From NCBI RefSeq assembly GCF_008369105.1, contig NZ_VINQ01000005.1, forward strand, positions 62,001 to 126,000: a stretch of 64,000 nt of DNA, written 5' to 3'. Shown piece by piece: positions 1-64,000 of the stretch. Below the pieces are notes generated by a model that was not told the DNA's origin, made no database searches, and was given only the letters and a program-made list of their open reading frames with translations. Positions within the stretch are counted from its first letter, which is position 1; every line of letters begins with the position of its first letter. Origin of the DNA: Aquicoccus porphyridii (lineage in GTDB: Bacteria; Pseudomonadota; Alphaproteobacteria; Rhodobacterales; Rhodobacteraceae). The translations under genes and the position numbers were made by a program.

Positions 1-1026
1 GCTCTGCAAGAGGCGCTGCCCGAGAACGCCCGGATCGTCACGCTCACCGGGCGCTATTTCGCCCTCGATCGCGACAACCGTTGGGGGCGCGTCGCCGAAG
101 CCCATGCCGCGATGGTGCGGGGTGAGGGCCAGTTCCGCACCGCCTCGGCCACGGCCGCGATCAACAATGCCTATAACCGTTCGGAAACCGACGAGTTCAT
201 CCAGGCAACGACGATCGGCGATTACACCGGCTTCAATGACGGTGACGGGCTGTTTTGCCTCAACTTCCGCGCCGACCGCGCGCGCGAGATCCTCGCCGCC
301 ATCGGCGCGCCGGATTTCGACGGCTTCGACCGGGGCCCGCGTCCCACGCTTGCTGCGCTCCTCGGCATGGTCGAATATTCCGATGCGCATAACGCCTACA
401 TGACCACGGTCTTTCCGGCACGCGACATCGTCAACACGCTGGGCGCATGGGTGGCCAAACAGGGCCTTCGGCAGTTCCGCCTCGCCGAGACCGAGAAATA
501 CCCTCACGTCACCTTCTTCCTCAATGGTGGCAAGGAGACGCCCGAACCGGGCGAAGACCGCTACATGGCCCCCTCGCCCAAGGTGGCGACCTATGATCTT
601 CAGCCCGAGATGAGCGCCGACGAGGTCACGCGCGCCTTCATCAAGGCGATCGAGGACGATTACGATCTGATCGTGACCAATTACGCCAATCCCGACATGG
701 TCGGCCATACCGGCGATCTTGCCGCCGCGATCAAGGCCTGCGAGGCGGTGGACCATGGTCTTGCACAGGTGATGGAGGCGCTGGAGACAAAAGGCGGCGC
801 GATGATCGTGACCGCCGATCACGGCAATTGCGAATGCATGGTCGACCCCGAAACCGGCGGGCCGCATACCGCGCATACCACCAACCCTGTGCCGGTGGCG
901 CTCTTTAACGGCCCGGCGGGCGCGCAACTGCGCCCGGGGCGGCTCAGCGATCTCGCGCCCACGCTTCTCGCGCTGATGGGTTTGGAACAACCACCCGAAA
1001 TGACCGGACAAAGCCTCTTGCTATGA
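1..1026 (+). CDS. gpmI: 2,3-bisphosphoglycerate-independent phosphoglycerate mutase, 3' part
   Basis: The frame is open from the first base, so the start lies outside the window; 341 codons remain of a family that is usually about 505 residues. The enzyme interconverts 3- and 2-phosphoglycerate in cytosolic glycolysis/gluconeogenesis using two Mn ions. Visible signatures are NFRADRAREI in the phosphotransferase part, and the metal-binding motifs PDMVGHTGD, TADHGN and HTAHT of the alkaline-phosphatase-like part. Its TGA overlaps the ATG of the next gene by four bases (ATGA), so the two are probably translationally coupled. Identification is secure; only the N-terminal third is missing. Confidence 0.96.
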   Translation, partial: ALQEALPENARIVTLTGRYFALDRDNRWGRVAEAHAAMVRGEGQFRTASATAAINNAYNRSETDEFIQATTIGDYTGFNDGDGLFCLNFRADRAREILAAIGAPDFDGFDRGPRPTLAALLGMVEYSDAHNAYMTTVFPARDIVNTLGAWVAKQGLRQFRLAETEKYPHVTFFLNGGKETPEPGEDRYMAPSPKVATYDLQPEMSADEVTRAFIKAIEDDYDLIVTNYANPDMVGHTGDLAAAIKACEAVDHGLAQVMEALETKGGAMIVTADHGNCECMVDPETGGPHTAHTTNPVPVALFNGPAGAQLRPGRLSDLAPTLLALMGLEQPPEMTGQSLLL

Positions 1027-2171
1027 CGCCCGCCCCCGCCCTCTCCTGCCTTTTGCTATGCATCGGCCTCCTCGCCGCCGGTGCAGGGCAGGCACAGATC
1101 GCCGATCCGGACCCGGCCACCGCGGCGCGGGCGGCGGCCGAGCGGCTTGGCCGGGCGATGGCCACGCTCGATCAGGCCGAAAAGGCACGCGACCGCGTCA
1201 AGGCACTGACCGAAACGGTGCGCGCCTTCGAAAACGGGCTTCAGGCGATGCGCGAGGGGCTGCGCCAGGTCACGATCCGCGAACAGGCGCTGAGCCGCGA
1301 TCTCGCCATCCGCGAGGCCGAGATCGCGCAGCTTCTGGGCGTGTTGCAGACCATGGGCAAGGCGCCCGCCCCGGCGCTGCTCCTGCACCCGGCCGGGCCC
1401 ACCGGTTCCGCGCGCTCGGGCATGATCCTGTCGGATGTCACGCCCGCGCTCAACGCCCGCGCCGATGTCCTGCGCGCCAAGCTTGAAGAGATGCGCATGC
1501 TGCGCCAGCTTCAGACCAACGCCGCGGAAACCCTGAGAGACGGGCTCACCGGCGTGCAGGAAGCCCGCTCCGCCCTCTCGCAGGCCGTCGCCGACCGCGA
1601 CCCGCTGCCGCGCCGCTTCACCGAAGACCCGATTCGCACCGCGCTGCTCATCACGTCGACCGAAACGCTCGAAGGCTTTGCCTCGGGGCTGGCCGAGATC
1701 GCGGTCAACGAATCCCCCGGAAGCCTGCCCGACATCTCGCATCGCAAGGGCAGCCTGCCCCTGCCCGTGCAGGGCCGCGTGCTGCGCCGGGCGGGCGAGG
1801 CCGACGCGGCGGGCATCCGTCGCCCCGGCATCGTGGTGGCCACCCGCCCACGGGCATTGGTCTCGACCCCGGCAGCAGCGACGATCCGCTATCGCGGGCC
1901 GCTGCTCGACTACGGAAATGTGATGATTCTCGAACCGCAATCCGGGCTTCTGCTTGTGGTCGCCGGGCTTGACGTGGTCTATGGTGACACCGGACAGGTT
2001 TTGCCTGCCGGCTCGCCGATCGGTCTCATGGGTGGCGCAGACCCCGAAATCGGCGCGATCCTGCAGCAAACCGGCGAGGGGGCTGGAACTGACCGATCGG
2101 AAACGCTCTATATAGAGGTGCGGGAAGACAACAAACCGGTGGACCCGGAAACGTGGTTTCGCATCAGATAG
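1023..2171 (+). CDS. EnvC-like murein hydrolase activator with degenerate LytM (M23) domain
   Basis: A 382-residue exported protein. The N-terminus is a signal peptide (hydrophobic LLLCIGLLAAGAGQAQ, cleavage likely after GQA). Residues about 35-120 are rich in Arg/Glu/Leu heptads and look like a coiled coil; residues about 245-380 resemble the LytM/peptidase M23 fold. The zinc-binding HxxxD and HxH motifs of active M23 peptidases are not visible, as expected of EnvC-type proteins, which activate amidases rather than cut peptidoglycan themselves. It sits between gpmI and ctpA, 12 bases from ctpA, in an arrangement I know from Rhodobacterales. The family call is firm; the partner amidase is not in the window. 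Confidence 0.85.
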   Translation: MTPAPALSCLLLCIGLLAAGAGQAQIADPDPATAARAAAERLGRAMATLDQAEKARDRVKALTETVRAFENGLQAMREGLRQVTIREQALSRDLAIREAEIAQLLGVLQTMGKAPAPALLLHPAGPTGSARSGMILSDVTPALNARADVLRAKLEEMRMLRQLQTNAAETLRDGLTGVQEARSALSQAVADRDPLPRRFTEDPIRTALLITSTETLEGFASGLAEIAVNESPGSLPDISHRKGSLPLPVQGRVLRRAGEADAAGIRRPGIVVATRPRALVSTPAAATIRYRGPLLDYGNVMILEPQSGLLLVVAGLDVVYGDTGQVLPAGSPIGLMGGADPEIGAILQQTGEGAGTDRSETLYIEVREDNKPVDPETWFRIR

Positions 2172-2183
2172 GATGGACGAGAG

Positions 2184-3521
2184 ATGAAGAAATTCCTCAT
2201 GGCCGCATCCGTCGGCATTCTGGCCGGCGCAATCGTTACGACACAGGTGGCCGCACCGCTGCTCGCACAGGAGGCGGCGAAATCGAGCAATGTCTATGAA
2301 CAACTCGACCTCTTTGGCGACATATTCGAGCGGATTCGCGGCCAGTATGTCGAAGAGGTGGACGAGGGCGAGTTGATCGAGGCTGCGATCAACGGCATGT
2401 TGACCTCGCTCGATCCGCATTCCAGCTATCTCTCGCCCGAAGACGCCGACGCCATGCGCGTCCAGACACGCGGCGAATTCGGCGGTCTCGGGATCGAGGT
2501 CACGCAAGAGGACGGTTTCGTCAAGGTCGTCTCGCCGATCGACGGCACACCGGCTGACGAGGCCGGGATCGAGGCGGGCGATTTCATCACCCATGTCGAC
2601 GGTGAATCCATGCTGGGCTTCAATCTCGACGAAGCGGTCGAGTTGATGCGCGGCCCGGTCGGCAGCGAGATCATCGTGACCATCGTCCGCGAAGGGGTCG
2701 ATGAACCCTTCGACGTCTCGATCATCCGCGACACGATCAAGCTGACCGCCGTGCGCACCCGTATCGAGGGCGATACCGTCGTTCTGCGCGTCACCACCTT
2801 CAACGACCAGACCTTCCCCAACCTTTCGGCAGGCATCGCCAAGGAAATCGAAGAGGCCGGCGGCATCGACAATGTCAACGGCTTCGTGCTCGACCTGCGC
2901 AACAATCCCGGCGGATTGCTGACACAGGCAATCAAGGTCTCCGACGCCTTCCTCGACTCGGGCGAAATCGTCTCGACCCGCGGTCGCAACCCCGAGGACG
3001 GCGATCGCTACAACGCCACGTCGGGCGACCTGGCGCAGAACAAGCCCATCGTCGTGTTGATCAATGGCGGGTCCGCCTCGGCCTCCGAGATCGTCGCCGG
3101 CGCGCTCCAGGACCACCGCCGCGCCATCGTGGTGGGCACGAAAAGCTTTGGCAAGGGCTCGGTCCAGACCGTCATGCCGCTCAGGGGCGACGGCGCGATG
3201 CGGCTCACGACATCGCGCTATTACACGCCCTCGGGCCGCTCGATCCAGGCGCTTGGCGTCTCGCCCGACATCATCGTGGCCCAGCCCCGGCGCAACCCGG
3301 CCACCGAAGAGGACGAGGCGACACCACCGAACCCGATCCGCTCGGAAGCCGACCTGCGCGGTCGTCTCAACAACGATTCGCTCAGCGAGGATGAAATCCG
3401 CCAGATCGAAGAGGACCGCGCCCGCGCCGAGGCCGCCGCCAAGCTGCGCGAAGAGGACTATCAACTGGCCTACGCGATCGACATCCTCAAGGGGCTCACC
3501 AAGTTCGTGCCGGGCGACTGA
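2184..3521 (+). CDS. ctpA: Carboxyl-terminal processing protease (S41)
   Basis: A 445-residue periplasmic/membrane-associated serine protease that trims the C-termini of envelope proteins. It has an N-terminal signal segment (ASVGILAGAIVTTQVAA), a PDZ domain at about 85-170, and the S41 core: the serine of the GSASASE motif (about residue 297-303) and the lysine of SFGKGSV form the Ser/Lys dyad; RNNPGG is the usual strand ahead of the core. The ATG at 2184 follows a GGACGAGAG stretch that can act as ribosome binding site. The C-terminus carries a charged Glu/Arg-rich helix. It is coexpressed with the EnvC-like gene, consistent with a cell-wall hydrolase control module. Confidence 0.95.
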   Translation: MKKFLMAASVGILAGAIVTTQVAAPLLAQEAAKSSNVYEQLDLFGDIFERIRGQYVEEVDEGELIEAAINGMLTSLDPHSSYLSPEDADAMRVQTRGEFGGLGIEVTQEDGFVKVVSPIDGTPADEAGIEAGDFITHVDGESMLGFNLDEAVELMRGPVGSEIIVTIVREGVDEPFDVSIIRDTIKLTAVRTRIEGDTVVLRVTTFNDQTFPNLSAGIAKEIEEAGGIDNVNGFVLDLRNNPGGLLTQAIKVSDAFLDSGEIVSTRGRNPEDGDRYNATSGDLAQNKPIVVLINGGSASASEIVAGALQDHRRAIVVGTKSFGKGSVQTVMPLRGDGAMRLTTSRYYTPSGRSIQALGVSPDIIVAQPRRNPATEEDEATPPNPIRSEADLRGRLNNDSLSEDEIRQIEEDRARAEAAAKLREEDYQLAYAIDILKGLTKFVPGD

Positions 3522-3539
3522 TCCATGGGTGGCCCGGCC

Positions 3540-4034
3540 ATGACCCCCGAGGATATCGCCGCGCTGCCCTATCGCCGCAACGTGGGCGTGATGCTCGTCA
3601 ACCGGGCGGGCCACGCCTTCGTCGGCCAGCGCATCGACAGCGACGTGCCCGCCTGGCAGATGCCACAGGGCGGGATCGACGCGGGCGAAGACCCGCGCGA
3701 AGCCGCCCTGCGCGAGTTGGAAGAAGAAACCGGCGTCTCGCGCGATCTGGTCACGGTCGAGGCCGAAACCGACGGCTGGATCGCCTACGACCTGCCGCAT
3801 GACATCGTGCCACGCATCTGGAACGGGCGCTACAAGGGGCAGGAACAGAAATGGTTCCTCCTGCGCTTTCACGGAACCGACGAGCAGGTGCGGATCGACG
3901 CCGACGACCATCAGGAGTTTTCGCAATGGCGCTGGCTCCCCCCCGAAGAGGTACTCGCGCAGATCGTGCCCTTCAAGCGCCCGGTCTATGAACAGGTGAT
4001 CGCGGCGTTTCGCGACCACCTGCAATCGCGGTAA
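3540..4034 (+). CDS. rppH: RNA pyrophosphohydrolase (Nudix)
   Basis: A cytosolic Nudix hydrolase that removes pyrophosphate from the 5' end of triphosphorylated RNA and so starts mRNA decay. The Nudix box is complete ([21 protein letters not shown]), and the N-terminal [12 protein letters not shown] and C-terminal WRWLPPEEV segments are typical of RppH. I chose the ATG at 3540 ([12 protein letters not shown], 164 aa), which matches the usual N-terminus of the family and has GGTGG upstream; an in-frame ATG at 3525 would add five residues. It follows ctpA closely and ends the operon, facing a convergent gene 28 bases away. Confidence 0.92.
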
Positions 4035-4062
4035 TCGGTGCGCGGGGCCTAAAGCGACCCCC

Positions 4063-5313
4063 TCAGGCGGCAATCTCCTGCATCAGCGCCAGAAAGCGCG
4101 CCACTTCGGGCAGGGAATTATAGTGGCACATCGACACCCGCACACAGCCCGCCATGCCCAGCGGATCAAGCACGTTACCGGAGTAATGATCGGCCTTGCG
4201 CAGATGCGTGCGCACCCCTTCGGCATTGAGCCGCGCCACCACCTCGGCCGGATCGACCCCCTGCACCGCAAGTGAGACCAGCCCCTCACGCGCCGGGTTG
4301 TCCGCCCCCCCGATCAGCGTCACCCCCTCCATCTGCGCCAACCCGGGCAGGTTACCTGTGCCGTGGATCATCGCCTCGGTCAGCCGCTTTTCATGGTCAT
4401 GGATCGCCGCCCCCGCCGCGCGGATACGCGCCCGCCGGTCGCCTTCGCCCGAAACTTCGCCGCCCAGCCAGGCGAGATAGTCCACCACATCCGAGAACGT
4501 CGCATAGGCCCCGGTATCGCGCGTCCCCATTTCCCAGTTCTTTTCCGGCCCGTTGAGCAGGTTGTTATGCGCCACCGCCTCGAGCCGGGGCGAGAGCCAC
4601 GCCAGCCCATAGCCGTGGCGCGAGAACATCTTGTAGGGCGAAATCACGTAACCATCGACATCCAGCTCGTGCAGGTCGATCCGCCCATGCGCCGCATGCT
4701 GGATACCATCGACGATGATGAAACACTCCGGGCTGACCGCGCGGATCGCCCTGGCAATTCCGGCGACATCCACCCCCATCCCCGTCACCGGCGAGGTGTG
4801 CAGGATCGTGGCCACCGCCGTGTCGGGCGTGATCTCGGGCGCGTAATGCGCCACCTCCACCGTGCCCGTGGCATCGTCATGCGCCACCAGAACATGCGCC
4901 ATCCCTGCCACCCCGGCCCAACGCGCCGCAGCGCTGCGGCTGGCAGGATGTTCAAGCGTCGAGCCCAGCACACGCCCGCCCCCGGCGGCAAGGCAGGCCG
5001 CCGAGATCAGCCGGAACAGCAATTCCGTCCCGCTTTCACCGACAAAAAACTGCCCCTCGTCGATATTCATCAGATCGCGCATGTCGGCCCGCGCCTTGGC
5101 GATCACATCGACAAGCGCATGACTGGCCGGGTTCTCGCGGCCCTGGTTATCGGGAATGGCGGCGTAAAAACCCGATGTCTCGACCACGGACTTGAGCGTG
5201 AGCGCCCCACCCGCATTCTCGAAAAACACCCGCTCACCCTGGAACGGGCAGATGTCGACATGCGCGAAACGGTCGCGAATCCGCGTCAAAAGGTCGTCCG
5301 ATATCAAGGGCAT
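4063..5313 (-). CDS. Aminotransferase class V / cysteine desulfurase-like protein
   Basis: A 416-residue PLP-dependent fold-type I enzyme. The PLP lysine is in PYKMFSRHGYG; the upstream VDGIQHAAH holds the aspartate and the following His that contact the cofactor. It belongs to the cysteine-desulfurase-like branch related to SufS/CsdA, but there is no suf or isc gene nearby, so the sulfur role and substrate are not established. A good ribosome site (AAGGAGA) precedes the ATG at 5313. The gene is transcribed away from glyA, 111 bases downstream of the glyA stop, and may be cotranscribed with it. Confidence 0.85.
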   Translation of the reverse strand: MPLISDDLLTRIRDRFAHVDICPFQGERVFFENAGGALTLKSVVETSGFYAAIPDNQGRENPASHALVDVIAKARADMRDLMNIDEGQFFVGESGTELLFRLISAACLAAGGGRVLGSTLEHPASRSAAARWAGVAGMAHVLVAHDDATGTVEVAHYAPEITPDTAVATILHTSPVTGMGVDVAGIARAIRAVSPECFIIVDGIQHAAHGRIDLHELDVDGYVISPYKMFSRHGYGLAWLSPRLEAVAHNNLLNGPEKNWEMGTRDTGAYATFSDVVDYLAWLGGEVSGEGDRRARIRAAGAAIHDHEKRLTEAMIHGTGNLPGLAQMEGVTLIGGADNPAREGLVSLAVQGVDPAEVVARLNAEGVRTHLRKADHYSGNVLDPLGMAGCVRVSMCHYNSLPEVARFLALMQEIAA

Positions 5314-5424
5314 GGGGTGGTCTCCTTCAAATCCCGGCGAAACCTACCGCGCGGTCATAGAAAAGGCCACCGCATCCACGATGGCCCTTCCGATTACGTC
5401 ATGCAGGACTTGACCCGCCCGCGC

Positions 5425-6708
5425 TCACAAACCGGGATAAAGCGGAAAGCGCGCGCAAAGCGCCGCAACCTCGGCCTTCACCTTCTCTTCCACCGCGCCG
5501 TTGCCGTCCTCGCCGTTGGCCGCCAACCCGTCGACCACCTCGATGATCCAGTCGCCGATCTGGCGGAACTCGGCCTCGCCGAAGCCGCGCGTGGTGCCTG
5601 CCGGGCTGCCCAGCCGCACACCGCTGGTGATCGTGGGCTTTTCCGGGTCGAACGGCACGCCGTTCTTGTTGCAGGTGATATGCGCCCGGCCCAGCGCCTT
5701 CTCGGTCGCGTTGCCCTTCACACCCTTGGGCCGCAGGTCGACCAGCAACACATGCGTGTCGGTCCCGCCGGTCACGATATCGAGCCCGCCTTTCATGAGC
5801 TGATCCGAAAGCGCCTGCGCGTTGGTCACGACATTGCGGATGTAATCCTTGAAATCGGGGCGCAGCGCCTCGCCGAACGCCACCGCCTTGGCGGCGATCA
5901 CATGCATGAGCGGCCCACCCTGAATACCCGGGAAAATCGCCGAATTGACCTTCTTGGCGATCGCCTCGTCATCGGTCAGGATCATGCCGCCACGCGGCCC
6001 GCGCAGGGTCTTGTGCGTGGTGGTCGTGGCGACATGCGCATGCGGGAAGGGGTTGGGATGTTCACCCGCCGCGACCAACCCCGCGAAATGCGCCATGTCC
6101 ACATGCAGATACGCACCCACCATGTCGGCGATCTCACGCATCCGGGCAAAGTCGATCTGCCGCGGAATGGCCGATCCGCCCGCGATGATCAGCTTGGGTT
6201 GATGCTCTTTCGCCAGCGCCTCGACCTGGTCGTAATCGAGCATGTTGTCCTGCTTGCGCACACCGTATTGCACCGCGTTGAACCATTTGCCCGACTGGTT
6301 GGGCGCCGCCCCATGTGTGAGGTGCCCCCCCGCATCAAGGCTCATACCGAGGATCGTGTCGCCCGGTTTCAACAGCGCCGTGAACACGCCCTGGTTGGCC
6401 TGCGACCCGGAATTGGGCTGCACGTTGGCAAATCCACAACCGAACAGCTCTTTCGCCCGTTCGATGGCAAGGTTTTCGGCGATATCAACGAACTGGCAGC
6501 CGCCGTAATAGCGCCGCCCCGGATAACCTTCGGCATATTTGTTGGTCATGACCGAGCCCTGCGCCTCCATCACGGCGCGGCTCACGATGTTTTCCGACGC
6601 GATCAGCTCGATCTCGTCACGCTGGCGGCCCAGTTCCTTGTCGATCGCGTCGAAGATCTCGGGATCGCGGCTGGCCAGGTCTTCGGTGAAAAAATCGGGG
6701 TTCGGCAT
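5425..6708 (-). CDS. glyA: Serine hydroxymethyltransferase
   Basis: A 427-residue cytosolic PLP enzyme that converts serine and tetrahydrofolate to glycine and methylene-tetrahydrofolate. Hallmarks: ELIASEN near the N-terminus, GEGYPG-like [21 protein letters not shown], and the PLP lysine in [14 protein letters not shown]. The start at 6708 ([15 protein letters not shown]) is preceded by GGAGA and matches the family; longer in-frame starts extend into the promoter region shared with the NAD kinase gene and are not supported. Length is normal (about 420-430). Confidence 0.97.
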
Positions 6709-6880
6709 GGGCTTGGTCTCCGTCACTTGTCTGTTGGCGCTTGGGTATGTCCGTTGTCCTAATTCATTGCGGACCCAGCGAAAAGGGGACAAAACGACCA
6801 TTCCGCTTGCCAGCGCGGCACCGATCGTGCAGGTGGAAACTGCAACACCCCGATCCGACAAGACCGCGCCGATGGGAACC

Positions 6881-7651
6881 ATGGCCGAAGCCGAGATCAA
6901 GATCGCCTTTACCGCCTCCGACGCCCCGGTGGCCCAGACCGCCTTCGCGGCGCTGGTCAGCCGCTATGGCGACACGCCCGAGGACGAGGCCGACGTGATC
7001 GTGGCACTGGGTGGAGACGGGTTCATGCTGCACACGCTGCACCGCACCCAGGGCAACCCCGCCCCGGTCTATGGCATGAACCGCGGCACCATCGGCTTCC
7101 TGATGAACGAATATTCCGAAACCGATCTGCCCGACCGCCTCGCCGCGGCCGAGGAAACGGTGATCAACCCGCTTGCGATGCGCGCCACCCGTGGTGACGG
7201 CACGGTGCACGAGGCGCTGGCCATCAACGAGGTCTCGCTTTTGCGCATGGGCCCGCAGGCGGCCAAGCTGCGCATCACCATCGACGGCAAGGTGCGGATG
7301 GAGGAACTGGTCTGCGACGGCGCGCTGGTCGCCACGCCCGCCGGCTCGACCGCCTATAACTATTCGGCGCACGGGCCGATCCTGCCCATCGGGTCCGAGG
7401 TGCTGGCCCTGACCGCCATCGCGCCGTTTCGCCCCCGTCGCTGGCGCGGGGCGCTGGTGCCCAAGACCGGGCATGTGCGCATCGACGTGCTGCAACCCGA
7501 CAGGCGCCCGGTCATGGCGGACGCGGATTCGCGCTCGGTGCTTTATGTCGAAACGGTCGAGATCCGGTCCGATCCTTCGGTCGGGCACCGCCTGCTTTTC
7601 GACCCCGGCCATGGTCTCGAAGAACGCCTGATCCGCGAGCAATTCATCTGA
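6881..7651 (+). CDS. nadK: NAD kinase
   Basis: A 256-residue cytosolic ATP-NAD kinase that makes NADP. The GGDG motif is at residues 44-47 and the second NAD-binding signature reads [22 protein letters not shown] carries the conserved Asn-Glu. The start is ambiguous: ATG at 6881 ([13 protein letters not shown]) gives the usual family length, and ATG at 6872 would add three residues; neither has a strong ribosome site. It is divergent from glyA with 172 bases between the starts. Confidence 0.93.
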
Positions 7652-7657
7652 CCCCAC

Positions 7658-7676
7658 GATTTTTCTGCGAAAAATC
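7658..7676. terminator. Perfect AT-rich stem-loop after nadK
   Basis: GATTTTTC, loop TGC, GAAAAATC: an 8-bp perfect stem starting 7 bases after the nadK stop. With the second hairpin at 7693-7711 it separates two convergent genes and most likely ends transcription from both sides. It lacks a GC-rich stem, so intrinsic termination is an inference. Confidence 0.5.
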
Positions 7677-7692
7677 CGATCCGGGCATCATT

Positions 7693-7711
7693 GAATTTTC
7701 GCAGAAAATTC
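7693..7711. terminator. Second AT-rich stem-loop, inverse of the first
   Basis: GAATTTTC, loop GCA, GAAAATTC: an 8-bp perfect stem, 8 bases ahead of the mvaA stop. Its 13-base core TTTTCGCAGAAAA is the exact reverse complement of the core of the hairpin at 7658-7676, so the two can also pair with each other. Confidence 0.5.
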
Positions 7712-7718
7712 GTTCTGT

Positions 7719-8948
7719 TCACACCAGTAATTCGCGCGCCACATCCTCGCGAATTTCGCCCCGCGCGATCATCTCCGCCGCGACCCGGTCGATCTCGTCG
7801 CCGCTGGCCCCCGCCGCAATCGCCACGTTGCGCGCATGCAGCCCCATATGGCCGCGCTGGATGCCTTCCGTCGCCAGCGCCCTGAGCGCCGAGAAATTCT
7901 GCACCAGCCCGACCGCCGCCATCACCCGGGCCAGCCGGTCGGCCGTTTCCACGCCCATGATCCGCAGGCTGGCCTGCGCCGTGGGATGCGCGCGCGTCGC
8001 CCCGCCCACGATCCCCACCGGCATCGGCATCTCGATCTCGCCCACAAGGTCCGCACCCTCAATCCAGTAGCGCGTGAGCGGCCCATAGCCATCCTTCGCC
8101 GCAAAGGCATGCGCCCCGGCCTCCAGCGCGCGGGTGTCGTTGCCCGTGGCCAGCGCCACCGCCGCGACCCCGTTCATGATCCCCTTGTTATGGGTCGCGG
8201 CGCGGTAAGGATCATGCGCCGCGAACTCCCATGCGCCGATGATCCCCGCCACCGTCTCGGCCCCGATCTCATCGACCCGCCATGTCGCCCGCGCCCGCAC
8301 CAACCGCCGGTCAGCGAGGTTCGACAATATGCGCAACCCCACCTTGCCCCCGGTCCAGCCCTCGATCTTCGGCGCCAGCCGCTCGGCCATGGTGTTGACC
8401 GCGTTGGCCCCCATCGCGTCGCGCACATCGACGATGAGATGCACCACGAGGAACGGCCCCGCGATCCGCACCTCGACATCGCGAAACCCGCCGCCCAGCC
8501 TGACCAGCATCGGATCACACCCGTCGCATTCGGCCGCTATCGCCTGTTTCTGCGCCAGAACCGCCGCCCGCGCCGCCTCGAGATCATCCAGCCCCGTCAC
8601 CTGCACCTGCGCGATCATGCAGGGATCGTCGGCTTGCGTGACAATACCTCCCGCCTCGCGACAGGCCCGCGCCCCATTGCACACCGCCGCCACGACCGAG
8701 CTTTCCTCGCTCGCCATCGGCACCAGCACCTCGGCCCCGTCCACGATCAGGTTGGTCGCCACCCCCAGCGGCACCGCCATCACCGAGATCACGTTCTCGC
8801 TCAGATGATCGGCCAGCACCCCGTCATGCGCCGCCGCCGCCGTCAAATGCGCCACCTGCGCCGCATCAAGTCCGGCCAAGTCGGCCACCTTTGCCAGCCG
8901 CTCCTCGCGGGTGAGATTGTGAAAACCGGGAATACGCGATGTGCTCAT
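7719..8948 (-). CDS. mvaA: Hydroxymethylglutaryl-CoA reductase, class II (degradative)
   Basis: A 409-residue cytosolic enzyme. Class II features: the ENVISVMAVPLG segment (ENVIG-like), the catalytic Glu in MASEESSVV, Lys in HNKGIMNG, Asp in ATGND and the catalytic His in MGLHARN. Class II enzymes typically oxidise mevalonate to HMG-CoA with NAD in catabolism, although in some bacteria they serve biosynthesis. The ATG at 8948 has an excellent AGGAGG site. It lies 111 bases downstream of prpE on the same strand; both handle short-chain acyl-CoA metabolism, but no HMG-CoA lyase or mevalonate transporter is in the window, so the direction of the reaction is open. Confidence 0.92.
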   Translation of the reverse strand: MSTSRIPGFHNLTREERLAKVADLAGLDAAQVAHLTAAAAHDGVLADHLSENVISVMAVPLGVATNLIVDGAEVLVPMASEESSVVAAVCNGARACREAGGIVTQADDPCMIAQVQVTGLDDLEAARAAVLAQKQAIAAECDGCDPMLVRLGGGFRDVEVRIAGPFLVVHLIVDVRDAMGANAVNTMAERLAPKIEGWTGGKVGLRILSNLADRRLVRARATWRVDEIGAETVAGIIGAWEFAAHDPYRAATHNKGIMNGVAAVALATGNDTRALEAGAHAFAAKDGYGPLTRYWIEGADLVGEIEMPMPVGIVGGATRAHPTAQASLRIMGVETADRLARVMAAVGLVQNFSALRALATEGIQRGHMGLHARNVAIAAGASGDEIDRVAAEMIARGEIREDVARELLV

Positions 8949-9035
8949 GGGGTTCCTCCTGTCATGCGCAAAGAGGACCGCCCGCGCGCCGCGCCGTCAA
9001 GCGCAATACTGCGAAAAAATGCAAACCCGCCCCGG

Positions 9036-9053
9036 GCGTGCCCCGGGGCACGC
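9036..9053 (-). terminator. Perfect 18-base palindrome after prpE
   Basis: GCGTGCCCCGGGGCACGC, a 9-bp perfect inverted repeat, begins 6 bases past the prpE stop. On the minus strand an alternative stem CCCCGGG/CCCGGGG overlaps it and is followed about 10 bases later by ATTTTTT. This is a plausible terminator of prpE that insulates mvaA. Confidence 0.5.
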
Positions 9054-9059
9054 GCGGCC

Positions 9060-10949
9060 TCACTTCGCGTAACCGACCCCCTGCAACGCGTCCCTGATCT
9101 CGTCGAGGATGGCCGGATCGTCGATCGTCGCGGGCACCTTCCATTCGCCGCCATCGGCAATCGACACCATCGTCGCCCGCAGGATCTTGCCCGAGCGCGT
9201 CTTGGGCAGCCGGTCCACCACCACCGCCGTCTTGAACGCCGCCACCGGGCCGATCCGCTCGCGCACCAGTTTGATGACCTCCGCCACGATCTCTTCATGC
9301 GGCCGGTTCACACCCTTCGACAGGCACAGGAACCCCACCGGCGCCTGCCCCTTGAGCGGGTCCGCCACCCCGATCACCGCGCATTCGGCCACGTCCGGGT
9401 GGCTGGCCAGAACCTCTTCCATCCCCCCGGTCGAAAGCCGGTGCCCGGCGACGTTGATCACGTCGTCGGTGCGCGCCATGATGTAAAGATATCCATCCTC
9501 GTCGATCATCCCCGCATCGCCGGTCTCGTAATAGCCCGGGAAATGCGACAGGTAACTCTTGCGGAACCGGTCCTCGGCATTCCACAGGTTCGGCAATGTC
9601 CCCGGCGGCAACGGCAGCTTGACCGCGATCGCCCCCAATTCACCCGGCGGCAGCGGATGACCGTCATCGCCCAGGATCTGCACGTCATAGCCCGGCATCG
9701 CCACCGTGGGCGAACCGAGCTTGACCGGAAGCGCCTCGATCCCCACCGGGTTGCCCGCGATGGTCCAGCCGGTTTCGGTCTGCCACCAATGGTCATAGAC
9801 CGGCTTGCCTGTCATCTCCTGGGTCCAGATGATGGTGTCCGGGTCGGCCCGCTCACCCGCCAGGTAGATCGCGTTAAGCGCGCTCAGATCGTATTTCTTG
9901 AGGAACTCGCCCTTGGGGTCTTCGCGCTTCACCGCCCGGAACGCGGTCGGCGCGGTGAAGAAACTCCTGACCTTGTGCTCTTCGATCACCCGCCAGAACG
10001 TGCCCGCATCGGGCGTGCCCACCGGCTTGCCCTCGAACACGATGCTGGTGTTGCCATGAATGAGCGGCGCATAGGCGATATAGCTGTGCCCGACGACCCA
10101 CCCCACATCCGACGCGGCCCAGAACACGTCGCCCGGATCGACGTTATAGATGTTCTTCATGGTCCAGTTCAGCGCGACAAGCTGCCCGCCCGTGTGCCGG
10201 ATCACGCCCTTGGGCTGGCCGGTCGTGCCGCTGGTGTAAAGGATATAGGAAGGGTGATTGCCCTCGACCGGCAAACACTCGGCGGGCTCGGCCGTCGCGA
10301 CCTCCTCGGCCCAGTCGAAATCACGGCCCGGGACCAGTTCGGCACGCTCTTCCTCGCGCTGGAAGATCAGGCAGAATTCGGGCTTGTGCCGGGCGATCTC
10401 GATCGCGCCATCCAGCAGCGGCTTGTATTTCACCACCCGCCCCGGCTCCAGCCCGCATGACCCGGCAATGATCGCCTTGGGCTGCGCATCGTTGATCCGC
10501 ACCGCCAGCTCGTTGGCGGCGAACCCGCCGAACACCACCGAATGGATCGCCCCGATCCGCCCACAGGCCAGCATCGCCTCGACCGCCTGCGGCACCATCG
10601 GCATATAGATCACCACCCGGTCGCCCTTCTCGATGCCCTTGGCCCGCAAAACCCCGGCCAGCCGCGCCACCCGGTCCTGCAACTCGGCGAACGTGATCTC
10701 TTCCTTGCGACCGGTGATCGGGCTGTCATGGATGATCGCCGCCTGCGCCCCGCGCCCGCCCGCGACATGGCGATCCACCGCGTTCCAGCAGGTGTTGCAC
10801 ATGCCGTCGGAAAACCACTCGTAAAGATCGTTGCCCTTCTCGAACAGCGCCTTCGACGGCGGCTTGTCCCAGTCGATGGCCTGCGCGGCCTCCATCCAGA
10901 ACCCCTCGGGGTCGGCTTTCCACGCGGCGTAGACGTCATTGTATCCCAT
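9060..10949 (-). CDS. prpE: Propionyl-CoA synthetase
   Basis: A 629-residue AMP-forming acyl-CoA synthetase that activates propionate. Core motifs: YTSGTTGQPKGV (P-loop), WWQTETGW, YETGDAG and the acetylatable catalytic lysine in KTRSGKILR. The N-terminus (MGYNDVYAAWKADPEGFW) and the sequence around VVGHSYIAYAPL are typical of PrpE rather than acetyl-CoA synthetase. GAGGAGGAG precedes the ATG. The upstream region holds several TTTGCAAA-type boxes at 11069-11144, suggesting control by an ScfR/PccR-type acyl-CoA sensor. Propionyl-CoA carboxylase and methylmalonyl-CoA mutase genes are not in the window. Confidence 0.95.
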   Translation of the reverse strand: MGYNDVYAAWKADPEGFWMEAAQAIDWDKPPSKALFEKGNDLYEWFSDGMCNTCWNAVDRHVAGGRGAQAAIIHDSPITGRKEEITFAELQDRVARLAGVLRAKGIEKGDRVVIYMPMVPQAVEAMLACGRIGAIHSVVFGGFAANELAVRINDAQPKAIIAGSCGLEPGRVVKYKPLLDGAIEIARHKPEFCLIFQREEERAELVPGRDFDWAEEVATAEPAECLPVEGNHPSYILYTSGTTGQPKGVIRHTGGQLVALNWTMKNIYNVDPGDVFWAASDVGWVVGHSYIAYAPLIHGNTSIVFEGKPVGTPDAGTFWRVIEEHKVRSFFTAPTAFRAVKREDPKGEFLKKYDLSALNAIYLAGERADPDTIIWTQEMTGKPVYDHWWQTETGWTIAGNPVGIEALPVKLGSPTVAMPGYDVQILGDDGHPLPPGELGAIAVKLPLPPGTLPNLWNAEDRFRKSYLSHFPGYYETGDAGMIDEDGYLYIMARTDDVINVAGHRLSTGGMEEVLASHPDVAECAVIGVADPLKGQAPVGFLCLSKGVNRPHEEIVAEVIKLVRERIGPVAAFKTAVVVDRLPKTRSGKILRATMVSIADGGEWKVPATIDDPAILDEIRDALQGVGYAK

Positions 10950-11068
10950 GGAATACTCCTCCTCACTCTTGCCGCCGTGTTACGCCCTGCCCGCCCATCC
11001 GGGCAAGCCCGTTGGCCGACGCAGCGTCACATTGGCGCAATATATTTGCAGAATACCGGTCCATCGAC

Positions 11069-11144
11069 CTGCAAACTTTTGCAAACACACCGATTTCCAT
11101 CCGATTTTGCGGCAGAGATCAGGCAGTTTGCAAACCTGCAAACC
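11069..11144. promoter_or_regulatory. Clustered TTTGCAAA-type boxes, candidate ScfR/PccR operator of prpE
   Basis: Two paired sites are seen: CTGCAAACTTTTGCAAAC at 11069-11086 and TTTGCAAACCTGCAAAC at 11127-11143; an isolated TTTGCAGA lies at 11045. Each pair joins one perfect TTTGCAAA with one CCTGCAAA. The ScfR family regulator PccR of Rhodobacter sphaeroides is known to bind paired TTTGCAAA boxes at propionyl-CoA genes. The position 120-195 bases upstream of prpE fits activation of that gene. Spacing between boxes differs in the two pairs (10 and 8 bases). Confidence 0.6.
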
Positions 11145-11192
11145 CGGCCCCTACAAATCCCGGTCACGCCTTGGCCGGGGATTCGCGCGCGT

Positions 11193-11219
11193 GTTTTCGA
11201 CATCGCCCATGTCGAAAAC
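11193..11219. repeat. Perfect 11-bp inverted repeat
   Basis: GTTTTCGACAT, loop CGCCC, ATGTCGAAAAC. It lies between the TGCAAA boxes and the small plus-strand frame. It could be a protein-binding dyad or a stem-loop; no run of T follows on either strand. Confidence 0.5.
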
Positions 11220-11304
11220 GCATCAGCGCCACGGCCCCGCCCGTGCTATGAATCGGATCAGGGCGCGGCGCGGTGCCGCCCCGTTTTGACAAGGTCTCGT
11301 TGCC

Positions 11305-11361
11305 ATGGGCGACCAGAAACAGAAGCCGGCCAAACCCGGCACCAAACCCACCAAGAAATGA
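11305..11361 (+). CDS. Possible 18-residue Lys/Pro-rich peptide
   Basis: The frame MGDQKQKPAKPGTKPTKK starts at an ATG with AAGG about ten bases upstream and is followed after 15 bases by a strong stem-loop. Composition (6 Lys, 4 Pro) is extreme and would give a soluble, highly basic peptide. A mini-gene with its own terminator is possible, but 18 codons is too short to show coding bias, and I do not recognise a family. Confidence 0.25.
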   Translation: MGDQKQKPAKPGTKPTKK

Positions 11362-11376
11362 TGCCTGAATGACACC

Positions 11377-11412
11377 GGCACCGCCGGGGAGGAGTCCCGC
11401 CCCGGCGATGCC
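11377..11412. terminator. Long GC-rich stem-loop between the mini-frame and maeB
   Basis: GGCACCGCCGGGG pairs with CCCCGGCGATGCC (13 bp with a single mismatch) around a 10-base loop. There is no T run after it on the plus strand. It lies 22 bases past the maeB stop codon, so it may end transcription of maeB and of anything entering on the plus strand. Confidence 0.55.
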
Positions 11413-11433
11413 TAAAGCGTTGCGGGAAACACC

Positions 11434-13713
11434 TTACCCGTAATGCGCCACCGGCGTGCCCGCGATCGCGGCCATGTTCAGCAATCCGCGCGGCGTGATC
11501 CCCGGCGACACCACGTGAACCCGGTTGCCCATCCCCATCAGGATCGGCCCGACCTCAAGACCCCCGGCCTTCATCTTGAGAATGTTGCGCACCCCCGACG
11601 CCGCGTCGGCATGGCCGAAGATCAGCACATTGGCCGCCCCCTTCAGCCGTCCACCCGGCAACAGCCGCTCGCGCAGCTCGGGATCGAGCGCCGCATCGAC
11701 GTTCATCTCGCCCTCATAGGCGAAATCGCGCGGCTCGCTGTCGAGAATCTCCAGCGCCGCACGCAGCCGCTGCCCCGACCCCTCGGCCTGGTTGCCGAAT
11801 TGCGATTGCGAACACAGCGCCAGCTTCGGCTCAAGCCCGAACCGCCGCACATGCCGCGCCGCGCCGATGGCCACCTCGGCGATCTGCTCAGGCGTGGGCA
11901 AGGTCCAGACATGGGTGTCGGCGATGAAAAGCGGCCCCTCTTCGAGGATCATCATCGACAGCGCCCCGTGCGGGCGCAGCCCGTCACAGGCCAGAACCTG
12001 GCTGACGTAATTCAGATGCCAGCGATATTCCCCGAACGTCCCGCAGATAAGACTGTCGGCCTCGCCGCGATGCACCATGACCGCGCCGATCGCGGTGGTA
12101 TTGGTGCGCAACACCGCCTTGGCGATGTCGGGCGTCACCCCGCGCCGCGCCATGACCTGGTGATAGCTCTGCCAGTAATCGCGATAGCGCGGATCGTTCT
12201 CGGGGTTCACGATATCGACGTCCTGCCCGGGCCGGATGGTCAGTCCCGCACGCGCGCAACGCCGCTCGATCACCTCGGGCCGCCCGATCAGGATCGGTGT
12301 CTCCGTGGTGTCCTCCAATATCGCCTGCGCTGCGCGCAGCACGCGCTCGTCCTCGCCCTCGGCAAACACGATCCGGCGCGACGCGGTGCGCGCGGCATCG
12401 AACACCGGCCGCATCAGCAGCGCCGACTTGAACACGCTCTGGTTCAGCCGTGCGCGATACTCGTCGAGATTGTCGATCGGCCGCGTCGCCACGCCGCTCT
12501 CCATCGCCGCGTTCGCCACCGCGCTCGACACCACCGCCACCAGCCGCGGATCGAACGGCTTGGGGATCAGGTAGTCCGGCCCGAACGTCATCTGCTCGCC
12601 CTGGTAGGCCGCCGCGGCCTCGGCACTCGTCGTCGCCCGCGCCAACGCCGCGATCCCCTCGATACAGGCGATCTGCATCGCATCGTTGATCTCGGTCGCA
12701 CCCACGTCGAGCGCCCCGCGAAAGATGAACGGAAAACACAGCACGTTGTTGACCTGGTTGGGAAAGTCACTGCGCCCCGTGGCAATGATCGCATCCGGCG
12801 CCACCGATTTCACCGCATCGGGAAGGATCTCGGGCGTCGGGTTGGCCAGCGCGAAGATGATCGGCTGCGACGCCATCTTCTGCACCAATTCCGGGCTCAG
12901 AACCCCCGGCCCACTCAGGCCCAGAAAAAGATCCGCCTCCCCGATCACATCCTCCAAACTCCGCAAATCGCTGGCCTGCGCATAGGCCGCCTTTTGCGGG
13001 TTCATGTCCACCTCGCGCCCCTCGTAAACCAGCCCGTGAATGTCGCAAAGCCACACGTTCTCGCGCTTCACCCCCAGCTTCAGCAGCATGTTGAGACAGG
13101 CAATCCCCGCCGCCCCGCCACCGGTGCTGACGATCTTGATCTCGTCGAACCGCTTGCCCGCCACATGCAACGCATTGGTCGCCGCCGCCCCCACCACGAT
13201 GGCGGTGCCGTGCTGATCGTCGTGGAAGACGGGGATATTCATCCGCTCGCGGCACAGCTTTTCCACGATGAAACAATCCGGCGCCTTGATGTCTTCAAGG
13301 TTGATCGCCCCGAAGGTGGGCTCAAGCGAACAGACAATATCGGCCAGTTTCTCGGGGTCGGATTCATTCACCTCGATATCGAAACAGTCGATCCCGGCGA
13401 AATTCTTGAACAGGACCGCCTTGCCCTCCATCACCGGCTTGCTGGCCAGCGCCCCGATATCGCCCAGCCCCAGAACGGCGGTGCCGTTCGACACCACCCC
13501 AACAAGGTTGCCGCGCGCCGTGTAGCGCGCCGCGTTGGCCTCGTCGGCCTTGATCTCAAGGCTCGCCTCGGCCACGCCGGGCGAATAGGCGCGCGCAAGG
13601 TCACGACCATTGGCCAACGGCTTGGTCGCCCGGATTTCGAGCTTCCCGGGCTTGGGATACTCGTGATAGTCAAGCGCCGCCTGACGCTGTGTTTCCTTGG
13701 GGTCGATCGACAT
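11434..13713 (-). CDS. maeB: NADP-dependent malic enzyme with phosphotransacetylase-like C-terminal domain
   Basis: A 759-residue cytosolic enzyme that decarboxylates malate to pyruvate with NAD(P)+. Residues 1-about 430 are the malic enzyme part ([13 protein letters not shown], dinucleotide-binding [13 protein letters not shown]); about 435-759 are the phosphotransacetylase-like domain ([31 protein letters not shown]). This fusion is the MaeB type, in which the C-terminal domain is regulatory, usually sensing acetyl-CoA, rather than an active Pta. GAGG precedes the ATG. A perfect palindrome lies 24-43 bases upstream of the start and could be an operator. Confidence 0.95.
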
Positions 13714-13736
13714 CGGGCAACCTCGCGCATTTCCAG

Positions 13737-13756
13737 ATAGTTTAGTGTTAAACTAT
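13737..13756. promoter_or_regulatory. Perfect palindrome upstream of maeB
   Basis: ATAGTTTA, spacer GTGT, TAAACTAT: two 8-base arms without mismatch. On the minus strand TATAGT at its upstream edge can serve as a -10 hexamer, so a bound protein would block or overlap the maeB promoter. No regulator gene lies next to it. Confidence 0.5.
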
Positions 13757-13856
13757 ATTTTGAGCATTTGAAACCACCAGCATCACGATGGCATCCGCGC
13801 CGCGATCTTGCAATTGCCAATCACCGGACGCAGAGTGACGGGATGGAGTGAACCAC

Positions 13857-14249
13857 ATGACCGATCTTCTCGATGCCGCCCGCGCCGTGCGCGACAATGC
13901 CCATGCCCCCTATTCGCGCTTCAAGGTGGGCGTGGCGATCCGCGCGGCCTCGGGCGCGGTTCATGTCGGCTGCAATGTCGAAAACGTCTCCTATCCCGAA
14001 GGCACCTGCGCCGAGGCGGGCGCGATTGCCGCCATGGTCGCGGCGGGCGACACCGAACTGACCGAGGTGGCGGTGATCGCCGATGCGCCCGCCCCCGTTC
14101 CCCCTTGCGGCGGCTGCCGCCAGCGCCTCGCCGAATTCGGCGCGGGCACGGTGCGCGTGACCATGGCCACCACCCGGGGTGAAACGCTGACCATGACCAT
14201 CGCCGAACTTCTGCCCGGCGCCTTCGATCAAAGCCACATGGCCCGCTGA
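13857..14249 (+). CDS. cdd: Cytidine deaminase
   Basis: A 130-residue cytosolic zinc enzyme that deaminates cytidine and deoxycytidine. The zinc ligands and catalytic Glu are in TCAEAGAI and PPCGGCRQ; NVENVSYPEGTCAE binds substrate. The ATG at 13857 has GGAG eight bases upstream; a GTG at 13848 would overlap that ribosome site and is less likely. Length is that of the homotetrameric form. It opens a five-gene salvage operon, 13 bases ahead of deoA. Confidence 0.95.
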   Translation: MTDLLDAARAVRDNAHAPYSRFKVGVAIRAASGAVHVGCNVENVSYPEGTCAEAGAIAAMVAAGDTELTEVAVIADAPAPVPPCGGCRQRLAEFGAGTVRVTMATTRGETLTMTIAELLPGAFDQSHMAR

Positions 14250-14262
14250 CGGGGGCCGACCG

Positions 14263-15573
14263 ATGGACGCAAGACGCATCATCGCAAGATTGCGCGACGG
14301 CGACACCCCGCCCCGGGACGAATTGCGCTGGTTCGCGCAGGGGCTGGCCGATCATGCCGTCTCGGATGCACAGGCCGGGGCCTTTGCCATGGCGGTGCTG
14401 CTCAACGGCCTCTCCGATGAGGGTCGCGTCGCGCTCACCCTCGCCATGCGCGACAGCGGCGATGTGCTGCGCTGGGATCTCGATCGCCCGGTGCTCGACA
14501 AGCATTCGACCGGCGGCGTCGGCGATTGCGTCAGCCTCGTGCTCGCCCCCGCGCTGGCCGCCTGCGGGGCGGCGGTGCCGATGATCTCGGGGCGCGGGCT
14601 CGGCCATACCGGCGGCACGCTCGACAAGATCGAGGCGATCCCCGGGTTGCGCACCGACCTTGACGAACCCGCGCTGCGCCGCGCGGTGGGCAGTGCCGGC
14701 GCCGCCATCGTCTCGGCCTCGGCCCGCATCGCCCCCGCCGACAGGCGGCTTTATGCCATCCGCGACGTCACCGCGACGGTCGAAAGCCTCGATCTCATCA
14801 CCGCCTCGATCCTGTCCAAGAAACTCGCCGCCGGGCTGGGCGGGCTGGTGCTCGACGTGAAAACCGGCTCGGGCGCCTTCATGAAAACCCCCGATGACGC
14901 CCGCGCGCTGGCCCGCGCCCTCGTCGACACTGCCAATGCCGCCGGATGCCCGACCTCCGCCGTGATCTCGGACATGAGCCAGCCGCTGGTGCCCTCCCTC
15001 GGCAACGCGCTCGAACTGGCCGAGGTGATGCGCGCCCTCACCGACACCGCAGAGCCCGGCCCGCTGGTCCGGCTTTGCGCGGTGCTGGGCGGCGTGGTGC
15101 TGGCCGATGCCGGGTTGACCAAGGATGTCGAGGCCGGGGCCGAGTCCATTGCCGAGGCCATCCGCGACGGCCGCGCCGCCGAACGCTTCGGCGCCATGAT
15201 CGCCGCACAAGGCGGCCCGCTGCGCTTTGTCGAGGATTGGCCGCGCTTCCTGCCCGAGGCCAACGTGATCCGCGAAATCACCGCACCGCGCGCGGGCCAT
15301 GTCGCGGCATGGGATGGCGAGGCGCTGGGGTTGGCCGTGGTCGGCCTCGGCGGCGGGCGCCAGGTCGAAACCGACGTGATCGACCCCGCCGTGGGCCTCT
15401 CCGATCTTCCGGCCCTCGGCGCACGGGTCGAACAGGGCCAGCCCATCGCCCGCATCCACGCCGCGCGCGAAGACGATGCCGACCGCGCCGGGGCCGCGCT
15501 TCTGGCCGCGCTCACCCTCACCGACGCGGCCCCCACCCTGCCGCCCCTCGTCCTTGAGAGGATCGGCGGATGA
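14263..15573 (+). CDS. deoA: Thymidine phosphorylase
   Basis: A 436-residue enzyme that splits thymidine and deoxyuridine into base and 2-deoxyribose-1-phosphate. The phosphate/substrate motif reads KHSTGGVGD, and SGRGLGHTGGTLDK is the family signature. The C-terminal domain is complete. Its stop overlaps the deoB start by four bases (ATGA). Cytidine deaminase upstream supplies deoxyuridine; DeoB downstream takes the sugar phosphate. Confidence 0.96.
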   Translation: MDARRIIARLRDGDTPPRDELRWFAQGLADHAVSDAQAGAFAMAVLLNGLSDEGRVALTLAMRDSGDVLRWDLDRPVLDKHSTGGVGDCVSLVLAPALAACGAAVPMISGRGLGHTGGTLDKIEAIPGLRTDLDEPALRRAVGSAGAAIVSASARIAPADRRLYAIRDVTATVESLDLITASILSKKLAAGLGGLVLDVKTGSGAFMKTPDDARALARALVDTANAAGCPTSAVISDMSQPLVPSLGNALELAEVMRALTDTAEPGPLVRLCAVLGGVVLADAGLTKDVEAGAESIAEAIRDGRAAERFGAMIAAQGGPLRFVEDWPRFLPEANVIREITAPRAGHVAAWDGEALGLAVVGLGGGRQVETDVIDPAVGLSDLPALGARVEQGQPIARIHAAREDDADRAGAALLAALTLTDAAPTLPPLVLERIGG

Positions 15574-16787
15574 GTCGCGCCTTTCTCATCGTGATGGATT
15601 CCTGCGGCATCGGCGGCGCGCCGGACGCCGATCGCTTCTTCAACGGCACCACCCCCGACACCGGGGCCAACACGCTGGGCCATATCGCGCGCGCCTGTGC
15701 CACGGGCCGCGCCGATACGGGCCGCGCCGGGCCGCTCCACGTCCCCACCCTCGCCGCGCTCGGGCTGGGCGATGCGATCCGGCTGGCCTCGGGCCTCGAT
15801 GCGGGCCTGCCCCCCGCCACCACCGGGCTCTGGGGCGCCGCGACGGAAACCAGCCCCGGCAAGGACACGCCCTCGGGCCATTGGGAAATCGCGGGCGTGC
15901 CGGTGCCGTGGGACTGGCACTATTTCCCCGACACGACACCGGCCATCCCCGACGACCTCCTGGCCCTCATCCGCGACGCGGCGGGCACCACCGGCACGCT
16001 CTGCAACGCCCACGCCTCGGGCACGCAGGTCATCGCCACGCATGGCGAGGCGCATATGCAAACCGGCTGGCCCATCGTCTACACCTCCGCCGACAGCGTG
16101 ATCCAGATCGCCGCGCACGAGGAAAGCTTCGGCCTTGATCGCCTGCTCGACCTCTGCACCACCATCGCCCCCGCCTTCCACGCCCGCCGGGTGGGTCGCG
16201 TCATCGCCCGACCCTTCATCGGCCAGCCGGGCGATTTCACCCGCACCGCAAACCGCCACGACTACGCCATCGCGCCGCCTTCGCCCACGCTTCTCGACTG
16301 GGCGCAGGCGGCGGGCCGCACCACGTTCGCACTGGGCAAGATCGGCGACATCTTCTCGATGCGCGGCATTTCCCACCACCACAAGGGCAGCGATGCGACG
16401 CTCATGACCCATCTGTCCAACCTCGTCGACATCGCCCCCGACGGCGCGCTCACCTTCGCCAATTTCGTCGAGTTCGACACCAATTTCGGCCACCGCCGCG
16501 ACGTCTCCGGCTACGCAAGCGCGCTCGAATGGTTCGACGCCGAACTGGCCCGCCTGCTGCCCCGGCTAAGGCCCGGCGACCTGATGCTCATCACCGCCGA
16601 TCACGGCAACGATCCGACATGGACCGGCACCGACCACACCCGCGAACGTGCCCCCGTGCTGATCGCCAGGCTGGGCACCGGGCTGGGCACGGGCGAAATC
16701 GGCCATGTCGCCTTCGCCGATATCGGGGCCAGCGTCGCCCACCATCTTGGCCTCACCGATCGCGGCGCGGGGGAGAGTTTCCTGTGA
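15570..16787 (+). CDS. deoB: Phosphopentomutase
   Basis: A 405-residue metalloenzyme of the alkaline phosphatase superfamily that converts (deoxy)ribose-1-phosphate to the 5-phosphate. Metal ligands are in MDSCGIGGAPDA and TADHGNDPTWTGTDHTRE; GKDTPSGHWE holds the phosphoacceptor threonine. Length equals that of E. coli DeoB (about 407). It overlaps deoA and the downstream gene (GTGA), so the operon is translationally coupled throughout. A deoC aldolase gene is not present here. Confidence 0.96.
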   Translation: MSRAFLIVMDSCGIGGAPDADRFFNGTTPDTGANTLGHIARACATGRADTGRAGPLHVPTLAALGLGDAIRLASGLDAGLPPATTGLWGAATETSPGKDTPSGHWEIAGVPVPWDWHYFPDTTPAIPDDLLALIRDAAGTTGTLCNAHASGTQVIATHGEAHMQTGWPIVYTSADSVIQIAAHEESFGLDRLLDLCTTIAPAFHARRVGRVIARPFIGQPGDFTRTANRHDYAIAPPSPTLLDWAQAAGRTTFALGKIGDIFSMRGISHHHKGSDATLMTHLSNLVDIAPDGALTFANFVEFDTNFGHRRDVSGYASALEWFDAELARLLPRLRPGDLMLITADHGNDPTWTGTDHTRERAPVLIARLGTGLGTGEIGHVAFADIGASVAHHLGLTDRGAGESFL

Positions 16788-17770
16788 CCTGGACCTCCCT
16801 CCCCAAGCTCGAACTTCACCTCCACCTCGAAGGCGCGGCCCCGCCCGCCCTGATCCGCGACCTCGCGCGCGAAAAACACATCGACCTCTCGGGCATCTTC
16901 ACCGAAACCGGCGCCTACGCCTTCCGCGATTTCCCGCATTTCCTCAAGGTCTACGAGGCCGCGACCTCGGTCCTGACCACCCCGCGCGACTATGGCCGCC
17001 TCACCGCTGCCGTGCTCGAAAACTGCGCCGAACACGGCGCCATCTATGTCGAGAGCTTCCTCTCCCCCGATTTCTGCGGTGGCGGCGACCTCCATGCCTG
17101 GCGCGACTACCTGGCCGAGATCGAAGACGCCTCCCGCGAGGCCGAGAAAACCCACGGCATCATCCATCGCGGCATCGTCACCTGCATCCGTCATTTCGGC
17201 CCCGACGCGGCCAAACCCGCCGCGCTCTGTGCGGCCGAAACCGCCGGGCCGTTCATTCGCGGCTTCGGCATGGGCGGCAACGAAACCCTCGGCCATCCGC
17301 GCGATTTCACCTGGGCCTTCGACTGCGCGCGCGAGGCCGGGTTGCACCTCACCTGCCACGCCGGCGAATGGGGCGGCGCGCAAGGCATCCGCGACACGCT
17401 CCATCACCTGGCACCTGCGCGCATCGGCCACGGCGTCGCCGCCCATGCCGATCCCGCCCTGATCGCGCAACTTGCCGAAACTGCCATCCACCTTGAAACC
17501 TGCCCCGGCTCCAACATCGCACTGGGGCTTTTCCCCTCTTTCGCCGCGCATCCTCTGGCCAAACTCCGCCAAGCCGGGGTAAATGTCAGCATATCGACCG
17601 ACGACCCGCCCTTCTTCCACACCACGCTCACCCGCGAATACGAGGAAACGGCCCGGGCCTTCGATTGGGACGAAGAGGATTTCGCCGCGATCAACCGAAT
17701 GGCGCTTGCCGCCGCCTTCTGCGACGATGACACCGCCGCCCGCGTGAAAGAAAGACTGGAAGCCAGATGA
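16784..17770 (+). CDS. add: Adenosine deaminase
   Basis: A 328-residue zinc enzyme converting adenosine to inosine. Motifs: HLHLEG at the N-terminus (two zinc histidines), HAGE (zinc His and catalytic Glu), the conserved His in IGHGV and the zinc/catalytic Asp pair in STDDP. I place the start at the GTG at 16784, which overlaps the deoB TGA (GTGA) and has GGGGAGAG upstream; it gives [17 protein letters not shown], right for the family. Longer in-frame starts run inside deoB. Adenine deaminase specificity cannot be fully excluded from sequence alone. Confidence 0.92.
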
Positions 17771-18399
17771 AAGACCACCTCACCATCGTCAAACACCCGC
17801 TCATCCAGCACAAGCTGACCATGATGCGCCAAAAGGACACCACCACCGCCGTGTTCCGCCAGCTCCTGCGCGAGATCTCGCAATTGCTCGCCTACGAGGT
17901 CACCCGCGAACTGCCGATGACCACCCGGACCATCGACACCCCGCTCTGCCCGATGGACGCGCCGGTGCTCGACGGGCGCAAGCTGGCGCTCATTTCGATC
18001 CTGCGCGCGGGCAACGGCCTTCTCGACGGGATGCTTGAACTGATCCCTTCGGCGCGGGTCGGGTTCGTCGGGCTATACCGCGACGAGGCGACGCTCCAGC
18101 CGGTGCAATACTACTACAAAGTGCCCGACCACCTTGGTGAGCGGCTGGTCATCGCGGTCGACCCGATGCTCGCCACCGGCAACAGCTCCGCCGCCGCCAT
18201 CGACCTGCTCAAGGCCTCCGGCGCCACCAATATCCGCTTCCTGTGCCTCCTCGCCGCGCCCGAGGGCGTCGCGCGCATGAAAGAGGCCCATCCCGACGTG
18301 CCCATCGTGACCGCCGCGCTTGACGAACGGCTCAACGAAAAGGGCTATATCGTCCCCGGCCTCGGCGACGCGGGCGACCGGATGTTCGGCACGAAATAG
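17767..18399 (+). CDS. upp: Uracil phosphoribosyltransferase
   Basis: A 210-residue cytosolic enzyme that makes UMP from uracil and PRPP. Signature segments: [14 protein letters not shown], the PRPP loop [15 protein letters not shown] and the C-terminal [17 protein letters not shown]. It overlaps add by four bases and ends the operon. The set cdd-deoA-deoB-add-upp covers recovery of base and sugar from nucleosides. No clear intrinsic terminator follows. Confidence 0.97.
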
Positions 18400-18495
18400 G
18401 CTTGGCCCCGACCTCGACAGGACGGCAAAGAAGCCGCGCAGCGGTCGCTGCCCTGACGGCAGATCGGTAATCTCGGTGCAAATCTCTGTGATCCG

Positions 18496-18518
18496 CTCGA
18501 TCGGTCGCACCGATCGAG
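18496..18518. repeat. Perfect 10-bp stem-loop
   Basis: CTCGATCGGT, loop CGC, ACCGATCGAG, flanked by CCG/CGG that can extend the stem past one bulge. It is in the 215-base gap between the ends of the convergent genes upp and the YafY-type regulator. No T run follows; it may act as a two-way terminator or be a dispersed palindrome. Nothing else is recognisable in the gap. Confidence 0.45.
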
Positions 18519-18614
18519 GCGGGGACGCCGCCGTGGCGCAAGCCGTGGACCGGCGTCGGGCTCCTTGGCTGTCACGTTTGGTTGCGCAAAGCGCCGGGAA
18601 CAGGGCGCTTCACG

Positions 18615-19349
18615 TCAGAAATCGCAAGCCGCGTCCTTGCCTGCCGAAGAACCTTGTTCCTCATACCTCCGGCGCGTTTTAAAGTCGCGCAACAGTGCGA
18701 CGCGCCGTGGCCGGAAGCTGGTTCCGCCCGGTCGCAATTCCTTTATGCGGGCAACATGGAAAACCCGATAGTCCTGCCGCAATTGGCAGAAGGCAAGGAG
18801 CATCAATGCCTCAGGGCTATAGGACAAGACGAGCGGCCAGACCTCGCGCTCGCTCAAACGGTCCTTCAGATCGCAGTAGCATATCCACAGGCTGTTCTCC
18901 TCCCAGCAGGCCTGCCGCAGAAGGTCCATGTCGATCGCCACGGCGGGGCGCATGGCATCCGGGCGCCAGGTGCGCATGACGGTGTGCATCGCCTGACGGG
19001 CCTGACGATCGGGCAAGGTGGCGATGATCCGCGCAACTGCATCGCGGCCCGCGCGCGTCAGCGGCGCGTCACCCAGAGAATCAAGACTGCCGATCCCAAG
19101 CATGAGAGCCTCGATTTCAAGTCGCGAAAAGCTTTGAGGTGGCAGGAACGGGTCTTCCGTCAGCGCGTATCCTACCCCCGCCGCACCATCGATCAGTGCG
19201 CCCCCGGCCCGAAGCGTGGCGATGTCCCTATAAAGCTGTCGGCGTGAGACCCCCGTCTCATCGGCCAGCCGCGCGGCCGTAACCGGAGCGGGAAGCCGCC
19301 GCAGCGCGTTCATGAGACGCATCAGCCTGTCCTGTCGTGCCATCGTCAT
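18615..19349 (-). CDS. YafY-type transcriptional regulator (HTH + WYL)
   Basis: A 244-residue DNA-binding protein. Residues about 6-60 form a winged HTH of the HTH_11/DeoR type (VTAARLADETGVSRRQLYRDIATL); about 130-225 match a WYL effector domain, with ENSLWICYCDLKDR as the degenerate WYL core. WYL regulators bind small ligands or nucleic acid. It is divergent from the GST gene (66 bases between starts), the usual partner arrangement of YafY regulators, so it probably controls that gene. ATG at 19349 or 19343 are both possible. The start region is less GC-rich than neighbours. Confidence 0.85.
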   Translation of the reverse strand: MTMARQDRLMRLMNALRRLPAPVTAARLADETGVSRRQLYRDIATLRAGGALIDGAAGVGYALTEDPFLPPQSFSRLEIEALMLGIGSLDSLGDAPLTRAGRDAVARIIATLPDRQARQAMHTVMRTWRPDAMRPAVAIDMDLLRQACWEENSLWICYCDLKDRLSEREVWPLVLSYSPEALMLLAFCQLRQDYRVFHVARIKELRPGGTSFRPRRVALLRDFKTRRRYEEQGSSAGKDAACDF

Positions 19350-19414
19350 GCTGCCCTGTTCTGTCAGCAGGCCCAGGCTATCCTAGGCGCATCTAAACTT
19401 AAAGGAGATCTGTA

Positions 19415-19978
19415 ATGCCCGTTCTGTACCACGCACCAGAATCGAGATCCGAAACGATCGCGACGCTCGTCCGAATGCTGGATGCCGATATCGACATTCG
19501 CGAGGTCACCATCCCGCGCCAGGACGGCTCGGGTGGTCCCGATCCGGATAACCCGCACCCGGAGAAGAAAGTCCCCTATCTGGTCGATGGCGACGAGACG
19601 CTGCGCGAGCGCGGCGCGATCATCGTGTATCTCACTGACGCGTATCCCGCCGCCAAGCTGGGCCCTCTGCCGGGCGAGGCGGGACGCGGCGCCTATCTGT
19701 CGTGGCTGTTTTACTATCAGGGCGTGATGGAGCCCCTTATCATTCTTCAGTGGGCACAACTGAGCCACCCGGCGCTCACGGCCACGCTTCGCGACGTCGA
19801 CACGATGATGGCGCATCTGGTCGAGGCGCTTGACCCGGGGCCGTATCTGCTGGGGGACCGGTTCACAGCCGCGGACATGCTGTGCAGTTCACCATTCCAT
19901 TGGTTTCCGGACCTCACGCCCGAGACGCCAGCTATTCGGAACTGGGTCGCCCGCTGCGCGGAACGCATGCAGCTTTGA
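19415..19978 (+). CDS. Glutathione S-transferase family protein
   Basis: A 187-residue cytosolic GST-fold protein. The N-terminal thioredoxin-like half has PYLVDGDETLRERGAIIVYL, corresponding to the cis-Pro and Glu-Ser/Arg glutathione-contact region; the C-terminal helical half ends with LGDRFTAADMLCSSPFHW. It is slightly short for the family (about 200). A strong AAGGAG site precedes the ATG. Substrate unknown. The divergent YafY-type regulator suggests inducible expression, and a GC-rich stem-loop follows the stop. Confidence 0.85.
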   Translation: MPVLYHAPESRSETIATLVRMLDADIDIREVTIPRQDGSGGPDPDNPHPEKKVPYLVDGDETLRERGAIIVYLTDAYPAAKLGPLPGEAGRGAYLSWLFYYQGVMEPLIILQWAQLSHPALTATLRDVDTMMAHLVEALDPGPYLLGDRFTAADMLCSSPFHWFPDLTPETPAIRNWVARCAERMQL

Positions 19979-19991
19979 TGCCCGTGTGACA

Positions 19992-20015
19992 GCCCCCGGT
20001 ATCCGGGCCGGGGGC
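19992..20015 (+). terminator. GC-rich stem-loop after the GST gene
   Basis: GCCCCCGG and CCGGGGGC form a perfect 8-bp stem around an 8-base loop, 14 bases past the GST stop. The following AGTTTCC is a poor T tract, so termination strength is uncertain. Confidence 0.55.
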
Positions 20016-20318
20016 CAGTTTCCGGAGATCCCGTTGAAAAAGTCAGGACCTGAGAGGTTTCCACGAAAATTCGGAACTGGCCGAACGCCGTCCCTATTCA
20101 CCCTGCATGTCGACACCGGGCATAGGGTCGCCAATACCGGTGGCGCGCCGACCCGTGTTATTCCGACGGCCCCTCTCGGGGATGTCGGCCACTCCCCCGA
20201 CGCCCCGCTCCCCTCGGGCGCCTTGTGCCACGTCGCGACCGCCTACGCGCGCCGCGTTAACCGTTTCGCGCAACACTTTCGACGCTCGCACCCGGCAGCC
20301 GGGCGGCAGCCGGAAGTC

Positions 20319-20364
20319 AGCCGGATGTCACCCCCCGGAATCGCGACCCTCGGCGGCGTTAACC
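20319..20364 (+). repeat. Intergenic repeat, copy 1
   Basis: AGCCGGATGTCACCCCCCG (20319-20337) matches 18 of 19 bases at 37029-37047. In both places AGCCGG repeats lie just to the left and GAATCGCG followed by GTTAACC just to the right, in the same order. GAATC is a CcrM-type GANTC site and TTAACC resembles a CtrA half-site; this reading is tentative. Confidence 0.55.
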
Positions 20365-20468
20365 TTTGCCTCGCGGATCTGCGCTAGAATCGCGGCAGAA
20401 CCGGAAACAAGCTTTACTCGCTTGGTTGTTTTTGGCACAGTCGACGCAACATCTTGTGGGGGCAAGAC

Positions 20469-21851
20469 ATGAAATTTACGAGAATTATTGCATCAGGCAT
20501 CCTCGCCGCATCCGTCGGGCTGGTCGCTGCCGAGGCCCAGACCCTGCGCGACATCAGCGCCCCGGCCGAAGTGCCGCCCGCGTCCTACACCGCCAAGCAA
20601 TATGTCGACAGCCGCGGCTGCGTCTTCATCCGCGCCGGCATCAACGGCGTGGTGAACTGGGTGCCGCGCGTGTCGCGCGACCGCAAGGTCTTGTGTGGGT
20701 ATGAACCGACATTCGCAAAATCCGGTGCGCCTGAACCCGATGCAAGCCGGACCGCCACCGCCGAAACGATCACGCCCCCCACCAAGCCAGCGCCGTCTCA
20801 AACTGCGGCAGCCACGCCCAAACCCAAGGCAAAACCGGCCCCCGCCACCACGCAACAGCCCCCGCGCCGCACCGTGACCGTGGCCCCGCCTCGCCCCGCG
20901 AAACCCGCCGCCGCTCCAACCCCCGTGACCAAACCCGCCCCGGCCCCGGCCAGCACCGCCAAATCGCGCCGGATCACCCGCAGCGCAACCCCCACCGACT
21001 GCCCCGGAGTCACCGGCATCAGCCGTTATTACACAGGGGTTGACCGGGGTCGCGGCGTCATCCGCTGCGGCCCGCAACCGGCCCCCCGGATCGAGCGCAA
21101 GGAGGTCACCGTGATCCGCGCAGGCGAGCCGGTGACCGTGAAACAACGCGTCGTTACCGGCACCACCACCGCCCGCCGGGTCGACGCCGCCACGCTTCCG
21201 CCGGGCACCCGGATCGTGCCGCGCCACGTCTATAACCAGCAACAGGCCGCCCGCATCCAGGGCCAGAAGATTCCCGACGGCTACCGCGAGGTTTGGGAGG
21301 ACGACCGCCTCAATCCCAAACGCGCCCATCAGACCATCGACGGCGTGATGAAAAGCGGCCTTGCGTGGACACGAACGGTCCCGCGCAAACTCTATGAACG
21401 TGACAGCGGCCGGGTCGTGACACATCTCTATCCCGGGCTGATCTACCCCTATCACAGCTATGACGAGATGCAGGCGGCGGGCTATTCCATCTCGACCAAG
21501 GGGAAACCGAAAGACACCCGTGCCACCACGCGCACAACCCGCAAGGTCGTGGTTCGCAAGAAGGACCAGACCGGGGCCCGCGTCTCGACCAAAACCGCAC
21601 CACGCAAACCCGCCACGACGCAGAGCGGCGGGCGATACGTGCAGGTCGGAACCTTCGGGAACCCCGCCAATGCACAGCGCACCGCCGCACGACTTCAGGC
21701 GATGGGCCTGCCGGTGCGGATGGGCAAATACACCAAGGACGGCCGCGAATACCGGATCGTCATGGCCGGTCCCCTTGCCCATGATCAGGTCGGCAGCGCC
21801 CTCTCCAAGGCCCGCCGCGCGGGCTTTGGCGACGCCTTCGTGCGCAAGTAA
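20469..21851 (+). CDS. SPOR domain-containing exported protein
   Basis: A 460-residue protein. The N-terminal signal peptide (IIASGILAASVGLVAAEAQT) predicts export to the periplasm; a Cys-containing segment follows (CVFIRAGINGVVNWVPRV). Residues about 90-180 are a Pro/Ala/Thr/Lys-rich linker, likely disordered. The last 75 residues are a SPOR domain (YVQVGTFGNPANAQRTAARL ... REYRIVMAGPL), which binds glycan strands lacking stem peptides at the division septum. I use the ATG at 20469, preceded by GGGGG; a TTG at 20454 is in frame. Its exact division role is not known. Confidence 0.85.
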   Translation: MKFTRIIASGILAASVGLVAAEAQTLRDISAPAEVPPASYTAKQYVDSRGCVFIRAGINGVVNWVPRVSRDRKVLCGYEPTFAKSGAPEPDASRTATAETITPPTKPAPSQTAAATPKPKAKPAPATTQQPPRRTVTVAPPRPAKPAAAPTPVTKPAPAPASTAKSRRITRSATPTDCPGVTGISRYYTGVDRGRGVIRCGPQPAPRIERKEVTVIRAGEPVTVKQRVVTGTTTARRVDAATLPPGTRIVPRHVYNQQQAARIQGQKIPDGYREVWEDDRLNPKRAHQTIDGVMKSGLAWTRTVPRKLYERDSGRVVTHLYPGLIYPYHSYDEMQAAGYSISTKGKPKDTRATTRTTRKVVVRKKDQTGARVSTKTAPRKPATTQSGGRYVQVGTFGNPANAQRTAARLQAMGLPVRMGKYTKDGREYRIVMAGPLAHDQVGSALSKARRAGFGDAFVRK

Positions 21852-21896
21852 ACAAGGCGTTTCGCGAAAGACGCGCCCACGCCCCGTTGGACTGGC

Positions 21897-22271
21897 TCAG
21901 ATCAGCCCCTGCCACCTGAGAAAGCCAACGGCCAGCGCCGCGAACAACAGCAGGTTGAAGGCCAGCGTGCCCAACATGCCGAGGATCAGGCCCAACCGCC
22001 GGTCGGCCGGATCAATTCCCTTCAAATGCTGCCGGACCCGGTCATGCGCCGCCTTGACGCGCGCACCGTCGATCCGGCGGCGCAGCTTGGCATGGGTCTC
22101 AAACATCAATGCCTCGTTGATCACCGCGGCCTCACGATGCACCCACCGTGGAAGCCGTCGCCCGGCACGTTTCACCCGCGCGGGAAATGCCCCCTTGCGC
22201 AGGCCAAGCTTGTCCCCCAGCAGCGTCTCAAGCTCCTGCGCCAATGCCCCGATATCCAGCGATGCGCCCAT
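21897..22271 (-). CDS. Unrecognised 124-residue protein with C-terminal membrane segment
   Basis: I do not recognise a named family. Residues 1-90 are Arg/Lys/Leu/Ala-rich and probably helical; residues about 92-118 (LILGMLGTLAFNLLLFAALAVGFL) form one membrane helix, followed by a five-residue tail, so it is likely tail-anchored with the basic part in the cytosol. AAGGGGAA precedes the ATG at 22271. It lies between the SPOR gene (convergent) and an alpha/beta hydrolase gene (divergent). Codon use resembles the neighbours, supporting a real gene. Confidence 0.7.
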   Translation of the reverse strand: MGASLDIGALAQELETLLGDKLGLRKGAFPARVKRAGRRLPRWVHREAAVINEALMFETHAKLRRRIDGARVKAAHDRVRQHLKGIDPADRRLGLILGMLGTLAFNLLLFAALAVGFLRWQGLI

Positions 22272-22375
22272 GTTTTCCCCTTCGACCCGAGACTACCCGC
22301 CCCTGCGGCCCGGCTCAACCACATGTCGCCGCGATGACCACTGGCCTGTCCGCCTGACGCAAGTTATCAAGCCCC

Positions 22376-23143
22376 ATGCTCAATACGATCCTGCACGGCA
22401 CTGCAACCGACGCCCCGCCCCTTCTGATCGCTCATGGCCTCTACGGTTCGGGGCGCAACTGGGGCGTGATCGCCAAGCGGCTCTCGGACGAACGGCAGGT
22501 GATCGCCGTCGACATGCGCAACCACGGTGAATCGCCATGGTTCGACAGCCACCGCTATCCCGACATGGCCGCCGATCTGGCCGAGGTGATCGAAAGCACC
22601 GGACAACCGGCCGACGTGCTCGGTCATTCCATGGGCGGCAAGGCGGCGATGGTGCTGGCCCTGACCCGGCCAGAACTGGTCAATCGCCTGGTTGTCGCCG
22701 ATATCGCGCCCGTCTCCTATGGCCATACCCAGATGCCGTATCTCCGGGCGATGCAATCCGTCGACCTGTCAAGGATCGAAACACGCGCCGATGCCAAAGA
22801 GGCGCTGTCCGATCGGGTTGACGATCCGGCGCTGGTTTCATTTTTCACGCAATCCCTGAACCTGCCCGAGAAACGCTGGCGGCTCAACCTCGATGCGCTG
22901 GCCCGGGACATGGACGATATCCTCGGCTTTCCCGAAGAGCTCGATACCCCGTTCCAAGGCCCCGTCCTGATGCTTGGCGGTGGCGAGTCCGATTACATCC
23001 GGCCCGAACACCGCCCGCGCATCAAGGCGCTGTTTCCAAAGGCTCGGTTCGCAAAAATCCCCGGTGCCGGGCATTGGCTGCATGCGGAAAAACCCCGCGA
23101 ATTCGAGGCCACGCTGTGCACATGGCTCAACGCCACCACCTGA
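22376..23143 (+). CDS. Alpha/beta hydrolase (YbfF-like esterase)
   Basis: A 255-residue serine hydrolase without signal peptide. The nucleophile is in the elbow GHSMGG; HGLYGSGRNWG provides the oxyanion region, and GAGHWLHAEKP holds the catalytic His; the acid is probably the Asp of GGGESDY. The overall pattern (DMRNHGESPW, LNLPEKRWRLNLDAL) is that of YbfF-type acyl esterases. The ribosome site is weak. Substrate is unknown. Confidence 0.85.
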   Translation: MLNTILHGTATDAPPLLIAHGLYGSGRNWGVIAKRLSDERQVIAVDMRNHGESPWFDSHRYPDMAADLAEVIESTGQPADVLGHSMGGKAAMVLALTRPELVNRLVVADIAPVSYGHTQMPYLRAMQSVDLSRIETRADAKEALSDRVDDPALVSFFTQSLNLPEKRWRLNLDALARDMDDILGFPEELDTPFQGPVLMLGGGESDYIRPEHRPRIKALFPKARFAKIPGAGHWLHAEKPREFEATLCTWLNATT

Positions 23144-23160
23144 CCGCCCGCGCTCGGCCC

Positions 23161-23346
23161 TTACTGATTGTCGTAGACAGCCTTGGCCGCGTACCAACTG
23201 GCAGGGATGGAAACGAGATACCCGGCCAACGCCGCGATCAACAGCGGCTCGAGCGTGGTCAATCCCAAGGTCAGGGCGACGACCATCGCACTCCCGGCCA
23301 GCGTCGCGCCCAGGAATACATGCATCACCAGTGCCAGAATCCACAT
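23161..23346 (-). CDS. Small two-helix membrane protein
   Basis: A 61-residue protein (MWILALVMHVFLGATLAG...) with two hydrophobic helices at about 2-22 and 28-52 and a short polar end. The ATG at 23346 is preceded by GAGGAA; a longer in-frame start at 23481 would add a polar segment without ribosome site and is unlikely. Function unknown. It is convergent with the alpha/beta hydrolase gene, 17 bases away. Confidence 0.65.
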   Translation of the reverse strand: MWILALVMHVFLGATLAGSAMVVALTLGLTTLEPLLIAALAGYLVSIPASWYAAKAVYDNQ

Positions 23347-23500
23347 GGAAAGTTCCTCTTCATTGCATCCGTCACGCGTCACGGCACAATCTGCACCGAA
23401 ACCGGCCCGATCGTCCTTGATCTGGGTCAGGAAAGATGCGGTCCTGATCAGCCGCTTTCCAATCCGCGATAAATGGAACACCGCCTCAAGAGATCATCCA

Positions 23501-24454
23501 TCACAAGAAGTCATGATCGACGTCCACGGAACCACCGGGATATCCGCCATCGACATCATTCGGGCCATCGTCTCCCGGGGCCGTGCTCTCTCCCGCTGTT
23601 TCATCCTCACCCGGGGCGCCCTCGATCCCTGGTCCGATGTCGTCGCCATGATCGACCCCGGCCTGCCCGTTGGCATGCGCCGCCTGCCGGGCACTTTCAC
23701 TCACGCCGCTGTCTATGAACGCCTCGATCTGTGACAATGACGGTTGCGCGGTCTCGACCAACTCGCGGGTCCGGCGCATGATGCGCCGCAACTCGGGCTG
23801 CGACAGGTAGCGTTCAGGCGACACGTCCTCGCGTTGCGCCAGCGCCGCCAGGCTGCCCCGGCTCGACAGGCGCGGCGCGTTCGACATTTCCGCGTCGCCG
23901 TCCGGCCAGCGCGGCCCGGCCAGGTAAACGGCCGCATACATCACCTTTGCCTTGGGTTCTGGCGTCCCGCCAACGCGCAGCGCGTCATAGAACATCCGAT
24001 GCACCTCGCGCCACGGCGCGGTGTGGAATTTCGGCCCCTCTTCATTGCCAACCCCGCAATAGGCATCGTGCACCACCGCCGCATTTGCGAATTCCCGACT
24101 TGTCGGCACGCCGATGATCGAGATGAACATCTGCGGAATCGAGGCGCCATCGGTCAGCGTGCGCTCGGGCGCGACCCAGTCCTGCCCGCGACCGTCGACA
24201 AAGACCAGGGGCTCGGCCGTGGGATAGAACACCAGCGACCGCCGAGGAAGCCGCACCGGCTCAGGGACAAGCTTGACCGGGCTGTTCTCGAACCGGCATT
24301 CCGGCGACGACCGGCCATCGCACAGGGCCCGTTCGGAATCGCTCGGACCGACCGCCGAAAGGTTTTGCGGAACAGACCGCGTCGTGAGCATCGGCTCACC
24401 AAGGCCACAACCGGCCAGAATACCCGCCGTCGTCAAGGCTATCGAAATGCGCAT
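23501..24454 (-). CDS. DUF1353 lipoprotein with acidic C-terminal tail
   Basis: A 317-residue protein. The N-terminus MRISIALTTAGILAGCGLGEP is a lipoprotein signal with lipobox LAGC, so it is probably membrane-anchored in the periplasm. Residues about 70-185 are a DUF1353 domain, with TDGASIPQ and VVHDAYCG as its conserved motifs. The last 65 residues are Gly/Asp/Glu-rich and end in DVDHDFL, unlike the compact domain. The ATG at 24454 follows AAGAGA; an earlier in-frame start lies in the promoter. DUF1353 has no settled function; some members are phage-linked, but no phage genes are nearby. Confidence 0.75.
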   Translation of the reverse strand: MRISIALTTAGILAGCGLGEPMLTTRSVPQNLSAVGPSDSERALCDGRSSPECRFENSPVKLVPEPVRLPRRSLVFYPTAEPLVFVDGRGQDWVAPERTLTDGASIPQMFISIIGVPTSREFANAAVVHDAYCGVGNEEGPKFHTAPWREVHRMFYDALRVGGTPEPKAKVMYAAVYLAGPRWPDGDAEMSNAPRLSSRGSLAALAQREDVSPERYLSQPELRRIMRRTRELVETAQPSLSQIEAFIDSGVSESARQAAHANGQAGVDHGDDIGPGIEGAPGEDETAGESTAPGDDGPNDVDGGYPGGSVDVDHDFL

Positions 24455-24498
24455 GGGAATCTCTTTACCGTTTGGAAAATTTTCTGATTCAATGAATG

Positions 24499-24528
24499 AT
24501 AATAACACTTTCCGGCATCATGGATCAA
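24499..24528 (-). promoter_or_regulatory. Likely sigma-70-type promoter of the DUF1353 gene
   Basis: On the minus strand TTGATC (24528-24523), an 18-base spacer and TATTAT (24504-24499) lie 45 bases ahead of the start codon. The local base composition is much richer in A+T than the surroundings. Confidence 0.6.
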
Positions 24529-24549
24529 ACCCCAACACCGCCCGCAGGC

Positions 24550-25032
24550 TCAGGTCATCCGCCGCAAAAGCGACAGGAAAACCTCGCGCTCCTGCGAATT
24601 CAGCGGCGCCAGCGTCTTTTCCGTCACCACCCGACCCACCTCGGTCATCCGCGCCAAAAGAGCCTCGCCCTCGGGCGAAAGCGAAATCAGCATCCGCCGC
24701 TTGTCCTCGGGATCGGGCACCGTCTCGGTCAGGCCCTTCTGGCGCAGCCGGTCCGCCACGCCCTTGATCGTGGCCACGTCCATCGCCGCCAGCCGCCCCA
24801 GCCGGTTCTGCGACACCCGGCCCTGCTCGCCGATCCGCACCAGCGCGGCGAATTGCATCGCGGTCAGCCCCTCCAGCGTATGCGCCTGGAAAATCGCCGC
24901 GTGGCGCTGGTTGGCCAACCGCATCAGGTATCCGACCTGATCTTCAAGGCGATATCCCTCCCGCGCCACCGCCCTGCCCTCAGACCGCAAGATATTGCTG
25001 GCTGATCTCGGGATGGGCATCGAGATCGGCAA
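24550..25032 (-). CDS. MarR family transcriptional regulator
   Basis: A 160-residue winged-helix dimer-forming regulator. The DNA-binding core is at about residues 55-125 (LTAMQFAALVRIGEQG ... QNRLGRLAAMDVATIKGVADRLRQKGL) with the wing at DPEDKRRMLISLSPEG. It is the last gene of the transport/catabolic run and its start overlaps the 3' end of livF by 53 bases, so it is probably made from the same transcript. A substrate-responsive repressor of the cluster is the natural guess, unproved. ATG at 25020 is an alternative start. Confidence 0.85.
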   Translation of the reverse strand: MPISMPIPRSASNILRSEGRAVAREGYRLEDQVGYLMRLANQRHAAIFQAHTLEGLTAMQFAALVRIGEQGRVSQNRLGRLAAMDVATIKGVADRLRQKGLTETVPDPEDKRRMLISLSPEGEALLARMTEVGRVVTEKTLAPLNSQEREVFLSLLRRMT

Positions 25033-25681
25033 ACCCGCCCTCGTATCGCAACGTGCCCTTCTCGATGATACAGGCCCGGTCGGCCACGGCGCGGGCGAAA
25101 TGCAGGTTCTGCTCGCTCAAGAGCACCGAAAGCCCCTCGGCCTTCAACTCCTTGATGACCCGCGCCATCTGCTCGACGATCACCGGCGCGATGCCCTCGC
25201 TCGGCTCGTCCAGCAGCACCACCTTGGGGTTGCCCATCAGCGTGCGCGCGATGGTCAGCATCTGCTGCTCGCCGCCCGACAATTGCTTGCCCAGGTTGCG
25301 CCGCCGCTCGGCCAGGTTGGGGAACAGTTCGAACAGGTGTTCGCGGCTCCATTCCGGCGCGTCCGGGCGCGCCGGGCGGTCACCGACTTCAAGGTTTTCC
25401 TCGACCGTCAGATCGCCAAAGATGCGCCGTTCCTCGGGGACATAGCCAATGCCCATCCGACAGACCATATGCGATGGCTTGCGCAGGATCGACACCCCGT
25501 CATAGGTGATCTCGCCCGCCTTCTGATGGACCAGCCCCATGATGCATTTCATCGTCGTGGTCTTGCCCGCGCCGTTGCGCCCCAGAAGCGCCACCACCTC
25601 GTTGCCACCAACGCGCAGCGACACCCCGTTCAGGATCTGCGCCCGCCCATAGCGCGCGGTCAGGTCTTTCACCTCAAGCAT
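24980..25681 (-). CDS. livF: ABC transporter ATP-binding protein, LivF type
   Basis: A 233-residue cytosolic ATPase of the branched-chain-amino-acid-type uptake family. Walker A GRNGAGKTT, signature LSGGEQQ, Walker B VVLLDEPSEG and the switch His region SVLLSEQNLHF are all intact. The ATG at 25681 overlaps the 3' end of livG by eight bases. In this family LivF pairs with LivG to drive LivH/LivM. The substrate is likely set by the binding protein at 28471 and need not be an amino acid. Confidence 0.93.
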   Translation of the reverse strand: MLEVKDLTARYGRAQILNGVSLRVGGNEVVALLGRNGAGKTTTMKCIMGLVHQKAGEITYDGVSILRKPSHMVCRMGIGYVPEERRIFGDLTVEENLEVGDRPARPDAPEWSREHLFELFPNLAERRRNLGKQLSGGEQQMLTIARTLMGNPKVVLLDEPSEGIAPVIVEQMARVIKELKAEGLSVLLSEQNLHFARAVADRACIIEKGTLRYEGGFADLDAHPEISQQYLAV

Positions 25682-26447
25682 GATCCGCCTCCGACTCTCC
25701 GAACACCGTGCCACCGCCCAGGTACACCTCCTGCACCAACGGGTTGCCGCGAATTTCCTCGCCCGTGCCCTCCGCGATCAACCCCCCGCGATTAAGCACG
25801 AGGATGCGATGCGCATGGGCAAAGACCACGTCCATGTCATGCTCGGTGAAAAGCACGCTCACGCCGCGGTCGGCCACGATCTTCGCGGTCAGTTCCATCA
25901 ACGCCACCCGCTCGCTCGGCGCCATCCCGGCGGTCGGCTCGTCCATCAGCAACAGCGTCGGGTCGGGGGCCAGCGCCACGGCCAGTTCCAGCCGCTTGAG
26001 ATCGCCGTAAGCCAGCTCCGAACAGGCCCGCCCGGCCTGATCCTCCATCGACACCAACCGCAAGAGCGCCTCGGCCTCGTCGCGATAAAGCCGCGTCGCC
26101 CGGCTCAGCATGTCGAACATCCGCCGGTGATGGCTGATCAACGCCATCTGGATATTCTCGATCACCGTCATCGACAGGAACGTCCGGGTGATCTGGAACG
26201 TCCGCCCCACCCCCATCCGCACGATCTTGCGCGGCCGCACCCCGATCAGGTCCTGCCCGTTCAGGCGCACCTCCCCCCGGTCGGGCCGCAGATACCCGTT
26301 CACCATGTTGAAACAGGTGGTCTTGCCCGCCCCGTTCGGCCCGATCAGCGCAAGGAACTCGCCCTTGCCAAGGTCAAACGACACGTCATCCACCGCCACC
26401 AGCCCGCCAAATCTCTTGGTCAGACCGCGCACCTCCAGCACGTTCAT
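25674..26447 (-). CDS. livG: ABC transporter ATP-binding protein, LivG type
   Basis: A 257-residue ATPase with Walker A GPNGAGKTT, the signature region ELAYGDLKRLE and Walker B LLLMDEPTAGM, followed by VLFTEHDMDVVF. The C-terminal tail (GTGEEIRGNPLVQEVYLGG) is typical of LivG. GGGGAGATGAGGT precedes the ATG. It lies 79 bases after the fused permease gene, the gap being filled by a repeat-like stem-loop at 26472-26511. Confidence 0.93.
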   Translation of the reverse strand: MNVLEVRGLTKRFGGLVAVDDVSFDLGKGEFLALIGPNGAGKTTCFNMVNGYLRPDRGEVRLNGQDLIGVRPRKIVRMGVGRTFQITRTFLSMTVIENIQMALISHHRRMFDMLSRATRLYRDEAEALLRLVSMEDQAGRACSELAYGDLKRLELAVALAPDPTLLLMDEPTAGMAPSERVALMELTAKIVADRGVSVLFTEHDMDVVFAHAHRILVLNRGGLIAEGTGEEIRGNPLVQEVYLGGGTVFGESEADHA

Positions 26448-26471
26448 ACCTCATCTCCCCGCTTCATCTGA

Positions 26472-26511
26472 CCCCAAATACCTCGGGGAGTGTGAGGGGC
26501 TGGCCCCTCAC
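26472..26511. repeat. Paired stem-loops, Rhodobacterales REP-like element
   Basis: CCCC-AAATACCT-CGGGG is followed by GTGAGGGGC-TG-GCCCCTCAC, a perfect 9-bp stem. Sequences of this form (CCCAAATACCTCGGGG plus a G-rich hairpin) are, to my knowledge, common between genes in Rhodobacterales. Here it lies inside the operon, between livHM and livG, where it could stabilise or attenuate the message. Confidence 0.5.
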
Positions 26512-26526
26512 GTCCGAAACCCGCCA

Positions 26527-28380
26527 TCATGCCTGCCCCTCCCGGCGCAGCCCCAGCGCGCGCAACAGCCGGTCAACACCGCCCGCCACCCCGTCGGGCG
26601 CCAGAAGAACCACACCAAGGATGATCATCCCGAAGATGAAGCGCCAGTAATCCAGGCGGCTCACCCAATCCTCGATCAGCACGAAAACACCGGCGCCCAA
26701 GATCGGCCCGGCCAGCGCATGGATGCCGCCCAGCAGCACCATGATGAGCCCGTCCACCGACTGCGCGATCCCCAGGACATCGGGAAAGACCGAGCCCTTG
26801 GAAAAGACAAAGACCACGCCCGCCACCCCGGCCATCGTACCGGCCAGCGCAAACCCCATCCATTGATGGAACTTCACGTCCATCCCGATCGCCTCGGCGC
26901 GCACGTCGCTGTCACGAATGCCGCGCAACCCATAGCCAAAGGGCGAATGCGCGACCCGTCGCAGGAACCAGATGCCGCCGATGCACAGCGCGAAGGCGAC
27001 ATAGAAATAGGCCTGGTCGCTCGACGCCCAGGATGCTGGCCAGATCCCGAGGATGCCGTCATCGCCCCCGGTAAACTCCTGCGACTGGAACGTGACGCCC
27101 CACAGGATCTGCGCCGCCGCCAATGTGAGCATGGCAAGGTAGACCCCCGACAGGCGCACGCAGAACCAGCCAAAGAAAAGCGCCGCAGCGGCCGCCGCCA
27201 ACGGGCCGACGATCATCGCCGGGATCATCGACAACCCGAGGTAACTCACCGCCATCGCCGCGCCATAGGCCCCGACCCCGAAATAGGCCGCGTGGCCGAA
27301 ACTCACCATGCCGCCCAGCCCCATCATGAAATGCAGCGAGACCGCGAACAGTGTCGCCACCATCACATCGACCAGCAGGATGCTGGCAAAATCGCTCACC
27401 ATCACCGGACTTGCCGCCAGTGCAAAGACCAGCGCCATCAGCACAAGCGTCGCGCGCGACGACAAGAGCCGCAGCGGCTGCTCGGGCTCGGTCGGCGCGC
27501 CATGGCCGCTGCCCTCCTTGCCGAAAAGCCCATAGGGCCGCACGATCAGCACCACCGCCATCACCACGAATGGCAGCACGATCGAGATTTGCGGAAAGAC
27601 AAGCACCGCAAAGGCATTGAGCACCGAGATCAGCACGGCGGCCACGAACGCGCCCGAAACGCTGCCCATGCCACCGATCACCACCACGACAAAGGCATCG
27701 CCGATTACCGAAAGATCCATCTGAAGGCTCACCGCCTCGCGCGGGATCTGGATCGCGCCGCCAAGCCCCGCAAGCGCCGCACCCAGCACGAAAGCGGCCG
27801 AGAAAAGCCACGCCTGGTTGACGCCCAGCGCGCCCACCATCTCGCGGTCCTGCGTCGCCGCGCGCACCAGAACGCCCCAGCGGGTGCGGTGGAACACAAG
27901 CCATATCCCGGCCAGGACCGCGGGCCCGATCAGGATGAGCGCAAGATCATATTCCGGGATCGGCTCGCCCATGATGCGCAGCGCGCTGTCCAGCCCGGGC
28001 GCGCGCGGTCCCAGCTTGTCCTCGGCCCCCCAGACCGCCTGCGTCATGTCCTGGATGATCAGCACCACGCCGAAGGTCGCGACCAGTTGGAAAAGTTCCG
28101 GCGCGTGATAGATCCGCCGCAGGATCGTCATCTCGACGATCAGCCCCAGAAGCCCCACGATCAGCGCCGCGGCGATCACCCCCCCCCAGAACCCAAGGAT
28201 GCTGCCCGGGAACAGTGCGACGATGGAATAGGCGAGATATGCCCCCACCATGTAGAACGAGCCATGCGCGAAATTGACGATCCGCGTGACCCCGAAAATG
28301 ATCGACAGCCCGCAGGCGATCAGAAACAGCGACGAGGCATTCGCCAGCCCCGTCAGCAATTGCGCGACATAAAAGCCCAT
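26527..28380 (-). CDS. ABC transporter permease, LivH-LivM fusion
   Basis: A 617-residue inner-membrane protein joining the two permeases usually encoded separately. Residues about 1-295 are LivH-like (LTGLANASSLFLIACGLSIIFGVTRIVNFAHG; later VIGGMGSVSGAFVAAVLI) and about 310-600 are LivM-like (GGMVSFGHAAYFGVGAYG; GVAGVVFVFSKGSV). Roughly 16-18 membrane helices are expected. A hydrophilic linker near residue 290-300 (GKEGSGHGAPTEPEQP) joins the halves. Fused permeases of this type are known but less usual than separate genes. It is 90 bases downstream of the binding-protein gene, separated by a terminator-like stem-loop. Confidence 0.92.
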   Translation of the reverse strand: MGFYVAQLLTGLANASSLFLIACGLSIIFGVTRIVNFAHGSFYMVGAYLAYSIVALFPGSILGFWGGVIAAALIVGLLGLIVEMTILRRIYHAPELFQLVATFGVVLIIQDMTQAVWGAEDKLGPRAPGLDSALRIMGEPIPEYDLALILIGPAVLAGIWLVFHRTRWGVLVRAATQDREMVGALGVNQAWLFSAAFVLGAALAGLGGAIQIPREAVSLQMDLSVIGDAFVVVVIGGMGSVSGAFVAAVLISVLNAFAVLVFPQISIVLPFVVMAVVLIVRPYGLFGKEGSGHGAPTEPEQPLRLLSSRATLVLMALVFALAASPVMVSDFASILLVDVMVATLFAVSLHFMMGLGGMVSFGHAAYFGVGAYGAAMAVSYLGLSMIPAMIVGPLAAAAAALFFGWFCVRLSGVYLAMLTLAAAQILWGVTFQSQEFTGGDDGILGIWPASWASSDQAYFYVAFALCIGGIWFLRRVAHSPFGYGLRGIRDSDVRAEAIGMDVKFHQWMGFALAGTMAGVAGVVFVFSKGSVFPDVLGIAQSVDGLIMVLLGGIHALAGPILGAGVFVLIEDWVSRLDYWRFIFGMIILGVVLLAPDGVAGGVDRLLRALGLRREGQA

Positions 28381-28403
28381 GCGGCCCGTCCCCCGTCAAG
28401 ATA

Positions 28404-28450
28404 CGATTTTGTTCTCACGAAAAATCGGGGCGGCAGACACCACCGCCCCG
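28404..28450 (-). terminator. Intrinsic terminator/attenuator between binding protein and permease
   Basis: On the minus strand CGGGGCGG and CCGCCCCG (28450-28426) form a perfect 8-bp stem with a 9-base loop, directly followed by ATTTTT. A second, weaker stem (CGATTTT/AAAATCG, 28427-28404) overlaps the T tract. Partial termination would raise binding-protein mRNA over permease mRNA. Confidence 0.75.
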
Positions 28451-28470
28451 AATGCTCATTCGGACCCGGC

Positions 28471-29685
28471 TTATTCCGCCGGGCGCATCTTGGCCGCGTC
28501 TTCTTCGCTGGGCAGGTAATTCGCCCCGTCGGCATAGAACCAGTCGACCATCTTGGGCTTGCCATCGACCAGTGCGGTGGTGCCCACATAGGCCCCCATG
28601 GTCGATTGGTGATCGGCCGCGCGGTAAAAGAACGGCCCGGTGGGCGAACTGGGCACTTCAAGCCCCTCCATCGCCGCCAGCAAGGCTTCGGTGTCGGTCG
28701 ATCCGGCCTTTTCCAGCGCCGCCTTGATCGACAGGACCGAGTTGTACCCCACGATCGAGCCGGTCTTGGGCGCTTCGCCCCAGCGATCCATGTAGGCCTT
28801 GCCAAAGGCTTCATGCTCGGGCGTGTCGATGTCCATCGACGGGTATCCGGTCACGATCCAGCCCTCGGGCGCCTCGGCGCCCAGCGGGTCGAGATATTCC
28901 GGCTCCCCGCTCAACAGCGACGCCACGATCCGATCCTCGAACAGGAACCGCAGGCTGCCCTCGCGCACGAACTTGGCCAGGTCGCCCCCGAAGGTCACGT
29001 TATAGATCGCGTCGGGCTTGGCCGATTCGATTGCCCGCACGGTCGAACCCGCGTCGATCTTGAACAGCGGCGGCCATTGCTCGCTCACCCATTCCACGTC
29101 CGGTTGCAACCGGTTCAGCTCGGATTTGAACGCTGCCACCGCATCCTTGCCATAGGCATAGTTGGGCGCGACCGTGGCCCAGCGTTTCTTGTCGAGTTTC
29201 GCCGCCTGCTCGGCGAGCATCGCCGCCTGCATGTGGGTCGAAGGCCGCAAACGATAGGTATAGCGGTTGCCCTTCGACCACACGAGCGCATCGGATAGCG
29301 GCTCGGAGGCCAGGAAGAACACTTCCTTCTGTTTCGCGAAATCCGCAAGGGCAAGGCCGATATTCGACAGGAAGCCGCCGAACAGCATCACCGCTTCGTC
29401 CCTGGAAACCATCTCTTCCGCGATGCGGATCGCGGTGGCCGGATCGCCGGTGTCATCGCGGCTGATGATCTCGAGCATCGCGCCGTTCACCCCGCCCGCC
29501 GCGTTGATCTCTTCCATCGCCAGCGTCCAGCCCTTCTTGTAAGGCTCGGTAAAGGCCGGCAGGGCGGTATAGGAATTGATCTCGCCGATCACGATCTTTT
29601 CCTGCGCCTGCACCGCCCCGGGGATCATCCCCAGCATCGGCAGCGCCGCCAGCGCGCCCAGTATCTTGCGTCTCATCTCATTCAT
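28471..29685 (-). CDS. ABC transporter substrate-binding protein, LivK type
   Basis: A 404-residue periplasmic protein with a signal peptide (ILGALAALPMLGMIPGAVQAQ, cleavage after VQA) and the type I periplasmic binding fold of the LivK/Leu-Ile-Val family (KIVIGEINSYTALPAFTEPYKKGWTLAMEEINAAGGVNG; MLFGGFLSN; VVGYNSVLSIKAALEKAG). The ATG at 29685 has GGGAGA at good spacing; a GTG two codons earlier is in frame. Neighbours suggest an aromatic or heterocyclic acid ligand rather than leucine; family members are known that bind such acids. Ligand not determinable from sequence. Confidence 0.9.
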   Translation of the reverse strand: MNEMRRKILGALAALPMLGMIPGAVQAQEKIVIGEINSYTALPAFTEPYKKGWTLAMEEINAAGGVNGAMLEIISRDDTGDPATAIRIAEEMVSRDEAVMLFGGFLSNIGLALADFAKQKEVFFLASEPLSDALVWSKGNRYTYRLRPSTHMQAAMLAEQAAKLDKKRWATVAPNYAYGKDAVAAFKSELNRLQPDVEWVSEQWPPLFKIDAGSTVRAIESAKPDAIYNVTFGGDLAKFVREGSLRFLFEDRIVASLLSGEPEYLDPLGAEAPEGWIVTGYPSMDIDTPEHEAFGKAYMDRWGEAPKTGSIVGYNSVLSIKAALEKAGSTDTEALLAAMEGLEVPSSPTGPFFYRAADHQSTMGAYVGTTALVDGKPKMVDWFYADGANYLPSEEDAAKMRPAE

Positions 29686-29754
29686 ATTCACGTCTCCCGG
29701 TTGGTTGTCCTAATTTTCGCTCTCTTCGAGCATTCTTGGTTTCCTGAAATGCCA

Positions 29755-29778
29755 CGGGCCGATTGTCGGACCGGCCCG
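29755..29778 (-). terminator. Stem-loop between DUF1185 gene and binding-protein gene
   Basis: CGGGCCG and CGGCCCG form a perfect 7-bp stem around a 10-base loop, 16 bases past the DUF1185 stop on the minus strand. No T run follows, so it may be a processing or attenuation site inside one long transcript. Confidence 0.4.
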
Positions 29779-29793
29779 CCTGCTCTCTTCGAT

Positions 29794-30378
29794 CTACCTC
29801 AATCCATCCTTGCCCTCGGCCTCGTCGTGGCGCAAGCCGCCAACCCGCGGCAAGGGCCGCCCGCTGTCGGTCACGGCCACGGCGACCATGATCTCATTGC
29901 CGCGCGGCGCATCGTTCATCATCACCTCGATCCCGTCGAAATGGCTGCGCACATAGGCCGCGTCCTTGTGCCCGAGCGGCACGTCGAGCACCTGACCCGG
30001 GCTGCCCATCTTCTTCGACGACGCCACCAGCGCCGCACCCTTCTCCACCGCCGCACGCAGCGGCGCGCCCAGCTTCGGGTGCAGGATCGCGGCGGCATGC
30101 TCCAACTCGCCGTTTTCGCCCACCATGGCCGACTTGCCGTAACTCTCGGCCTCATTCGGCGCGATCCCCAGCGCGCTCACACAGCGTTCGCCCAAAAGCC
30201 CGCCCAGCTCGGCCCCGATCTCCATCAGCTCAGAGAGATCCTCCTCGTATCGCCCGGCAAAGGGGTTCTCGATCACCGCCACGGCCACCGCCTTGCGCGT
30301 CGGCGGGGCGATCTCGCGGCCCATCTCGCGCCGGGTTTCCTCGACCGTCACCGCCAGCTTCCTGATTTTCGCGCTCAT
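29794..30378 (-). CDS. DUF1185 (amino acid synthesis family) protein, copy A
   Basis: A 194-residue cytosolic protein of Pfam PF06684. Known structures of this family show a chorismate-mutase-like trimer fold without an assigned reaction. It shares with the next gene VIENPFAGRYE, YGK.A..G..GE.EH, a Pxx..S.KK.G..G..LDVP pattern, YVRSHFD.IEV and NDAPR, and both end in EGKDGLR. Its start overlaps the stop of copy B by four bases (ATGA), so the two are cotranslated and may form a hetero-oligomer. Its role in the heterocycle cluster is unknown; a ring-opening or tautomerase-like step is conceivable. Confidence 0.85.
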   Translation of the reverse strand: MSAKIRKLAVTVEETRREMGREIAPPTRKAVAVAVIENPFAGRYEEDLSELMEIGAELGGLLGERCVSALGIAPNEAESYGKSAMVGENGELEHAAAILHPKLGAPLRAAVEKGAALVASSKKMGSPGQVLDVPLGHKDAAYVRSHFDGIEVMMNDAPRGNEIMVAVAVTDSGRPLPRVGGLRHDEAEGKDGLR

Positions 30379-30962
30379 CTCAACCCGTCCTTTCCTTCGA
30401 TCTGCGACGCTTCAAGGCCACCGGCACGCGAATGCACCCGCGCCCCGTCGGTCATGACAAGGATCAATGCCATCTCATCCGCGCGCGGCGCGTCGTTGCA
30501 CCCGACTTCGATACTGTCGAAATGGCTGCGCACGTAAGACGCCTGGATATGCGTCACCGGCACGTCGAGCCGCGCACCGACGCCGCCCACCTTCTTGGTC
30601 GAGGGCACAATCGCCGCCGAGCGTTCGCGCCCGATCAATTCGCGCATCGCGTAACCGCCCGGCGCATGCCACAGCGCGCCATGCTCGATCTCGCCGCCCG
30701 CGCCGATGATCGCGCCCTTGCCATAGCCCTCGACCACCTCGGCCCCGCCCAGCATCTTGATGAGCCGCCCGGCCATCTTGAGGCCCAGGGGCTTCAGATC
30801 CTCCATGAAGGGCTGGATATCGGGCTCATACCGCCCGGCAAACGGGTTCTCGATCACCGCCATGATCCATGCCCGGCGATAGGGTTTCTCGGCCCGCGCG
30901 CCGCCCTCGTGCCAGGTTTCTTCCAGGCTCTCGACCATCTTGCGTATCTTCACATCAGGCAT
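30375..30962 (-). CDS. DUF1185 (amino acid synthesis family) protein, copy B
   Basis: A 195-residue paralogue of copy A. The start at 30962 (MPDVKIRKMVESLEETWHEGG) aligns with the N-terminus of copy A and overlaps the UPF0280 stop by eight bases; a longer start would add an Arg-rich stretch encoded inside that gene. Shared blocks include AVIENPFAGRYE, EGYGKGAIIGAGGEIEHGA, ASYVRSHFDSIEVG and NDAPRADEM. The conserved ENPFAGRY and NDAPR blocks are probably the active-site or interface elements. Presence of two divergent copies in one operon hints at distinct functions. Confidence 0.85.
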   Translation of the reverse strand: MPDVKIRKMVESLEETWHEGGARAEKPYRRAWIMAVIENPFAGRYEPDIQPFMEDLKPLGLKMAGRLIKMLGGAEVVEGYGKGAIIGAGGEIEHGALWHAPGGYAMRELIGRERSAAIVPSTKKVGGVGARLDVPVTHIQASYVRSHFDSIEVGCNDAPRADEMALILVMTDGARVHSRAGGLEASQIEGKDGLR

Positions 30963-31800
30963 CCGTCGCCTCCTCCGCCTCGATAAACTGCTCCGCACCG
31001 GCAATCCGAATCTCGCCTCGCAGCGCCAGCGCGGCCCCGCGGATCAACCCCTTGTCCCGCATCTCTTCGGCCAGCGCGGCACCGCGTGCCAGCGCCTGTT
31101 CCACGTCGCCCTTGTCCAGCGCACCAACCGCCACGACCACTTCGCGCGCCCCGAGATCGCTGTCGGGCCGCACCTCGTTGGCCGGTTCCCGCCGGATCGC
31201 GCCATGCCCCGGCAGATCGACCGCGTTCGCGATCAGCGTCGCCGCCACATCCGCCGCCGCCGCATCCGCCGCCAGCACCGTCACCGCGTCGGCAATGCCG
31301 CGCGACAGGCTGCGCCCGCCGCGCCCCGACGTGGCGATCCCGCCGATCCCGTCTCCGCCGCCGATCCCGATCTGCCCGCCACTCCCGGCCATGGCGACGC
31401 GAAACCGCTCGCCCGCCTCCAGCCAGATCGCGATATCGCCGCCATTGTTCACATAGGCCCGGCGCAGATCGGCCCGCATGCACATACCCGCCAGCACGTG
31501 ATCGGCCACGGACCCCGCCACCGCCGCCATCGGCGTGACGAACCCCACATGCCGCGCCACCGCGCGCACCATCCTTTGCGCCACCGGCCCCGCCACCACG
31601 CCGGGCGGCCGCGTCGCGCCCCATCCGTCACGGCGCAACAGGTCCAACTCATCCACCAGCCGCTCGAGAACCCCCTCGAACGCCGCACATGCCGCGTCAA
31701 AGCCGCGCGCCCGGTCGCCGTCGCACCCGATGATGAGGTCGATCGGCCCATGCTGAAGATGCAGCCGCTCGCCCGGCAATATCGCGCGCGTGAAACTCAT
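30955..31800 (-). CDS. UPF0280 family (ApbE-like) protein
   Basis: A 281-residue protein, Ala/Gly-rich, matching UPF0280, a family related in fold to ApbE flavin transferases. Seen here: NNGGDIAIWL (resembling the ApbE NxGG block), GGDGIGGIATSGRGGRSLSRGIADAVTVLA (the GIATSG segment is like the ApbE nucleotide region) and ATLIANAVDLPG. There is no signal peptide, unlike ApbE, so it should act in the cytosol. The ATG at 31800 overlaps the upstream stop (ATGA). No reaction is established for the family; flavin handling for the neighbouring flavo/Fe-S enzymes is one hypothesis. Confidence 0.8.
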   Translation of the reverse strand: MSFTRAILPGERLHLQHGPIDLIIGCDGDRARGFDAACAAFEGVLERLVDELDLLRRDGWGATRPPGVVAGPVAQRMVRAVARHVGFVTPMAAVAGSVADHVLAGMCMRADLRRAYVNNGGDIAIWLEAGERFRVAMAGSGGQIGIGGGDGIGGIATSGRGGRSLSRGIADAVTVLAADAAAADVAATLIANAVDLPGHGAIRREPANEVRPDSDLGAREVVVAVGALDKGDVEQALARGAALAEEMRDKGLIRGAALALRGEIRIAGAEQFIEAEEATDA

Positions 31801-33275
31801 GACTCGTCGCCCCAGCGATAGTGCCCGCGCGCCATCGGGTCGTGTCCCGCAAGACCGGGCCCGACCTTGCGCACCCGGTCCGTGACCACGCTCTCGACGC
31901 GGCGGATTTCCTCGACATGCCCGCCGAGGTCGGCATAATCGCTCACCCGCATGGTGAACTCGATCGGCGCGACAATCGCCGGGGTGGGCACATAACCAAA
32001 GGAATTCGACGGCATTTCCATCACGTCCGCCATCACCGTGATCCCGCCCCCGGGCCAGACATAGGCCTCGGCCCCGCCGCAACTCACCGAGGTCAGCGCC
32101 GCGCGCACCGACCGGGTGAGCCGCACCGGGTTCTCGGTCACGCCGGCGCGCAGGCTGCCGCCCGCGCCGCCCATGAACAGCACCGACGCCACCGACGGCT
32201 CGCAATTCTCGGCGATCCGCTCGGCGCTCGCCTTCACCGCCGCAGGCGCTTGCGCGGGCTGCGGCACGAGGGTCTCATCAAGCTCGAAATAGGCCCATTG
32301 CTCGCCCGTGGTCGACACCATGAAGAGCCGCAAACCCGGCCATGCCACGTCCTTTTTCCACTCGCCCAGAATGGTCAGCGGATCGTTGATATCCGTCCCG
32401 CCCCAGCCGCGCCCCGGCTCGGCCACCTGGAAATAACGCCCGGGTGTCGAGCGGCGGCCCTTGATGCGGATGCCCGTTGGCCGCACGCCCAGAACCTGCC
32501 CCGCCTGATGCTCGCTCAGAACGCCGGTGATATGGTCATCGACCACCACCACCTCGTCGACGATCTCGTGCCATTGCTTGGCGAACATGCCGATCGCGGC
32601 CGAGCCACAGCCGACCCGCATAAGCCGTTCCTCTTCACCGTCGATGATCGGCGGCCGTCCGGCCTCGATCACAACCGAAACCGCGTGGTCGCCCTCGCCG
32701 ATCACCATCTCGACCGGCTCGCGATTGCACAGCGCCATCAGCGCGTCACAGGTCACGCGCCCCTCTTTCTTTGAACCACCGGTCAAGTGTTCGACACCCC
32801 CGAGGCTCAGCATCTTCGAGCCGTATTCCGTCGTCGTCACATGGCCAACCGGCTCGCCCGACACACGCACGATGTCACATTCGTTGCCGATATGCCGGTC
32901 GGTGTCGATCTTCACCTTGGCCCCGCAATAGGAAAAGATGCCCTCGGTAACGACCGTCACCATATCGACACCTTCGACCTGCTGGCTCACGATGAAAGGT
33001 GCGGGCTTGTAGTCGGGATAGGTCGTGCCCGCCCCCACTGCGGTGACAAAGCGGCGCTGCCCCTTGATGATATCGCCATCCCAATCCCCGGCCTCGTCGG
33101 TCGCAAGAAACGGCACCAACTTGTCCGACCCGCCCTCGATCACCGTCAGCGGATCGAGCCGCACCAGTTCCCCATCGTGATTGGCATAGCGATCACAGGC
33201 CCCGGATTTGCCATCGGCGATGTAACACATCACCGGACAGGCATCGCAGCGGATCTTTTCCGGTTTCTCACGCAT
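31797..33275 (-). CDS. 6-hydroxynicotinate reductase-like Fe-S protein
   Basis: A 492-residue cytosolic protein. The N-terminus has Cys10, Cys13, Cys17 and Cys27 (CDACPVMC then GACDR), a pattern fit for a [4Fe-4S] cluster. The rest is Gly-rich and lacks a Rossmann motif I can name. It matches the 6-hydroxynicotinate reductase (Hnr) family, which in Eubacterium barkeri reduces 6-hydroxynicotinate to 1,4,5,6-tetrahydro-6-oxonicotinate with ferredoxin. Its overlaps with the Mo-hydroxylase gene (8 bases) and UPF0280 (4 bases) show strict coexpression. Family membership is judged from recalled length and cluster context; the substrate here is inferred. Confidence 0.75.
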   Translation of the reverse strand: MREKPEKIRCDACPVMCYIADGKSGACDRYANHDGELVRLDPLTVIEGGSDKLVPFLATDEAGDWDGDIIKGQRRFVTAVGAGTTYPDYKPAPFIVSQQVEGVDMVTVVTEGIFSYCGAKVKIDTDRHIGNECDIVRVSGEPVGHVTTTEYGSKMLSLGGVEHLTGGSKKEGRVTCDALMALCNREPVEMVIGEGDHAVSVVIEAGRPPIIDGEEERLMRVGCGSAAIGMFAKQWHEIVDEVVVVDDHITGVLSEHQAGQVLGVRPTGIRIKGRRSTPGRYFQVAEPGRGWGGTDINDPLTILGEWKKDVAWPGLRLFMVSTTGEQWAYFELDETLVPQPAQAPAAVKASAERIAENCEPSVASVLFMGGAGGSLRAGVTENPVRLTRSVRAALTSVSCGGAEAYVWPGGGITVMADVMEMPSNSFGYVPTPAIVAPIEFTMRVSDYADLGGHVEEIRRVESVVTDRVRKVGPGLAGHDPMARGHYRWGDES

Positions 33276-36006
33276 GACCCGCCTCCCCCATTGCCGCCTT
33301 CAGCCGCCCGGGCGTCACCGGCAGCCGCCGCATCTGCACACCCGTCGCATCGCGGATCGCGTTCAAGACCGACGGCGCGGTGGGAATGAGCACATGCTCG
33401 CCCAGCCCCTTCGCCCCGTAAGGCCCATGCGCGTCCGGCTCCTCGATGATCAATGTCTCGACCGGCGGCATGTCACCCACCGTCGGAATGAGGTAATCAT
33501 GCAGGTTCTCGGTCCGCCCCGGCAGGTATTCCTCCATCAGCGCCATGCCCATCCCCTGCGCGATTCCGCCCTCGACCTGCCCTTCGATCAACAGCGGATT
33601 GACCGCGTGACCCACGTCATGCGCGGCCACGAATTTCACCGGCTTCACCGTGCCCAGCTTTGTGTCCACCTCAAGCACGCACAAATGCGCGGCATATCCG
33701 AATTGCGCATAGGGCTCGCCCTGCCCGTTCGCATCAAGCGGCTTGGTCGGCGGGTCGTAACTCTCGGCCACGCGCATCACGTAGCCCTCGGCATCCGTCT
33801 CAAGCGTGGCCAACTCGATCCGCTCGGCGCGCGCACCCTCGCGCACCTCGACACCGCCCTCGCCCGGCACGATCACCGCGTCCTCGCCCGCATTGACGCG
33901 CTGCAATATCTGCGCGCGCAACGCCTCACCGGCCAGCCGCGCGGCATTGCCCGACACGAAGGTCTGGCGCGAGGCCGATGTCTTGCCCGCATCCGGCGTC
34001 ACATCCGTATCGCCCCCCACCAGATCGAGCCGTGAGACCGGTACGCCCAGCGCGGTCGCGAAGATCTGCGCGATCACCGTGTTCGCCCCCTGCCCGATAT
34101 CCGCCGCACCCTGGTGCAACACGATCCGCCCATCCGCCCGCACCCCCGCCTTGATGGTCGAGGGGTTGGGCAGCGAGGTGTTGCCACAACCATACCAGCC
34201 TGCGGCGACGCCCACGCCGCGCCGCACCGGACCATCGCCCGCGTTCACCTGTGCCGCCTTGGCGCGCTCGGCCTGCCACGCGGGCCGCAGCGCCTCCAAA
34301 CAGGCGCGAATGCCCACGCCCTGCGCGAATACCTGTCCGCAAACCGTCGGCACGCCATTCGCCAGCGCGTTTCGGATGCGAAACTCCAGCCGGTCGATCC
34401 CCAACCGGTCGGCCAGCTCGTCGAACAGGCTCTCCTGCGCCACCGCCGCCTGCGGCACGCCAAAACCGCGAAACGCCCCCGAAGGCGGGCAATGGGTGTG
34501 AATGCCCTTCGCCTCGGCCCGGTAATCGGCCACCGCATAAGGCCCCGAGGCATGCACCGGCACCCGGTTCGCCACGGTTGGCCCCCAACTCGCATAGGCC
34601 CCGGTGTTGAAAATTCCATCGAACCGCAACCCCGAAATCCGCCCCTCGGCATCGGCCCCGATCCGCACGTTCATCCGCGACGGGTGCCGCTTGGTCGTGG
34701 ATTGCATCGATTCCGTCCGCTCATAGGTGATTCGCACCGGTCGCCCGGTCTTGAGCGCCGCAATCGCCAGAAAGGGCTGCACCGACACGTCGAGCTTTGA
34801 GCCAAAACCCCCGCCCGTCGCCGTCGGCACCACCCGGATGCGCGCGCGCTCCATGCCCAGAACCTGCTCCAGCGTGTCGAGATCCATCACCGGCGCCTGG
34901 GTGCAGGCATGCACCTCGACCCGGCCCTCCACAACCTGCGCGAACCCGGCCTCGGGCTCGATATAGGCATGTTCCACGAACCCGGTCTCGAACTCGCCCT
35001 CGGCCACCACATGCGCCCGCTCCAGCGCCGCCCCGACATCGCCATGCGCAACAAAACCGCCGCACATCACGTTGCCCGCGCGGGCAACGTGCAGTTGCGG
35101 CGCACCATCCGCCATCGCCTCGGCCATGCCCTGCACATCCGGCAAAACCTCCCACTCGACCGGGAACCGCGCCGGATCGAACTGCGCCATGACCTCGGCC
35201 GTGCCAACGACCGCCGCCACCGCCTCGCCGCGAAACCGCGCCACGCCCTCGGCAAAGACCGGCTGATCGACGAACCCCGGGATCGTGCCAAAGAGGTTCA
35301 CCCCCGGCACATCGCTTGCCGTCAGAACCGCCTCGACCCCCTCGCGCGTGGCAAAGCCATCCAGATCGCCAAGGACAAACCGCGCATGGGCATGCGGGCT
35401 GCGGATCACCTTGATGACCAGCGCATCAGCCGTTGCCACGTCATCGCCGAACCGCTCCGCGCCCGTCACCTTCACCCGACCATCCAGCTTTTCGATCGCC
35501 GCGCCCATATGCCCGTCGGCATCCACGACCGCGCCCGGCGCACGGCCCATCACCGCGTCGATGATTTTCCGATACCCGGTGCAACGGCACAAAACCCCGC
35601 CCAGCGCATCCATCACCTCACCCTCGCTGGGCCGCGGCGCCTCGCGCAGCAGCGCCACCGCCGAGACCATCATGCCCGGCGTGCAGATCCCACATTGCGC
35701 CGCGCCCTGTCCTTCGAAGCGCCGGGCCAGATCGGCGGCCAGCGGCTCGCGCGCCACCAGCCCCGCCAATGTCTCGACCTCGGCCCCCGCCGCCTGCTGC
35801 GCAGGCATCAGGCAGGCACAAACCGGCGCGCCATCGACCAGCACCGTGCAGGCCCCGCAATCGCCGGCATTGCAGCCAACCTTCACATCCCGCGCGCCCA
35901 GCCGCTCGCGCAGGGCCTCGCTCAACCGCTCGCCCACCCGTGGCGCCAGCCGCACATCGCGCCCGTTGAGGCGAAACATCGTCTCCGCATCCACCCGCTT
36001 ATCCAT
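33268..36006 (-). CDS. Molybdenum hydroxylase, fused [2Fe-2S] and Mo-binding subunits (xanthine dehydrogenase family)
   Basis: A 912-residue protein. Residues 1-about 150 are the iron-sulfur subunit: Cys45, Cys50, Cys53 and Cys65 (CNAGDCGAC) for the first [2Fe-2S] cluster, QCGICTPGM and LCRCTGYRK for the second. Residues about 175-905 are the molybdopterin subunit with GGGFGSK, SGAFRGFGVPQ, GQGANT and the catalytic Glu in KGLGEH. Such enzymes hydroxylate N-heterocycles with water; nicotinate to 6-hydroxynicotinate would fit. I use the ATG at 36006, which has GGGGAG upstream and overlaps the FAD gene stop by eight bases; ATG 36021 would place that site inside the gene. The subunit fusion is uncommon. 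Confidence 0.9.
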   Translation of the reverse strand: MDKRVDAETMFRLNGRDVRLAPRVGERLSEALRERLGARDVKVGCNAGDCGACTVLVDGAPVCACLMPAQQAAGAEVETLAGLVAREPLAADLARRFEGQGAAQCGICTPGMMVSAVALLREAPRPSEGEVMDALGGVLCRCTGYRKIIDAVMGRAPGAVVDADGHMGAAIEKLDGRVKVTGAERFGDDVATADALVIKVIRSPHAHARFVLGDLDGFATREGVEAVLTASDVPGVNLFGTIPGFVDQPVFAEGVARFRGEAVAAVVGTAEVMAQFDPARFPVEWEVLPDVQGMAEAMADGAPQLHVARAGNVMCGGFVAHGDVGAALERAHVVAEGEFETGFVEHAYIEPEAGFAQVVEGRVEVHACTQAPVMDLDTLEQVLGMERARIRVVPTATGGGFGSKLDVSVQPFLAIAALKTGRPVRITYERTESMQSTTKRHPSRMNVRIGADAEGRISGLRFDGIFNTGAYASWGPTVANRVPVHASGPYAVADYRAEAKGIHTHCPPSGAFRGFGVPQAAVAQESLFDELADRLGIDRLEFRIRNALANGVPTVCGQVFAQGVGIRACLEALRPAWQAERAKAAQVNAGDGPVRRGVGVAAGWYGCGNTSLPNPSTIKAGVRADGRIVLHQGAADIGQGANTVIAQIFATALGVPVSRLDLVGGDTDVTPDAGKTSASRQTFVSGNAARLAGEALRAQILQRVNAGEDAVIVPGEGGVEVREGARAERIELATLETDAEGYVMRVAESYDPPTKPLDANGQGEPYAQFGYAAHLCVLEVDTKLGTVKPVKFVAAHDVGHAVNPLLIEGQVEGGIAQGMGMALMEEYLPGRTENLHDYLIPTVGDMPPVETLIIEEPDAHGPYGAKGLGEHVLIPTAPSVLNAIRDATGVQMRRLPVTPGRLKAAMGEAGHA

Positions 36007-36844
36007 CACAGGACTCCCCATTGGCCTGCCGAACCACCCGTCCGATCAACTCGGCCACGGCCTCCAGCCGATAGGCCCCGCTGCCGCGCACATCGTCGAT
36101 CGGCGAAAGCGGCTCCAGATGCGCCGCCGTCACCGCGACATCGCCCACCGTCCCGACCAGCGCCGCCTCCAGCGCGGGCAAACGCCGCGCCACCGGCGAA
36201 CAGGCCCCCACGGCCACGCGGGCATGATCGATCCGCCCGGCCCCATCACGGGCGATCACCACCCCCACCATCACGATGGAAATCACGAGGTAAGCCCGGC
36301 TGCCCAGCTTGGAAAACGCGCCCCGCGCACCCTCGGGCGGTTCGGGCAGGTGCAGCGCCACAACCATCTCGCCGGGCGCCAGATCGACCTGCCGCACGCC
36401 CATGATGAACCGCTCCAACGGCACCACGCGCCGCCCCTCGGCGCTTGCGATCTCGACCTCGGCCCCAAGGGCGAGCAGCGGCGGCACGCCATCCGCCGCG
36501 GGCGAGCCGTTCACAAGGTTGCCCGCCACCGTCCCGGCATTCTGAATCTGGACCGATCCAACCTCGCGCGCCGCCGCCCTGAGCCCGTCAAAGGCGGGCG
36601 GCAGATCGGCCCGCACCACGTCGGACCATCGCGTCGCGGCCCCGATGCGCCAGCCACCGTCCTGCCGCGCGATGCCGCGCAAACCGTCGATCCGGGTCAG
36701 GTCCAGAAGACTCTCCCGCGGGCCGCCCGCGGACAGGCCGGGATAGAAATCCGTCCCCCCCGCCACGGGCCGAACACCCCCACGCGAGAGGATGTCCAGC
36801 GCCTCGCCCAGATCGCCGGGCGCGAAATATTCGATTTGCGACAT
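35999..36844 (-). CDS. FAD-binding subunit of the molybdenum hydroxylase
   Basis: A 281-residue CO-dehydrogenase-flavoprotein-type protein. FAD-binding motifs are VAGGTDFYPG near residue 30 and QIQNAGTVAGNLVNGSPAAD near 105-125; the C-terminal part is the usual CutM domain. It passes electrons from the Fe-S clusters to NAD or another acceptor. It is the first gene of the coupled run FAD subunit, Mo subunit, reductase, UPF0280, DUF1185, DUF1185. A good promoter (36891-36920) lies just upstream. Confidence 0.92.
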   Translation of the reverse strand: MSQIEYFAPGDLGEALDILSRGGVRPVAGGTDFYPGLSAGGPRESLLDLTRIDGLRGIARQDGGWRIGAATRWSDVVRADLPPAFDGLRAAAREVGSVQIQNAGTVAGNLVNGSPAADGVPPLLALGAEVEIASAEGRRVVPLERFIMGVRQVDLAPGEMVVALHLPEPPEGARGAFSKLGSRAYLVISIVMVGVVIARDGAGRIDHARVAVGACSPVARRLPALEAALVGTVGDVAVTAAHLEPLSPIDDVRGSGAYRLEAVAELIGRVVRQANGESCDG

Positions 36845-36872
36845 TGTCGGGCCCCCTGTCGGACCGGTTTTG

Positions 36873-36892
36873 ATTATCGTTCGTGTGCTAAT
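36873..36892. promoter_or_regulatory. Candidate operator, copy 1 (hydroxylase operon)
   Basis: ATTATCGTTCGTGTGCTAAT, an imperfect 20-bp dyad (ATTA...TAAT ends). It covers the expected transcription start just downstream of the -10 hexamer. It matches 16 of 20 bases of the sequence at 38285-38304 ahead of the enamidase gene. The MarR protein encoded at 24550 is a candidate binder. Confidence 0.5.
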
Positions 36893-36920
36893 GGTATGCG
36901 CGAGATTCGAGTCGTGTCAA
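36891..36920 (-). promoter_or_regulatory. Promoter of the hydroxylase-reductase operon
   Basis: On the minus strand TTGACA (36920-36915), an 18-base spacer and TACCAT (36896-36891); the start codon of the FAD subunit lies 47 bases further. The -35 is a perfect consensus match. Confidence 0.65.
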
Positions 36921-37028
36921 AATTTTTCGAATTCTTTTTTGCATGATCGGGGCAACGGCCGCTGCTTTAACCATTTTCGGGCCGAAAATTGCTGCAACGC
37001 GGCGGTGCACGGATAACAGCCGGGGCGC

Positions 37029-37074
37029 AGCCGGATATCACCCCCCGACTTTTCCACCAAGAATCGCGTTAACC
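37029..37074 (+). repeat. Intergenic repeat, copy 2
   Basis: AGCCGGATATCACCCCCCG (37029-37047), GAATCGCG (37061-37068) and GTTAACC (37068-37074) repeat the block at 20319-20364 with different spacing. It lies just after the enamidase stop codon. The 241-base gap 36845-37085 otherwise holds the operon promoter and TTTAACCATTTTC at 36966. Confidence 0.55.
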
Positions 37075-37085
37075 CCACCGTGCGC

Positions 37086-38267
37086 TCATACGGGCGCCGT
37101 GCCTTTGGTGACCTCGGGCAGGTGCTGCGCGGGCGGCGTGTTGCGGCTGCGCCCGCTGCGCGGCACCCCCTCGATCACCGTCATGCCCACCCCCGGAAGG
37201 TTGCCAAGTTGCACGGATTCAAGGATATTTTTCCCCGGCGCGTGCTGGGCCTGGTCCATCAGGACGAAATCCGCGGGCCGCCCCACTTCCATCAACCCCT
37301 GGTCCAGCTCGCGCTGCCGCGCGGTGTTGCCATTGGCAAAGCAGAACGCCACCTCGGCAGGCACGTCTCCGAGGCTCGACAACATCGCCACCATGCGAAG
37401 GATTCCAAGGGGTTGCACCCCCGAACCCGCCGGCCCATCCGTGCCGAGGATAAGCCGATCCATCTGCTTCAACTCCCGCGCGGTGTTGAGCGTCAGAAGG
37501 GCCGCACGCTCATTGCCGTTATGCACGATCTCAAGCCCCGCCTGGCAGCTTTCGCACAGGCAGATGATCTGATCGTCGGGCAATGCCGAATGCCCGCCAT
37601 TGATATGCCCGATCACGTCCGTGCCGGTCTCAAGCACCATGTCGGCGTCGATAAGCCCCGATCCGGGGATCGACGGCCCGCCGGTGTGGATCGTCGATTG
37701 GATGCCGTATTTGCGTGCCCAATCAACCATTTGGCGCGCGGTCTTGCCATCCTTCACCGTGCCGAGTCCGACCTCGCCCAAAAGCGTGACACCGGCGTCG
37801 GCCATCTCCTTGAAATCCTCTTCGACCATGCCATGCTCGATCACCGGCGCACCGGCCATCACCTTCATGCCCGAGGGTCGGAAATTCTCGTACCAACGCT
37901 GTGCCGCGATCGCCATCGCCTTGAGGCCGACAATATCCTTGGGCCGCCCCGGCATATGCACTTCGCCCGCCGAAATGAGCGTGGTGACACCCCCGTGCAG
38001 GGTCGAATCGATCCAGTGCAACTGCTGCTGGCGCGGCGTGTAATCGCCCACCACCGGGTGCACATGGCTGTCGATCAAACCCGGCGCGATGGTCACGCCA
38101 TGCGCGTCGATCTCGGTCTGCGCGTCCTCGCAGTTAAGATCTTTTTCATACCCGATTGCTTTGATGATCCCATCTTCGGCAATCACGCAATCCCCGTCGA
38201 GAATCGGTTCCTCCATCTTGCCCGAAAGGATCAACCCGATATTCCGAATGACAAGCTTGTCAGCCAT
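37086..38267 (-). CDS. Enamidase-like amidohydrolase
   Basis: A 393-residue cytosolic amidohydrolase-superfamily enzyme. Metal ligands: DSHVHP (HxH), the Glu in GEVGLGT, His in IHTGG and HINGGHSA, and Asp in GTDGPAGSG. The blocks SAGEVHMPGRPKD, HTGGPSIPGSG, HINGG and the C-terminal SRNTPPAQH closely follow the enamidase of Eubacterium barkeri, which opens 1,4,5,6-tetrahydro-6-oxonicotinate to 2-formylglutarate and ammonia. The ATG at 38267 has AGGAGG upstream. It directly supports a nicotinate-type reductive pathway together with the reductase-like gene at 31797. Confidence 0.82.
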   Translation of the reverse strand: MADKLVIRNIGLILSGKMEEPILDGDCVIAEDGIIKAIGYEKDLNCEDAQTEIDAHGVTIAPGLIDSHVHPVVGDYTPRQQQLHWIDSTLHGGVTTLISAGEVHMPGRPKDIVGLKAMAIAAQRWYENFRPSGMKVMAGAPVIEHGMVEEDFKEMADAGVTLLGEVGLGTVKDGKTARQMVDWARKYGIQSTIHTGGPSIPGSGLIDADMVLETGTDVIGHINGGHSALPDDQIICLCESCQAGLEIVHNGNERAALLTLNTARELKQMDRLILGTDGPAGSGVQPLGILRMVAMLSSLGDVPAEVAFCFANGNTARQRELDQGLMEVGRPADFVLMDQAQHAPGKNILESVQLGNLPGVGMTVIEGVPRSGRSRNTPPAQHLPEVTKGTAPV

Positions 38268-38284
38268 CTGCACACCCTCCTGCT

Positions 38285-38304
38285 GTTATCGTTAGTGTGC
38301 AAAC
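38285..38304. promoter_or_regulatory. Candidate operator, copy 2 (enamidase gene)
   Basis: GTTATCGTTAGTGTGCAAAC, sharing a 17-of-20 core with copy 1 when aligned one base inward. It overlaps the -10 position of a possible promoter (TTGACG at 38323-38318 on the minus strand). Adjacent GCAAA-CGCT-TTTGC (38299-38312) also resembles a LacI-type half-site pair. Confidence 0.5.
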
Positions 38305-38333
38305 GCTTTTGCGATTCCGTCAAGCCCGTAACA

Positions 38334-39395
38334 TCACCCGCCCCAGGTTGTTTCCAACACGCGTAGCCAGTTGCCATGCGCGATCTTCTCGATCCGTGCC
38401 TCGGCATACCCATGCGCACGCATCGCCTCGATCAGCGCGGGCAGCCCGGCAACCGATCCGATCTCTTCGGGCACCACCGCGCCATCGAAATCCGAACCGA
38501 GCGCGACATGATCCTCGCCCATCCGCCCGATCATGTGATCAAGATGGTCAAGCATCACCGCAAGCGGCATCTGGGCTCGCATCTGCCCATCCCGGCGCAG
38601 GAACCCGGTGGCAAAGTTGAGCCCGACAACCCCGCCCGACCGCGCCACCGCATCAAGCTGCGCATCGCTCAGGTTGCGCGCCTGCGGGCAGAATGCATAG
38701 GTGTTGGAATGCGTTGCAATCAAAGGTTTTTCACTGATTTCGGCCACATCCCAAAAGCCCTTTTCGTTGAGGTGGCTGAGGTCAAGCATGATCCCCATCG
38801 CGTCACAGCGCCGGACCAGTCGCTTGCCATCCTCGGTCAGTCCCGGGCCGACATCCCCGGTCGACGGATATCGGAACGGCACCCCCTCGCCCCAGATCGT
38901 CGGCCGGCTCCACACCGGCCCGAGCGAGCGCAGACCCGCGGCGTAAAGCACGTCGAGCACATGAAACTCCGGGTCGATCGCCTCGGCCCCCTCGATATGC
39001 ATCACGGCCGCCATTTCGCCCGCGCCCATCGCGGCACGGATATCTGCCACGCTGCGGCAGATGCGCAAGGCGCCCTCGGCCTCGAGCTGCATCAGGAGCG
39101 CCGCCATCTCCATCACCACCGGCAGCGCCGCCTCCTGCGGCACCGGGTCGGGCAGTGGCAGGTCATATTCGGGCTTGTCCATCTCGGCCTTCATTTCCGC
39201 AAGGTCCAGCGGCGACGGCACGAAGATCGCGAAGAACCCGCCCGCGAATCCCCCCGCGCGCGCCTTGGGCAGGTCGACGTGAAAATCGCTCCCCTCGCGG
39301 AAAAGCCGGGTCGCGGGTCGCCCGCCCGCCCCGCGCAATTTCAAAAGAACGTCGTTATGCCCGTCGAATACGGGCACGGGTTTCACGCTGGCCAT
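38334..39395 (-). CDS. Membrane dipeptidase (peptidase M19)
   Basis: A 353-residue dinuclear zinc dipeptidase. Motifs: DGHNDVL (HxD ligands), HIEGAEAI (bridging Glu), LSHLNEKGFWD, ATHSNTYAFC and GSDFDG. No signal peptide is seen, so cytosolic. The ATG at 39395 is preceded by AGGTGGGGG; a GTG at 39407 lies within that ribosome site. Bacterial M19 enzymes accept L,D- and D-amino acid dipeptides and related amides. It is 67 bases upstream of the enamidase start and could be cotranscribed, but a functional link is unproved. Confidence 0.9.
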   Translation of the reverse strand: MASVKPVPVFDGHNDVLLKLRGAGGRPATRLFREGSDFHVDLPKARAGGFAGGFFAIFVPSPLDLAEMKAEMDKPEYDLPLPDPVPQEAALPVVMEMAALLMQLEAEGALRICRSVADIRAAMGAGEMAAVMHIEGAEAIDPEFHVLDVLYAAGLRSLGPVWSRPTIWGEGVPFRYPSTGDVGPGLTEDGKRLVRRCDAMGIMLDLSHLNEKGFWDVAEISEKPLIATHSNTYAFCPQARNLSDAQLDAVARSGGVVGLNFATGFLRRDGQMRAQMPLAVMLDHLDHMIGRMGEDHVALGSDFDGAVVPEEIGSVAGLPALIEAMRAHGYAEARIEKIAHGNWLRVLETTWGG

Positions 39396-39459
39396 GTCTG
39401 CCCCCACCTGCTGTTGCCTGTCGGGGCAGACTAGGGCGCGCGCGGCACCGTGCCAATGG

Positions 39460-40440
39460 CTATTCCGGCACGCAGATCCTGCCCGCCAACGCGGCCCTGA
39501 CCGTGCGCCACAACAGGCCCATGATGATCACGCACAGCGCGATCAGAAGCCCCCCACCGACAAGGCGATGCGCCCCCGACCCCGTGAGCTCGGCAAAACG
39601 GAAACTGGCAATCGTGGCGGCGGCAAAGGGAAAGCTCAGCGCCCAGAAACTCAACGTGAAATCCAGCCGCAGGATGCGCGGCAGTTGCACCAGGACGATC
39701 ACGGTAAAGAAATAGGCCCCGTTGATCAGGATGCGCGCAAAGGCATCGACCTCACCGGTCAGGTGCAGCCACGCCACGAAGGCCACCGCCGGCGGCGCGA
39801 TCAGGATGACCAGCGTCGGCTGCAAGCGCCCGGGCAAGGGATCGTGGAAAATCAATCGGTTGATCACCAGCGTCAACAACACCAGCCAGAAGATCAACCC
39901 GACGGACATGAAATACCAACTGATCTCGACATAGCCGAACGGCACGCCCGCAACCGGCACGATCACGTTGCCCACCGCCGGAATGAACCATGCCGGGTTG
40001 AGCATCCCGTGCTGGAAACTGCGCGTCCCGATCCAGCTCGTCACCACCGCGATGGTCAGCACGAACTGAAGCGCCATGCCAAGCAACCACATGCCCTCGG
40101 CCAGCCCCGCGTTGCGCGGCATCGTCGCCGTCGCCAGCAGCAGCAGGGAAATCGAGATCGCAGGAAAGAACAAAAGCCGCACCGGATGCTTCCACTCGGC
40201 CACCACCGCGCCGGGGTATATCGCGGCCTTGGCGACATAGCCCGCCGTGATCAGCCCGAACAGAACGAAGGTGAAGAGGTAAAGCCCGGTCGAGATCTGC
40301 GGCCCCATGCCAAAGGCAGCTTCGCCCGCGTGCATGGCCAGCGTCAGCCCCGCTATGCCCATCACCATGCCGAAAAGCGGCACCGGGTAATGCTCAAGCC
40401 GGTTCACAGGTTCCGCCTTGGCCTGCGCTGCATCCGTCAT
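39460..40440 (-). CDS. SLAC1/TehA (TDT) family anion transporter
   Basis: A 326-residue inner-membrane protein with about ten hydrophobic helices. The N-terminal LEHYPVPLFGMVMGIAGLTLA and the WFIPAVGNVIVPVAG segment are typical of the tellurite-resistance/dicarboxylate/SLAC1 family, whose members export sulfite, anions or C4-acids. The start is set at the ATG at 40440, with GGGAA upstream; ATG 40455 is possible. It follows DUF5368 by 17 bases and the SQR-like gene beyond, so sulfite or another sulfur anion is a reasonable substrate. Confidence 0.85.
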   Translation of the reverse strand: MTDAAQAKAEPVNRLEHYPVPLFGMVMGIAGLTLAMHAGEAAFGMGPQISTGLYLFTFVLFGLITAGYVAKAAIYPGAVVAEWKHPVRLLFFPAISISLLLLATATMPRNAGLAEGMWLLGMALQFVLTIAVVTSWIGTRSFQHGMLNPAWFIPAVGNVIVPVAGVPFGYVEISWYFMSVGLIFWLVLLTLVINRLIFHDPLPGRLQPTLVILIAPPAVAFVAWLHLTGEVDAFARILINGAYFFTVIVLVQLPRILRLDFTLSFWALSFPFAAATIASFRFAELTGSGAHRLVGGGLLIALCVIIMGLLWRTVRAALAGRICVPE

Positions 40441-40457
40441 GCCATCGTTTCCCATGC

Positions 40458-40817
40458 TCAATCGTCGCTGGCTTCGGGGCCCTTGATCAATGCTTGCATG
40501 GTATAAACGAGGATCGCAATCCCGATCGCCCCCGCCACGGCCACGCCCATCAAGACGATCACGTCAATCGGCCCGCCGATATCGCGAAAGCCCGAGCTGG
40601 TCACCTTCTGCACGAACAACACCGCCGCCACCGCGCCCACCGGCATCGACAATTGCGCCAGCAGGAACTTGCGCATCGACATCGAGCGGTCGCGGATCAG
40701 CACATAAATATAGGCCACCGTGATCAGCGCCGCGACCACGACCATCGCCCAGAACAGGCCCCGGCCGAACATCTCTTCCCAGACGGCGATCAGGGTCTCG
40801 AATGTGAGTTCTTTCAT
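40458..40817 (-). CDS. DUF5368 membrane protein
   Basis: A 119-residue protein with three hydrophobic segments at about 22-42, 53-70 and 83-108 (MVVVAALITVAYIYVL; VGAVAAVLFVQ; VIVLMGVAVAGAIGIAILVYT). I recognise the DUF5368 arrangement beside sulfide-reductase-like flavoproteins and SLAC1 proteins in Rhodobacterales. It is 11 bases downstream of the flavoprotein gene, suggesting it anchors that periplasmic enzyme or helps electron transfer to quinone. Function not established. Confidence 0.75.
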   Translation of the reverse strand: MKELTFETLIAVWEEMFGRGLFWAMVVVAALITVAYIYVLIRDRSMSMRKFLLAQLSMPVGAVAAVLFVQKVTSSGFRDIGGPIDVIVLMGVAVAGAIGIAILVYTMQALIKGPEASDD

Positions 40818-40828
40818 CGTCCGTCTCC

Positions 40829-42148
40829 TTACGCCTTGCCACGCAGCATGGCGTTATAGGTGGGTTTGAGCGCCACTTCCTTCATCAGCCAACTGATCCA
40901 CAACTCTTCGAGCGGCGCGATCACGCCGGGGAAACTCGGCACCAGGTCGTTGTTGTAATCGAACTCGATCAGCATCGCCCTGCCCACGCGGGTGATGAGC
41001 GGGCAGGAGGTATAGCCGTTGTAAACCGTGTCCGTGGTGTCACCCGCGATCTGGGCGACCAGGTGATCCTCGACCACCGGCACCTGCCATTTCACGCTGG
41101 CCGCGGTCTTGCCCTTGGGCACCCCCGCCACGTCGCCCACGGCGAACACGTTGGGATAGCGGTTGTGGCGCAGCGTGTAGGGATCGACCTCGACCCAACC
41201 CTGATCGACCCATCGGTTCTCCCAGCTCAGGCCCGACTGGCGGATCACGTCCGGCGCGCGCTGCGGCGGGATCACGTTGGTGAAATCGTAATCCGTCTCA
41301 TGTTCGATCCCGTCGGCATCCTCGAAGGTCAGGATCTTCTTCACCGGGTCGATGCTCTTCAGAACCCTGTGCATCTCGGTCTTGATGCCACGCTCGGCGA
41401 ACAGCATCCGCACCTTTTCCGCCACGATCGGCACGCCGAACAAGGCCCCGGAACTGTTCCAGTATTCCACCTCGACCTTGCCGCGATTGCCCTTCTTGCT
41501 GGCATAATCCTCGGTCAGGAAGGTGTATTTGAGCGGCGCGCCCGCGCATTTCATCTCGGTCGCCGGGCGCAGGAACACCGCCTTGCCCCCGGTCGAGGTA
41601 AAGCGGTCCATCTCGGCCCATGTCCTGGCGGCATGGTCAGGCCCGGCATAGACCGCGCCCACGCCATCCTTGCCCACGAGATCAAGGTTGAACCCTTCGA
41701 TCCCGTCCCAGTCGAGCACAAGCCCCGGCGCGGTGATCAGGAAGTCATAATCCAGCACCGTGCCCGACGCGGTGGTCAGCGTCTGCGCCTCCGGGTCGAT
41801 CTCGGCGGCATATTCCGCCACCAGCATCACCTCGCGCGGCAGCCATTCGGCGGTCTGGCTCACCGAATAGCCCGCCGGTTTCAACCCGGCAGCGATCAGG
41901 GTGAACCCGGGCTGATACCAATGCTCGGCACGCCCGTCGACAAGGGTGATCTCGGCCCCGTCCAGCCGTGCGACCAGGCGGTTGGCCAAGGCCGTCCCGG
42001 CGGCCCCCGCGCCAAGGATGACGATTTTCGCCTTGGTCGGCACTTTCCGTGCTGCGGCGGGTCGCGCACCTGCGGCCAAAAGGGCGGCGCCAGAGGCGAG
42101 GCCCAGAAATCCGCGGCGCGTCGACAGGAATGTCTGATCCGATGTCAT
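40829..42148 (-). CDS. Tat-exported sulfide:quinone oxidoreductase-like flavoprotein
   Basis: A 439-residue protein. The N-terminus has a Tat signal (STRRGFLGLASGAALLAAGA), so the folded flavoprotein goes to the periplasm. FAD binding: VILGAGAAGTALANRL and FAVGDVAGVPKGKTAASV. Two cysteines sit where SQR has its redox pair: EMKCAGAPLKY and GYTSCPLITR, as in type II SQR; the third cysteine of type I enzymes is absent. It should oxidise sulfide, or a related thiol, and reduce quinone. The ATG at 42148 gives the full Tat motif; upstream codons belong to the control region with an FNR-type box. Confidence 0.85.
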   Translation of the reverse strand: MTSDQTFLSTRRGFLGLASGAALLAAGARPAAARKVPTKAKIVILGAGAAGTALANRLVARLDGAEITLVDGRAEHWYQPGFTLIAAGLKPAGYSVSQTAEWLPREVMLVAEYAAEIDPEAQTLTTASGTVLDYDFLITAPGLVLDWDGIEGFNLDLVGKDGVGAVYAGPDHAARTWAEMDRFTSTGGKAVFLRPATEMKCAGAPLKYTFLTEDYASKKGNRGKVEVEYWNSSGALFGVPIVAEKVRMLFAERGIKTEMHRVLKSIDPVKKILTFEDADGIEHETDYDFTNVIPPQRAPDVIRQSGLSWENRWVDQGWVEVDPYTLRHNRYPNVFAVGDVAGVPKGKTAASVKWQVPVVEDHLVAQIAGDTTDTVYNGYTSCPLITRVGRAMLIEFDYNNDLVPSFPGVIAPLEELWISWLMKEVALKPTYNAMLRGKA

Positions 42149-42193
42149 GCGCGTCTCTCTCGGCTTTACATCGCTCTTTTCGCATATGAAGCA

Positions 42194-42217
42194 GGAGTAC
42201 TCCTTGACATAGATCAA
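42194..42217. promoter_or_regulatory. FNR/FnrL-type box and adjoining palindrome upstream of the SQR-like gene
   Basis: On the minus strand TTGATCTATGTCAA (42217-42204) fits the FnrL consensus TTGAT-N4-RTCAA. It abuts AGGAGTACTCCT, a perfect 12-base palindrome (42193-42204). They lie 46-69 bases ahead of the ATG at 42148. CATATG at 42188-42183 may act as -10. Oxygen-responsive control plus a second dyad-binding regulator is suggested. Confidence 0.6.
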
Positions 42218-42289
42218 CCATGCGCCCCGAATGCCACTTTTCAAGGCACTCGCGGCACATATCCCGATCCCGGGCGTGTCCTACATCGC

Positions 42290-43612
42290 TCAGTTCAGGA
42301 GGCGCATCAGGAACAGCGTGATCGACGGAAAGGCGACAAGGATGATCACCCGCACGATATCCGAAGCCACGAAATACGTCACCGCCTTGTAGGTCTCGAC
42401 CATCGGCGTCGTGCGATCCATCGAGTTGATGACAAAGAGATTCATCCCGACCGGCGGCGTGATCAGCCCGACCTCGACCACGATGAGGACAATGATCCCG
42501 AACCAGATCGCCGTTTCCTCGAAGGTCAGGCCGAAATCCAGTTGGCTGATGATTGGGAAAAAGATCGGCACGGTCAGCAGGATCATCGACAGGCTGTCCA
42601 TGACGCAGCCAAAGACAAGGTAAAGCGACAGGATGATCGCCAGAACCACCCAGGGACTGTAACCCAAGCTCGTGACATATTGCGCGAGCTCCTGTGGCAC
42701 CTGCGTCAGCGCCAGAAACCCGTTATAGAACGCCGCCCCCAGCACAATGAAAAAGATCATGGCGGTGGACCGGCCCGTGGCCAGGAAACTCTCGATCAGG
42801 GTGCTGAAATTCAGCCCCCGATTGACCAGCGCGATCAACCCGGTGCCCGCCGCACCCACCGCCGCGCCCTCGGTCGGTGTGAACCAGCCCAGATAGATCC
42901 CCCCCACCACCAGCAGGAACACCAGAAGCACCGGCCACACGTCGGCCAGCGCCCGGAAGCGCTCGGCATAGTGGATCGGCTCCCGCGTGCCCGCTGAATC
43001 GGGATGGATGCGCACATAGATCGAAATCGTGATGATATAGCCGATCGCCGCCAGTATCCCGGGAATGAACGCGGCAAGGAACAGCTTGGCGATATTCTGC
43101 TCGGTCAGGATCGCATAGATGACAAGGATCACGCTGGGCGGAATGAGAATGCCCAGCGTCCCGCCCGCCGCCAGCGTCGCGGTGCTGAACCCCCCGGAAT
43201 AGCCGTAGCGGCGCAACTCGGGCAGGGCGACCTGGCCCATCGTGGCCGCGGTGGCCAGCGACGACCCACAGATCGACCCGAACCCGGCACAGGCCCCGAC
43301 CGCGGCCATCGCCACCCCGCCACGCTTGTGCCCCAGCCAGGATTCGGCCGCCTTGAACAGCGCGGTGGACATGCCCCCCAGCGTCGCGAAATGCCCCATC
43401 AACAGGAACATCGGCACGATCGACAGCGAATAGCTCGAAAAGGTCGAATAGGTCTCGGTCTTGAGCCGCGACAGCGCCATGTTCCAGCCATCGGTCACGA
43501 AATAGAGACCGAACAGCCCGACAAGAAACATCGCCAGCCCAATGGGCACCCGCAAGAAGATCAGCAACAAGAGAACGGGAAACGACGTCAGGCCGATTTC
43601 AAGACTGGTCAA
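42290..43612 (-). CDS. dctM: TRAP transporter large permease (DctM)
   Basis: A 440-residue inner-membrane protein with about 12 helices. Family motifs include FLRVPIGLAMFLVG, ACAGFGSICGSSLATAATMG, GTLGILIPPSVILVIYA and LITPPVGMNLFV. The start is a TTG at 43612 that overlaps the dctQ stop (TTGA) and has GGAGG seven bases upstream; no ATG lies near, and the N-terminus LTSLEIGLTSFPVLLLL is right for the family. It uses an ion gradient to take up the acid delivered by DctP. Confidence 0.93.
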   Translation of the reverse strand: MTSLEIGLTSFPVLLLLIFLRVPIGLAMFLVGLFGLYFVTDGWNMALSRLKTETYSTFSSYSLSIVPMFLLMGHFATLGGMSTALFKAAESWLGHKRGGVAMAAVGACAGFGSICGSSLATAATMGQVALPELRRYGYSGGFSTATLAAGGTLGILIPPSVILVIYAILTEQNIAKLFLAAFIPGILAAIGYIITISIYVRIHPDSAGTREPIHYAERFRALADVWPVLLVFLLVVGGIYLGWFTPTEGAAVGAAGTGLIALVNRGLNFSTLIESFLATGRSTAMIFFIVLGAAFYNGFLALTQVPQELAQYVTSLGYSPWVVLAIILSLYLVFGCVMDSLSMILLTVPIFFPIISQLDFGLTFEETAIWFGIIVLIVVEVGLITPPVGMNLFVINSMDRTTPMVETYKAVTYFVASDIVRVIILVAFPSITLFLMRLLN

Positions 43613-44196
43613 TGATCCACCTCCGCGGCCTGCACGATCGTGCGCATGGTCAGGAACTCGGCAATCCGCACCACTGCCATGTAAACACCCACCAGCGCCG
43701 CCACCACCGACGCGATCAGGCTGATCAGATAGGCCCACCAGATCGGGAACTGAAGCAGGAACGTGGTCTCGTTATACTGCTTTTTCGACATCATCCCCTC
43801 GAACAACCGCCACGCGATAAGGATCAGAACCGCCGCGAACACGATATCCACGATCATCTGGATCACCCGGTTGGCCCGCTTGGGCAAATAGGCAGTGAAA
43901 ATATCCACGGTCGCATGCCCCGCCGTGATCTGGCACAAGGGAATAAAGGCGAAAATGGCAAAGGCAATACCCGCCTCGACCAGTTCGTAATCGCCCCAGA
44001 CCGGCCCGACCCCCCGTTCCAGAAGCCATCCGGACACGGCCGGCATGAAGGTCGCGATCGGGTCCCAGTGCAGAAAGCTGTTGATTCCCCGACCCAGCAC
44101 CGAAACGCAGGTCAACAGCACCAGCGCGGTCAAAACGATCCCGCCCAGCACCGCCATCGCCCGGGCAAGAACAAGCATGAATCCGTGTATCGCCAC
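43609..44196 (-). CDS. dctQ: TRAP transporter small permease (DctQ)
   Basis: A 195-residue membrane protein with four helices and the conserved WxxxEG-like W..FEGM region (AWRLFEGMMSKKQYNETTFLLQFPIWWAY). The start is the GTG at 44196, with GGGAGG seven bases upstream; an earlier in-frame ATG would fall in the stem-loop between dctP and dctQ. Length fits the family. It pairs with DctM. Confidence 0.88.
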   Translation of the reverse strand: MAIHGFMLVLARAMAVLGGIVLTALVLLTCVSVLGRGINSFLHWDPIATFMPAVSGWLLERGVGPVWGDYELVEAGIAFAIFAFIPLCQITAGHATVDIFTAYLPKRANRVIQMIVDIVFAAVLILIAWRLFEGMMSKKQYNETTFLLQFPIWWAYLISLIASVVAALVGVYMAVVRIAEFLTMRTIVQAAEVDH

Positions 44197-44249
44197 GTCG
44201 GGCCCTCCCCGCTTCTGCACGTCGGTGCGCGCGCATGCATATTCGATAC

Positions 44250-44285
44250 CCGTGGCTGCGGCGCGCATGCACCCCGCGGCCACGG
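44250..44285 (-). terminator. Stem-loop between dctP and dctQ
   Basis: CCGTGGCTGCGG and CCGCGGCCACGG form a 12-bp stem with one mismatch and a 12-base loop, 12 bases after the dctP stop on the minus strand. No T tract follows. A direct repeat GCGCGCATGCA (44229-44239, 44261-44271) overlaps. It likely protects the dctP message or attenuates read-through. Confidence 0.6.
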
Positions 44286-44297
44286 CTTCTTTATATC

Positions 44298-45332
44298 TTA
44301 CTTGGTGTTTTCCGCGATCAACGCCTTGGCCTGATCGACCAGCGCCTGCCCGTCAAATCCAAGCTCGTCCATCTCTGCGATCCATTCGGCCTCGATTCCG
44401 GCGGCGGCATCTTTCCACTCCTGCACCTCATCGGCGCTCAAGGTTATGATGTTGTTACCGCGTTCGACCGCAACCGCGCGCGACGGCGCATCGGCCCCCG
44501 CCATCAGCTTGCCCGCCAGCGCCGAGAAATCCTCGCCCGACTGGCTGTCGATCGCCGCCTTGAGATCGTCCGGCAGGCTCTCGTACTTCTCCTTGTTCAT
44601 CGCGAAAACGAAAGCAGTGGTATAGAGCGATTCATCACCGAACTCGGTGTGATTGTTCACCAGCTCGGGCACTTTGAGCGCCCCGGTCACTTCCCACGGG
44701 ATCACCGCCGCACCGATCACGCCTTTCGACAGCGCCTCGGGCACCGCGGGCACCGGCATGCCGATCGGTGTTGCCCCCAACGCGGTGAACAGCTTGTTGG
44801 CCACGCGGGTCGGCGCCCGCAGCTTCACCCCGTTGAGATCGCTCACCGAACGGATCGGCTCCTTCGAATGAATGAGCCCCGGCCCGTGCACCCAGACCGC
44901 CAGGACCTTCACGTCCTTGAAGTCCTTGTCCATCATGTTGGCCTCGGCATATTGCCAGTAGGCCCGGCTGGTATCCTCGGCATTGGTCATGATGAACGGC
45001 AGTTCGAACACTTCCGATTGCGGGAACCGCCCCGGCGTATAGCCCAGCACCGTCCAGGTGATATCGGCCACGCCATCGGTCACCTGCCCGTAAAGCTCGG
45101 GCGGCTTGCCCCCGAGTTGCATCGACGGGTAGTGGTCGATCTTGATCTTTCCGCCCGAAGCCTCCTCGACACGTTCGGCCCAGGGCTCGAGCACCAGTTT
45201 CGGCACGTTGGCTTGCGCGGGCAGGAACTGGTGCATCTTCAGCGTCACCTCTTGCGCCATAGCACTCGTTCCCATGCCTGCAGCCATCGCTGCGCTGGCC
45301 GCAAGACTCATCAGTTTACGTTTCGTGATCAT
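44298..45332 (-). CDS. TRAP substrate-binding protein DctP, paralogue 1
   Basis: A 344-residue periplasmic protein. Signal peptide MITKRKLMSLAASAAMAAGMGTSAMAQ; mature part starts EVTLKMHQFLPAQANVPK. The binding fold shows the family segment GATPIGMPVPAVPEALSKGVI and IPWEVTGALKVPELVNNHTE. It is closely related to the next gene. GGGAG precedes the ATG. Ligand unknown, probably a carboxylate; the conserved arginine expected in DctP proteins may be that of KLRAPTRV. Confidence 0.92.
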   Translation of the reverse strand: MITKRKLMSLAASAAMAAGMGTSAMAQEVTLKMHQFLPAQANVPKLVLEPWAERVEEASGGKIKIDHYPSMQLGGKPPELYGQVTDGVADITWTVLGYTPGRFPQSEVFELPFIMTNAEDTSRAYWQYAEANMMDKDFKDVKVLAVWVHGPGLIHSKEPIRSVSDLNGVKLRAPTRVANKLFTALGATPIGMPVPAVPEALSKGVIGAAVIPWEVTGALKVPELVNNHTEFGDESLYTTAFVFAMNKEKYESLPDDLKAAIDSQSGEDFSALAGKLMAGADAPSRAVAVERGNNIITLSADEVQEWKDAAAGIEAEWIAEMDELGFDGQALVDQAKALIAENTK

Positions 45333-45378
45333 TCCGACATCTCCCCTTGTCAGTTGGTCGTATCATTCCAGTAGCGCG

Positions 45379-46416
45379 TCATTGACCGTCATAGGCATCC
45401 ATCAGCGACCGCGCTTCGTCGATTAGCGCCTGTCCGTCGATTCCGTTGCCTTCGACATCCGCAATCCATTGCTCATAGACCGGTCGGGCAAGCGCTTCCC
45501 AGGTTTTCGCGTCTTCGGCGCTGATCGTGATGATGTTATTGCCGCGATCTACCGCGACCTGCCGCGCGGGGCCGTCCATGTCCTGCATCACGCCGCCCGC
45601 GAAGATCGAGAATTCGAGACCCGAATTGGCGTCGATCACCGCCTTGAGATCATCCGGCAGGCTCTCGTATTTCGCCTTGTTCATCGCCATGACGAAAGTC
45701 AGGTCATAAATCGCCGGGCCTTCGAACTCGGTATGATTGTTCACCAGCTCGGGCACCTTGAGCGCGCCGGTCACCTCCCACGGAATCGTCGTGCCGTCGA
45801 GAACCCCTTTCGACAGACCCTCGGGGATCGCCGTCACCGGCATCCCGATCGGCGTCGCACCCAGAAGCTCGAGCAGCTGGTTCACCATGCGCGACCCACC
45901 GCGAATTTTCATCCCGTTGAGGTCGGACGGCTCCTCCACCGGTCGCTTGGTGTGCAGCATCCCCGGCCCGTGTACCCAGGTGCCCAGCACTTTGACATCG
46001 CGGAAATCCGTATCCTTCATGTGCGTCTCGAACATCTGCCAATAGGCCGACGAAGCCGCACGCGCGTCGCTCACCATGAAGGGCAATTCGAACACCTCGG
46101 TGCGCGGGAACCGGCCCGGGGTGAACCCGTTGACCGCCCAGACGATGTCGGCCACCCCGTCCGTCACCTGATCAATCAACTCAGGCGGCTTGCCCCCCAG
46201 CGCCATGGCCGGAAAGCGGTCGATCTTGATCCGTCCGTCCGAATCCGCCTCGACCTTGTCGGCCCAGACATCGAGCACCAGTTTCGGCACATTGGCCTGC
46301 GGCGGCAGGAACTGGTGCAGCTTGAGCGTCACCTCCTGCGCCTGTGCGGCGAGCGCGCCACCCGTGATCATCGCGGCGGCCATCGCCCCGCGCATCAAAC
46401 CCTTCATGAAACTCAT
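45379..46416 (-). CDS. TRAP substrate-binding protein DctP, paralogue 2
   Basis: A 345-residue periplasmic protein with signal peptide (GAMAAAMITGGALAAQAQ) and near-identical blocks to paralogue 1: EVTLKLHQFLPPQANVPK, QVTDGVADI, GATPIGMPV, WEVTGALKVPELVNNHTEF and KYESLPDDLKA. Differences cluster around the binding arginine region (KIRGGSRMVNQLLELL against KLRAPTRVANKLFTAL), which may change ligand preference. The ATG at 46416 has GGGAGGAG upstream. Both binding proteins presumably share one DctQM pair, as no other TRAP membrane genes are in the window. Confidence 0.92.
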   Translation of the reverse strand: MSFMKGLMRGAMAAAMITGGALAAQAQEVTLKLHQFLPPQANVPKLVLDVWADKVEADSDGRIKIDRFPAMALGGKPPELIDQVTDGVADIVWAVNGFTPGRFPRTEVFELPFMVSDARAASSAYWQMFETHMKDTDFRDVKVLGTWVHGPGMLHTKRPVEEPSDLNGMKIRGGSRMVNQLLELLGATPIGMPVTAIPEGLSKGVLDGTTIPWEVTGALKVPELVNNHTEFEGPAIYDLTFVMAMNKAKYESLPDDLKAVIDANSGLEFSIFAGGVMQDMDGPARQVAVDRGNNIITISAEDAKTWEALARPVYEQWIADVEGNGIDGQALIDEARSLMDAYDGQ

Positions 46417-46465
46417 CTTGGCTCCTCCCTGTAAACGTGGCGTTGGCCCGTCCGGCCCTTCCCGG

Positions 46466-47113
46466 TCAGGCTTCGAAATCCGGCTGGTTCTTCGGATGCG
46501 CGCCTTCGAACTCCGGCAACGCGGCGCAATTGTCATAGATTTCCCGAACACGCGTCAGCCCACTGATATCAACGTTGAACCGCTCGGCAGAAAAAACCTG
46601 CGGGACAAGGCATATATCGGCCAAACCCGGCGTTTCGCCAAAACAAAACCGCGTGTCGCCGGCTTGTTTCTGCAGCAATCCCTCACAGGCAGCCAGACCA
46701 TCGCCCAGCCACTGCGCCAGCCAGGCGTTCTTCTGATCCTCGCTCGCACCCAACTCCCCGGTCAGATACTTGAGCACCCGCAGATTCTGAAGCGGATGGA
46801 TCTCGCAGGCGATCACCTGTGCAAAACCCCGCTCCTGCGCCCGCGTCAACGGGTCACGCGACAAAAGCGGCGGCTCGGGATGGGTTTCGTCCAACCATTC
46901 GATGATGGCCAGCGACTGGATCAGCGTTGTGCCCTCACCGGTTTCCAGCGCCGGAACCAGTTTCTGCGGGTTCAACGCCCGAAAATCCTCGCCGGTTTGC
47001 GCCCCGCTTTTCAAATGGACCGGGCGGAAATCATAATCGATTCCCTTGATATTGAACGCAATCCGGCACCGGTAGGATGACGAGCTGCGGAAGTATCCAT
47101 GAAATGTCAGCAT
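46466..47113 (-). CDS. maiA: Zeta-class GST, maleylacetoacetate isomerase-like
   Basis: A 215-residue cytosolic protein with the zeta signature FRSSSSYRCRIA (SSC-type active-site Ser/Cys region), LNPQKLVPAL, SLAIIEWLDETHPEPPLL and EIHPLQNLRVL. These enzymes isomerise maleylacetoacetate (tyrosine/homogentisate) or maleylpyruvate (gentisate). The ATG at 47113 has GGGAGGA upstream. It is 49 bases upstream of the DctP paralogue and likely cotranscribed with the TRAP system, suggesting an acid from aromatic breakdown as ligand; no hydrolase or dioxygenase gene is nearby. Confidence 0.85.
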   Translation of the reverse strand: MLTFHGYFRSSSSYRCRIAFNIKGIDYDFRPVHLKSGAQTGEDFRALNPQKLVPALETGEGTTLIQSLAIIEWLDETHPEPPLLSRDPLTRAQERGFAQVIACEIHPLQNLRVLKYLTGELGASEDQKNAWLAQWLGDGLAACEGLLQKQAGDTRFCFGETPGLADICLVPQVFSAERFNVDISGLTRVREIYDNCAALPEFEGAHPKNQPDFEA

Positions 47114-47304
47114 GTTACGCCATCCTCCCCCTGTACGCATCTTGCTTGGCATCCCGCGCATGGCTCCTCTCCTGCGCCAGATTTAGTAAGCATGCATAAT
47201 GTTTTCATCCCGGCTTGTAAACGCCAAGTCATTTGCAAGACTGCTCAAGATCTAGCAAGGATGCCTCACCAACAGGACCGATGCTACGTCAATAGCCAAA
47301 AACC

Positions 47305-47348
47305 GACCGGACGGTCAAGCAATCAGGGGTGGGGTTGTAATATATAAT
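47305..47348 (+). promoter_or_regulatory. TetR-type dyad and -10 element upstream of the RND pump
   Basis: GACCG-GA-CGGTC (47305-47316) is a perfect 5-bp dyad typical of TetR/AcrR operators of efflux pumps. TATAAT at 47343-47348 is a consensus -10, 49 bases ahead of the adaptor ATG. No TetR gene is adjacent. The rest of the 283-base gap 47114-47396 is AT-richer than average without other features. Confidence 0.5.
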
Positions 47349-47396
47349 AAAAATCGCATATGTTCTCCGGCACGCTCAAATTCAGGGACTGATCAC

Positions 47397-48401
47397 ATGC
47401 GCATGACCCTTTTCGTCTCCATTCTGGCACTCATACTCCCCGGCTTGGCCACGGCCGAAGCCGAACACACGGCCCGCCTGACCACCGTGATCGAATGGAA
47501 GGCCGTTTTCGGCAAGGTCGAGGCGCGCGACAACGTCCCCGCGCGCTCGCGAATCGGCGGCACCATGGTCGAGATCACCGTTACCGAAGGCACGTCGGTG
47601 ACCGAAGGGCAGCAAATCGGCCGGATCGACGATGCCAAGCTCGCGTTGCAACTCGACTCGGTCGAGGCCCAGATCGACGCGCTCCGCTCGCAACTCGAAA
47701 ACGCCCAGACCGAACTCACCCGCGGCGAAGACCTGCTGGCCCGCGGCGTCACCACCGCCCAACGGCTCGACGCGCTGCGCACCCAGGTCGATGTGCTGAC
47801 CAACCAGATCGAAGCGACCGCGGCCGAGAAACGCGTCATCGCCCAGCAGGCCGCCGAGGGCGCGGTGCTCGCACCGATTTCGGGCCGCGTGCTCAACGTC
47901 CCCCTGACCCAGGGGTCGGTCGTGATGCCCGGCGAGGTGGTGGCCATGATCGGCGGCGGCGGATTCTTCCTGCGCCTTGCCGTGCCTGAACGCCATGCCA
48001 GCTTCCTGCGTGAAGGCGCCGACATCCAGATCGGCAACGATGATGCCGCCAGCACCGGGCGCCTGGCCAAGGTCTATCCGCAGATCGAGAATGGCCGCGT
48101 CATCGCCGATGTCGAGGTCGAGGGCATGGATGCCCGCTATGTCGATGCCCGCGTGCTCGTCCGCCTGCCAGTGGGCGAAACCCGTGCCCTGCTCATCCCC
48201 GCCGATCTAGTCACCACCCGGATGGGGCTCGATTTCGTGACCGTGCAACAAGGCGATCAAACCGCGCTGCGCGTCATCGTTCCGGGCGAGCATCACCGGA
48301 TCGACGGTGTGGACATGGTCGAGGTGCTATCGGGCCTTGAAGACGGCGAAACACTCGTCCCTTCCGCACCCGTGACCTACACCCCCAGCGAGGGCCATTG
48401 A
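47397..48401 (+). CDS. RND efflux periplasmic adaptor (HlyD/MFP family)
   Basis: A 334-residue protein with signal peptide (MTLFVSILALILPGLATAEA). The lipoyl/barrel halves flank a coiled coil at about 75-145 (LQLDSVEAQIDALRSQLENAQTEL...); AVLAPISGRVLNVPLTQGSVV is the second lipoyl segment. It bridges the inner-membrane pump to an outer-membrane channel. AGGGA precedes the ATG at 47397; ATG 47403 is also possible. It ends one base before the pump gene. Confidence 0.9.
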   Translation: MRMTLFVSILALILPGLATAEAEHTARLTTVIEWKAVFGKVEARDNVPARSRIGGTMVEITVTEGTSVTEGQQIGRIDDAKLALQLDSVEAQIDALRSQLENAQTELTRGEDLLARGVTTAQRLDALRTQVDVLTNQIEATAAEKRVIAQQAAEGAVLAPISGRVLNVPLTQGSVVMPGEVVAMIGGGGFFLRLAVPERHASFLREGADIQIGNDDAASTGRLAKVYPQIENGRVIADVEVEGMDARYVDARVLVRLPVGETRALLIPADLVTTRMGLDFVTVQQGDQTALRVIVPGEHHRIDGVDMVEVLSGLEDGETLVPSAPVTYTPSEGH

Positions 48402-48402
48402 G

Positions 48403-51400
48403 ATGAGCGATCAACCCGAAAGCAAACCTCTCGGCATTGCCGGGGGCCTCACCCGCGCCTTCATCCGCTCACCACTCACGCCGCTGATGATCCTCGCCGC
48501 GCTGGCCGTGGGGCTTGTCGCGCTGGTCTCGCTCCCGCGCGAGGAAGAGCCGCAGATCTCCGTGCCGCTGGTCGATATCCACATCGAGGCCCCCGGCCTG
48601 CGCGCCGAGGACGCGGTGAAACTCGTGACCGAACCGATGGAAACCATCGTCCAGGGCATCAACGGCGTGGAACATGTCTATTCCCAGTCGATGGACGATT
48701 ACGCAATGGTCACGGCGCGCTTTCTGGTCGGCACCTCGTCCGACGCGGCGATCCTGCGCGTGCATGACAAGATCCGCGCCAACATGGACCGCATCCCCGT
48801 CGGCATCGACGAACCGCTGATCGTCGGGCGCGGCATCGACGACGTGGCCATCGTCGCGCTTACCCTTTCGGCGAAACCCGGCGAAACCGGGGTCAACGCC
48901 AATGACATCACCCGCATCGCCCGCGAATTGCAGGTCGAACTGGCCAAGACCGACAATGTCGGCCTCACCTATCTCGTTGGCGACAGCCCCGAGGCGATCC
49001 GCATCGCCCCCGATCCCGAGCGCCTTGCGCTCTATGGCGTCACCCTGCAACAGCTTGCTGGCAAGGTGCAGATGGCGAACAAGGCATTCTCGACCGGCTT
49101 CATCCGCGATCAGGGCGAACAGATTTCGCTCGTCGCGGGCCAGACGCTGCGCGCGCCCGCCGAGATCGGCAACCTGCTGCTCACCTCACGCGACAACCGC
49201 CCCGTCTATGTCCGCGACGTGGCCGATATCTCCTATGTGCCCGACACTTCGGACAAGCTGGTGGCGAATGTCATCAAGGACGCCGACGGCACCATCCACC
49301 GCACCCCCGCCGTGACACTGGCCATCGCCAAGCGCGCGGGCGCCAACGCGGTGGTCGTGGCCGAGAATATCCTCGACCGCGTCGAGATGCTCGAACCCGA
49401 TCTGATCCCCTCGACGATCGCGCTCGAAATCACCCGCAACTATGGCGAAACCGCCGACGAAAAGGCCAACGAACTTCTGTTTCACCTTGGCCTCGCCACC
49501 GTCTCGATCGTGTTCCTCGTGCTGCTCGCCATCGGTTGGCGTGAAAGCATCGTCGTGGCGGTGGTGATCCCCGTCACCATCCTGCTCACCCTCTTCGCGG
49601 CATGGATCATGGGGTATACGCTCAACCGCGTGTCGCTCTTCGCGCTGATCTTCTCGATCGGGATTCTGGTCGATGACGCCATCGTGGTGATCGAGAACAT
49701 CGCCCGCCACTGGGCGATGAAGGACAAGGCCAGCCGCGTCGAAAAGGCGATCCGCGCCGTGGCCGAGGTGGGCAACCCCACCATCGTCGCCACGCTCACC
49801 GTGGTTGCCGCACTCCTGCCCATGCTCTTCGTCTCGGGCCTCATGGGTCCCTACATGTCGCCCATCCCCGCGAATGCTTCCGCCGCGATGATCTTTTCCT
49901 TCTTTGTCGCAGTGATGATCACCCCTTGGCTGATGGTCAAATTCGCAAGCTCCGCCGATATGTCCGCCCATGCCGAAGACGGCAGCGAGGGCCACCACGG
50001 CGGCATGCTCGGCCGGATCTACACAATCGTCGCCAGGCCCATCCTCAAGACCCGCGCAGGCGCGCTCACCTTCCTGTTGGTGACCGCCGCCGCCTCCTTC
50101 GGCTCGCTGGGCCTGCTCTATACCAAGGACGTGACAGTCAAGCTGCTGCCCTTCGACAACAAGTCCGAGCTTTCGGTCGTGATCGACCTGCCCGAAGGCG
50201 CCAGCATTGAGGCCACCGATGCCGTGGCGCAGGCGGTCGCATCCGAGGTGCTGCAACTCCCCGAGGTGATCTCGACCCAGACCCATGCAGGTGCCGCGGC
50301 GCCGTTCAATTTCAACGGGCTGGTGCGGCACTATTACCTGCGCAACCAGCCCCAGATGGGCGACGTGCAGATCAACCTCGCGGCCAAACACCATCGCGAC
50401 CGCTCCAGCCACGACATCGCGCTCGAAATCCGCGAACGTATCCTTGCACTCGACATCCCCGAAGGCACCACGCTCAAGACGGTCGAACCGCCCCCCGGCC
50501 CGCCGGTCATCGCCACCCTTCTCGCCGAGATCTACGGCCCCGACGCCGACACAAGACGCGAGGTGGCGGGCAAGGTCCGCGAAGCCTTCGAATCGGTGCC
50601 CTTCATCGTCGACGTCGATGACAGTTTCGGGGTGCAGCCGCGCCGGATGCGGGCGACCATCTCGACCGACCAGCTCGAATTCCACCAGGTCCAGGAACAG
50701 GACGTGTTCGACACGCTCGCCATCCTCAACGGTGGCATGACCGTGGGCTATTCCCACCGCGAGGACGGCCGCCGCCCGATCCCGATCCGGGTCGAGCGTG
50801 ACAAGTCCGACCGCGTCCTTGACGAACGGTTCCTCTCCACCCCGATCCCGGCCAATGTCCTGCCCGGCGCGCGCGGCGTGGTCGAACTGGGCGACGTGAT
50901 CGAGATCCGCGAGGAACACGCCTCGCACCCGATCTTCCGCCACAACGGACGCTATGCCGAAATGGTCATGGCCGAACTCGCCGGCGATTTCGAGGCGCCG
51001 CTCTATGGCATGCTGGCCGTGTCCGACGCGCTTGACGCGATGGAATGGGATGAAGGCACCAAACCCACGATCCGCCTCAATGGCCAGCCCGAGGATGACC
51101 GCGCCGTCACCCTGCTTTGGGATGGTGAGTGGGAGGTGACATGGATCACCTTCCGCGACATGGGCGCGGCCTTTGCCGTGGCGCTTCTCGGCATCTACAT
51201 CCTTGTCGTCGCGCAATTCGGCAGTTTCCGCCTGCCGCTGGTGATCCTTACACCGATCCCGCTCACCTTCCTCGGGATCATGGTCGGGCACTGGCTCTTC
51301 GCGGCACCCTTCTCGGCCACCTCGATGATCGGTTTCATCGCGCTGGCCGGGATCATCGTGCGCAACTCGATCCTGCTTGTCGATTTCATCCGCCACGAAG

Positions 51401-51621
51401 GCGGCCCCGATACACCACTCATCGACACGCTGCTCGCGGCGGGGGCGATCCGGTTCAAGCCGATCCTGCTCACCGCCATCGCCGCGATGATCGGCGCCAC
51501 GGTGATCCTCGCCGACCCGATCTTCCAGGGCCTCGCGATCTCGCTCCTGTTCGGGCTGCTGAGTTCGACCCTGCTCACCGTGCTGGTGATCCCCGCAATC
51601 TACCGCGTGTTCAAAGCCTGA
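48403..51621 (+). CDS. RND family efflux permease
   Basis: A 1072-residue inner-membrane proton-driven pump with 12 helices and two large periplasmic loops. Typical motifs: LVSLPREEEPQISVPLVDIHI at the N-terminus, FSIGILVDDAIVVIENI in helix 4 (proton-relay Asp pair), and FIALAGIIVRNSILLVDFI in the C-terminal half. The sequence is closer to the metal/solvent-type (acriflavin resistance) than to AcrB. An outer-membrane factor is not encoded here. Substrate unknown. It converges on the GntR gene with a stem-loop between. Confidence 0.93.
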   Translation: MSDQPESKPLGIAGGLTRAFIRSPLTPLMILAALAVGLVALVSLPREEEPQISVPLVDIHIEAPGLRAEDAVKLVTEPMETIVQGINGVEHVYSQSMDDYAMVTARFLVGTSSDAAILRVHDKIRANMDRIPVGIDEPLIVGRGIDDVAIVALTLSAKPGETGVNANDITRIARELQVELAKTDNVGLTYLVGDSPEAIRIAPDPERLALYGVTLQQLAGKVQMANKAFSTGFIRDQGEQISLVAGQTLRAPAEIGNLLLTSRDNRPVYVRDVADISYVPDTSDKLVANVIKDADGTIHRTPAVTLAIAKRAGANAVVVAENILDRVEMLEPDLIPSTIALEITRNYGETADEKANELLFHLGLATVSIVFLVLLAIGWRESIVVAVVIPVTILLTLFAAWIMGYTLNRVSLFALIFSIGILVDDAIVVIENIARHWAMKDKASRVEKAIRAVAEVGNPTIVATLTVVAALLPMLFVSGLMGPYMSPIPANASAAMIFSFFVAVMITPWLMVKFASSADMSAHAEDGSEGHHGGMLGRIYTIVARPILKTRAGALTFLLVTAAASFGSLGLLYTKDVTVKLLPFDNKSELSVVIDLPEGASIEATDAVAQAVASEVLQLPEVISTQTHAGAAAPFNFNGLVRHYYLRNQPQMGDVQINLAAKHHRDRSSHDIALEIRERILALDIPEGTTLKTVEPPPGPPVIATLLAEIYGPDADTRREVAGKVREAFESVPFIVDVDDSFGVQPRRMRATISTDQLEFHQVQEQDVFDTLAILNGGMTVGYSHREDGRRPIPIRVERDKSDRVLDERFLSTPIPANVLPGARGVVELGDVIEIREEHASHPIFRHNGRYAEMVMAELAGDFEAPLYGMLAVSDALDAMEWDEGTKPTIRLNGQPEDDRAVTLLWDGEWEVTWITFRDMGAAFAVALLGIYILVVAQFGSFRLPLVILTPIPLTFLGIMVGHWLFAAPFSATSMIGFIALAGIIVRNSILLVDFIRHEGGPDTPLIDTLLAAGAIRFKPILLTAIAAMIGATVILADPIFQGLAISLLFGLLSSTLLTVLVIPAIYRVFKA

Positions 51622-51629
51622 TCCCGAAT

Positions 51630-51654
51630 CCGGGCCGCCGCACGGGTGGCCCGG
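51630..51654. terminator. Stem-loop between convergent RND and GntR genes
   Basis: CCGGGCC and GGCCCGG make a perfect 7-bp stem with an 11-base loop, 9 bases after the RND stop and 7 bases after the GntR stop. It could end both transcripts. Confidence 0.5.
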
Positions 51655-51660
51655 CCCCGA

Positions 51661-52464
51661 TCAGGACCCGGACGATCTGAAACGCGACAGATCGTTGTGC
51701 AACACCCGGCGCGGGTCGGTCTCCTCATCCCCTTCGCCCGGCTTCAGAACCTTCAACGCCTCGTCCCGGCACTGGAAGATCAGTTCCTGCATGGTGCGAT
51801 CCGCCGCCTCGGCATCCCGCGCCGTGACATGGGTCAGCACCTCGCGCCAGATCTCGGCATTCTCGCGCCGCCGCTCGGGGGTTCTGAAATCGACATGGAA
51901 TTCGCGCCAGAGCAGTGCCCAGATGATGTCATTGGCGTTGCTCATCATCGTGCGTTGCAGAATGGCACTGTCCGAACAGCGCGCAAGCGCCGTTCCGATC
52001 CGCCCCGATGTCAGGGCAAAACGCAGCGGCTTGCAGGTCTCGTCGCGCGCCAGAGCCTCCAGCGCCTCGACCCGCCGGGTCAGCTCGGCCAGCGCGGGCG
52101 GCGTCCACATCAGTGCTGCATACCGTGCGCTGAACCCCGAAAGGGTGGCGTGAATGTTGAGCGCATCCGCCAGCGTCTCGGTGTCGAACCCCCCGACCAC
52201 CGCACCGCGCCGCGGATAGAAATCCGCCAGCCCGCGATTCGTCAGGATACGGATCGCGTCGCGGATCGGTCCGCGGCTGACATTGTAGAACCCGGCCAGA
52301 TCCGCCTCGACCAGCCGATCACCATTGCGGAATTCACCCGCCATGATCCGACGTGTCAGGTCATCGGAAATCCGCTCCGGCAGGTCGCGATGCCCGCGCC
52401 AAGCCAGCGGGTCTCCGCTCGAATCACTCATCGCCGTGCGACGGAAAGACGCTTTGGTTTTCAT
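51661..52464 (-). CDS. GntR family regulator (FCD subfamily)
   Basis: A 267-residue regulator. The winged HTH is at about residues 25-90 (ISDDLTRRIMAGEFRNGDRLVEADLAGFYNVSRGPIRDAIRIL); the remainder is an all-helical FCD effector domain (HATLSGFSARYAALM ... RREFHVDFR-like histidines for metal/acid binding). It is divergent from the Dpp-type operon and probably represses it until an organic acid binds. The start may be at 52464 or at the ATG at 52431. Confidence 0.88.
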   Translation of the reverse strand: MKTKASFRRTAMSDSSGDPLAWRGHRDLPERISDDLTRRIMAGEFRNGDRLVEADLAGFYNVSRGPIRDAIRILTNRGLADFYPRRGAVVGGFDTETLADALNIHATLSGFSARYAALMWTPPALAELTRRVEALEALARDETCKPLRFALTSGRIGTALARCSDSAILQRTMMSNANDIIWALLWREFHVDFRTPERRRENAEIWREVLTHVTARDAEAADRTMQELIFQCRDEALKVLKPGEGDEETDPRRVLHNDLSRFRSSGS

Positions 52465-52530
52465 ACTCTTCTCACCCTTCGCTCCTGACGCTACACCTTA
52501 ACACTATGTAATAAAAGTAAATATTTATAA

Positions 52531-52571
52531 ATTGCAGACAATTGACCATTAACTGATTTTCGTCCTACGCT
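52531..52571 (+). promoter_or_regulatory. Candidate promoter and GntR operator of the Dpp-type operon
   Basis: ATTGCAGACAAT (52531-52542; dyad ATTG/CAAT) abuts a -35-like TTGACC (52542-52547), which is followed after 18 bases by TACGCT (52566-52571). The dyad form TTG-N4-CAA is common for FCD-type GntR regulators. The start codon is 67 bases downstream of the -10. The surrounding 52490-52560 is markedly AT-rich. Confidence 0.45.
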
Positions 52572-52637
52572 CCCCCCAAGGTCGGCACACGGAGAGAGGA
52601 CTGCGTTCCGGCCGTCACGTATCAGGAGGAGAATACG

Positions 52638-54224
52638 ATGTCGCGTATCCGTTTGGGCGCAAGCGCAGTGGCCCTGTCCTGCGTCATACTGGGAGGAGTG
52701 TCGGCCCCGGCCCTTGCCGAACAGTCGGGCCGGATCAACGTCGCGCTGGGCGCGGAATCCACCACCATGGATCCGGCCCGATATTCCGCCGGTGTCGATC
52801 AGTATTACGTCGGCACCATGTTCGAGATGCTGCTCAAGCCGATGCCCGACGGGACCATCGCGAACTGGCTCGCCGAAAGCTGGTCGATCGACGAGACCAA
52901 CCCCGACAAGCCGATCATCGACGTGCATATCCGTCCCGGGGTCACGTTCCACAACGGCGATCCCCTGACCGCTGCGGATTTCGAATTCTCCTATCAGCGC
53001 CAGTCTGATCCCAATGTGTCGCGCTGGTCGCATTACCAGTCCAATGTCGAACGTTTCGAAATCGTGGACGACCTCCATTTCCGGCTGCATTTCAAACAGC
53101 CGGATTCTTCCTATGTCGCAAACTACCTGCAACTCTGGGCAATGCCGAAGGATTATTTCCAAGAGGTGGGCGATGAGGCATTCGGCCGTCACCCGATCGG
53201 CACCGGCCCCTGGAAATTCGTCTCGCGCCGGGTGAAAGAGGAACTCCTGCTCGAAGCGCACGACGATTACTGGAACGAGGAGCATCGCCCCGAGGCCAAG
53301 GAGCTGCGGATCAGGATCATCCCCGAGGATCTGACCCGCGTCGCCGCGCTCCAGACCGGCGAGGTCGACTGGATCGACGCGGTGCCGCCCGCCATGCTCG
53401 AAGACATCAAGTCGCTCGACGGCATCGCCACGGCCACCATGCCCGCGGGCAACCACCTGTTCCTCGACATGGACACCATCCCCGAAGGCCCGCTCCAGAA
53501 CGTCAAGGTGCGTCAGGCCATCGCGCATGGCGTCGACATGGACGCGATCATCGAGTCGGTCCTGTTCGGCCAGGGGCAGCGATATGCACAGGTGGCCGAG
53601 GGCGCAACCGGCTACAACCCCGATCTCGAACCCTATGACTACGACCCCGCCAAGGCGATGCAGCTTCTGGCCGAGGCCGGATACCCGCAGGGTTTCGACA
53701 TCGATTGCTACAACCTGATCACCCCGCGCGAACCCAATATCAAGGAAATGGGCGAGGCGATGTTCGCCTATCTCGGCACGATCGGCGTGCGCTGCAAGGT
53801 GGTCAACATGGAATACGGTGCCTGGATCAACCTCGGCCGCCGCGACGAACAGACCGAACAGCTCAACGGCGGCCTGATCTCGTGGATGTGGGGCCAGGGC
53901 GTTCCCGGCGATCCCGCCATCGCCTGGGGTGGCCATCTGCACAGCTATGAACCCGGCAAGGGCTGGGGCAGCTATTCCCATGTCGATGACCCCGAATTCG
54001 ATCGCATGATCGAGGACGCGGCCAAGATCATGGAGCCCGAGGCCCGCACCGCCGCCCTGCGCGAGATCGGGGCACGCAAGCATGAACTGGTGCTGGGTGG
54101 TCTGACCACCTATCAGCCGCTGGTTACCATGGCCTGGAACGATGCCAAGGTCAGTTACACGCCTTGGCCCTATCCCGGCTTCTGGCGCAACTTCCAGGAA
54201 ATCGGGCTGAAATCGGCCGACTAG
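52638..54224 (+). CDS. ABC transporter substrate-binding protein, family 5 (peptide/nickel type)
   Basis: A 528-residue periplasmic protein with signal peptide (ALSCVILGGVSAPALAE). The family 5 fold is shown by NVALGAESTTMDPARYS-like INVALGAESTTMDP, WLAESWSIDE, LRPGVTFHNGDPLTAADFEFSYQR-type segment near residue 95-120 and VKVRQAIAHGVDMDAII. A strong AGGAGGAG site precedes the ATG. Members bind peptides, sugars or organic solutes; the ligase and carboxylase downstream argue for a carboxylic acid here. An intrinsic terminator follows. Confidence 0.92.
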   Translation: MSRIRLGASAVALSCVILGGVSAPALAEQSGRINVALGAESTTMDPARYSAGVDQYYVGTMFEMLLKPMPDGTIANWLAESWSIDETNPDKPIIDVHIRPGVTFHNGDPLTAADFEFSYQRQSDPNVSRWSHYQSNVERFEIVDDLHFRLHFKQPDSSYVANYLQLWAMPKDYFQEVGDEAFGRHPIGTGPWKFVSRRVKEELLLEAHDDYWNEEHRPEAKELRIRIIPEDLTRVAALQTGEVDWIDAVPPAMLEDIKSLDGIATATMPAGNHLFLDMDTIPEGPLQNVKVRQAIAHGVDMDAIIESVLFGQGQRYAQVAEGATGYNPDLEPYDYDPAKAMQLLAEAGYPQGFDIDCYNLITPREPNIKEMGEAMFAYLGTIGVRCKVVNMEYGAWINLGRRDEQTEQLNGGLISWMWGQGVPGDPAIAWGGHLHSYEPGKGWGSYSHVDDPEFDRMIEDAAKIMEPEARTAALREIGARKHELVLGGLTTYQPLVTMAWNDAKVSYTPWPYPGFWRNFQEIGLKSAD

Positions 54225-54239
54225 GTTTCTCCCCCAACT

Positions 54240-54280
54240 GCCGCCCGTGCCGCCCATTGGGCAGCGGGCGGCTTTCTTGT
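54240..54280 (+). terminator. Intrinsic terminator/attenuator after the binding-protein gene
   Basis: GCCGCCCG ... CGGGCGGC form a perfect 8-bp stem, extended inside by TGCC/GGCA, followed at once by TTTCTTGT. It lies 16 bases after the stop and 39 bases before the permease start, so read-through is needed to express the rest of the operon. Confidence 0.78.
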
Positions 54281-54318
54281 CCCAAGACCCAGACACCCAT
54301 GATCGGGAACCCGCATTC

Positions 54319-55239
54319 ATGACCCAGTTCGTTCTGAGACGAGTCCTGCAAGGGCTGTTCAGCATTCTTGGCGCATCGCTCATCATCTTCGTCATCACCC
54401 GCCTCAGCGGTGATCCCGTCGTCCTGATGCTCCCCCCCGAAGCGCCCGAGGCGCTGGTCCAGCAGATGCGCGAAAGGCTTGGCCTGCATCTTCCGGTCTG
54501 GCAGCAATATCTCGTTTTCCTCGGCGACGCGCTGACAGGCGATTTCGGCACGTCCTACCGCTGGGACATGCCGGTGCGCGACCTCATCTTCGAACGTCTG
54601 CCCGCCACGATCTATCTCGCGTCGGCGGCGCTGGCCTTCTCGCTCGTCCTGTCGATCCCCTTCGGCGTGATCAGCGCCGTGCGCCGCGGCTCGTGGTTCG
54701 ACCGCTTTGCCAAGACGGTGGCGATGCTCGGCCAGGCGATGCCGAATTTCTGGGTCGGCCTGCTCCTGATCCTGGTCTTCTCCATCCATCTCGAATGGAT
54801 GCCCGCCTTCGGCGCCGACACGCCCGCGCATGTGATCATGCCCGCCATCGCACTGGGCTGGTATCCGGTCGCCGCGCAGACCCGTATCGTGCGCTCGGCC
54901 ATGCTCGACGTGCTCGAGAGCGATTACATCCGCATGGGTCGCTCGGTCGGCGTGCCCGAGGGCGTGCTGGTCTGGAAATACGCCTTCCGCAATGCCGCCG
55001 TGCCGCTGGTCACGATGATGGGTGTCTATTTCGCCTCGATGCTGGGCGGCGCCTTCGTCGTCGAGGTGGTGTTTGCCTGGCCCGGTCTGGGCCGCACCGT
55101 GGTCGAGGCCCTCTTTGCCCGCGATTTCCCTGTGGTGCAGGCCGGGGTGCTCTTTGCCGCCATCATGTTCGTCATCGCCAACCTGCTCGTGGATCTGTCC
55201 TACGGGCTGATCGACCCGAGGATTCGCCATGACCGCTGA
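54319..55239 (+). CDS. ABC transporter permease, DppB type
   Basis: A 306-residue inner-membrane protein with six helices. FVLRRVLQGLFSILGASLIIFVITRLSGDP is the typical N-terminus, and the EAA-like loop reads RMGRSVGVPEGVLVWKYAFRNAAVPL. The ATG at 54319 has GGGAA upstream; the longer in-frame start at 54247 would run through the terminator and is rejected. It overlaps the next gene by 11 bases. Confidence 0.92.
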   Translation: MTQFVLRRVLQGLFSILGASLIIFVITRLSGDPVVLMLPPEAPEALVQQMRERLGLHLPVWQQYLVFLGDALTGDFGTSYRWDMPVRDLIFERLPATIYLASAALAFSLVLSIPFGVISAVRRGSWFDRFAKTVAMLGQAMPNFWVGLLLILVFSIHLEWMPAFGADTPAHVIMPAIALGWYPVAAQTRIVRSAMLDVLESDYIRMGRSVGVPEGVLVWKYAFRNAAVPLVTMMGVYFASMLGGAFVVEVVFAWPGLGRTVVEALFARDFPVVQAGVLFAAIMFVIANLLVDLSYGLIDPRIRHDR

Positions 55240-56113
55240 AACCACAAGACTCCCCGATCACGGCATCGGCGCGCAGCTTCGCAGCCTCTTCGGAGACGGT
55301 TTTCCGTGGATATCGGCCGGAATCCTCGTCGGGGTCATTCTGCTGGCCATGGTCGGCCCCATGGTCTCACCCTGGCAGCCGGGCGCGCTCGACCTGCGCT
55401 CGGCCTTCCAGCCACCGGTCTGGGCCGGGGGCGCGTGGTCGCACCCGCTCGGCACCGACAATCTCGGTCGCGATATCTTCAGCCGGATCATCGCCGGAAC
55501 CCGGGTGTCGGTCATCGTCGCCTTCTGGGCGATCCTGCTCTCGGGTGCGATCGGCACCATCATCGGCATGATCGCGGGCTATTTCGGCGGCTGGGCCGAC
55601 ACGATCATCATGCGGCTCGTCGACATGCAGCTTTCGATCCCGCCGCTGGCGCTGGCGCTGATCCTCGCGGCGGTGCTCGACCCCGGGCTTCAGGCGGTGG
55701 TGATCGTCATCACCGTCACCTACTGGAGCTGGTATGCGCGCATCGTGCGCGGTGAAGTCCTCTCGCTGCGCGAACGCGAATACGTCGCGCTGGCCCGGAT
55801 CGCGGGCTGCGGCCCGCTCACCATCTTCGCGCGCCACCTTGCTCCCAATATCGTCAACACGCTGTTGGTTCTGGCCACGCTCCAGGTCGGGCAGGTCATC
55901 ATCTTCGAGGCCTCGCTCAGCTTCCTCGGCCTCGGCATCCAGAGCCCCGACATCTCCTGGGGTGTCATGCTGGCCGACGCGCGCGGCTACATCACCAACG
56001 CCTGGTGGGCGATCACCATGCCGGGCGTGGCGATCATGCTGACCTGTCTCGCGTCGAACCTGTTCGGCGACTGGCTGCGTGACGTGCTCGATCCCAAGAG
56101 GAAACAGCTATGA
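55229..56113 (+). CDS. ABC transporter permease, DppC type
   Basis: A 294-residue inner-membrane partner of the DppB-type protein. LGTDNLGRDIFSRIIAGTRVSV is the family hallmark; the cytosolic coupling loop is ALARIAGCGPLTIFARHLAPN. Six helices are expected. Its stop overlaps the next start (ATGA). Confidence 0.92.
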   Translation: MTAETTRLPDHGIGAQLRSLFGDGFPWISAGILVGVILLAMVGPMVSPWQPGALDLRSAFQPPVWAGGAWSHPLGTDNLGRDIFSRIIAGTRVSVIVAFWAILLSGAIGTIIGMIAGYFGGWADTIIMRLVDMQLSIPPLALALILAAVLDPGLQAVVIVITVTYWSWYARIVRGEVLSLREREYVALARIAGCGPLTIFARHLAPNIVNTLLVLATLQVGQVIIFEASLSFLGLGIQSPDISWGVMLADARGYITNAWWAITMPGVAIMLTCLASNLFGDWLRDVLDPKRKQL

Positions 56114-57159
56114 CCGAGATGTCCCCCATGGATCACGCCCCCGCAGACCAATCCCGCACCGACCAGCCCCCGGTGCTCGACGTGCGCCACCTCGTCACCG
56201 AATTGCGGCTCAGGCGCGGCGCGCTGCGCCCTGTCGACGGGGTGAGTTTCAGGGTCGGGCGCGGCGAAACCCTCGGCATCGTCGGCGAAAGCGGCTCGGG
56301 CAAGTCGATGACCTGCCTTTCGCTCCTGCGGCTCCTGCCCCGCCCCGGTGGCCGGATCGCCGCGGGCGAGGTGCTCGTCGCCGGCACCGACCTGACCAAG
56401 CTCAGCGAGAAAGAGCTGGCCCGCGACTGGCGCGGGCGGCGCATCTCGATGGTGACACAAGACCCGATGTCCTCGCTCAACCCGGTCTACACCGTTGGCG
56501 ATCAGGTCGGCGCGCCGCTGCGCTATCACGGTCTTGCCCACAGCCGCGCCGAGGCCCGCGCCCGCGCCGCCGATGCGCTGGGCCGGGTGCGCATCCCCTC
56601 GCCCGAGGCCCGGCTCGACGATTTCCCGCACCAGTTCTCGGGCGGGATGCGCCAGCGCGTCGTTTCGGCCATGGCCATCGCCTGTGCGCCCGAAGTGATG
56701 ATCGCCGACGAACCGACATCGAGCCTCGATGTCACGATCCAAGTCAAGATGATGGACCTCTACAAGCAGATCCAGGAGGAAACCGGCGTCGCCATCGTGC
56801 TGATCACCCATGACATGGGTGTCGCCGCCTCGATCTGCGACCGGATCGCGGTGATGTATGCCGGGCGGATCGTCGAACAGGGCCCGGCGCGCGAAATCTT
56901 CCGCAACCCGGCGCATCCCTATACCCGCGCCCTGCTCAACGCGATCCCGAAACTGGGCGAAAAGAGCAAGCGGCTCTACGCGCTCGGTGGCCAGCCGCCC
57001 TCGCTACTCGACATGCCGGGCGGCTGCCGCTTCGCCCCGCGCTGCACGCTGGCCGATGCGAAATGCCTCGCCGCCTATCCCGGCGACAGCGATCTCGGCT
57101 CGGGCCACCGCGCCGCCTGCTGGCGCCTTTCCGAGGAAGGAGCCCCCGATGCTGCTTGA
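56110..57159 (+). CDS. ABC transporter ATP-binding protein, DppD type
   Basis: A 349-residue ATPase: Walker A GESGSGKSM, signature FSGGMRQR, Walker B VMIADEPTSSLD, and the oligopeptide-type C-terminal Cys-rich domain (CRFAPRCTLADAKCLAAYPG), which in some homologues binds an Fe-S cluster. The N-terminal tail of about 20 residues before LDVRHLVTELRL is variable. It overlaps the DppF-type gene by 11 bases. Confidence 0.92.
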   Translation: MTEMSPMDHAPADQSRTDQPPVLDVRHLVTELRLRRGALRPVDGVSFRVGRGETLGIVGESGSGKSMTCLSLLRLLPRPGGRIAAGEVLVAGTDLTKLSEKELARDWRGRRISMVTQDPMSSLNPVYTVGDQVGAPLRYHGLAHSRAEARARAADALGRVRIPSPEARLDDFPHQFSGGMRQRVVSAMAIACAPEVMIADEPTSSLDVTIQVKMMDLYKQIQEETGVAIVLITHDMGVAASICDRIAVMYAGRIVEQGPAREIFRNPAHPYTRALLNAIPKLGEKSKRLYALGGQPPSLLDMPGGCRFAPRCTLADAKCLAAYPGDSDLGSGHRAACWRLSEEGAPDAA

Positions 57160-58144
57160 AGCCCGCGACCTCAAGAAACACTACCCCACCCGCAACGGCG
57201 TGGTGAAGGCGGTCGATGGCGTCTCCTTCACCCTGGAACCGGGCAAGACATTTGCCCTCGTCGGCGAAAGCGGCTGTGGCAAAAGCACGATGGCCAAACT
57301 GATGCTGCTGCTCGAACGGCCTACTTCGGGCGCCGTGGTCTATGACGGGCAAGAGGTGACGGCGATGCGCGGCCGCGCCCTGCGCCGGTTCCGGCGCGAC
57401 GTGCAGGCGGTGTTTCAAGACCCCTATGCCTCGCTCAACCCGCGGCTCCGCGTCGGCAAGATCATTGCCGAACCGATGATGGCGCAGGGCGATCTCGACC
57501 GCGGCGCGATCCGCAAGCGGGTGGCCGAGGCGCTCGACGTCGTCGGCCTGCAACCCGACGCGGCCCGGCTCTACCCGCATGAGTTCTCCGGCGGTCAGCG
57601 CCAGCGTATCGCGGTCGCCCGGGCGCTTGCGGTGCGCCCCAAGGTCGTGATCCTCGACGAGCCCACCTCGGCGCTCGATGTCTCGATCCGCGCACAGATC
57701 CTCAACCTTCTCTCCGACATCCAGGACGAATACGGCCTCTCCTACCTGATCATCGCCCACGACCTCGCGCTGGTCGAACATTTCAGCGACGTCACCGGCG
57801 TCATGTATCTGGGCAACATGGTCGAACAGGGGCCGACCGCGTCGATCTTCGACACCCCGTCGCATCCCTATACCCAGGCGCTGCTCGCCTCGGCGCCGCG
57901 CCCTGATCCCGATCACCACCTGCCCACCGATGTCATCATCGGCGAAATCGGATCGGCGCTCGCGGTGCCCTCGGGCTGCCCGTTCCATCCGCGCTGCCCG
58001 AAACGCTTTGCCCCCTGCGACAGCGAAAACCCCGAGCGCCGGGCCACCGCGCCCGGCACCTGGGCGCGCTGCCATCTGCTTCATGGCCCGGACACGGCAC
58101 CCGGCCACCCCGAATTGCACCTCTCCGAAAGGACCAGATCATGA
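57149..58144 (+). CDS. ABC transporter ATP-binding protein, DppF type
   Basis: A 331-residue ATPase with Walker A GESGCGKST, signature FSGGQRQR, Walker B VVILDEPTSALD and the C-terminal CPFHPRCPKRFAPC segment. The ATG at 57149 has GAGGAAGGAG upstream and lies inside the end of the DppD-type gene. Its stop overlaps the ligase start (ATGA), tying the transporter to the CoA ligase in translation. Confidence 0.92.
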   Translation: MLLEARDLKKHYPTRNGVVKAVDGVSFTLEPGKTFALVGESGCGKSTMAKLMLLLERPTSGAVVYDGQEVTAMRGRALRRFRRDVQAVFQDPYASLNPRLRVGKIIAEPMMAQGDLDRGAIRKRVAEALDVVGLQPDAARLYPHEFSGGQRQRIAVARALAVRPKVVILDEPTSALDVSIRAQILNLLSDIQDEYGLSYLIIAHDLALVEHFSDVTGVMYLGNMVEQGPTASIFDTPSHPYTQALLASAPRPDPDHHLPTDVIIGEIGSALAVPSGCPFHPRCPKRFAPCDSENPERRATAPGTWARCHLLHGPDTAPGHPELHLSERTRS

Positions 58145-59865
58145 CCCAGACCATGGCTTCGACGGCCACCCCTGCCAGCGAAGAAGACTATCTTGCCACC
58201 GTGCGCGCCGCACAGGCCGCCAACTGGCCACGCGACATCCCCACCGATCCGGTCTATCCCCATGGCGAGGTCGGCATCACCGATTACCTGCGCAAATGGG
58301 CCGAAACCCAGCCCGACAAGGTGTTCTACAATTTCTACGGCGGCACCATCACCTACGGCGAACTCGACCACCTCAGCGACCGCTTCGCCGCGCGTCTGGC
58401 CGCCGACGGGGTGGCGCCGGGCGACCGGGTGGCGGTGTTCATGGGCAATTGCCCGCAATTTGCCATCGCCTTCTTCGGCATCCTCAAGGCCGGTGCCGTG
58501 CATGTGCCGGTGAACCCGATGTTCCGCGAACATGAACTCGTCTACGAGATGAACGACGCGGGCGCCACGGTCATGGTCGCCGCCGACATGCTGGTGCCGC
58601 TGGTCAACTCGGTGCGCGACCGGATCACCCTGAACACCCTCTATGCCACCGGCATGGCCGACTGGGTTCCCGAAACCCCCGCCTTCCACTGCCCGCCCAG
58701 CATCGTCTCGGACCCGTCCAAGGCCGAAGGCGCCGAGGATTTCATGGCAGCCATCGAAAGCTGCGACGCGCCGGTGCCGCAGATCCCCACGGATCTCGAT
58801 GCGGTCGCGGCGCTCAATTATACGGGCGGCACCACCGGCATGCCCAAGGGTTGCGTCCATACCCAGCGCCACATGATCTATACCGCCGCCACCACCTGCG
58901 GCATCGGCACACGCACCGGTCCGGGCGACATGTCGGTCTGTTTCCACCCGCTGTTCTGGATCGCGGGCGAGGACATGGGCCTGCTCTTTCCCGCCTTCGC
59001 CGGGTCGACCTGCATCCTGATGGGGCGCTGGGATGCGGTCACCTTCATGTCGGCGGTCGACCGGATGAAACCCAACCAGGCCGGGATGCTGGTCGATAAC
59101 GCGGTCGAGGTGATGAACCACCCCGAGGTGGGCCAATACGACCTGACCTCGCTCGAAAAGACCCGGGTTTCCTCCTTCGTCAAGAAGCTGAACCGCGAGT
59201 ACCGCGCGCGCTGGAAGGAGTTGACCGGCGCAACCATGGCCGAGGCGGCATGGGGCATGACCGAAACCCACACCTGCGACACCTTCACCACGGGTTACCA
59301 GGACGACAACTGGGATCTCGATCAACAGCCCGTTTTCGTCGGCATGGCCTGCCCGGGCACCGATTTCAAGATCTGCGATTTCGAGACCGGCGCGCTCCTG
59401 CCGCTGGGCGAAGAGGGCGAAATCTGTGTCCGCTCGCCCTCGCTCCTGACCTCGTACTGGAACAAACCCGAGGCGACGGCGGACTCGATCCGCGGCGGCT
59501 GGCTGCATACCGGCGATATCGGCGTGCTCGACGAGATGGGGCTTCTGCACTTCCTCGGGCGCCGCAAGGAGATGCTCAAGGTCAAGGGCATGTCGGTCTT
59601 CCCGGCCGAGCTCGAGGCGATGCTGGGCCGCCATCCGGCGATCATCGGCTCGGGCGTCGTCGGGCGACCCGACCCCGACAAGGGCCAGGTGCCCGTCGCC
59701 TTCGTCACCCTCGCCCCCGGCGCCGCGACAACCGCCGCCGAGATCGAAGGCTGGTGCGCAAGGGAAATGGCCGTCTACAAATGCCCCGAGGTCCGGATCG
59801 TCGCGGAACTGCCGATGACCGCCACGGGGAAGGTGAAAAAGGAAGAACTGGCCCAGTTGCTCTGA
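58141..59865 (+). CDS. AMP-forming acyl-CoA ligase
   Basis: A 574-residue cytosolic adenylate-forming enzyme. P-loop YTGGTTGMPKG, the A5-type motif WGMTETH, GWLHTGDIG and hinge GRRKEMLKVKG are present; the catalytic lysine is in TATGKVKKEEL. It makes an acyl-CoA from a carboxylic acid, ATP and CoA. Its chain-length or aromatic preference cannot be read from sequence. It is cotranslated with the ABC transporter and followed 22 bases later by the carboxylase, so its product is probably the carboxylase substrate. Confidence 0.9.
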   Translation: MTQTMASTATPASEEDYLATVRAAQAANWPRDIPTDPVYPHGEVGITDYLRKWAETQPDKVFYNFYGGTITYGELDHLSDRFAARLAADGVAPGDRVAVFMGNCPQFAIAFFGILKAGAVHVPVNPMFREHELVYEMNDAGATVMVAADMLVPLVNSVRDRITLNTLYATGMADWVPETPAFHCPPSIVSDPSKAEGAEDFMAAIESCDAPVPQIPTDLDAVAALNYTGGTTGMPKGCVHTQRHMIYTAATTCGIGTRTGPGDMSVCFHPLFWIAGEDMGLLFPAFAGSTCILMGRWDAVTFMSAVDRMKPNQAGMLVDNAVEVMNHPEVGQYDLTSLEKTRVSSFVKKLNREYRARWKELTGATMAEAAWGMTETHTCDTFTTGYQDDNWDLDQQPVFVGMACPGTDFKICDFETGALLPLGEEGEICVRSPSLLTSYWNKPEATADSIRGGWLHTGDIGVLDEMGLLHFLGRRKEMLKVKGMSVFPAELEAMLGRHPAIIGSGVVGRPDPDKGQVPVAFVTLAPGAATTAAEIEGWCAREMAVYKCPEVRIVAELPMTATGKVKKEELAQLL

Positions 59866-59887
59866 AGGCCGATACGCGGGAACCGAC

Positions 59888-62800
59888 ATGACAGATGAAG
59901 TGAAAAAGATCCTGATCGCGAATCGGGGAGAGATCGCCCTGCGGCTGGCCGGGGCCGTCGCGGAACTGGGAATGGAGGCCGTCGCCGTCTATTCCCAGGA
60001 CGATGCCGAGGCGCTTCATGTGCGCCGCGCGGGCGACTCCATCGCCCTCGAAGGCAACGGCGCACGCGCCTATCTCGACATTGGCGGCATCATCGACGCC
60101 GCCCGCCGGGCCGGGGCCTTCGCCATCCACCCGGGCTATGGTTTCCTCAGTGAAAGCGCCGAATTCGCCCGCGCCGTGGCCGAGGCTGGCCTCGTTTTCA
60201 TCGGCCCTTCGCCCGAGGCTCTGGACGAGTTGGGCGACAAGACCCGCGCCCGGCGCCTCGCCCGGCGCGTCGGCGCCCCGGTCAATCCCGGCCTCGACAG
60301 CGCCAGCGATCTCTCCGGGCTGCGGGCCTTCCTCGAAACGCTCGACGGTGCGCCCATCGTGCTCAAGGCACTGGCCGGGGGCGGCGGGCGCGGCATGCGC
60401 ATCGTCCGCGACGCCACCCAGCTCGAACAGGCCTTCACCGAGGCCAGCACCGAAGCCGAGGCCGCCTTCGGCAATGCCGCGATCTATGCCGAACGCTTCC
60501 TCGAAGAGGCCCGCCATATCGAAGTGCAGGTTCTGGGCGACGGCACCGACGCCGTGCATCTCTGGGACCGCGATTGCACCCTTCAGCGCCGCTATCAGAA
60601 ACTCGTCGAAATCGCCCCCGCCCCGGCGCTCGATCCTGACCTGCGCCAACGCCTGCTCGACAGCGCCGTGGCCATGGCCCGCGCCGTGGGCTATCGCGGG
60701 CTCGGCACCTTTGAATACCTCGTCGCCCGCGACGGCACGCTGGCCTTCATCGAGGCCAACCCAAGGCTTCAGGTCGAACATACCGTCACCGAGGAAATCA
60801 CCGGCACCGATCTGGTGGTGGCGCAGATCCGCGTCGCGCTCGGCGCAAGCCTTGCCGATCTCGGCCTCACGCAGGACCGCGTGCCCGCCCCGCATGGCCA
60901 CGCCGTGCAATTGCGCGTGAACATGGAACGGATGACCGCCGATGGCGGCGCTCTACCCATGGGCGGGCGCATCACCGTCTACGAGGCGCCGGGCGGCCCC
61001 GGCGTGCGGGTCGATGGCGCGGGATATGCCGGGCTTACCCCCTCACCCGCCTTCGACAGCCTGCTGGCCAAGCTGATCGTGCACAGCCCCGGCACGCTCG
61101 ACGATGCCATTGCCCGGGCGCGCCGCGCGCTGGGTGGCTTTCGCATCGAAGGGGTGGAAACCAACATCCCCTATCTCATGGCGCTGCTCGACCTGCCCGA
61201 ACTGGCACACGGCACCGCCCACACGCGCCTGACCGAGGAACGTGCAGCCGCCCTCTTTGACGCCGCCTCCGCCATGCCCGCCCCGGCCACGACAACCCCG
61301 CCCTGCACCGCCTCGAACGACCCGCTGGCGGTTCTGGCCTATGGCAAGTCCGGCGCGGCACCCGACAGGCGACCGGCCCCCGAAACCCTCGGCGACGGGG
61401 TGGTGACGGCACCGATGCAAGGGACCATCCTGTCGGTCACGTCCGAACCGGGCGCGCCGGTGCCATCCGGCGGCGGGGTGATCGTGATGGAGGCCATGAA
61501 GATGCAGCACACCATCCGCACCGAAACCGCCGGCCGACTGCGCGAGGTTTTCGTGTCCCCCGGCGATACCGTCTTTCCCGGCGATGCGCTCTTCGCGCTC
61601 GATCACGACGCCGATCTCGAAGGCACGGTGCAGGAAGAAACCCAGATCGACCCCGACCATATCCGCCCCGACCTGGCCGAACTGCTCGACCGCCGCGCCC
61701 TCACGCGCGACGAGGCCCGCCCCGAGGCCATCGCCAAGCGCCACGCCAAGGGCAAGCGCAGCGCCCGCGAGAACATCGCCGATCTCTGCGACGACGAGAG
61801 CTTTGCCGAATACGGCGATCTGGTGATCGCCGCCCAGCGCTCGCGGCGCGGCCTCGACGACCTGATCCGCAACACCCCCGCCGACGGGCTGATCACCGGC
61901 ATGGGCCAGGTCAATGCCGACCTCTTCGGCGCGGATCGCTCGCGTTGCGGTATCCTGCATTACGACTACACGGTTCTCGCCGGCACACAGGGCAAGATGA
62001 ACCACAACAAGACCGACCGCATGCTGCACGTGATCGAGCGCAACCGCACGCCGCTCGTGTTCTTCTGCGAAGGCGGCGGCGGGCGACCCGGCGACGTCGA
62101 TGTGCAATCCATCTCGGGGCTGCATGTGCTGACCTTCAACATGCATGCCCGGCTCTCGGGGCTGGTGCCGATGGTCGGCATCGGCTCGGGGCGCTGCTTT
62201 GCGGGCAATGCCGCGCTGCTGGGCTGTTGCGACGTGGTGATCGCCACCCGCGACGCCACCATCGGCATGGGCGGCCCCGCCATGATCGAAGGCGGCGGGC
62301 TGGGCACCTACCGCCCCGAGGAAGTCGGCCCCAGCGATGTGCAATCCGCCAATGGCGTCATCGACATCCTGGTCGAGGACGAGGCCGAAGCCGTCGCCAC
62401 GGCGCGCAAATACCTCTCCTATTTCCAGGGTCCGGTGCGCGACTGGCAGGCCCCCGATGCACGGCTTTTGCGCCATGTAGTGCCGGAAAACCGGATGGAG
62501 GCCTATGACGTCCATGCCGCCATCGACGGCATTGCCGATATCGACTCGGTGCTCGAGCTGCGGGCCGATTTCGCCCCCGGCATGGTCACCGCCCTGATCC
62601 GCGTCGCCGGGCGCCCGCTGGGCGTGGTTGCCAACAACCCGCACCACATGGCCGGGGCGATCGACACGCCCGGCGCCGACAAGGCCGCGCGCTTTCTCCA
62701 GCTTTGCGATGCCCATGACCTGCCGGTGATGTTCCTCTGTGACACGCCCGGCATGATGGTCGGCCCCGAGATCGAGAAAACCGCGCTGGTCCGCCACTGT

Positions 62801-63217
62801 TCGCGGCTCTTCGTGATCGGTGCCAATATCGAGGTTCCCACCTTCACTTTCGTCCTGCGCAAGGCCTATGGCCTTGGCGCACAGGCGATGGCCGGCGGTT
62901 CATTCCGGGCACCCAATTTCGTGGTCTCATGGCCCACCGGCGAATTTGGCGGCATGGGGCTCGAAGGAGCGGTGAAACTGGGCTACCGCAAGGAGCTTGA
63001 GGCGGTCGAAGACCCCAACGAGCGCAAGGAACTCTATGACACGATGGTTGCGCGTATGTATGAGCGCGGCAAGGCGATCAACACCGCCTCGATGTTCGAA
63101 ATCGATTCCGTGATCGACCCTGCCGAATCCCGTGACTGGATACTGACAGCCCTCGAATCCGCCCCCGTACCGGCCCCCCGGACGGGCAAGAAACGCCCAT
63201 GGGTCGACACCTGGTAA
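59888..63217 (+). CDS. Single-chain biotin-dependent acyl-CoA carboxylase
   Basis: A 1109-residue fusion of all activities. Residues 1-about 450: biotin carboxylase (ILIANRGEIALRL, HPGYGFLSE, ATP loop KALAGGGGRGMR, EANPRLQVEHTVTE). About 495-575: biotin carrier with the biotinyl Lys538 in MEAMKMQ. About 590-1109: carboxyltransferase with both halves (FCEGGGGRPGD; CDTPGMMVGPEIE; FRAPNFVVSWPTGEFGGM). Most bacteria encode these as two or three chains; single-chain carboxylases acting on long-chain or other acyl-CoAs are known. Specificity here is not evident. It is the last gene of the operon. Confidence 0.9.
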   Translation: MTDEVKKILIANRGEIALRLAGAVAELGMEAVAVYSQDDAEALHVRRAGDSIALEGNGARAYLDIGGIIDAARRAGAFAIHPGYGFLSESAEFARAVAEAGLVFIGPSPEALDELGDKTRARRLARRVGAPVNPGLDSASDLSGLRAFLETLDGAPIVLKALAGGGGRGMRIVRDATQLEQAFTEASTEAEAAFGNAAIYAERFLEEARHIEVQVLGDGTDAVHLWDRDCTLQRRYQKLVEIAPAPALDPDLRQRLLDSAVAMARAVGYRGLGTFEYLVARDGTLAFIEANPRLQVEHTVTEEITGTDLVVAQIRVALGASLADLGLTQDRVPAPHGHAVQLRVNMERMTADGGALPMGGRITVYEAPGGPGVRVDGAGYAGLTPSPAFDSLLAKLIVHSPGTLDDAIARARRALGGFRIEGVETNIPYLMALLDLPELAHGTAHTRLTEERAAALFDAASAMPAPATTTPPCTASNDPLAVLAYGKSGAAPDRRPAPETLGDGVVTAPMQGTILSVTSEPGAPVPSGGGVIVMEAMKMQHTIRTETAGRLREVFVSPGDTVFPGDALFALDHDADLEGTVQEETQIDPDHIRPDLAELLDRRALTRDEARPEAIAKRHAKGKRSARENIADLCDDESFAEYGDLVIAAQRSRRGLDDLIRNTPADGLITGMGQVNADLFGADRSRCGILHYDYTVLAGTQGKMNHNKTDRMLHVIERNRTPLVFFCEGGGGRPGDVDVQSISGLHVLTFNMHARLSGLVPMVGIGSGRCFAGNAALLGCCDVVIATRDATIGMGGPAMIEGGGLGTYRPEEVGPSDVQSANGVIDILVEDEAEAVATARKYLSYFQGPVRDWQAPDARLLRHVVPENRMEAYDVHAAIDGIADIDSVLELRADFAPGMVTALIRVAGRPLGVVANNPHHMAGAIDTPGADKAARFLQLCDAHDLPVMFLCDTPGMMVGPEIEKTALVRHCSRLFVIGANIEVPTFTFVLRKAYGLGAQAMAGGSFRAPNFVVSWPTGEFGGMGLEGAVKLGYRKELEAVEDPNERKELYDTMVARMYERGKAINTASMFEIDSVIDPAESRDWILTALESAPVPAPRTGKKRPWVDTW

Positions 63218-63296
63218 GCGACCCCGGCCCATCCACCGCCCCCGGCTCACCCTGCTTGCATCGGTTTGCCGCGGGCGGTTTTCGCCGCAACACGCT

Positions 63297-64000
63297 TCAA
63301 ACAACCTTCCAGCTGAACGCCGCACCGACGAGAACGAACATGGCGGCAAGCCCGGATACTGCCGTAAAACCCGCCCCCGCATAGACCGGCCCCATGATGA
63401 TCGGCCCGGCAAAGACCGCCGAATAGGTCACGGCACTGTTCAGGCCCATCACGGCGCCGCGCGCCGCGGCCGCACGCCGGTTCAGCGATACGACCAACGC
63501 ATTCAGCCCAAGCTGATTGAGAATGCCCCAGATCGCGGCCCCGGCAAAGGCCGCCCGGGGGTCAACCAGGGCAAAGCGCCAGCAGCCATAACTGCCCGCG
63601 ATGCCGAACAGCACCAGCAGGATATAGCCGCGCGTGATCTTCGGCGCGACAAGCCCAAGCCCGATCCCGGCCAGGCCGAACCCGAGCCCATAGGCCAGCA
63701 CGAAGAGACCGGTGCCCTGCGCCGAAAGACCGAAGGCATTGCGCATGCCCTCGCCGAAGAAGGCGAAACTGCCGTAGAACGCCGTCATGTAGGCAAACAT
63801 CACCACAAGCAGCAACGCCACCCCCGGCAATCGCACCGCGCGCCATGGCGGAGTCCGTGTCGTGGTGGTGCCCGGCGTATCGGGCAGCGCCAGGATGAGC
63901 CCAAGACTGACCGGCACCGACAGCAAGGCCAACAGCATATATACCGCGCGCCATCCAAGCCATTCGGTCACGACCGCCGCCAGCGGCACGGCCAGCACAA
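63297..64000 (-). CDS. MFS transporter, 3' part
   Basis: The reading frame is open to the window edge, so the N-terminal half is missing; about 234 codons remain. About seven hydrophobic helices are seen, including WLGWRAVYMLLALLSVPVSLGL, PGVALLLVVMFAYMTAFYGSF and LFVLAYGLGFGLAGIGLGLV. The helix pattern with the central RAV/loop (TTTTRTPPWRAVRL) marks helices 6-7 of a 12-helix drug:proton-type major facilitator. Convergent with the carboxylase gene, 79 bases away. Substrate unknown. Confidence 0.85.
   Translation of the reverse strand, partial: VLAVPLAAVVTEWLGWRAVYMLLALLSVPVSLGLILALPDTPGTTTTRTPPWRAVRLPGVALLLVVMFAYMTAFYGSFAFFGEGMRNAFGLSAQGTGLFVLAYGLGFGLAGIGLGLVAPKITRGYILLVLFGIAGSYGCWRFALVDPRAAFAGAAIWGILNQLGLNALVVSLNRRAAAARGAVMGLNSAVTYSAVFAGPIIMGPVYAGAGFTAVSGLAAMFVLVGAAFSWKVV

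Follow-up and report, generated by a model that had tools for sequence, protein, structure and literature searches.

The window, by which we mean the whole stretch of 64,000 nucleotides of Aquicoccus porphyridii DNA that was analysed, carries on its minus strand a run of genes in the order Ena, FAD subunit, Mo/Fe-S subunit, Hnr, UPF0280, DUF1185-a, DUF1185-b, Liv-type ABC transporter and MarR. The enamidase (Ena), an amidohydrolase, is encoded at 38273-37086. It is followed by the FAD subunit (36844-35999) and the molybdenum and 2x[2Fe-2S] subunit (36021-33268) of a xanthine-dehydrogenase-family enzyme, both recognized by family profile matches and probably forming a nicotinate hydroxylase, and by a homologue of 6-hydroxynicotinate reductase (Hnr; 33275-31797), a name taken from the RefSeq annotation of plasmid homologues with 60-80% identity. 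The next three genes encode a UPF0280/COG2122 protein of 281 amino acids (31800-30955; NCBIfam NF003322, 334 bits, cut-off 290) and two DUF1185 proteins, the clade a member DUF1185-a (30962-30375; Pfam PF06684, AA_synth, 228 bits) and the clade b member DUF1185-b (30378-29794; PF06684, 241 bits). Both of the latter matched model positions 1-175 of 175 against a cut-off of 27, and the genome has no other PF06684 gene. The preliminary description of this DNA had three uncharacterized proteins overlapping each other and the reductase gene by 4-8 bases, and this was borne out on the minus strand, with overlaps of 4 bp (Hnr/UPF0280), 8 bp (UPF0280/DUF1185-a) and 4 bp (DUF1185-a/DUF1185-b). The run ends with genes for a Liv-type ABC transporter, probably for uptake (24980-29691; substrate-binding protein, fused LivH-LivM permease, LivG and LivF), and for a MarR-family regulator (24550-25032). 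The fusion of the LivH and LivM permeases is a single open reading frame of 617 amino acids (26527-28380). Neighbours of the cluster at 38334-46551 encode an M19 dipeptidase, a SLAC1 channel, an FAD/NAD oxidoreductase and a TRAP transporter with two DctP proteins, and their tie to nicotinate is not obvious.

A nicotinate gene cluster of known type

The best solved relative of the window Ena is the Eubacterium barkeri enamidase (2vun, 355 bits), with the second-best solved match at 26 bits. An Ena homologue, Hnr and a molybdenum hydroxylase thus lie side by side, the combination that marks a reductive nicotinate cluster. By homology, the operon would convert nicotinate, 6-hydroxynicotinate and tetrahydro-6-oxonicotinate by the successive action of the hydroxylase, Hnr and enamidase. 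A literature search on homarine catabolism as an alternative substrate gave no supporting paper. The E. barkeri nicotinate fermentation cluster shares the homologous Ena but differs from the window-type cluster in its lower pathway. We know of no description of UPF0280 or DUF1185 in the E. barkeri cluster.

The window cluster is of the aerobic reductive type known from Azorhizobium caulinodans ORS571 (AZC_2804-2790) and the Bradyrhizobiaceae strain SG-6C, whose Hnr was reported to be 42% identical to that of E. barkeri (PMC3511419). The uncharacterized proteins of the cluster were neither named nor resolved in that report (PMC3511419), whereas here the transporter, Hnr-UPF0280 and Ena-DUF1185-b were seen to separate in other genomes. 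The gene order of the window cluster recurs in tens of genera, which excludes a chance arrangement. The presence of the UPF0280 and DUF1185 genes in this known catabolic cluster is genuine and conserved, and UPF0280 and DUF1185-b are likely to take part in the pathway and not just to stand beside it. Two Roseovarius loci (L110, L043) have a gene resembling nadC (nicotinate-nucleotide diphosphorylase) downstream of their Hnr cluster.

UPF0280 is found wherever Hnr is found

We surveyed 289 genomes drawn across the class and 299 genomes of the phylum. Hnr was present in 44 of the 289 class genomes, which span 28 families, and UPF0280 in the identical 44, leaving zero discordant genomes (Fisher p=4e-53, a value made too optimistic by the relatedness of the genomes). 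UPF0280 lay directly downstream of Hnr on the same strand in 43 of these, the 44th being interrupted by a contig break. Across the phylum, both genes occurred in the same 21 genomes, and the one extra UPF0280 match was marginal (E = 2e-4). Four named Hnr loci seemed to have no UPF0280 (L084, L085, L097, L100), and whole-genome searches found the gene in all four: in L084 it lies about 10 kb upstream within the same cluster, and in the L100 genome only part of it is present, where a contig ends. The preliminary description held that the link to the pathway would be accidental if these genes rarely accompanied Hnr elsewhere; for UPF0280 the link survived this comparison in 44 of 44 and 21 of 21 genomes.

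We considered whether joint horizontal transfer of the cluster could alone explain this co-occurrence, with no functional need for UPF0280. The cluster is plasmid-borne in Sulfitobacter, Rhizobium and others, as this explanation would predict, but UPF0280 is never missing while other members of the cluster are lost, replaced or moved. Among 32 well-covered Hnr loci in which genes within 8.5 kb of Hnr were counted, UPF0280 was present in 32, the Mo subunit in 30 and the FAD subunit in 29, compared with 21 for MarR, 20 for DUF1185-a, 14 for DUF1185-b and 14-18 for the transporter genes. The cluster therefore does not travel simply as a block. Moreover, Ena and DUF1185-b co-occur even when they stand apart in the genome (G197). 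Transfer as the sole cause is accordingly highly improbable. UPF0280 is retained near Hnr no less strictly than the hydroxylase and much more strictly than the other cluster genes, and we regard it as very probably an obligate partner of Hnr.

Several Sulfitobacter carry the Hnr gene on plasmids of 90-180 kb (NZ_CP081115 and NZ_CP069007 among them). On the plasmids inspected for this, NZ_CP081115 and NZ_CP081117, two 'amino acid synthesis family' (DUF1185) genes share the plasmid with Hnr, and the nicotinate trait is therefore plasmid-borne there. One single-contig genome has Hnr in two adjacent pieces (L228, G028:C1:2969823-2971201) beside UPF0280 and neighbours that look intact, reflecting a frameshift or a sequencing error. 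No Hnr was found in a search of viral contigs.

DUF1185-b accompanies the enamidase and DUF1185-a is optional

A tree of DUF1185 proteins has two well-supported clades, a and b, besides a third group that includes Tgn-type copies. The family-invariant residues K81, E90, E92, H93, H98, R142, H144, R172 and R176 (BB2672 numbering) are kept in both DUF1185-a and DUF1185-b. Within the Glu/His/Arg cluster at the dimer interface, E90, E92, H93, H98, H144, R172 and R176 are conserved in a and b at a level of at least 0.95, and H174 in a alone. Two members of the family have been solved, BB2672 (3byq) and SPO0826 (2qtp), the latter closely related to DUF1185-b; the family is described as forming hexamers and conserving a cluster of histidines, with no reaction assigned to it (PMC2954203).

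In the class draw, true Ena (at least 575 bits, next about 313) and clade b (at least 341 bits, next 302) occurred in the same 19 of 289 genomes, and all 46 named loci that contain Ena also contain DUF1185-b. The pair is found without Hnr in one genome (G082) and away from Hnr in several others, among them G001, G071 and Kaistia. A strict rule by which DUF1185-b occurs if and only if enamidase does was true in the 289-genome draw but was broken by six Rhizobiaceae-type genomes which, together with two MAGs, hold DUF1185-b without Ena. Ena implies DUF1185-b, and DUF1185-b does not imply Ena. DUF1185-a was found solely in Hnr genomes, in 29 of the 44, and is an optional paralogue. The three proteins thus obey different rules, which is new: UPF0280 tracks Hnr, DUF1185-b accompanies every Ena and DUF1185-a is dispensable to the arrangement. 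In three genomes (G060, G202, G210), more distantly related DUF1185 and Ena-like genes stand 73-117 bp apart, and in Thermomicrobium DUF1185 is beside an amidohydrolase.

The two divergent DUF1185 copies had been taken to suggest a hetero-oligomer. A single obligate hetero-hexamer would agree with the tandem, overlapping genes, with the hexamers formed by the family (PMC2954203) and with the presence of both copies in 43 of 53 full named loci. In the 289-genome draw, however, 15 genomes have a but no b and 5 have b but no a, making an obligate heteromer unlikely, and each copy retains the full set of invariant residues, so that neither resembles a dead subunit. The proposal could not be upheld for an obligate unit, and we consider such a hexamer quite improbable.

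Many Hnr clusters (among them L184, L185, L216-L219 and L222) have a caprolactamase/hydantoinase-like, ATP-dependent HyuA(/HyuB) in place of Ena, and in Rhizobiaceae a caprolactamase-like HyuA/HyuB replaces Ena while DUF1185-b is kept. HyuA was near Hnr or DUF1185 in 18 Hnr genomes of the class draw, and Ena was present in 0 of these 18. This mutual exclusion within the drawn Hnr genomes suggests that HyuA and Ena open the ring as alternatives, Ena apparently having been replaced at this step by a non-homologous enzyme.

UPF0280 is predicted to have an ApbE fold with a remodelled active site

The AlphaFold2 model of UPF0280 (pLDDT 92.8) has a confidently predicted beta-strand at its N-terminus, in agreement with the earlier view that the protein has no signal peptide. 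Among solved structures, the closest in fold is the Desulfovibrio protein DVU1097 (2o34, Z 20.8). The flavin transferases ApbE, Ftp and FmnB align with the model at Z 14-15.6 over about 205 residues, with the best unrelated folds at Z 7.5, so that the predicted ApbE fold covers the whole length of the protein. The PF02424 profile gave no match for the window UPF0280, and the best of ten relatives scanned singly reached 21.6 bits (cut-off 25.6); an hhalign comparison of UPF0280 and the ApbE encoded in the same genome gave no useful match. The relation to ApbE is thus suggested by the modelled fold together with weak PF02424 matches.

UPF0280 shares with the FMN transferases ApbE, FmnB and Ftp (PF02424) this whole-length fold and the ATSG, DxxxT and NGGD motifs, retained in UPF0280 as ATSG, ADxxxT and NNGGD. 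The Ser/Asp/Thr/Asn core of ApbE is kept: the residues of the phosphate/Mg site, S158, D184, T188 and N119, vary little or not at all, with S158, D184 and T188 invariant in 27 UPF0280 sequences and their ApbE equivalence assigned by motif (ATSG, ADxxxT). Catalysis by ApbE involves Ser241, His257 and Asp285 (PMC12052999), and Asn216 and Thr305 of FmnB are near the metal (PMC8906456). Unlike these transferases, UPF0280 does not conserve the catalytic His (V. cholerae His257, FmnB His273); the stretch that bears it is shortened, spanning about 10 residues in place of about 20, and the corresponding position in GRS-x-S is occupied by H, L, F, Q or M. UPF0280 also differs in having no adjacent DxxSGAT target and in PF02424 scores that are listed under the cut-off. 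The sole classical ApbE (PF02424) of the genome (L150) is encoded away from the cluster, has a signal-peptide-like N-terminus and adjoins an ABC-2-type permease gene; its role may be NosX-like.

A candidate flavin site in Hnr

Neither Hnr nor the window UPF0280 has a Pfam match at the default threshold. Hnr contains a conserved cysteine motif, CxxCPVxC-x9-C, and 8 invariant Cys among 19 sequences. The E. barkeri enzyme, studied by Alhapel et al. in 2006, reportedly contains covalently bound flavin and Fe-S clusters. The canonical flavinylation motif D-x-x-[S/T]-G-A-[S/T] occurs in 0 of 19 Hnr sequences, and all 19 aligned sequences have a conserved D247-H-I-T-G-x-x-[S/T]254, a variant of the form D-x-x-T-G-x-x-[S/T], whose last position is always S or T (151 sequence matches in loci). 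This site is a candidate flavin acceptor on suggestive grounds, D-x-x-[S/T]-G by itself being a common pattern. The AlphaFold2 model of Hnr had a pLDDT of 55 and was set aside. A ferredoxin-NADP reductase gene is present in 23 of 80 loci, which fits a ferredoxin-dependent Hnr.

Possible roles of UPF0280

The reading that we prefer, to which we give slightly less than an even chance, is that the three genes are helpers with different partners, UPF0280 serving Hnr and DUF1185-b the product of ring opening. UPF0280, a cytoplasmic protein with the predicted ApbE fold, would mature Hnr by delivering or attaching the covalent flavin with an active site unlike that of classical ApbE. This flavin role is a tentative assignment, with the balance of probability somewhat against it. 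A flavin-related maturation of the reductase, as put forward in the preliminary description, is still the leading idea for UPF0280, but it has to accommodate an enzyme with no conserved catalytic His and a target with no DxxSGAT-type motif. The best studied COG2122 relatives also speak against it: they serve homocysteine synthesis with DUF39 and a NIL/ferredoxin protein and are required there, and their homology to ApbE is said to stop short of the flavin-binding region (PMC5764234).

UPF0280 could instead be a stoichiometric subunit of Hnr or a sulfur or Fe-S maturation factor for it, leaving the flavin untouched. Its ApbE fold would then be mere ancestry and Hnr would attach its own flavin, as histidyl- and cysteinyl-FAD links are known to arise autocatalytically (PMC12052999). 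The replaced His segment of UPF0280, the missing ApbE motif in Hnr and the eight invariant Hnr cysteines all agree with such a role, as does the work of the COG2122 relatives with DUF39 and ferredoxin in sulfur metabolism, where a persulfide role has been proposed (PMC5764234). On the other hand, a scaffold would not need the invariant or nearly invariant S158, D184, T188 and N119, and the fold spans the entire ApbE length. We consider this alternative possible, at roughly a one-third level of belief.

The homocysteine proteins DvMF_0044 and MA1715 and the solved DVU1097 belong to the same UPF0280 family and fold as the protein studied here, and the homocysteine COG2122 and window UPF0280 are alike in a cytoplasmic setting and in their link to iron-sulfur-dependent reductive chemistry. 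They differ in partner, which is DUF39 with NIL/ferredoxin in the one case and Hnr in the other, and no DUF39/HcyBio was found in the window genome. Homology between Hnr and DUF39/HcyBio, which would have brought both UPF0280 systems under one scheme, was considered and dropped, there being no Pfam match. In its boldest form, the flavin proposal makes UPF0280 a new class of cytoplasmic flavin transferase that dispenses with the classical His and acts on iron-sulfur reductases such as Hnr at D-H-I-T-G-x-x-[S/T], its homocysteine relatives then flavinylating or otherwise maturing the DUF39 system; this we think unlikely as a whole. If true, it would explain the flavin supply of Hnr, extend the ApbE superfamily past its known mechanism and point to one function of the family that is common to two otherwise unrelated pathways. 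Sulfate reducers need UPF0280/COG2122 to make homocysteine, and the strict pairing of UPF0280 with Hnr, a soluble enzyme reported to contain covalent flavin, offers a simple, testable system. What is new here is the pairing rule, together with a protein of ApbE fold whose active site is remodelled and which serves a single reductase.

Possible roles of DUF1185

In the preferred reading, Ena would open the ring and DUF1185-b, and perhaps DUF1185-a, would act on the product, 2-aminomethylene- or 2-formylglutarate, by enamine hydrolysis, tautomerization or decarboxylation towards glutarate semialdehyde; TgnF may do likewise on the analogous product of trigonelline ring opening. Decarboxylation is a candidate since 2-formylglutarate could yield glutarate by CO2 loss and oxidation. 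The nicotinate route of A. caulinodans continues via glutarate (PMC3511419), and in line with this, some Hnr loci hold a glutaryl-CoA-dehydrogenase-like gene and a putative CoA transferase gene (best model succinate-glutarate CoA-transferase, below cut-off). The new step handling the reductase product that was envisaged earlier fits DUF1185-b, but the association is with the ring-opening enzyme and not with the reductase. We infer a product-handling role for DUF1185 more weakly than maturation of Hnr by UPF0280, and action of DUF1185-b on the ring-opening product is a conjecture that may well prove wrong. Hnr genomes of the HyuA type exist that have no DUF1185-b, and the Rhizobiaceae hold DUF1185-b with no Ena. 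HcdD, a DUF1185-family protein of a coumarin pathway, had no measurable effect when tested (PMC7913881), and that pathway has no enamine.

DUF1185-b might instead be thought of as a subunit or activator of Ena, given that Ena implies DUF1185-b with no exception and that the pair is often adjacent even far from Hnr. Such a dependence is hard to reconcile with the six Rhizobiaceae-type genomes that hold b and HyuA but no Ena, with the E. barkeri enamidase, solved with no such partner in its entry name (2vun), or with relatives of b that accompany LLM monooxygenases and alpha/beta hydrolases instead, and we judge it unlikely.

TgnF of trigonelline degradation, which is said to stimulate succinate-semialdehyde oxidation, and HcdD of 7-hydroxycoumarin degradation (PMC7913881) are, like DUF1185-a and DUF1185-b, PF06684 members in ring-opening catabolic operons. 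Copies in contiguous operons of ALDH, LLM monooxygenase, flavin reductase and alpha/beta hydrolase occur in a genome of the window's family (G154) and on plasmids of Agrobacterium, Thioclava and Shinella. With the copies of LLM monooxygenase/ALDH operons standing in for TgnF, the tree did not group a or b with them as orthologues: these Tgn-type copies share the family-invariant residues but form a separate clade, whereas a and b are the nicotinate-cluster clades. The common theme of the DUF1185 contexts is an N-heterocycle opened to an enamine or an aldehyde acid. DUF1185 moves from two solved structures with no function to a candidate for a defined step after nicotinate and trigonelline ring opening.

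Two loci from the window genome's family that have no Hnr (L224, L225) show the Tgn-type operon as a contiguous set of ALDH, LLM monooxygenase, flavin reductase, alpha/beta hydrolase and DUF1185 genes. In Kaistia (L221), a ketopantoate-reductase-family gene lies between the DUF1185 pair and Ena, and its product is a candidate reducer of the aldehyde product.
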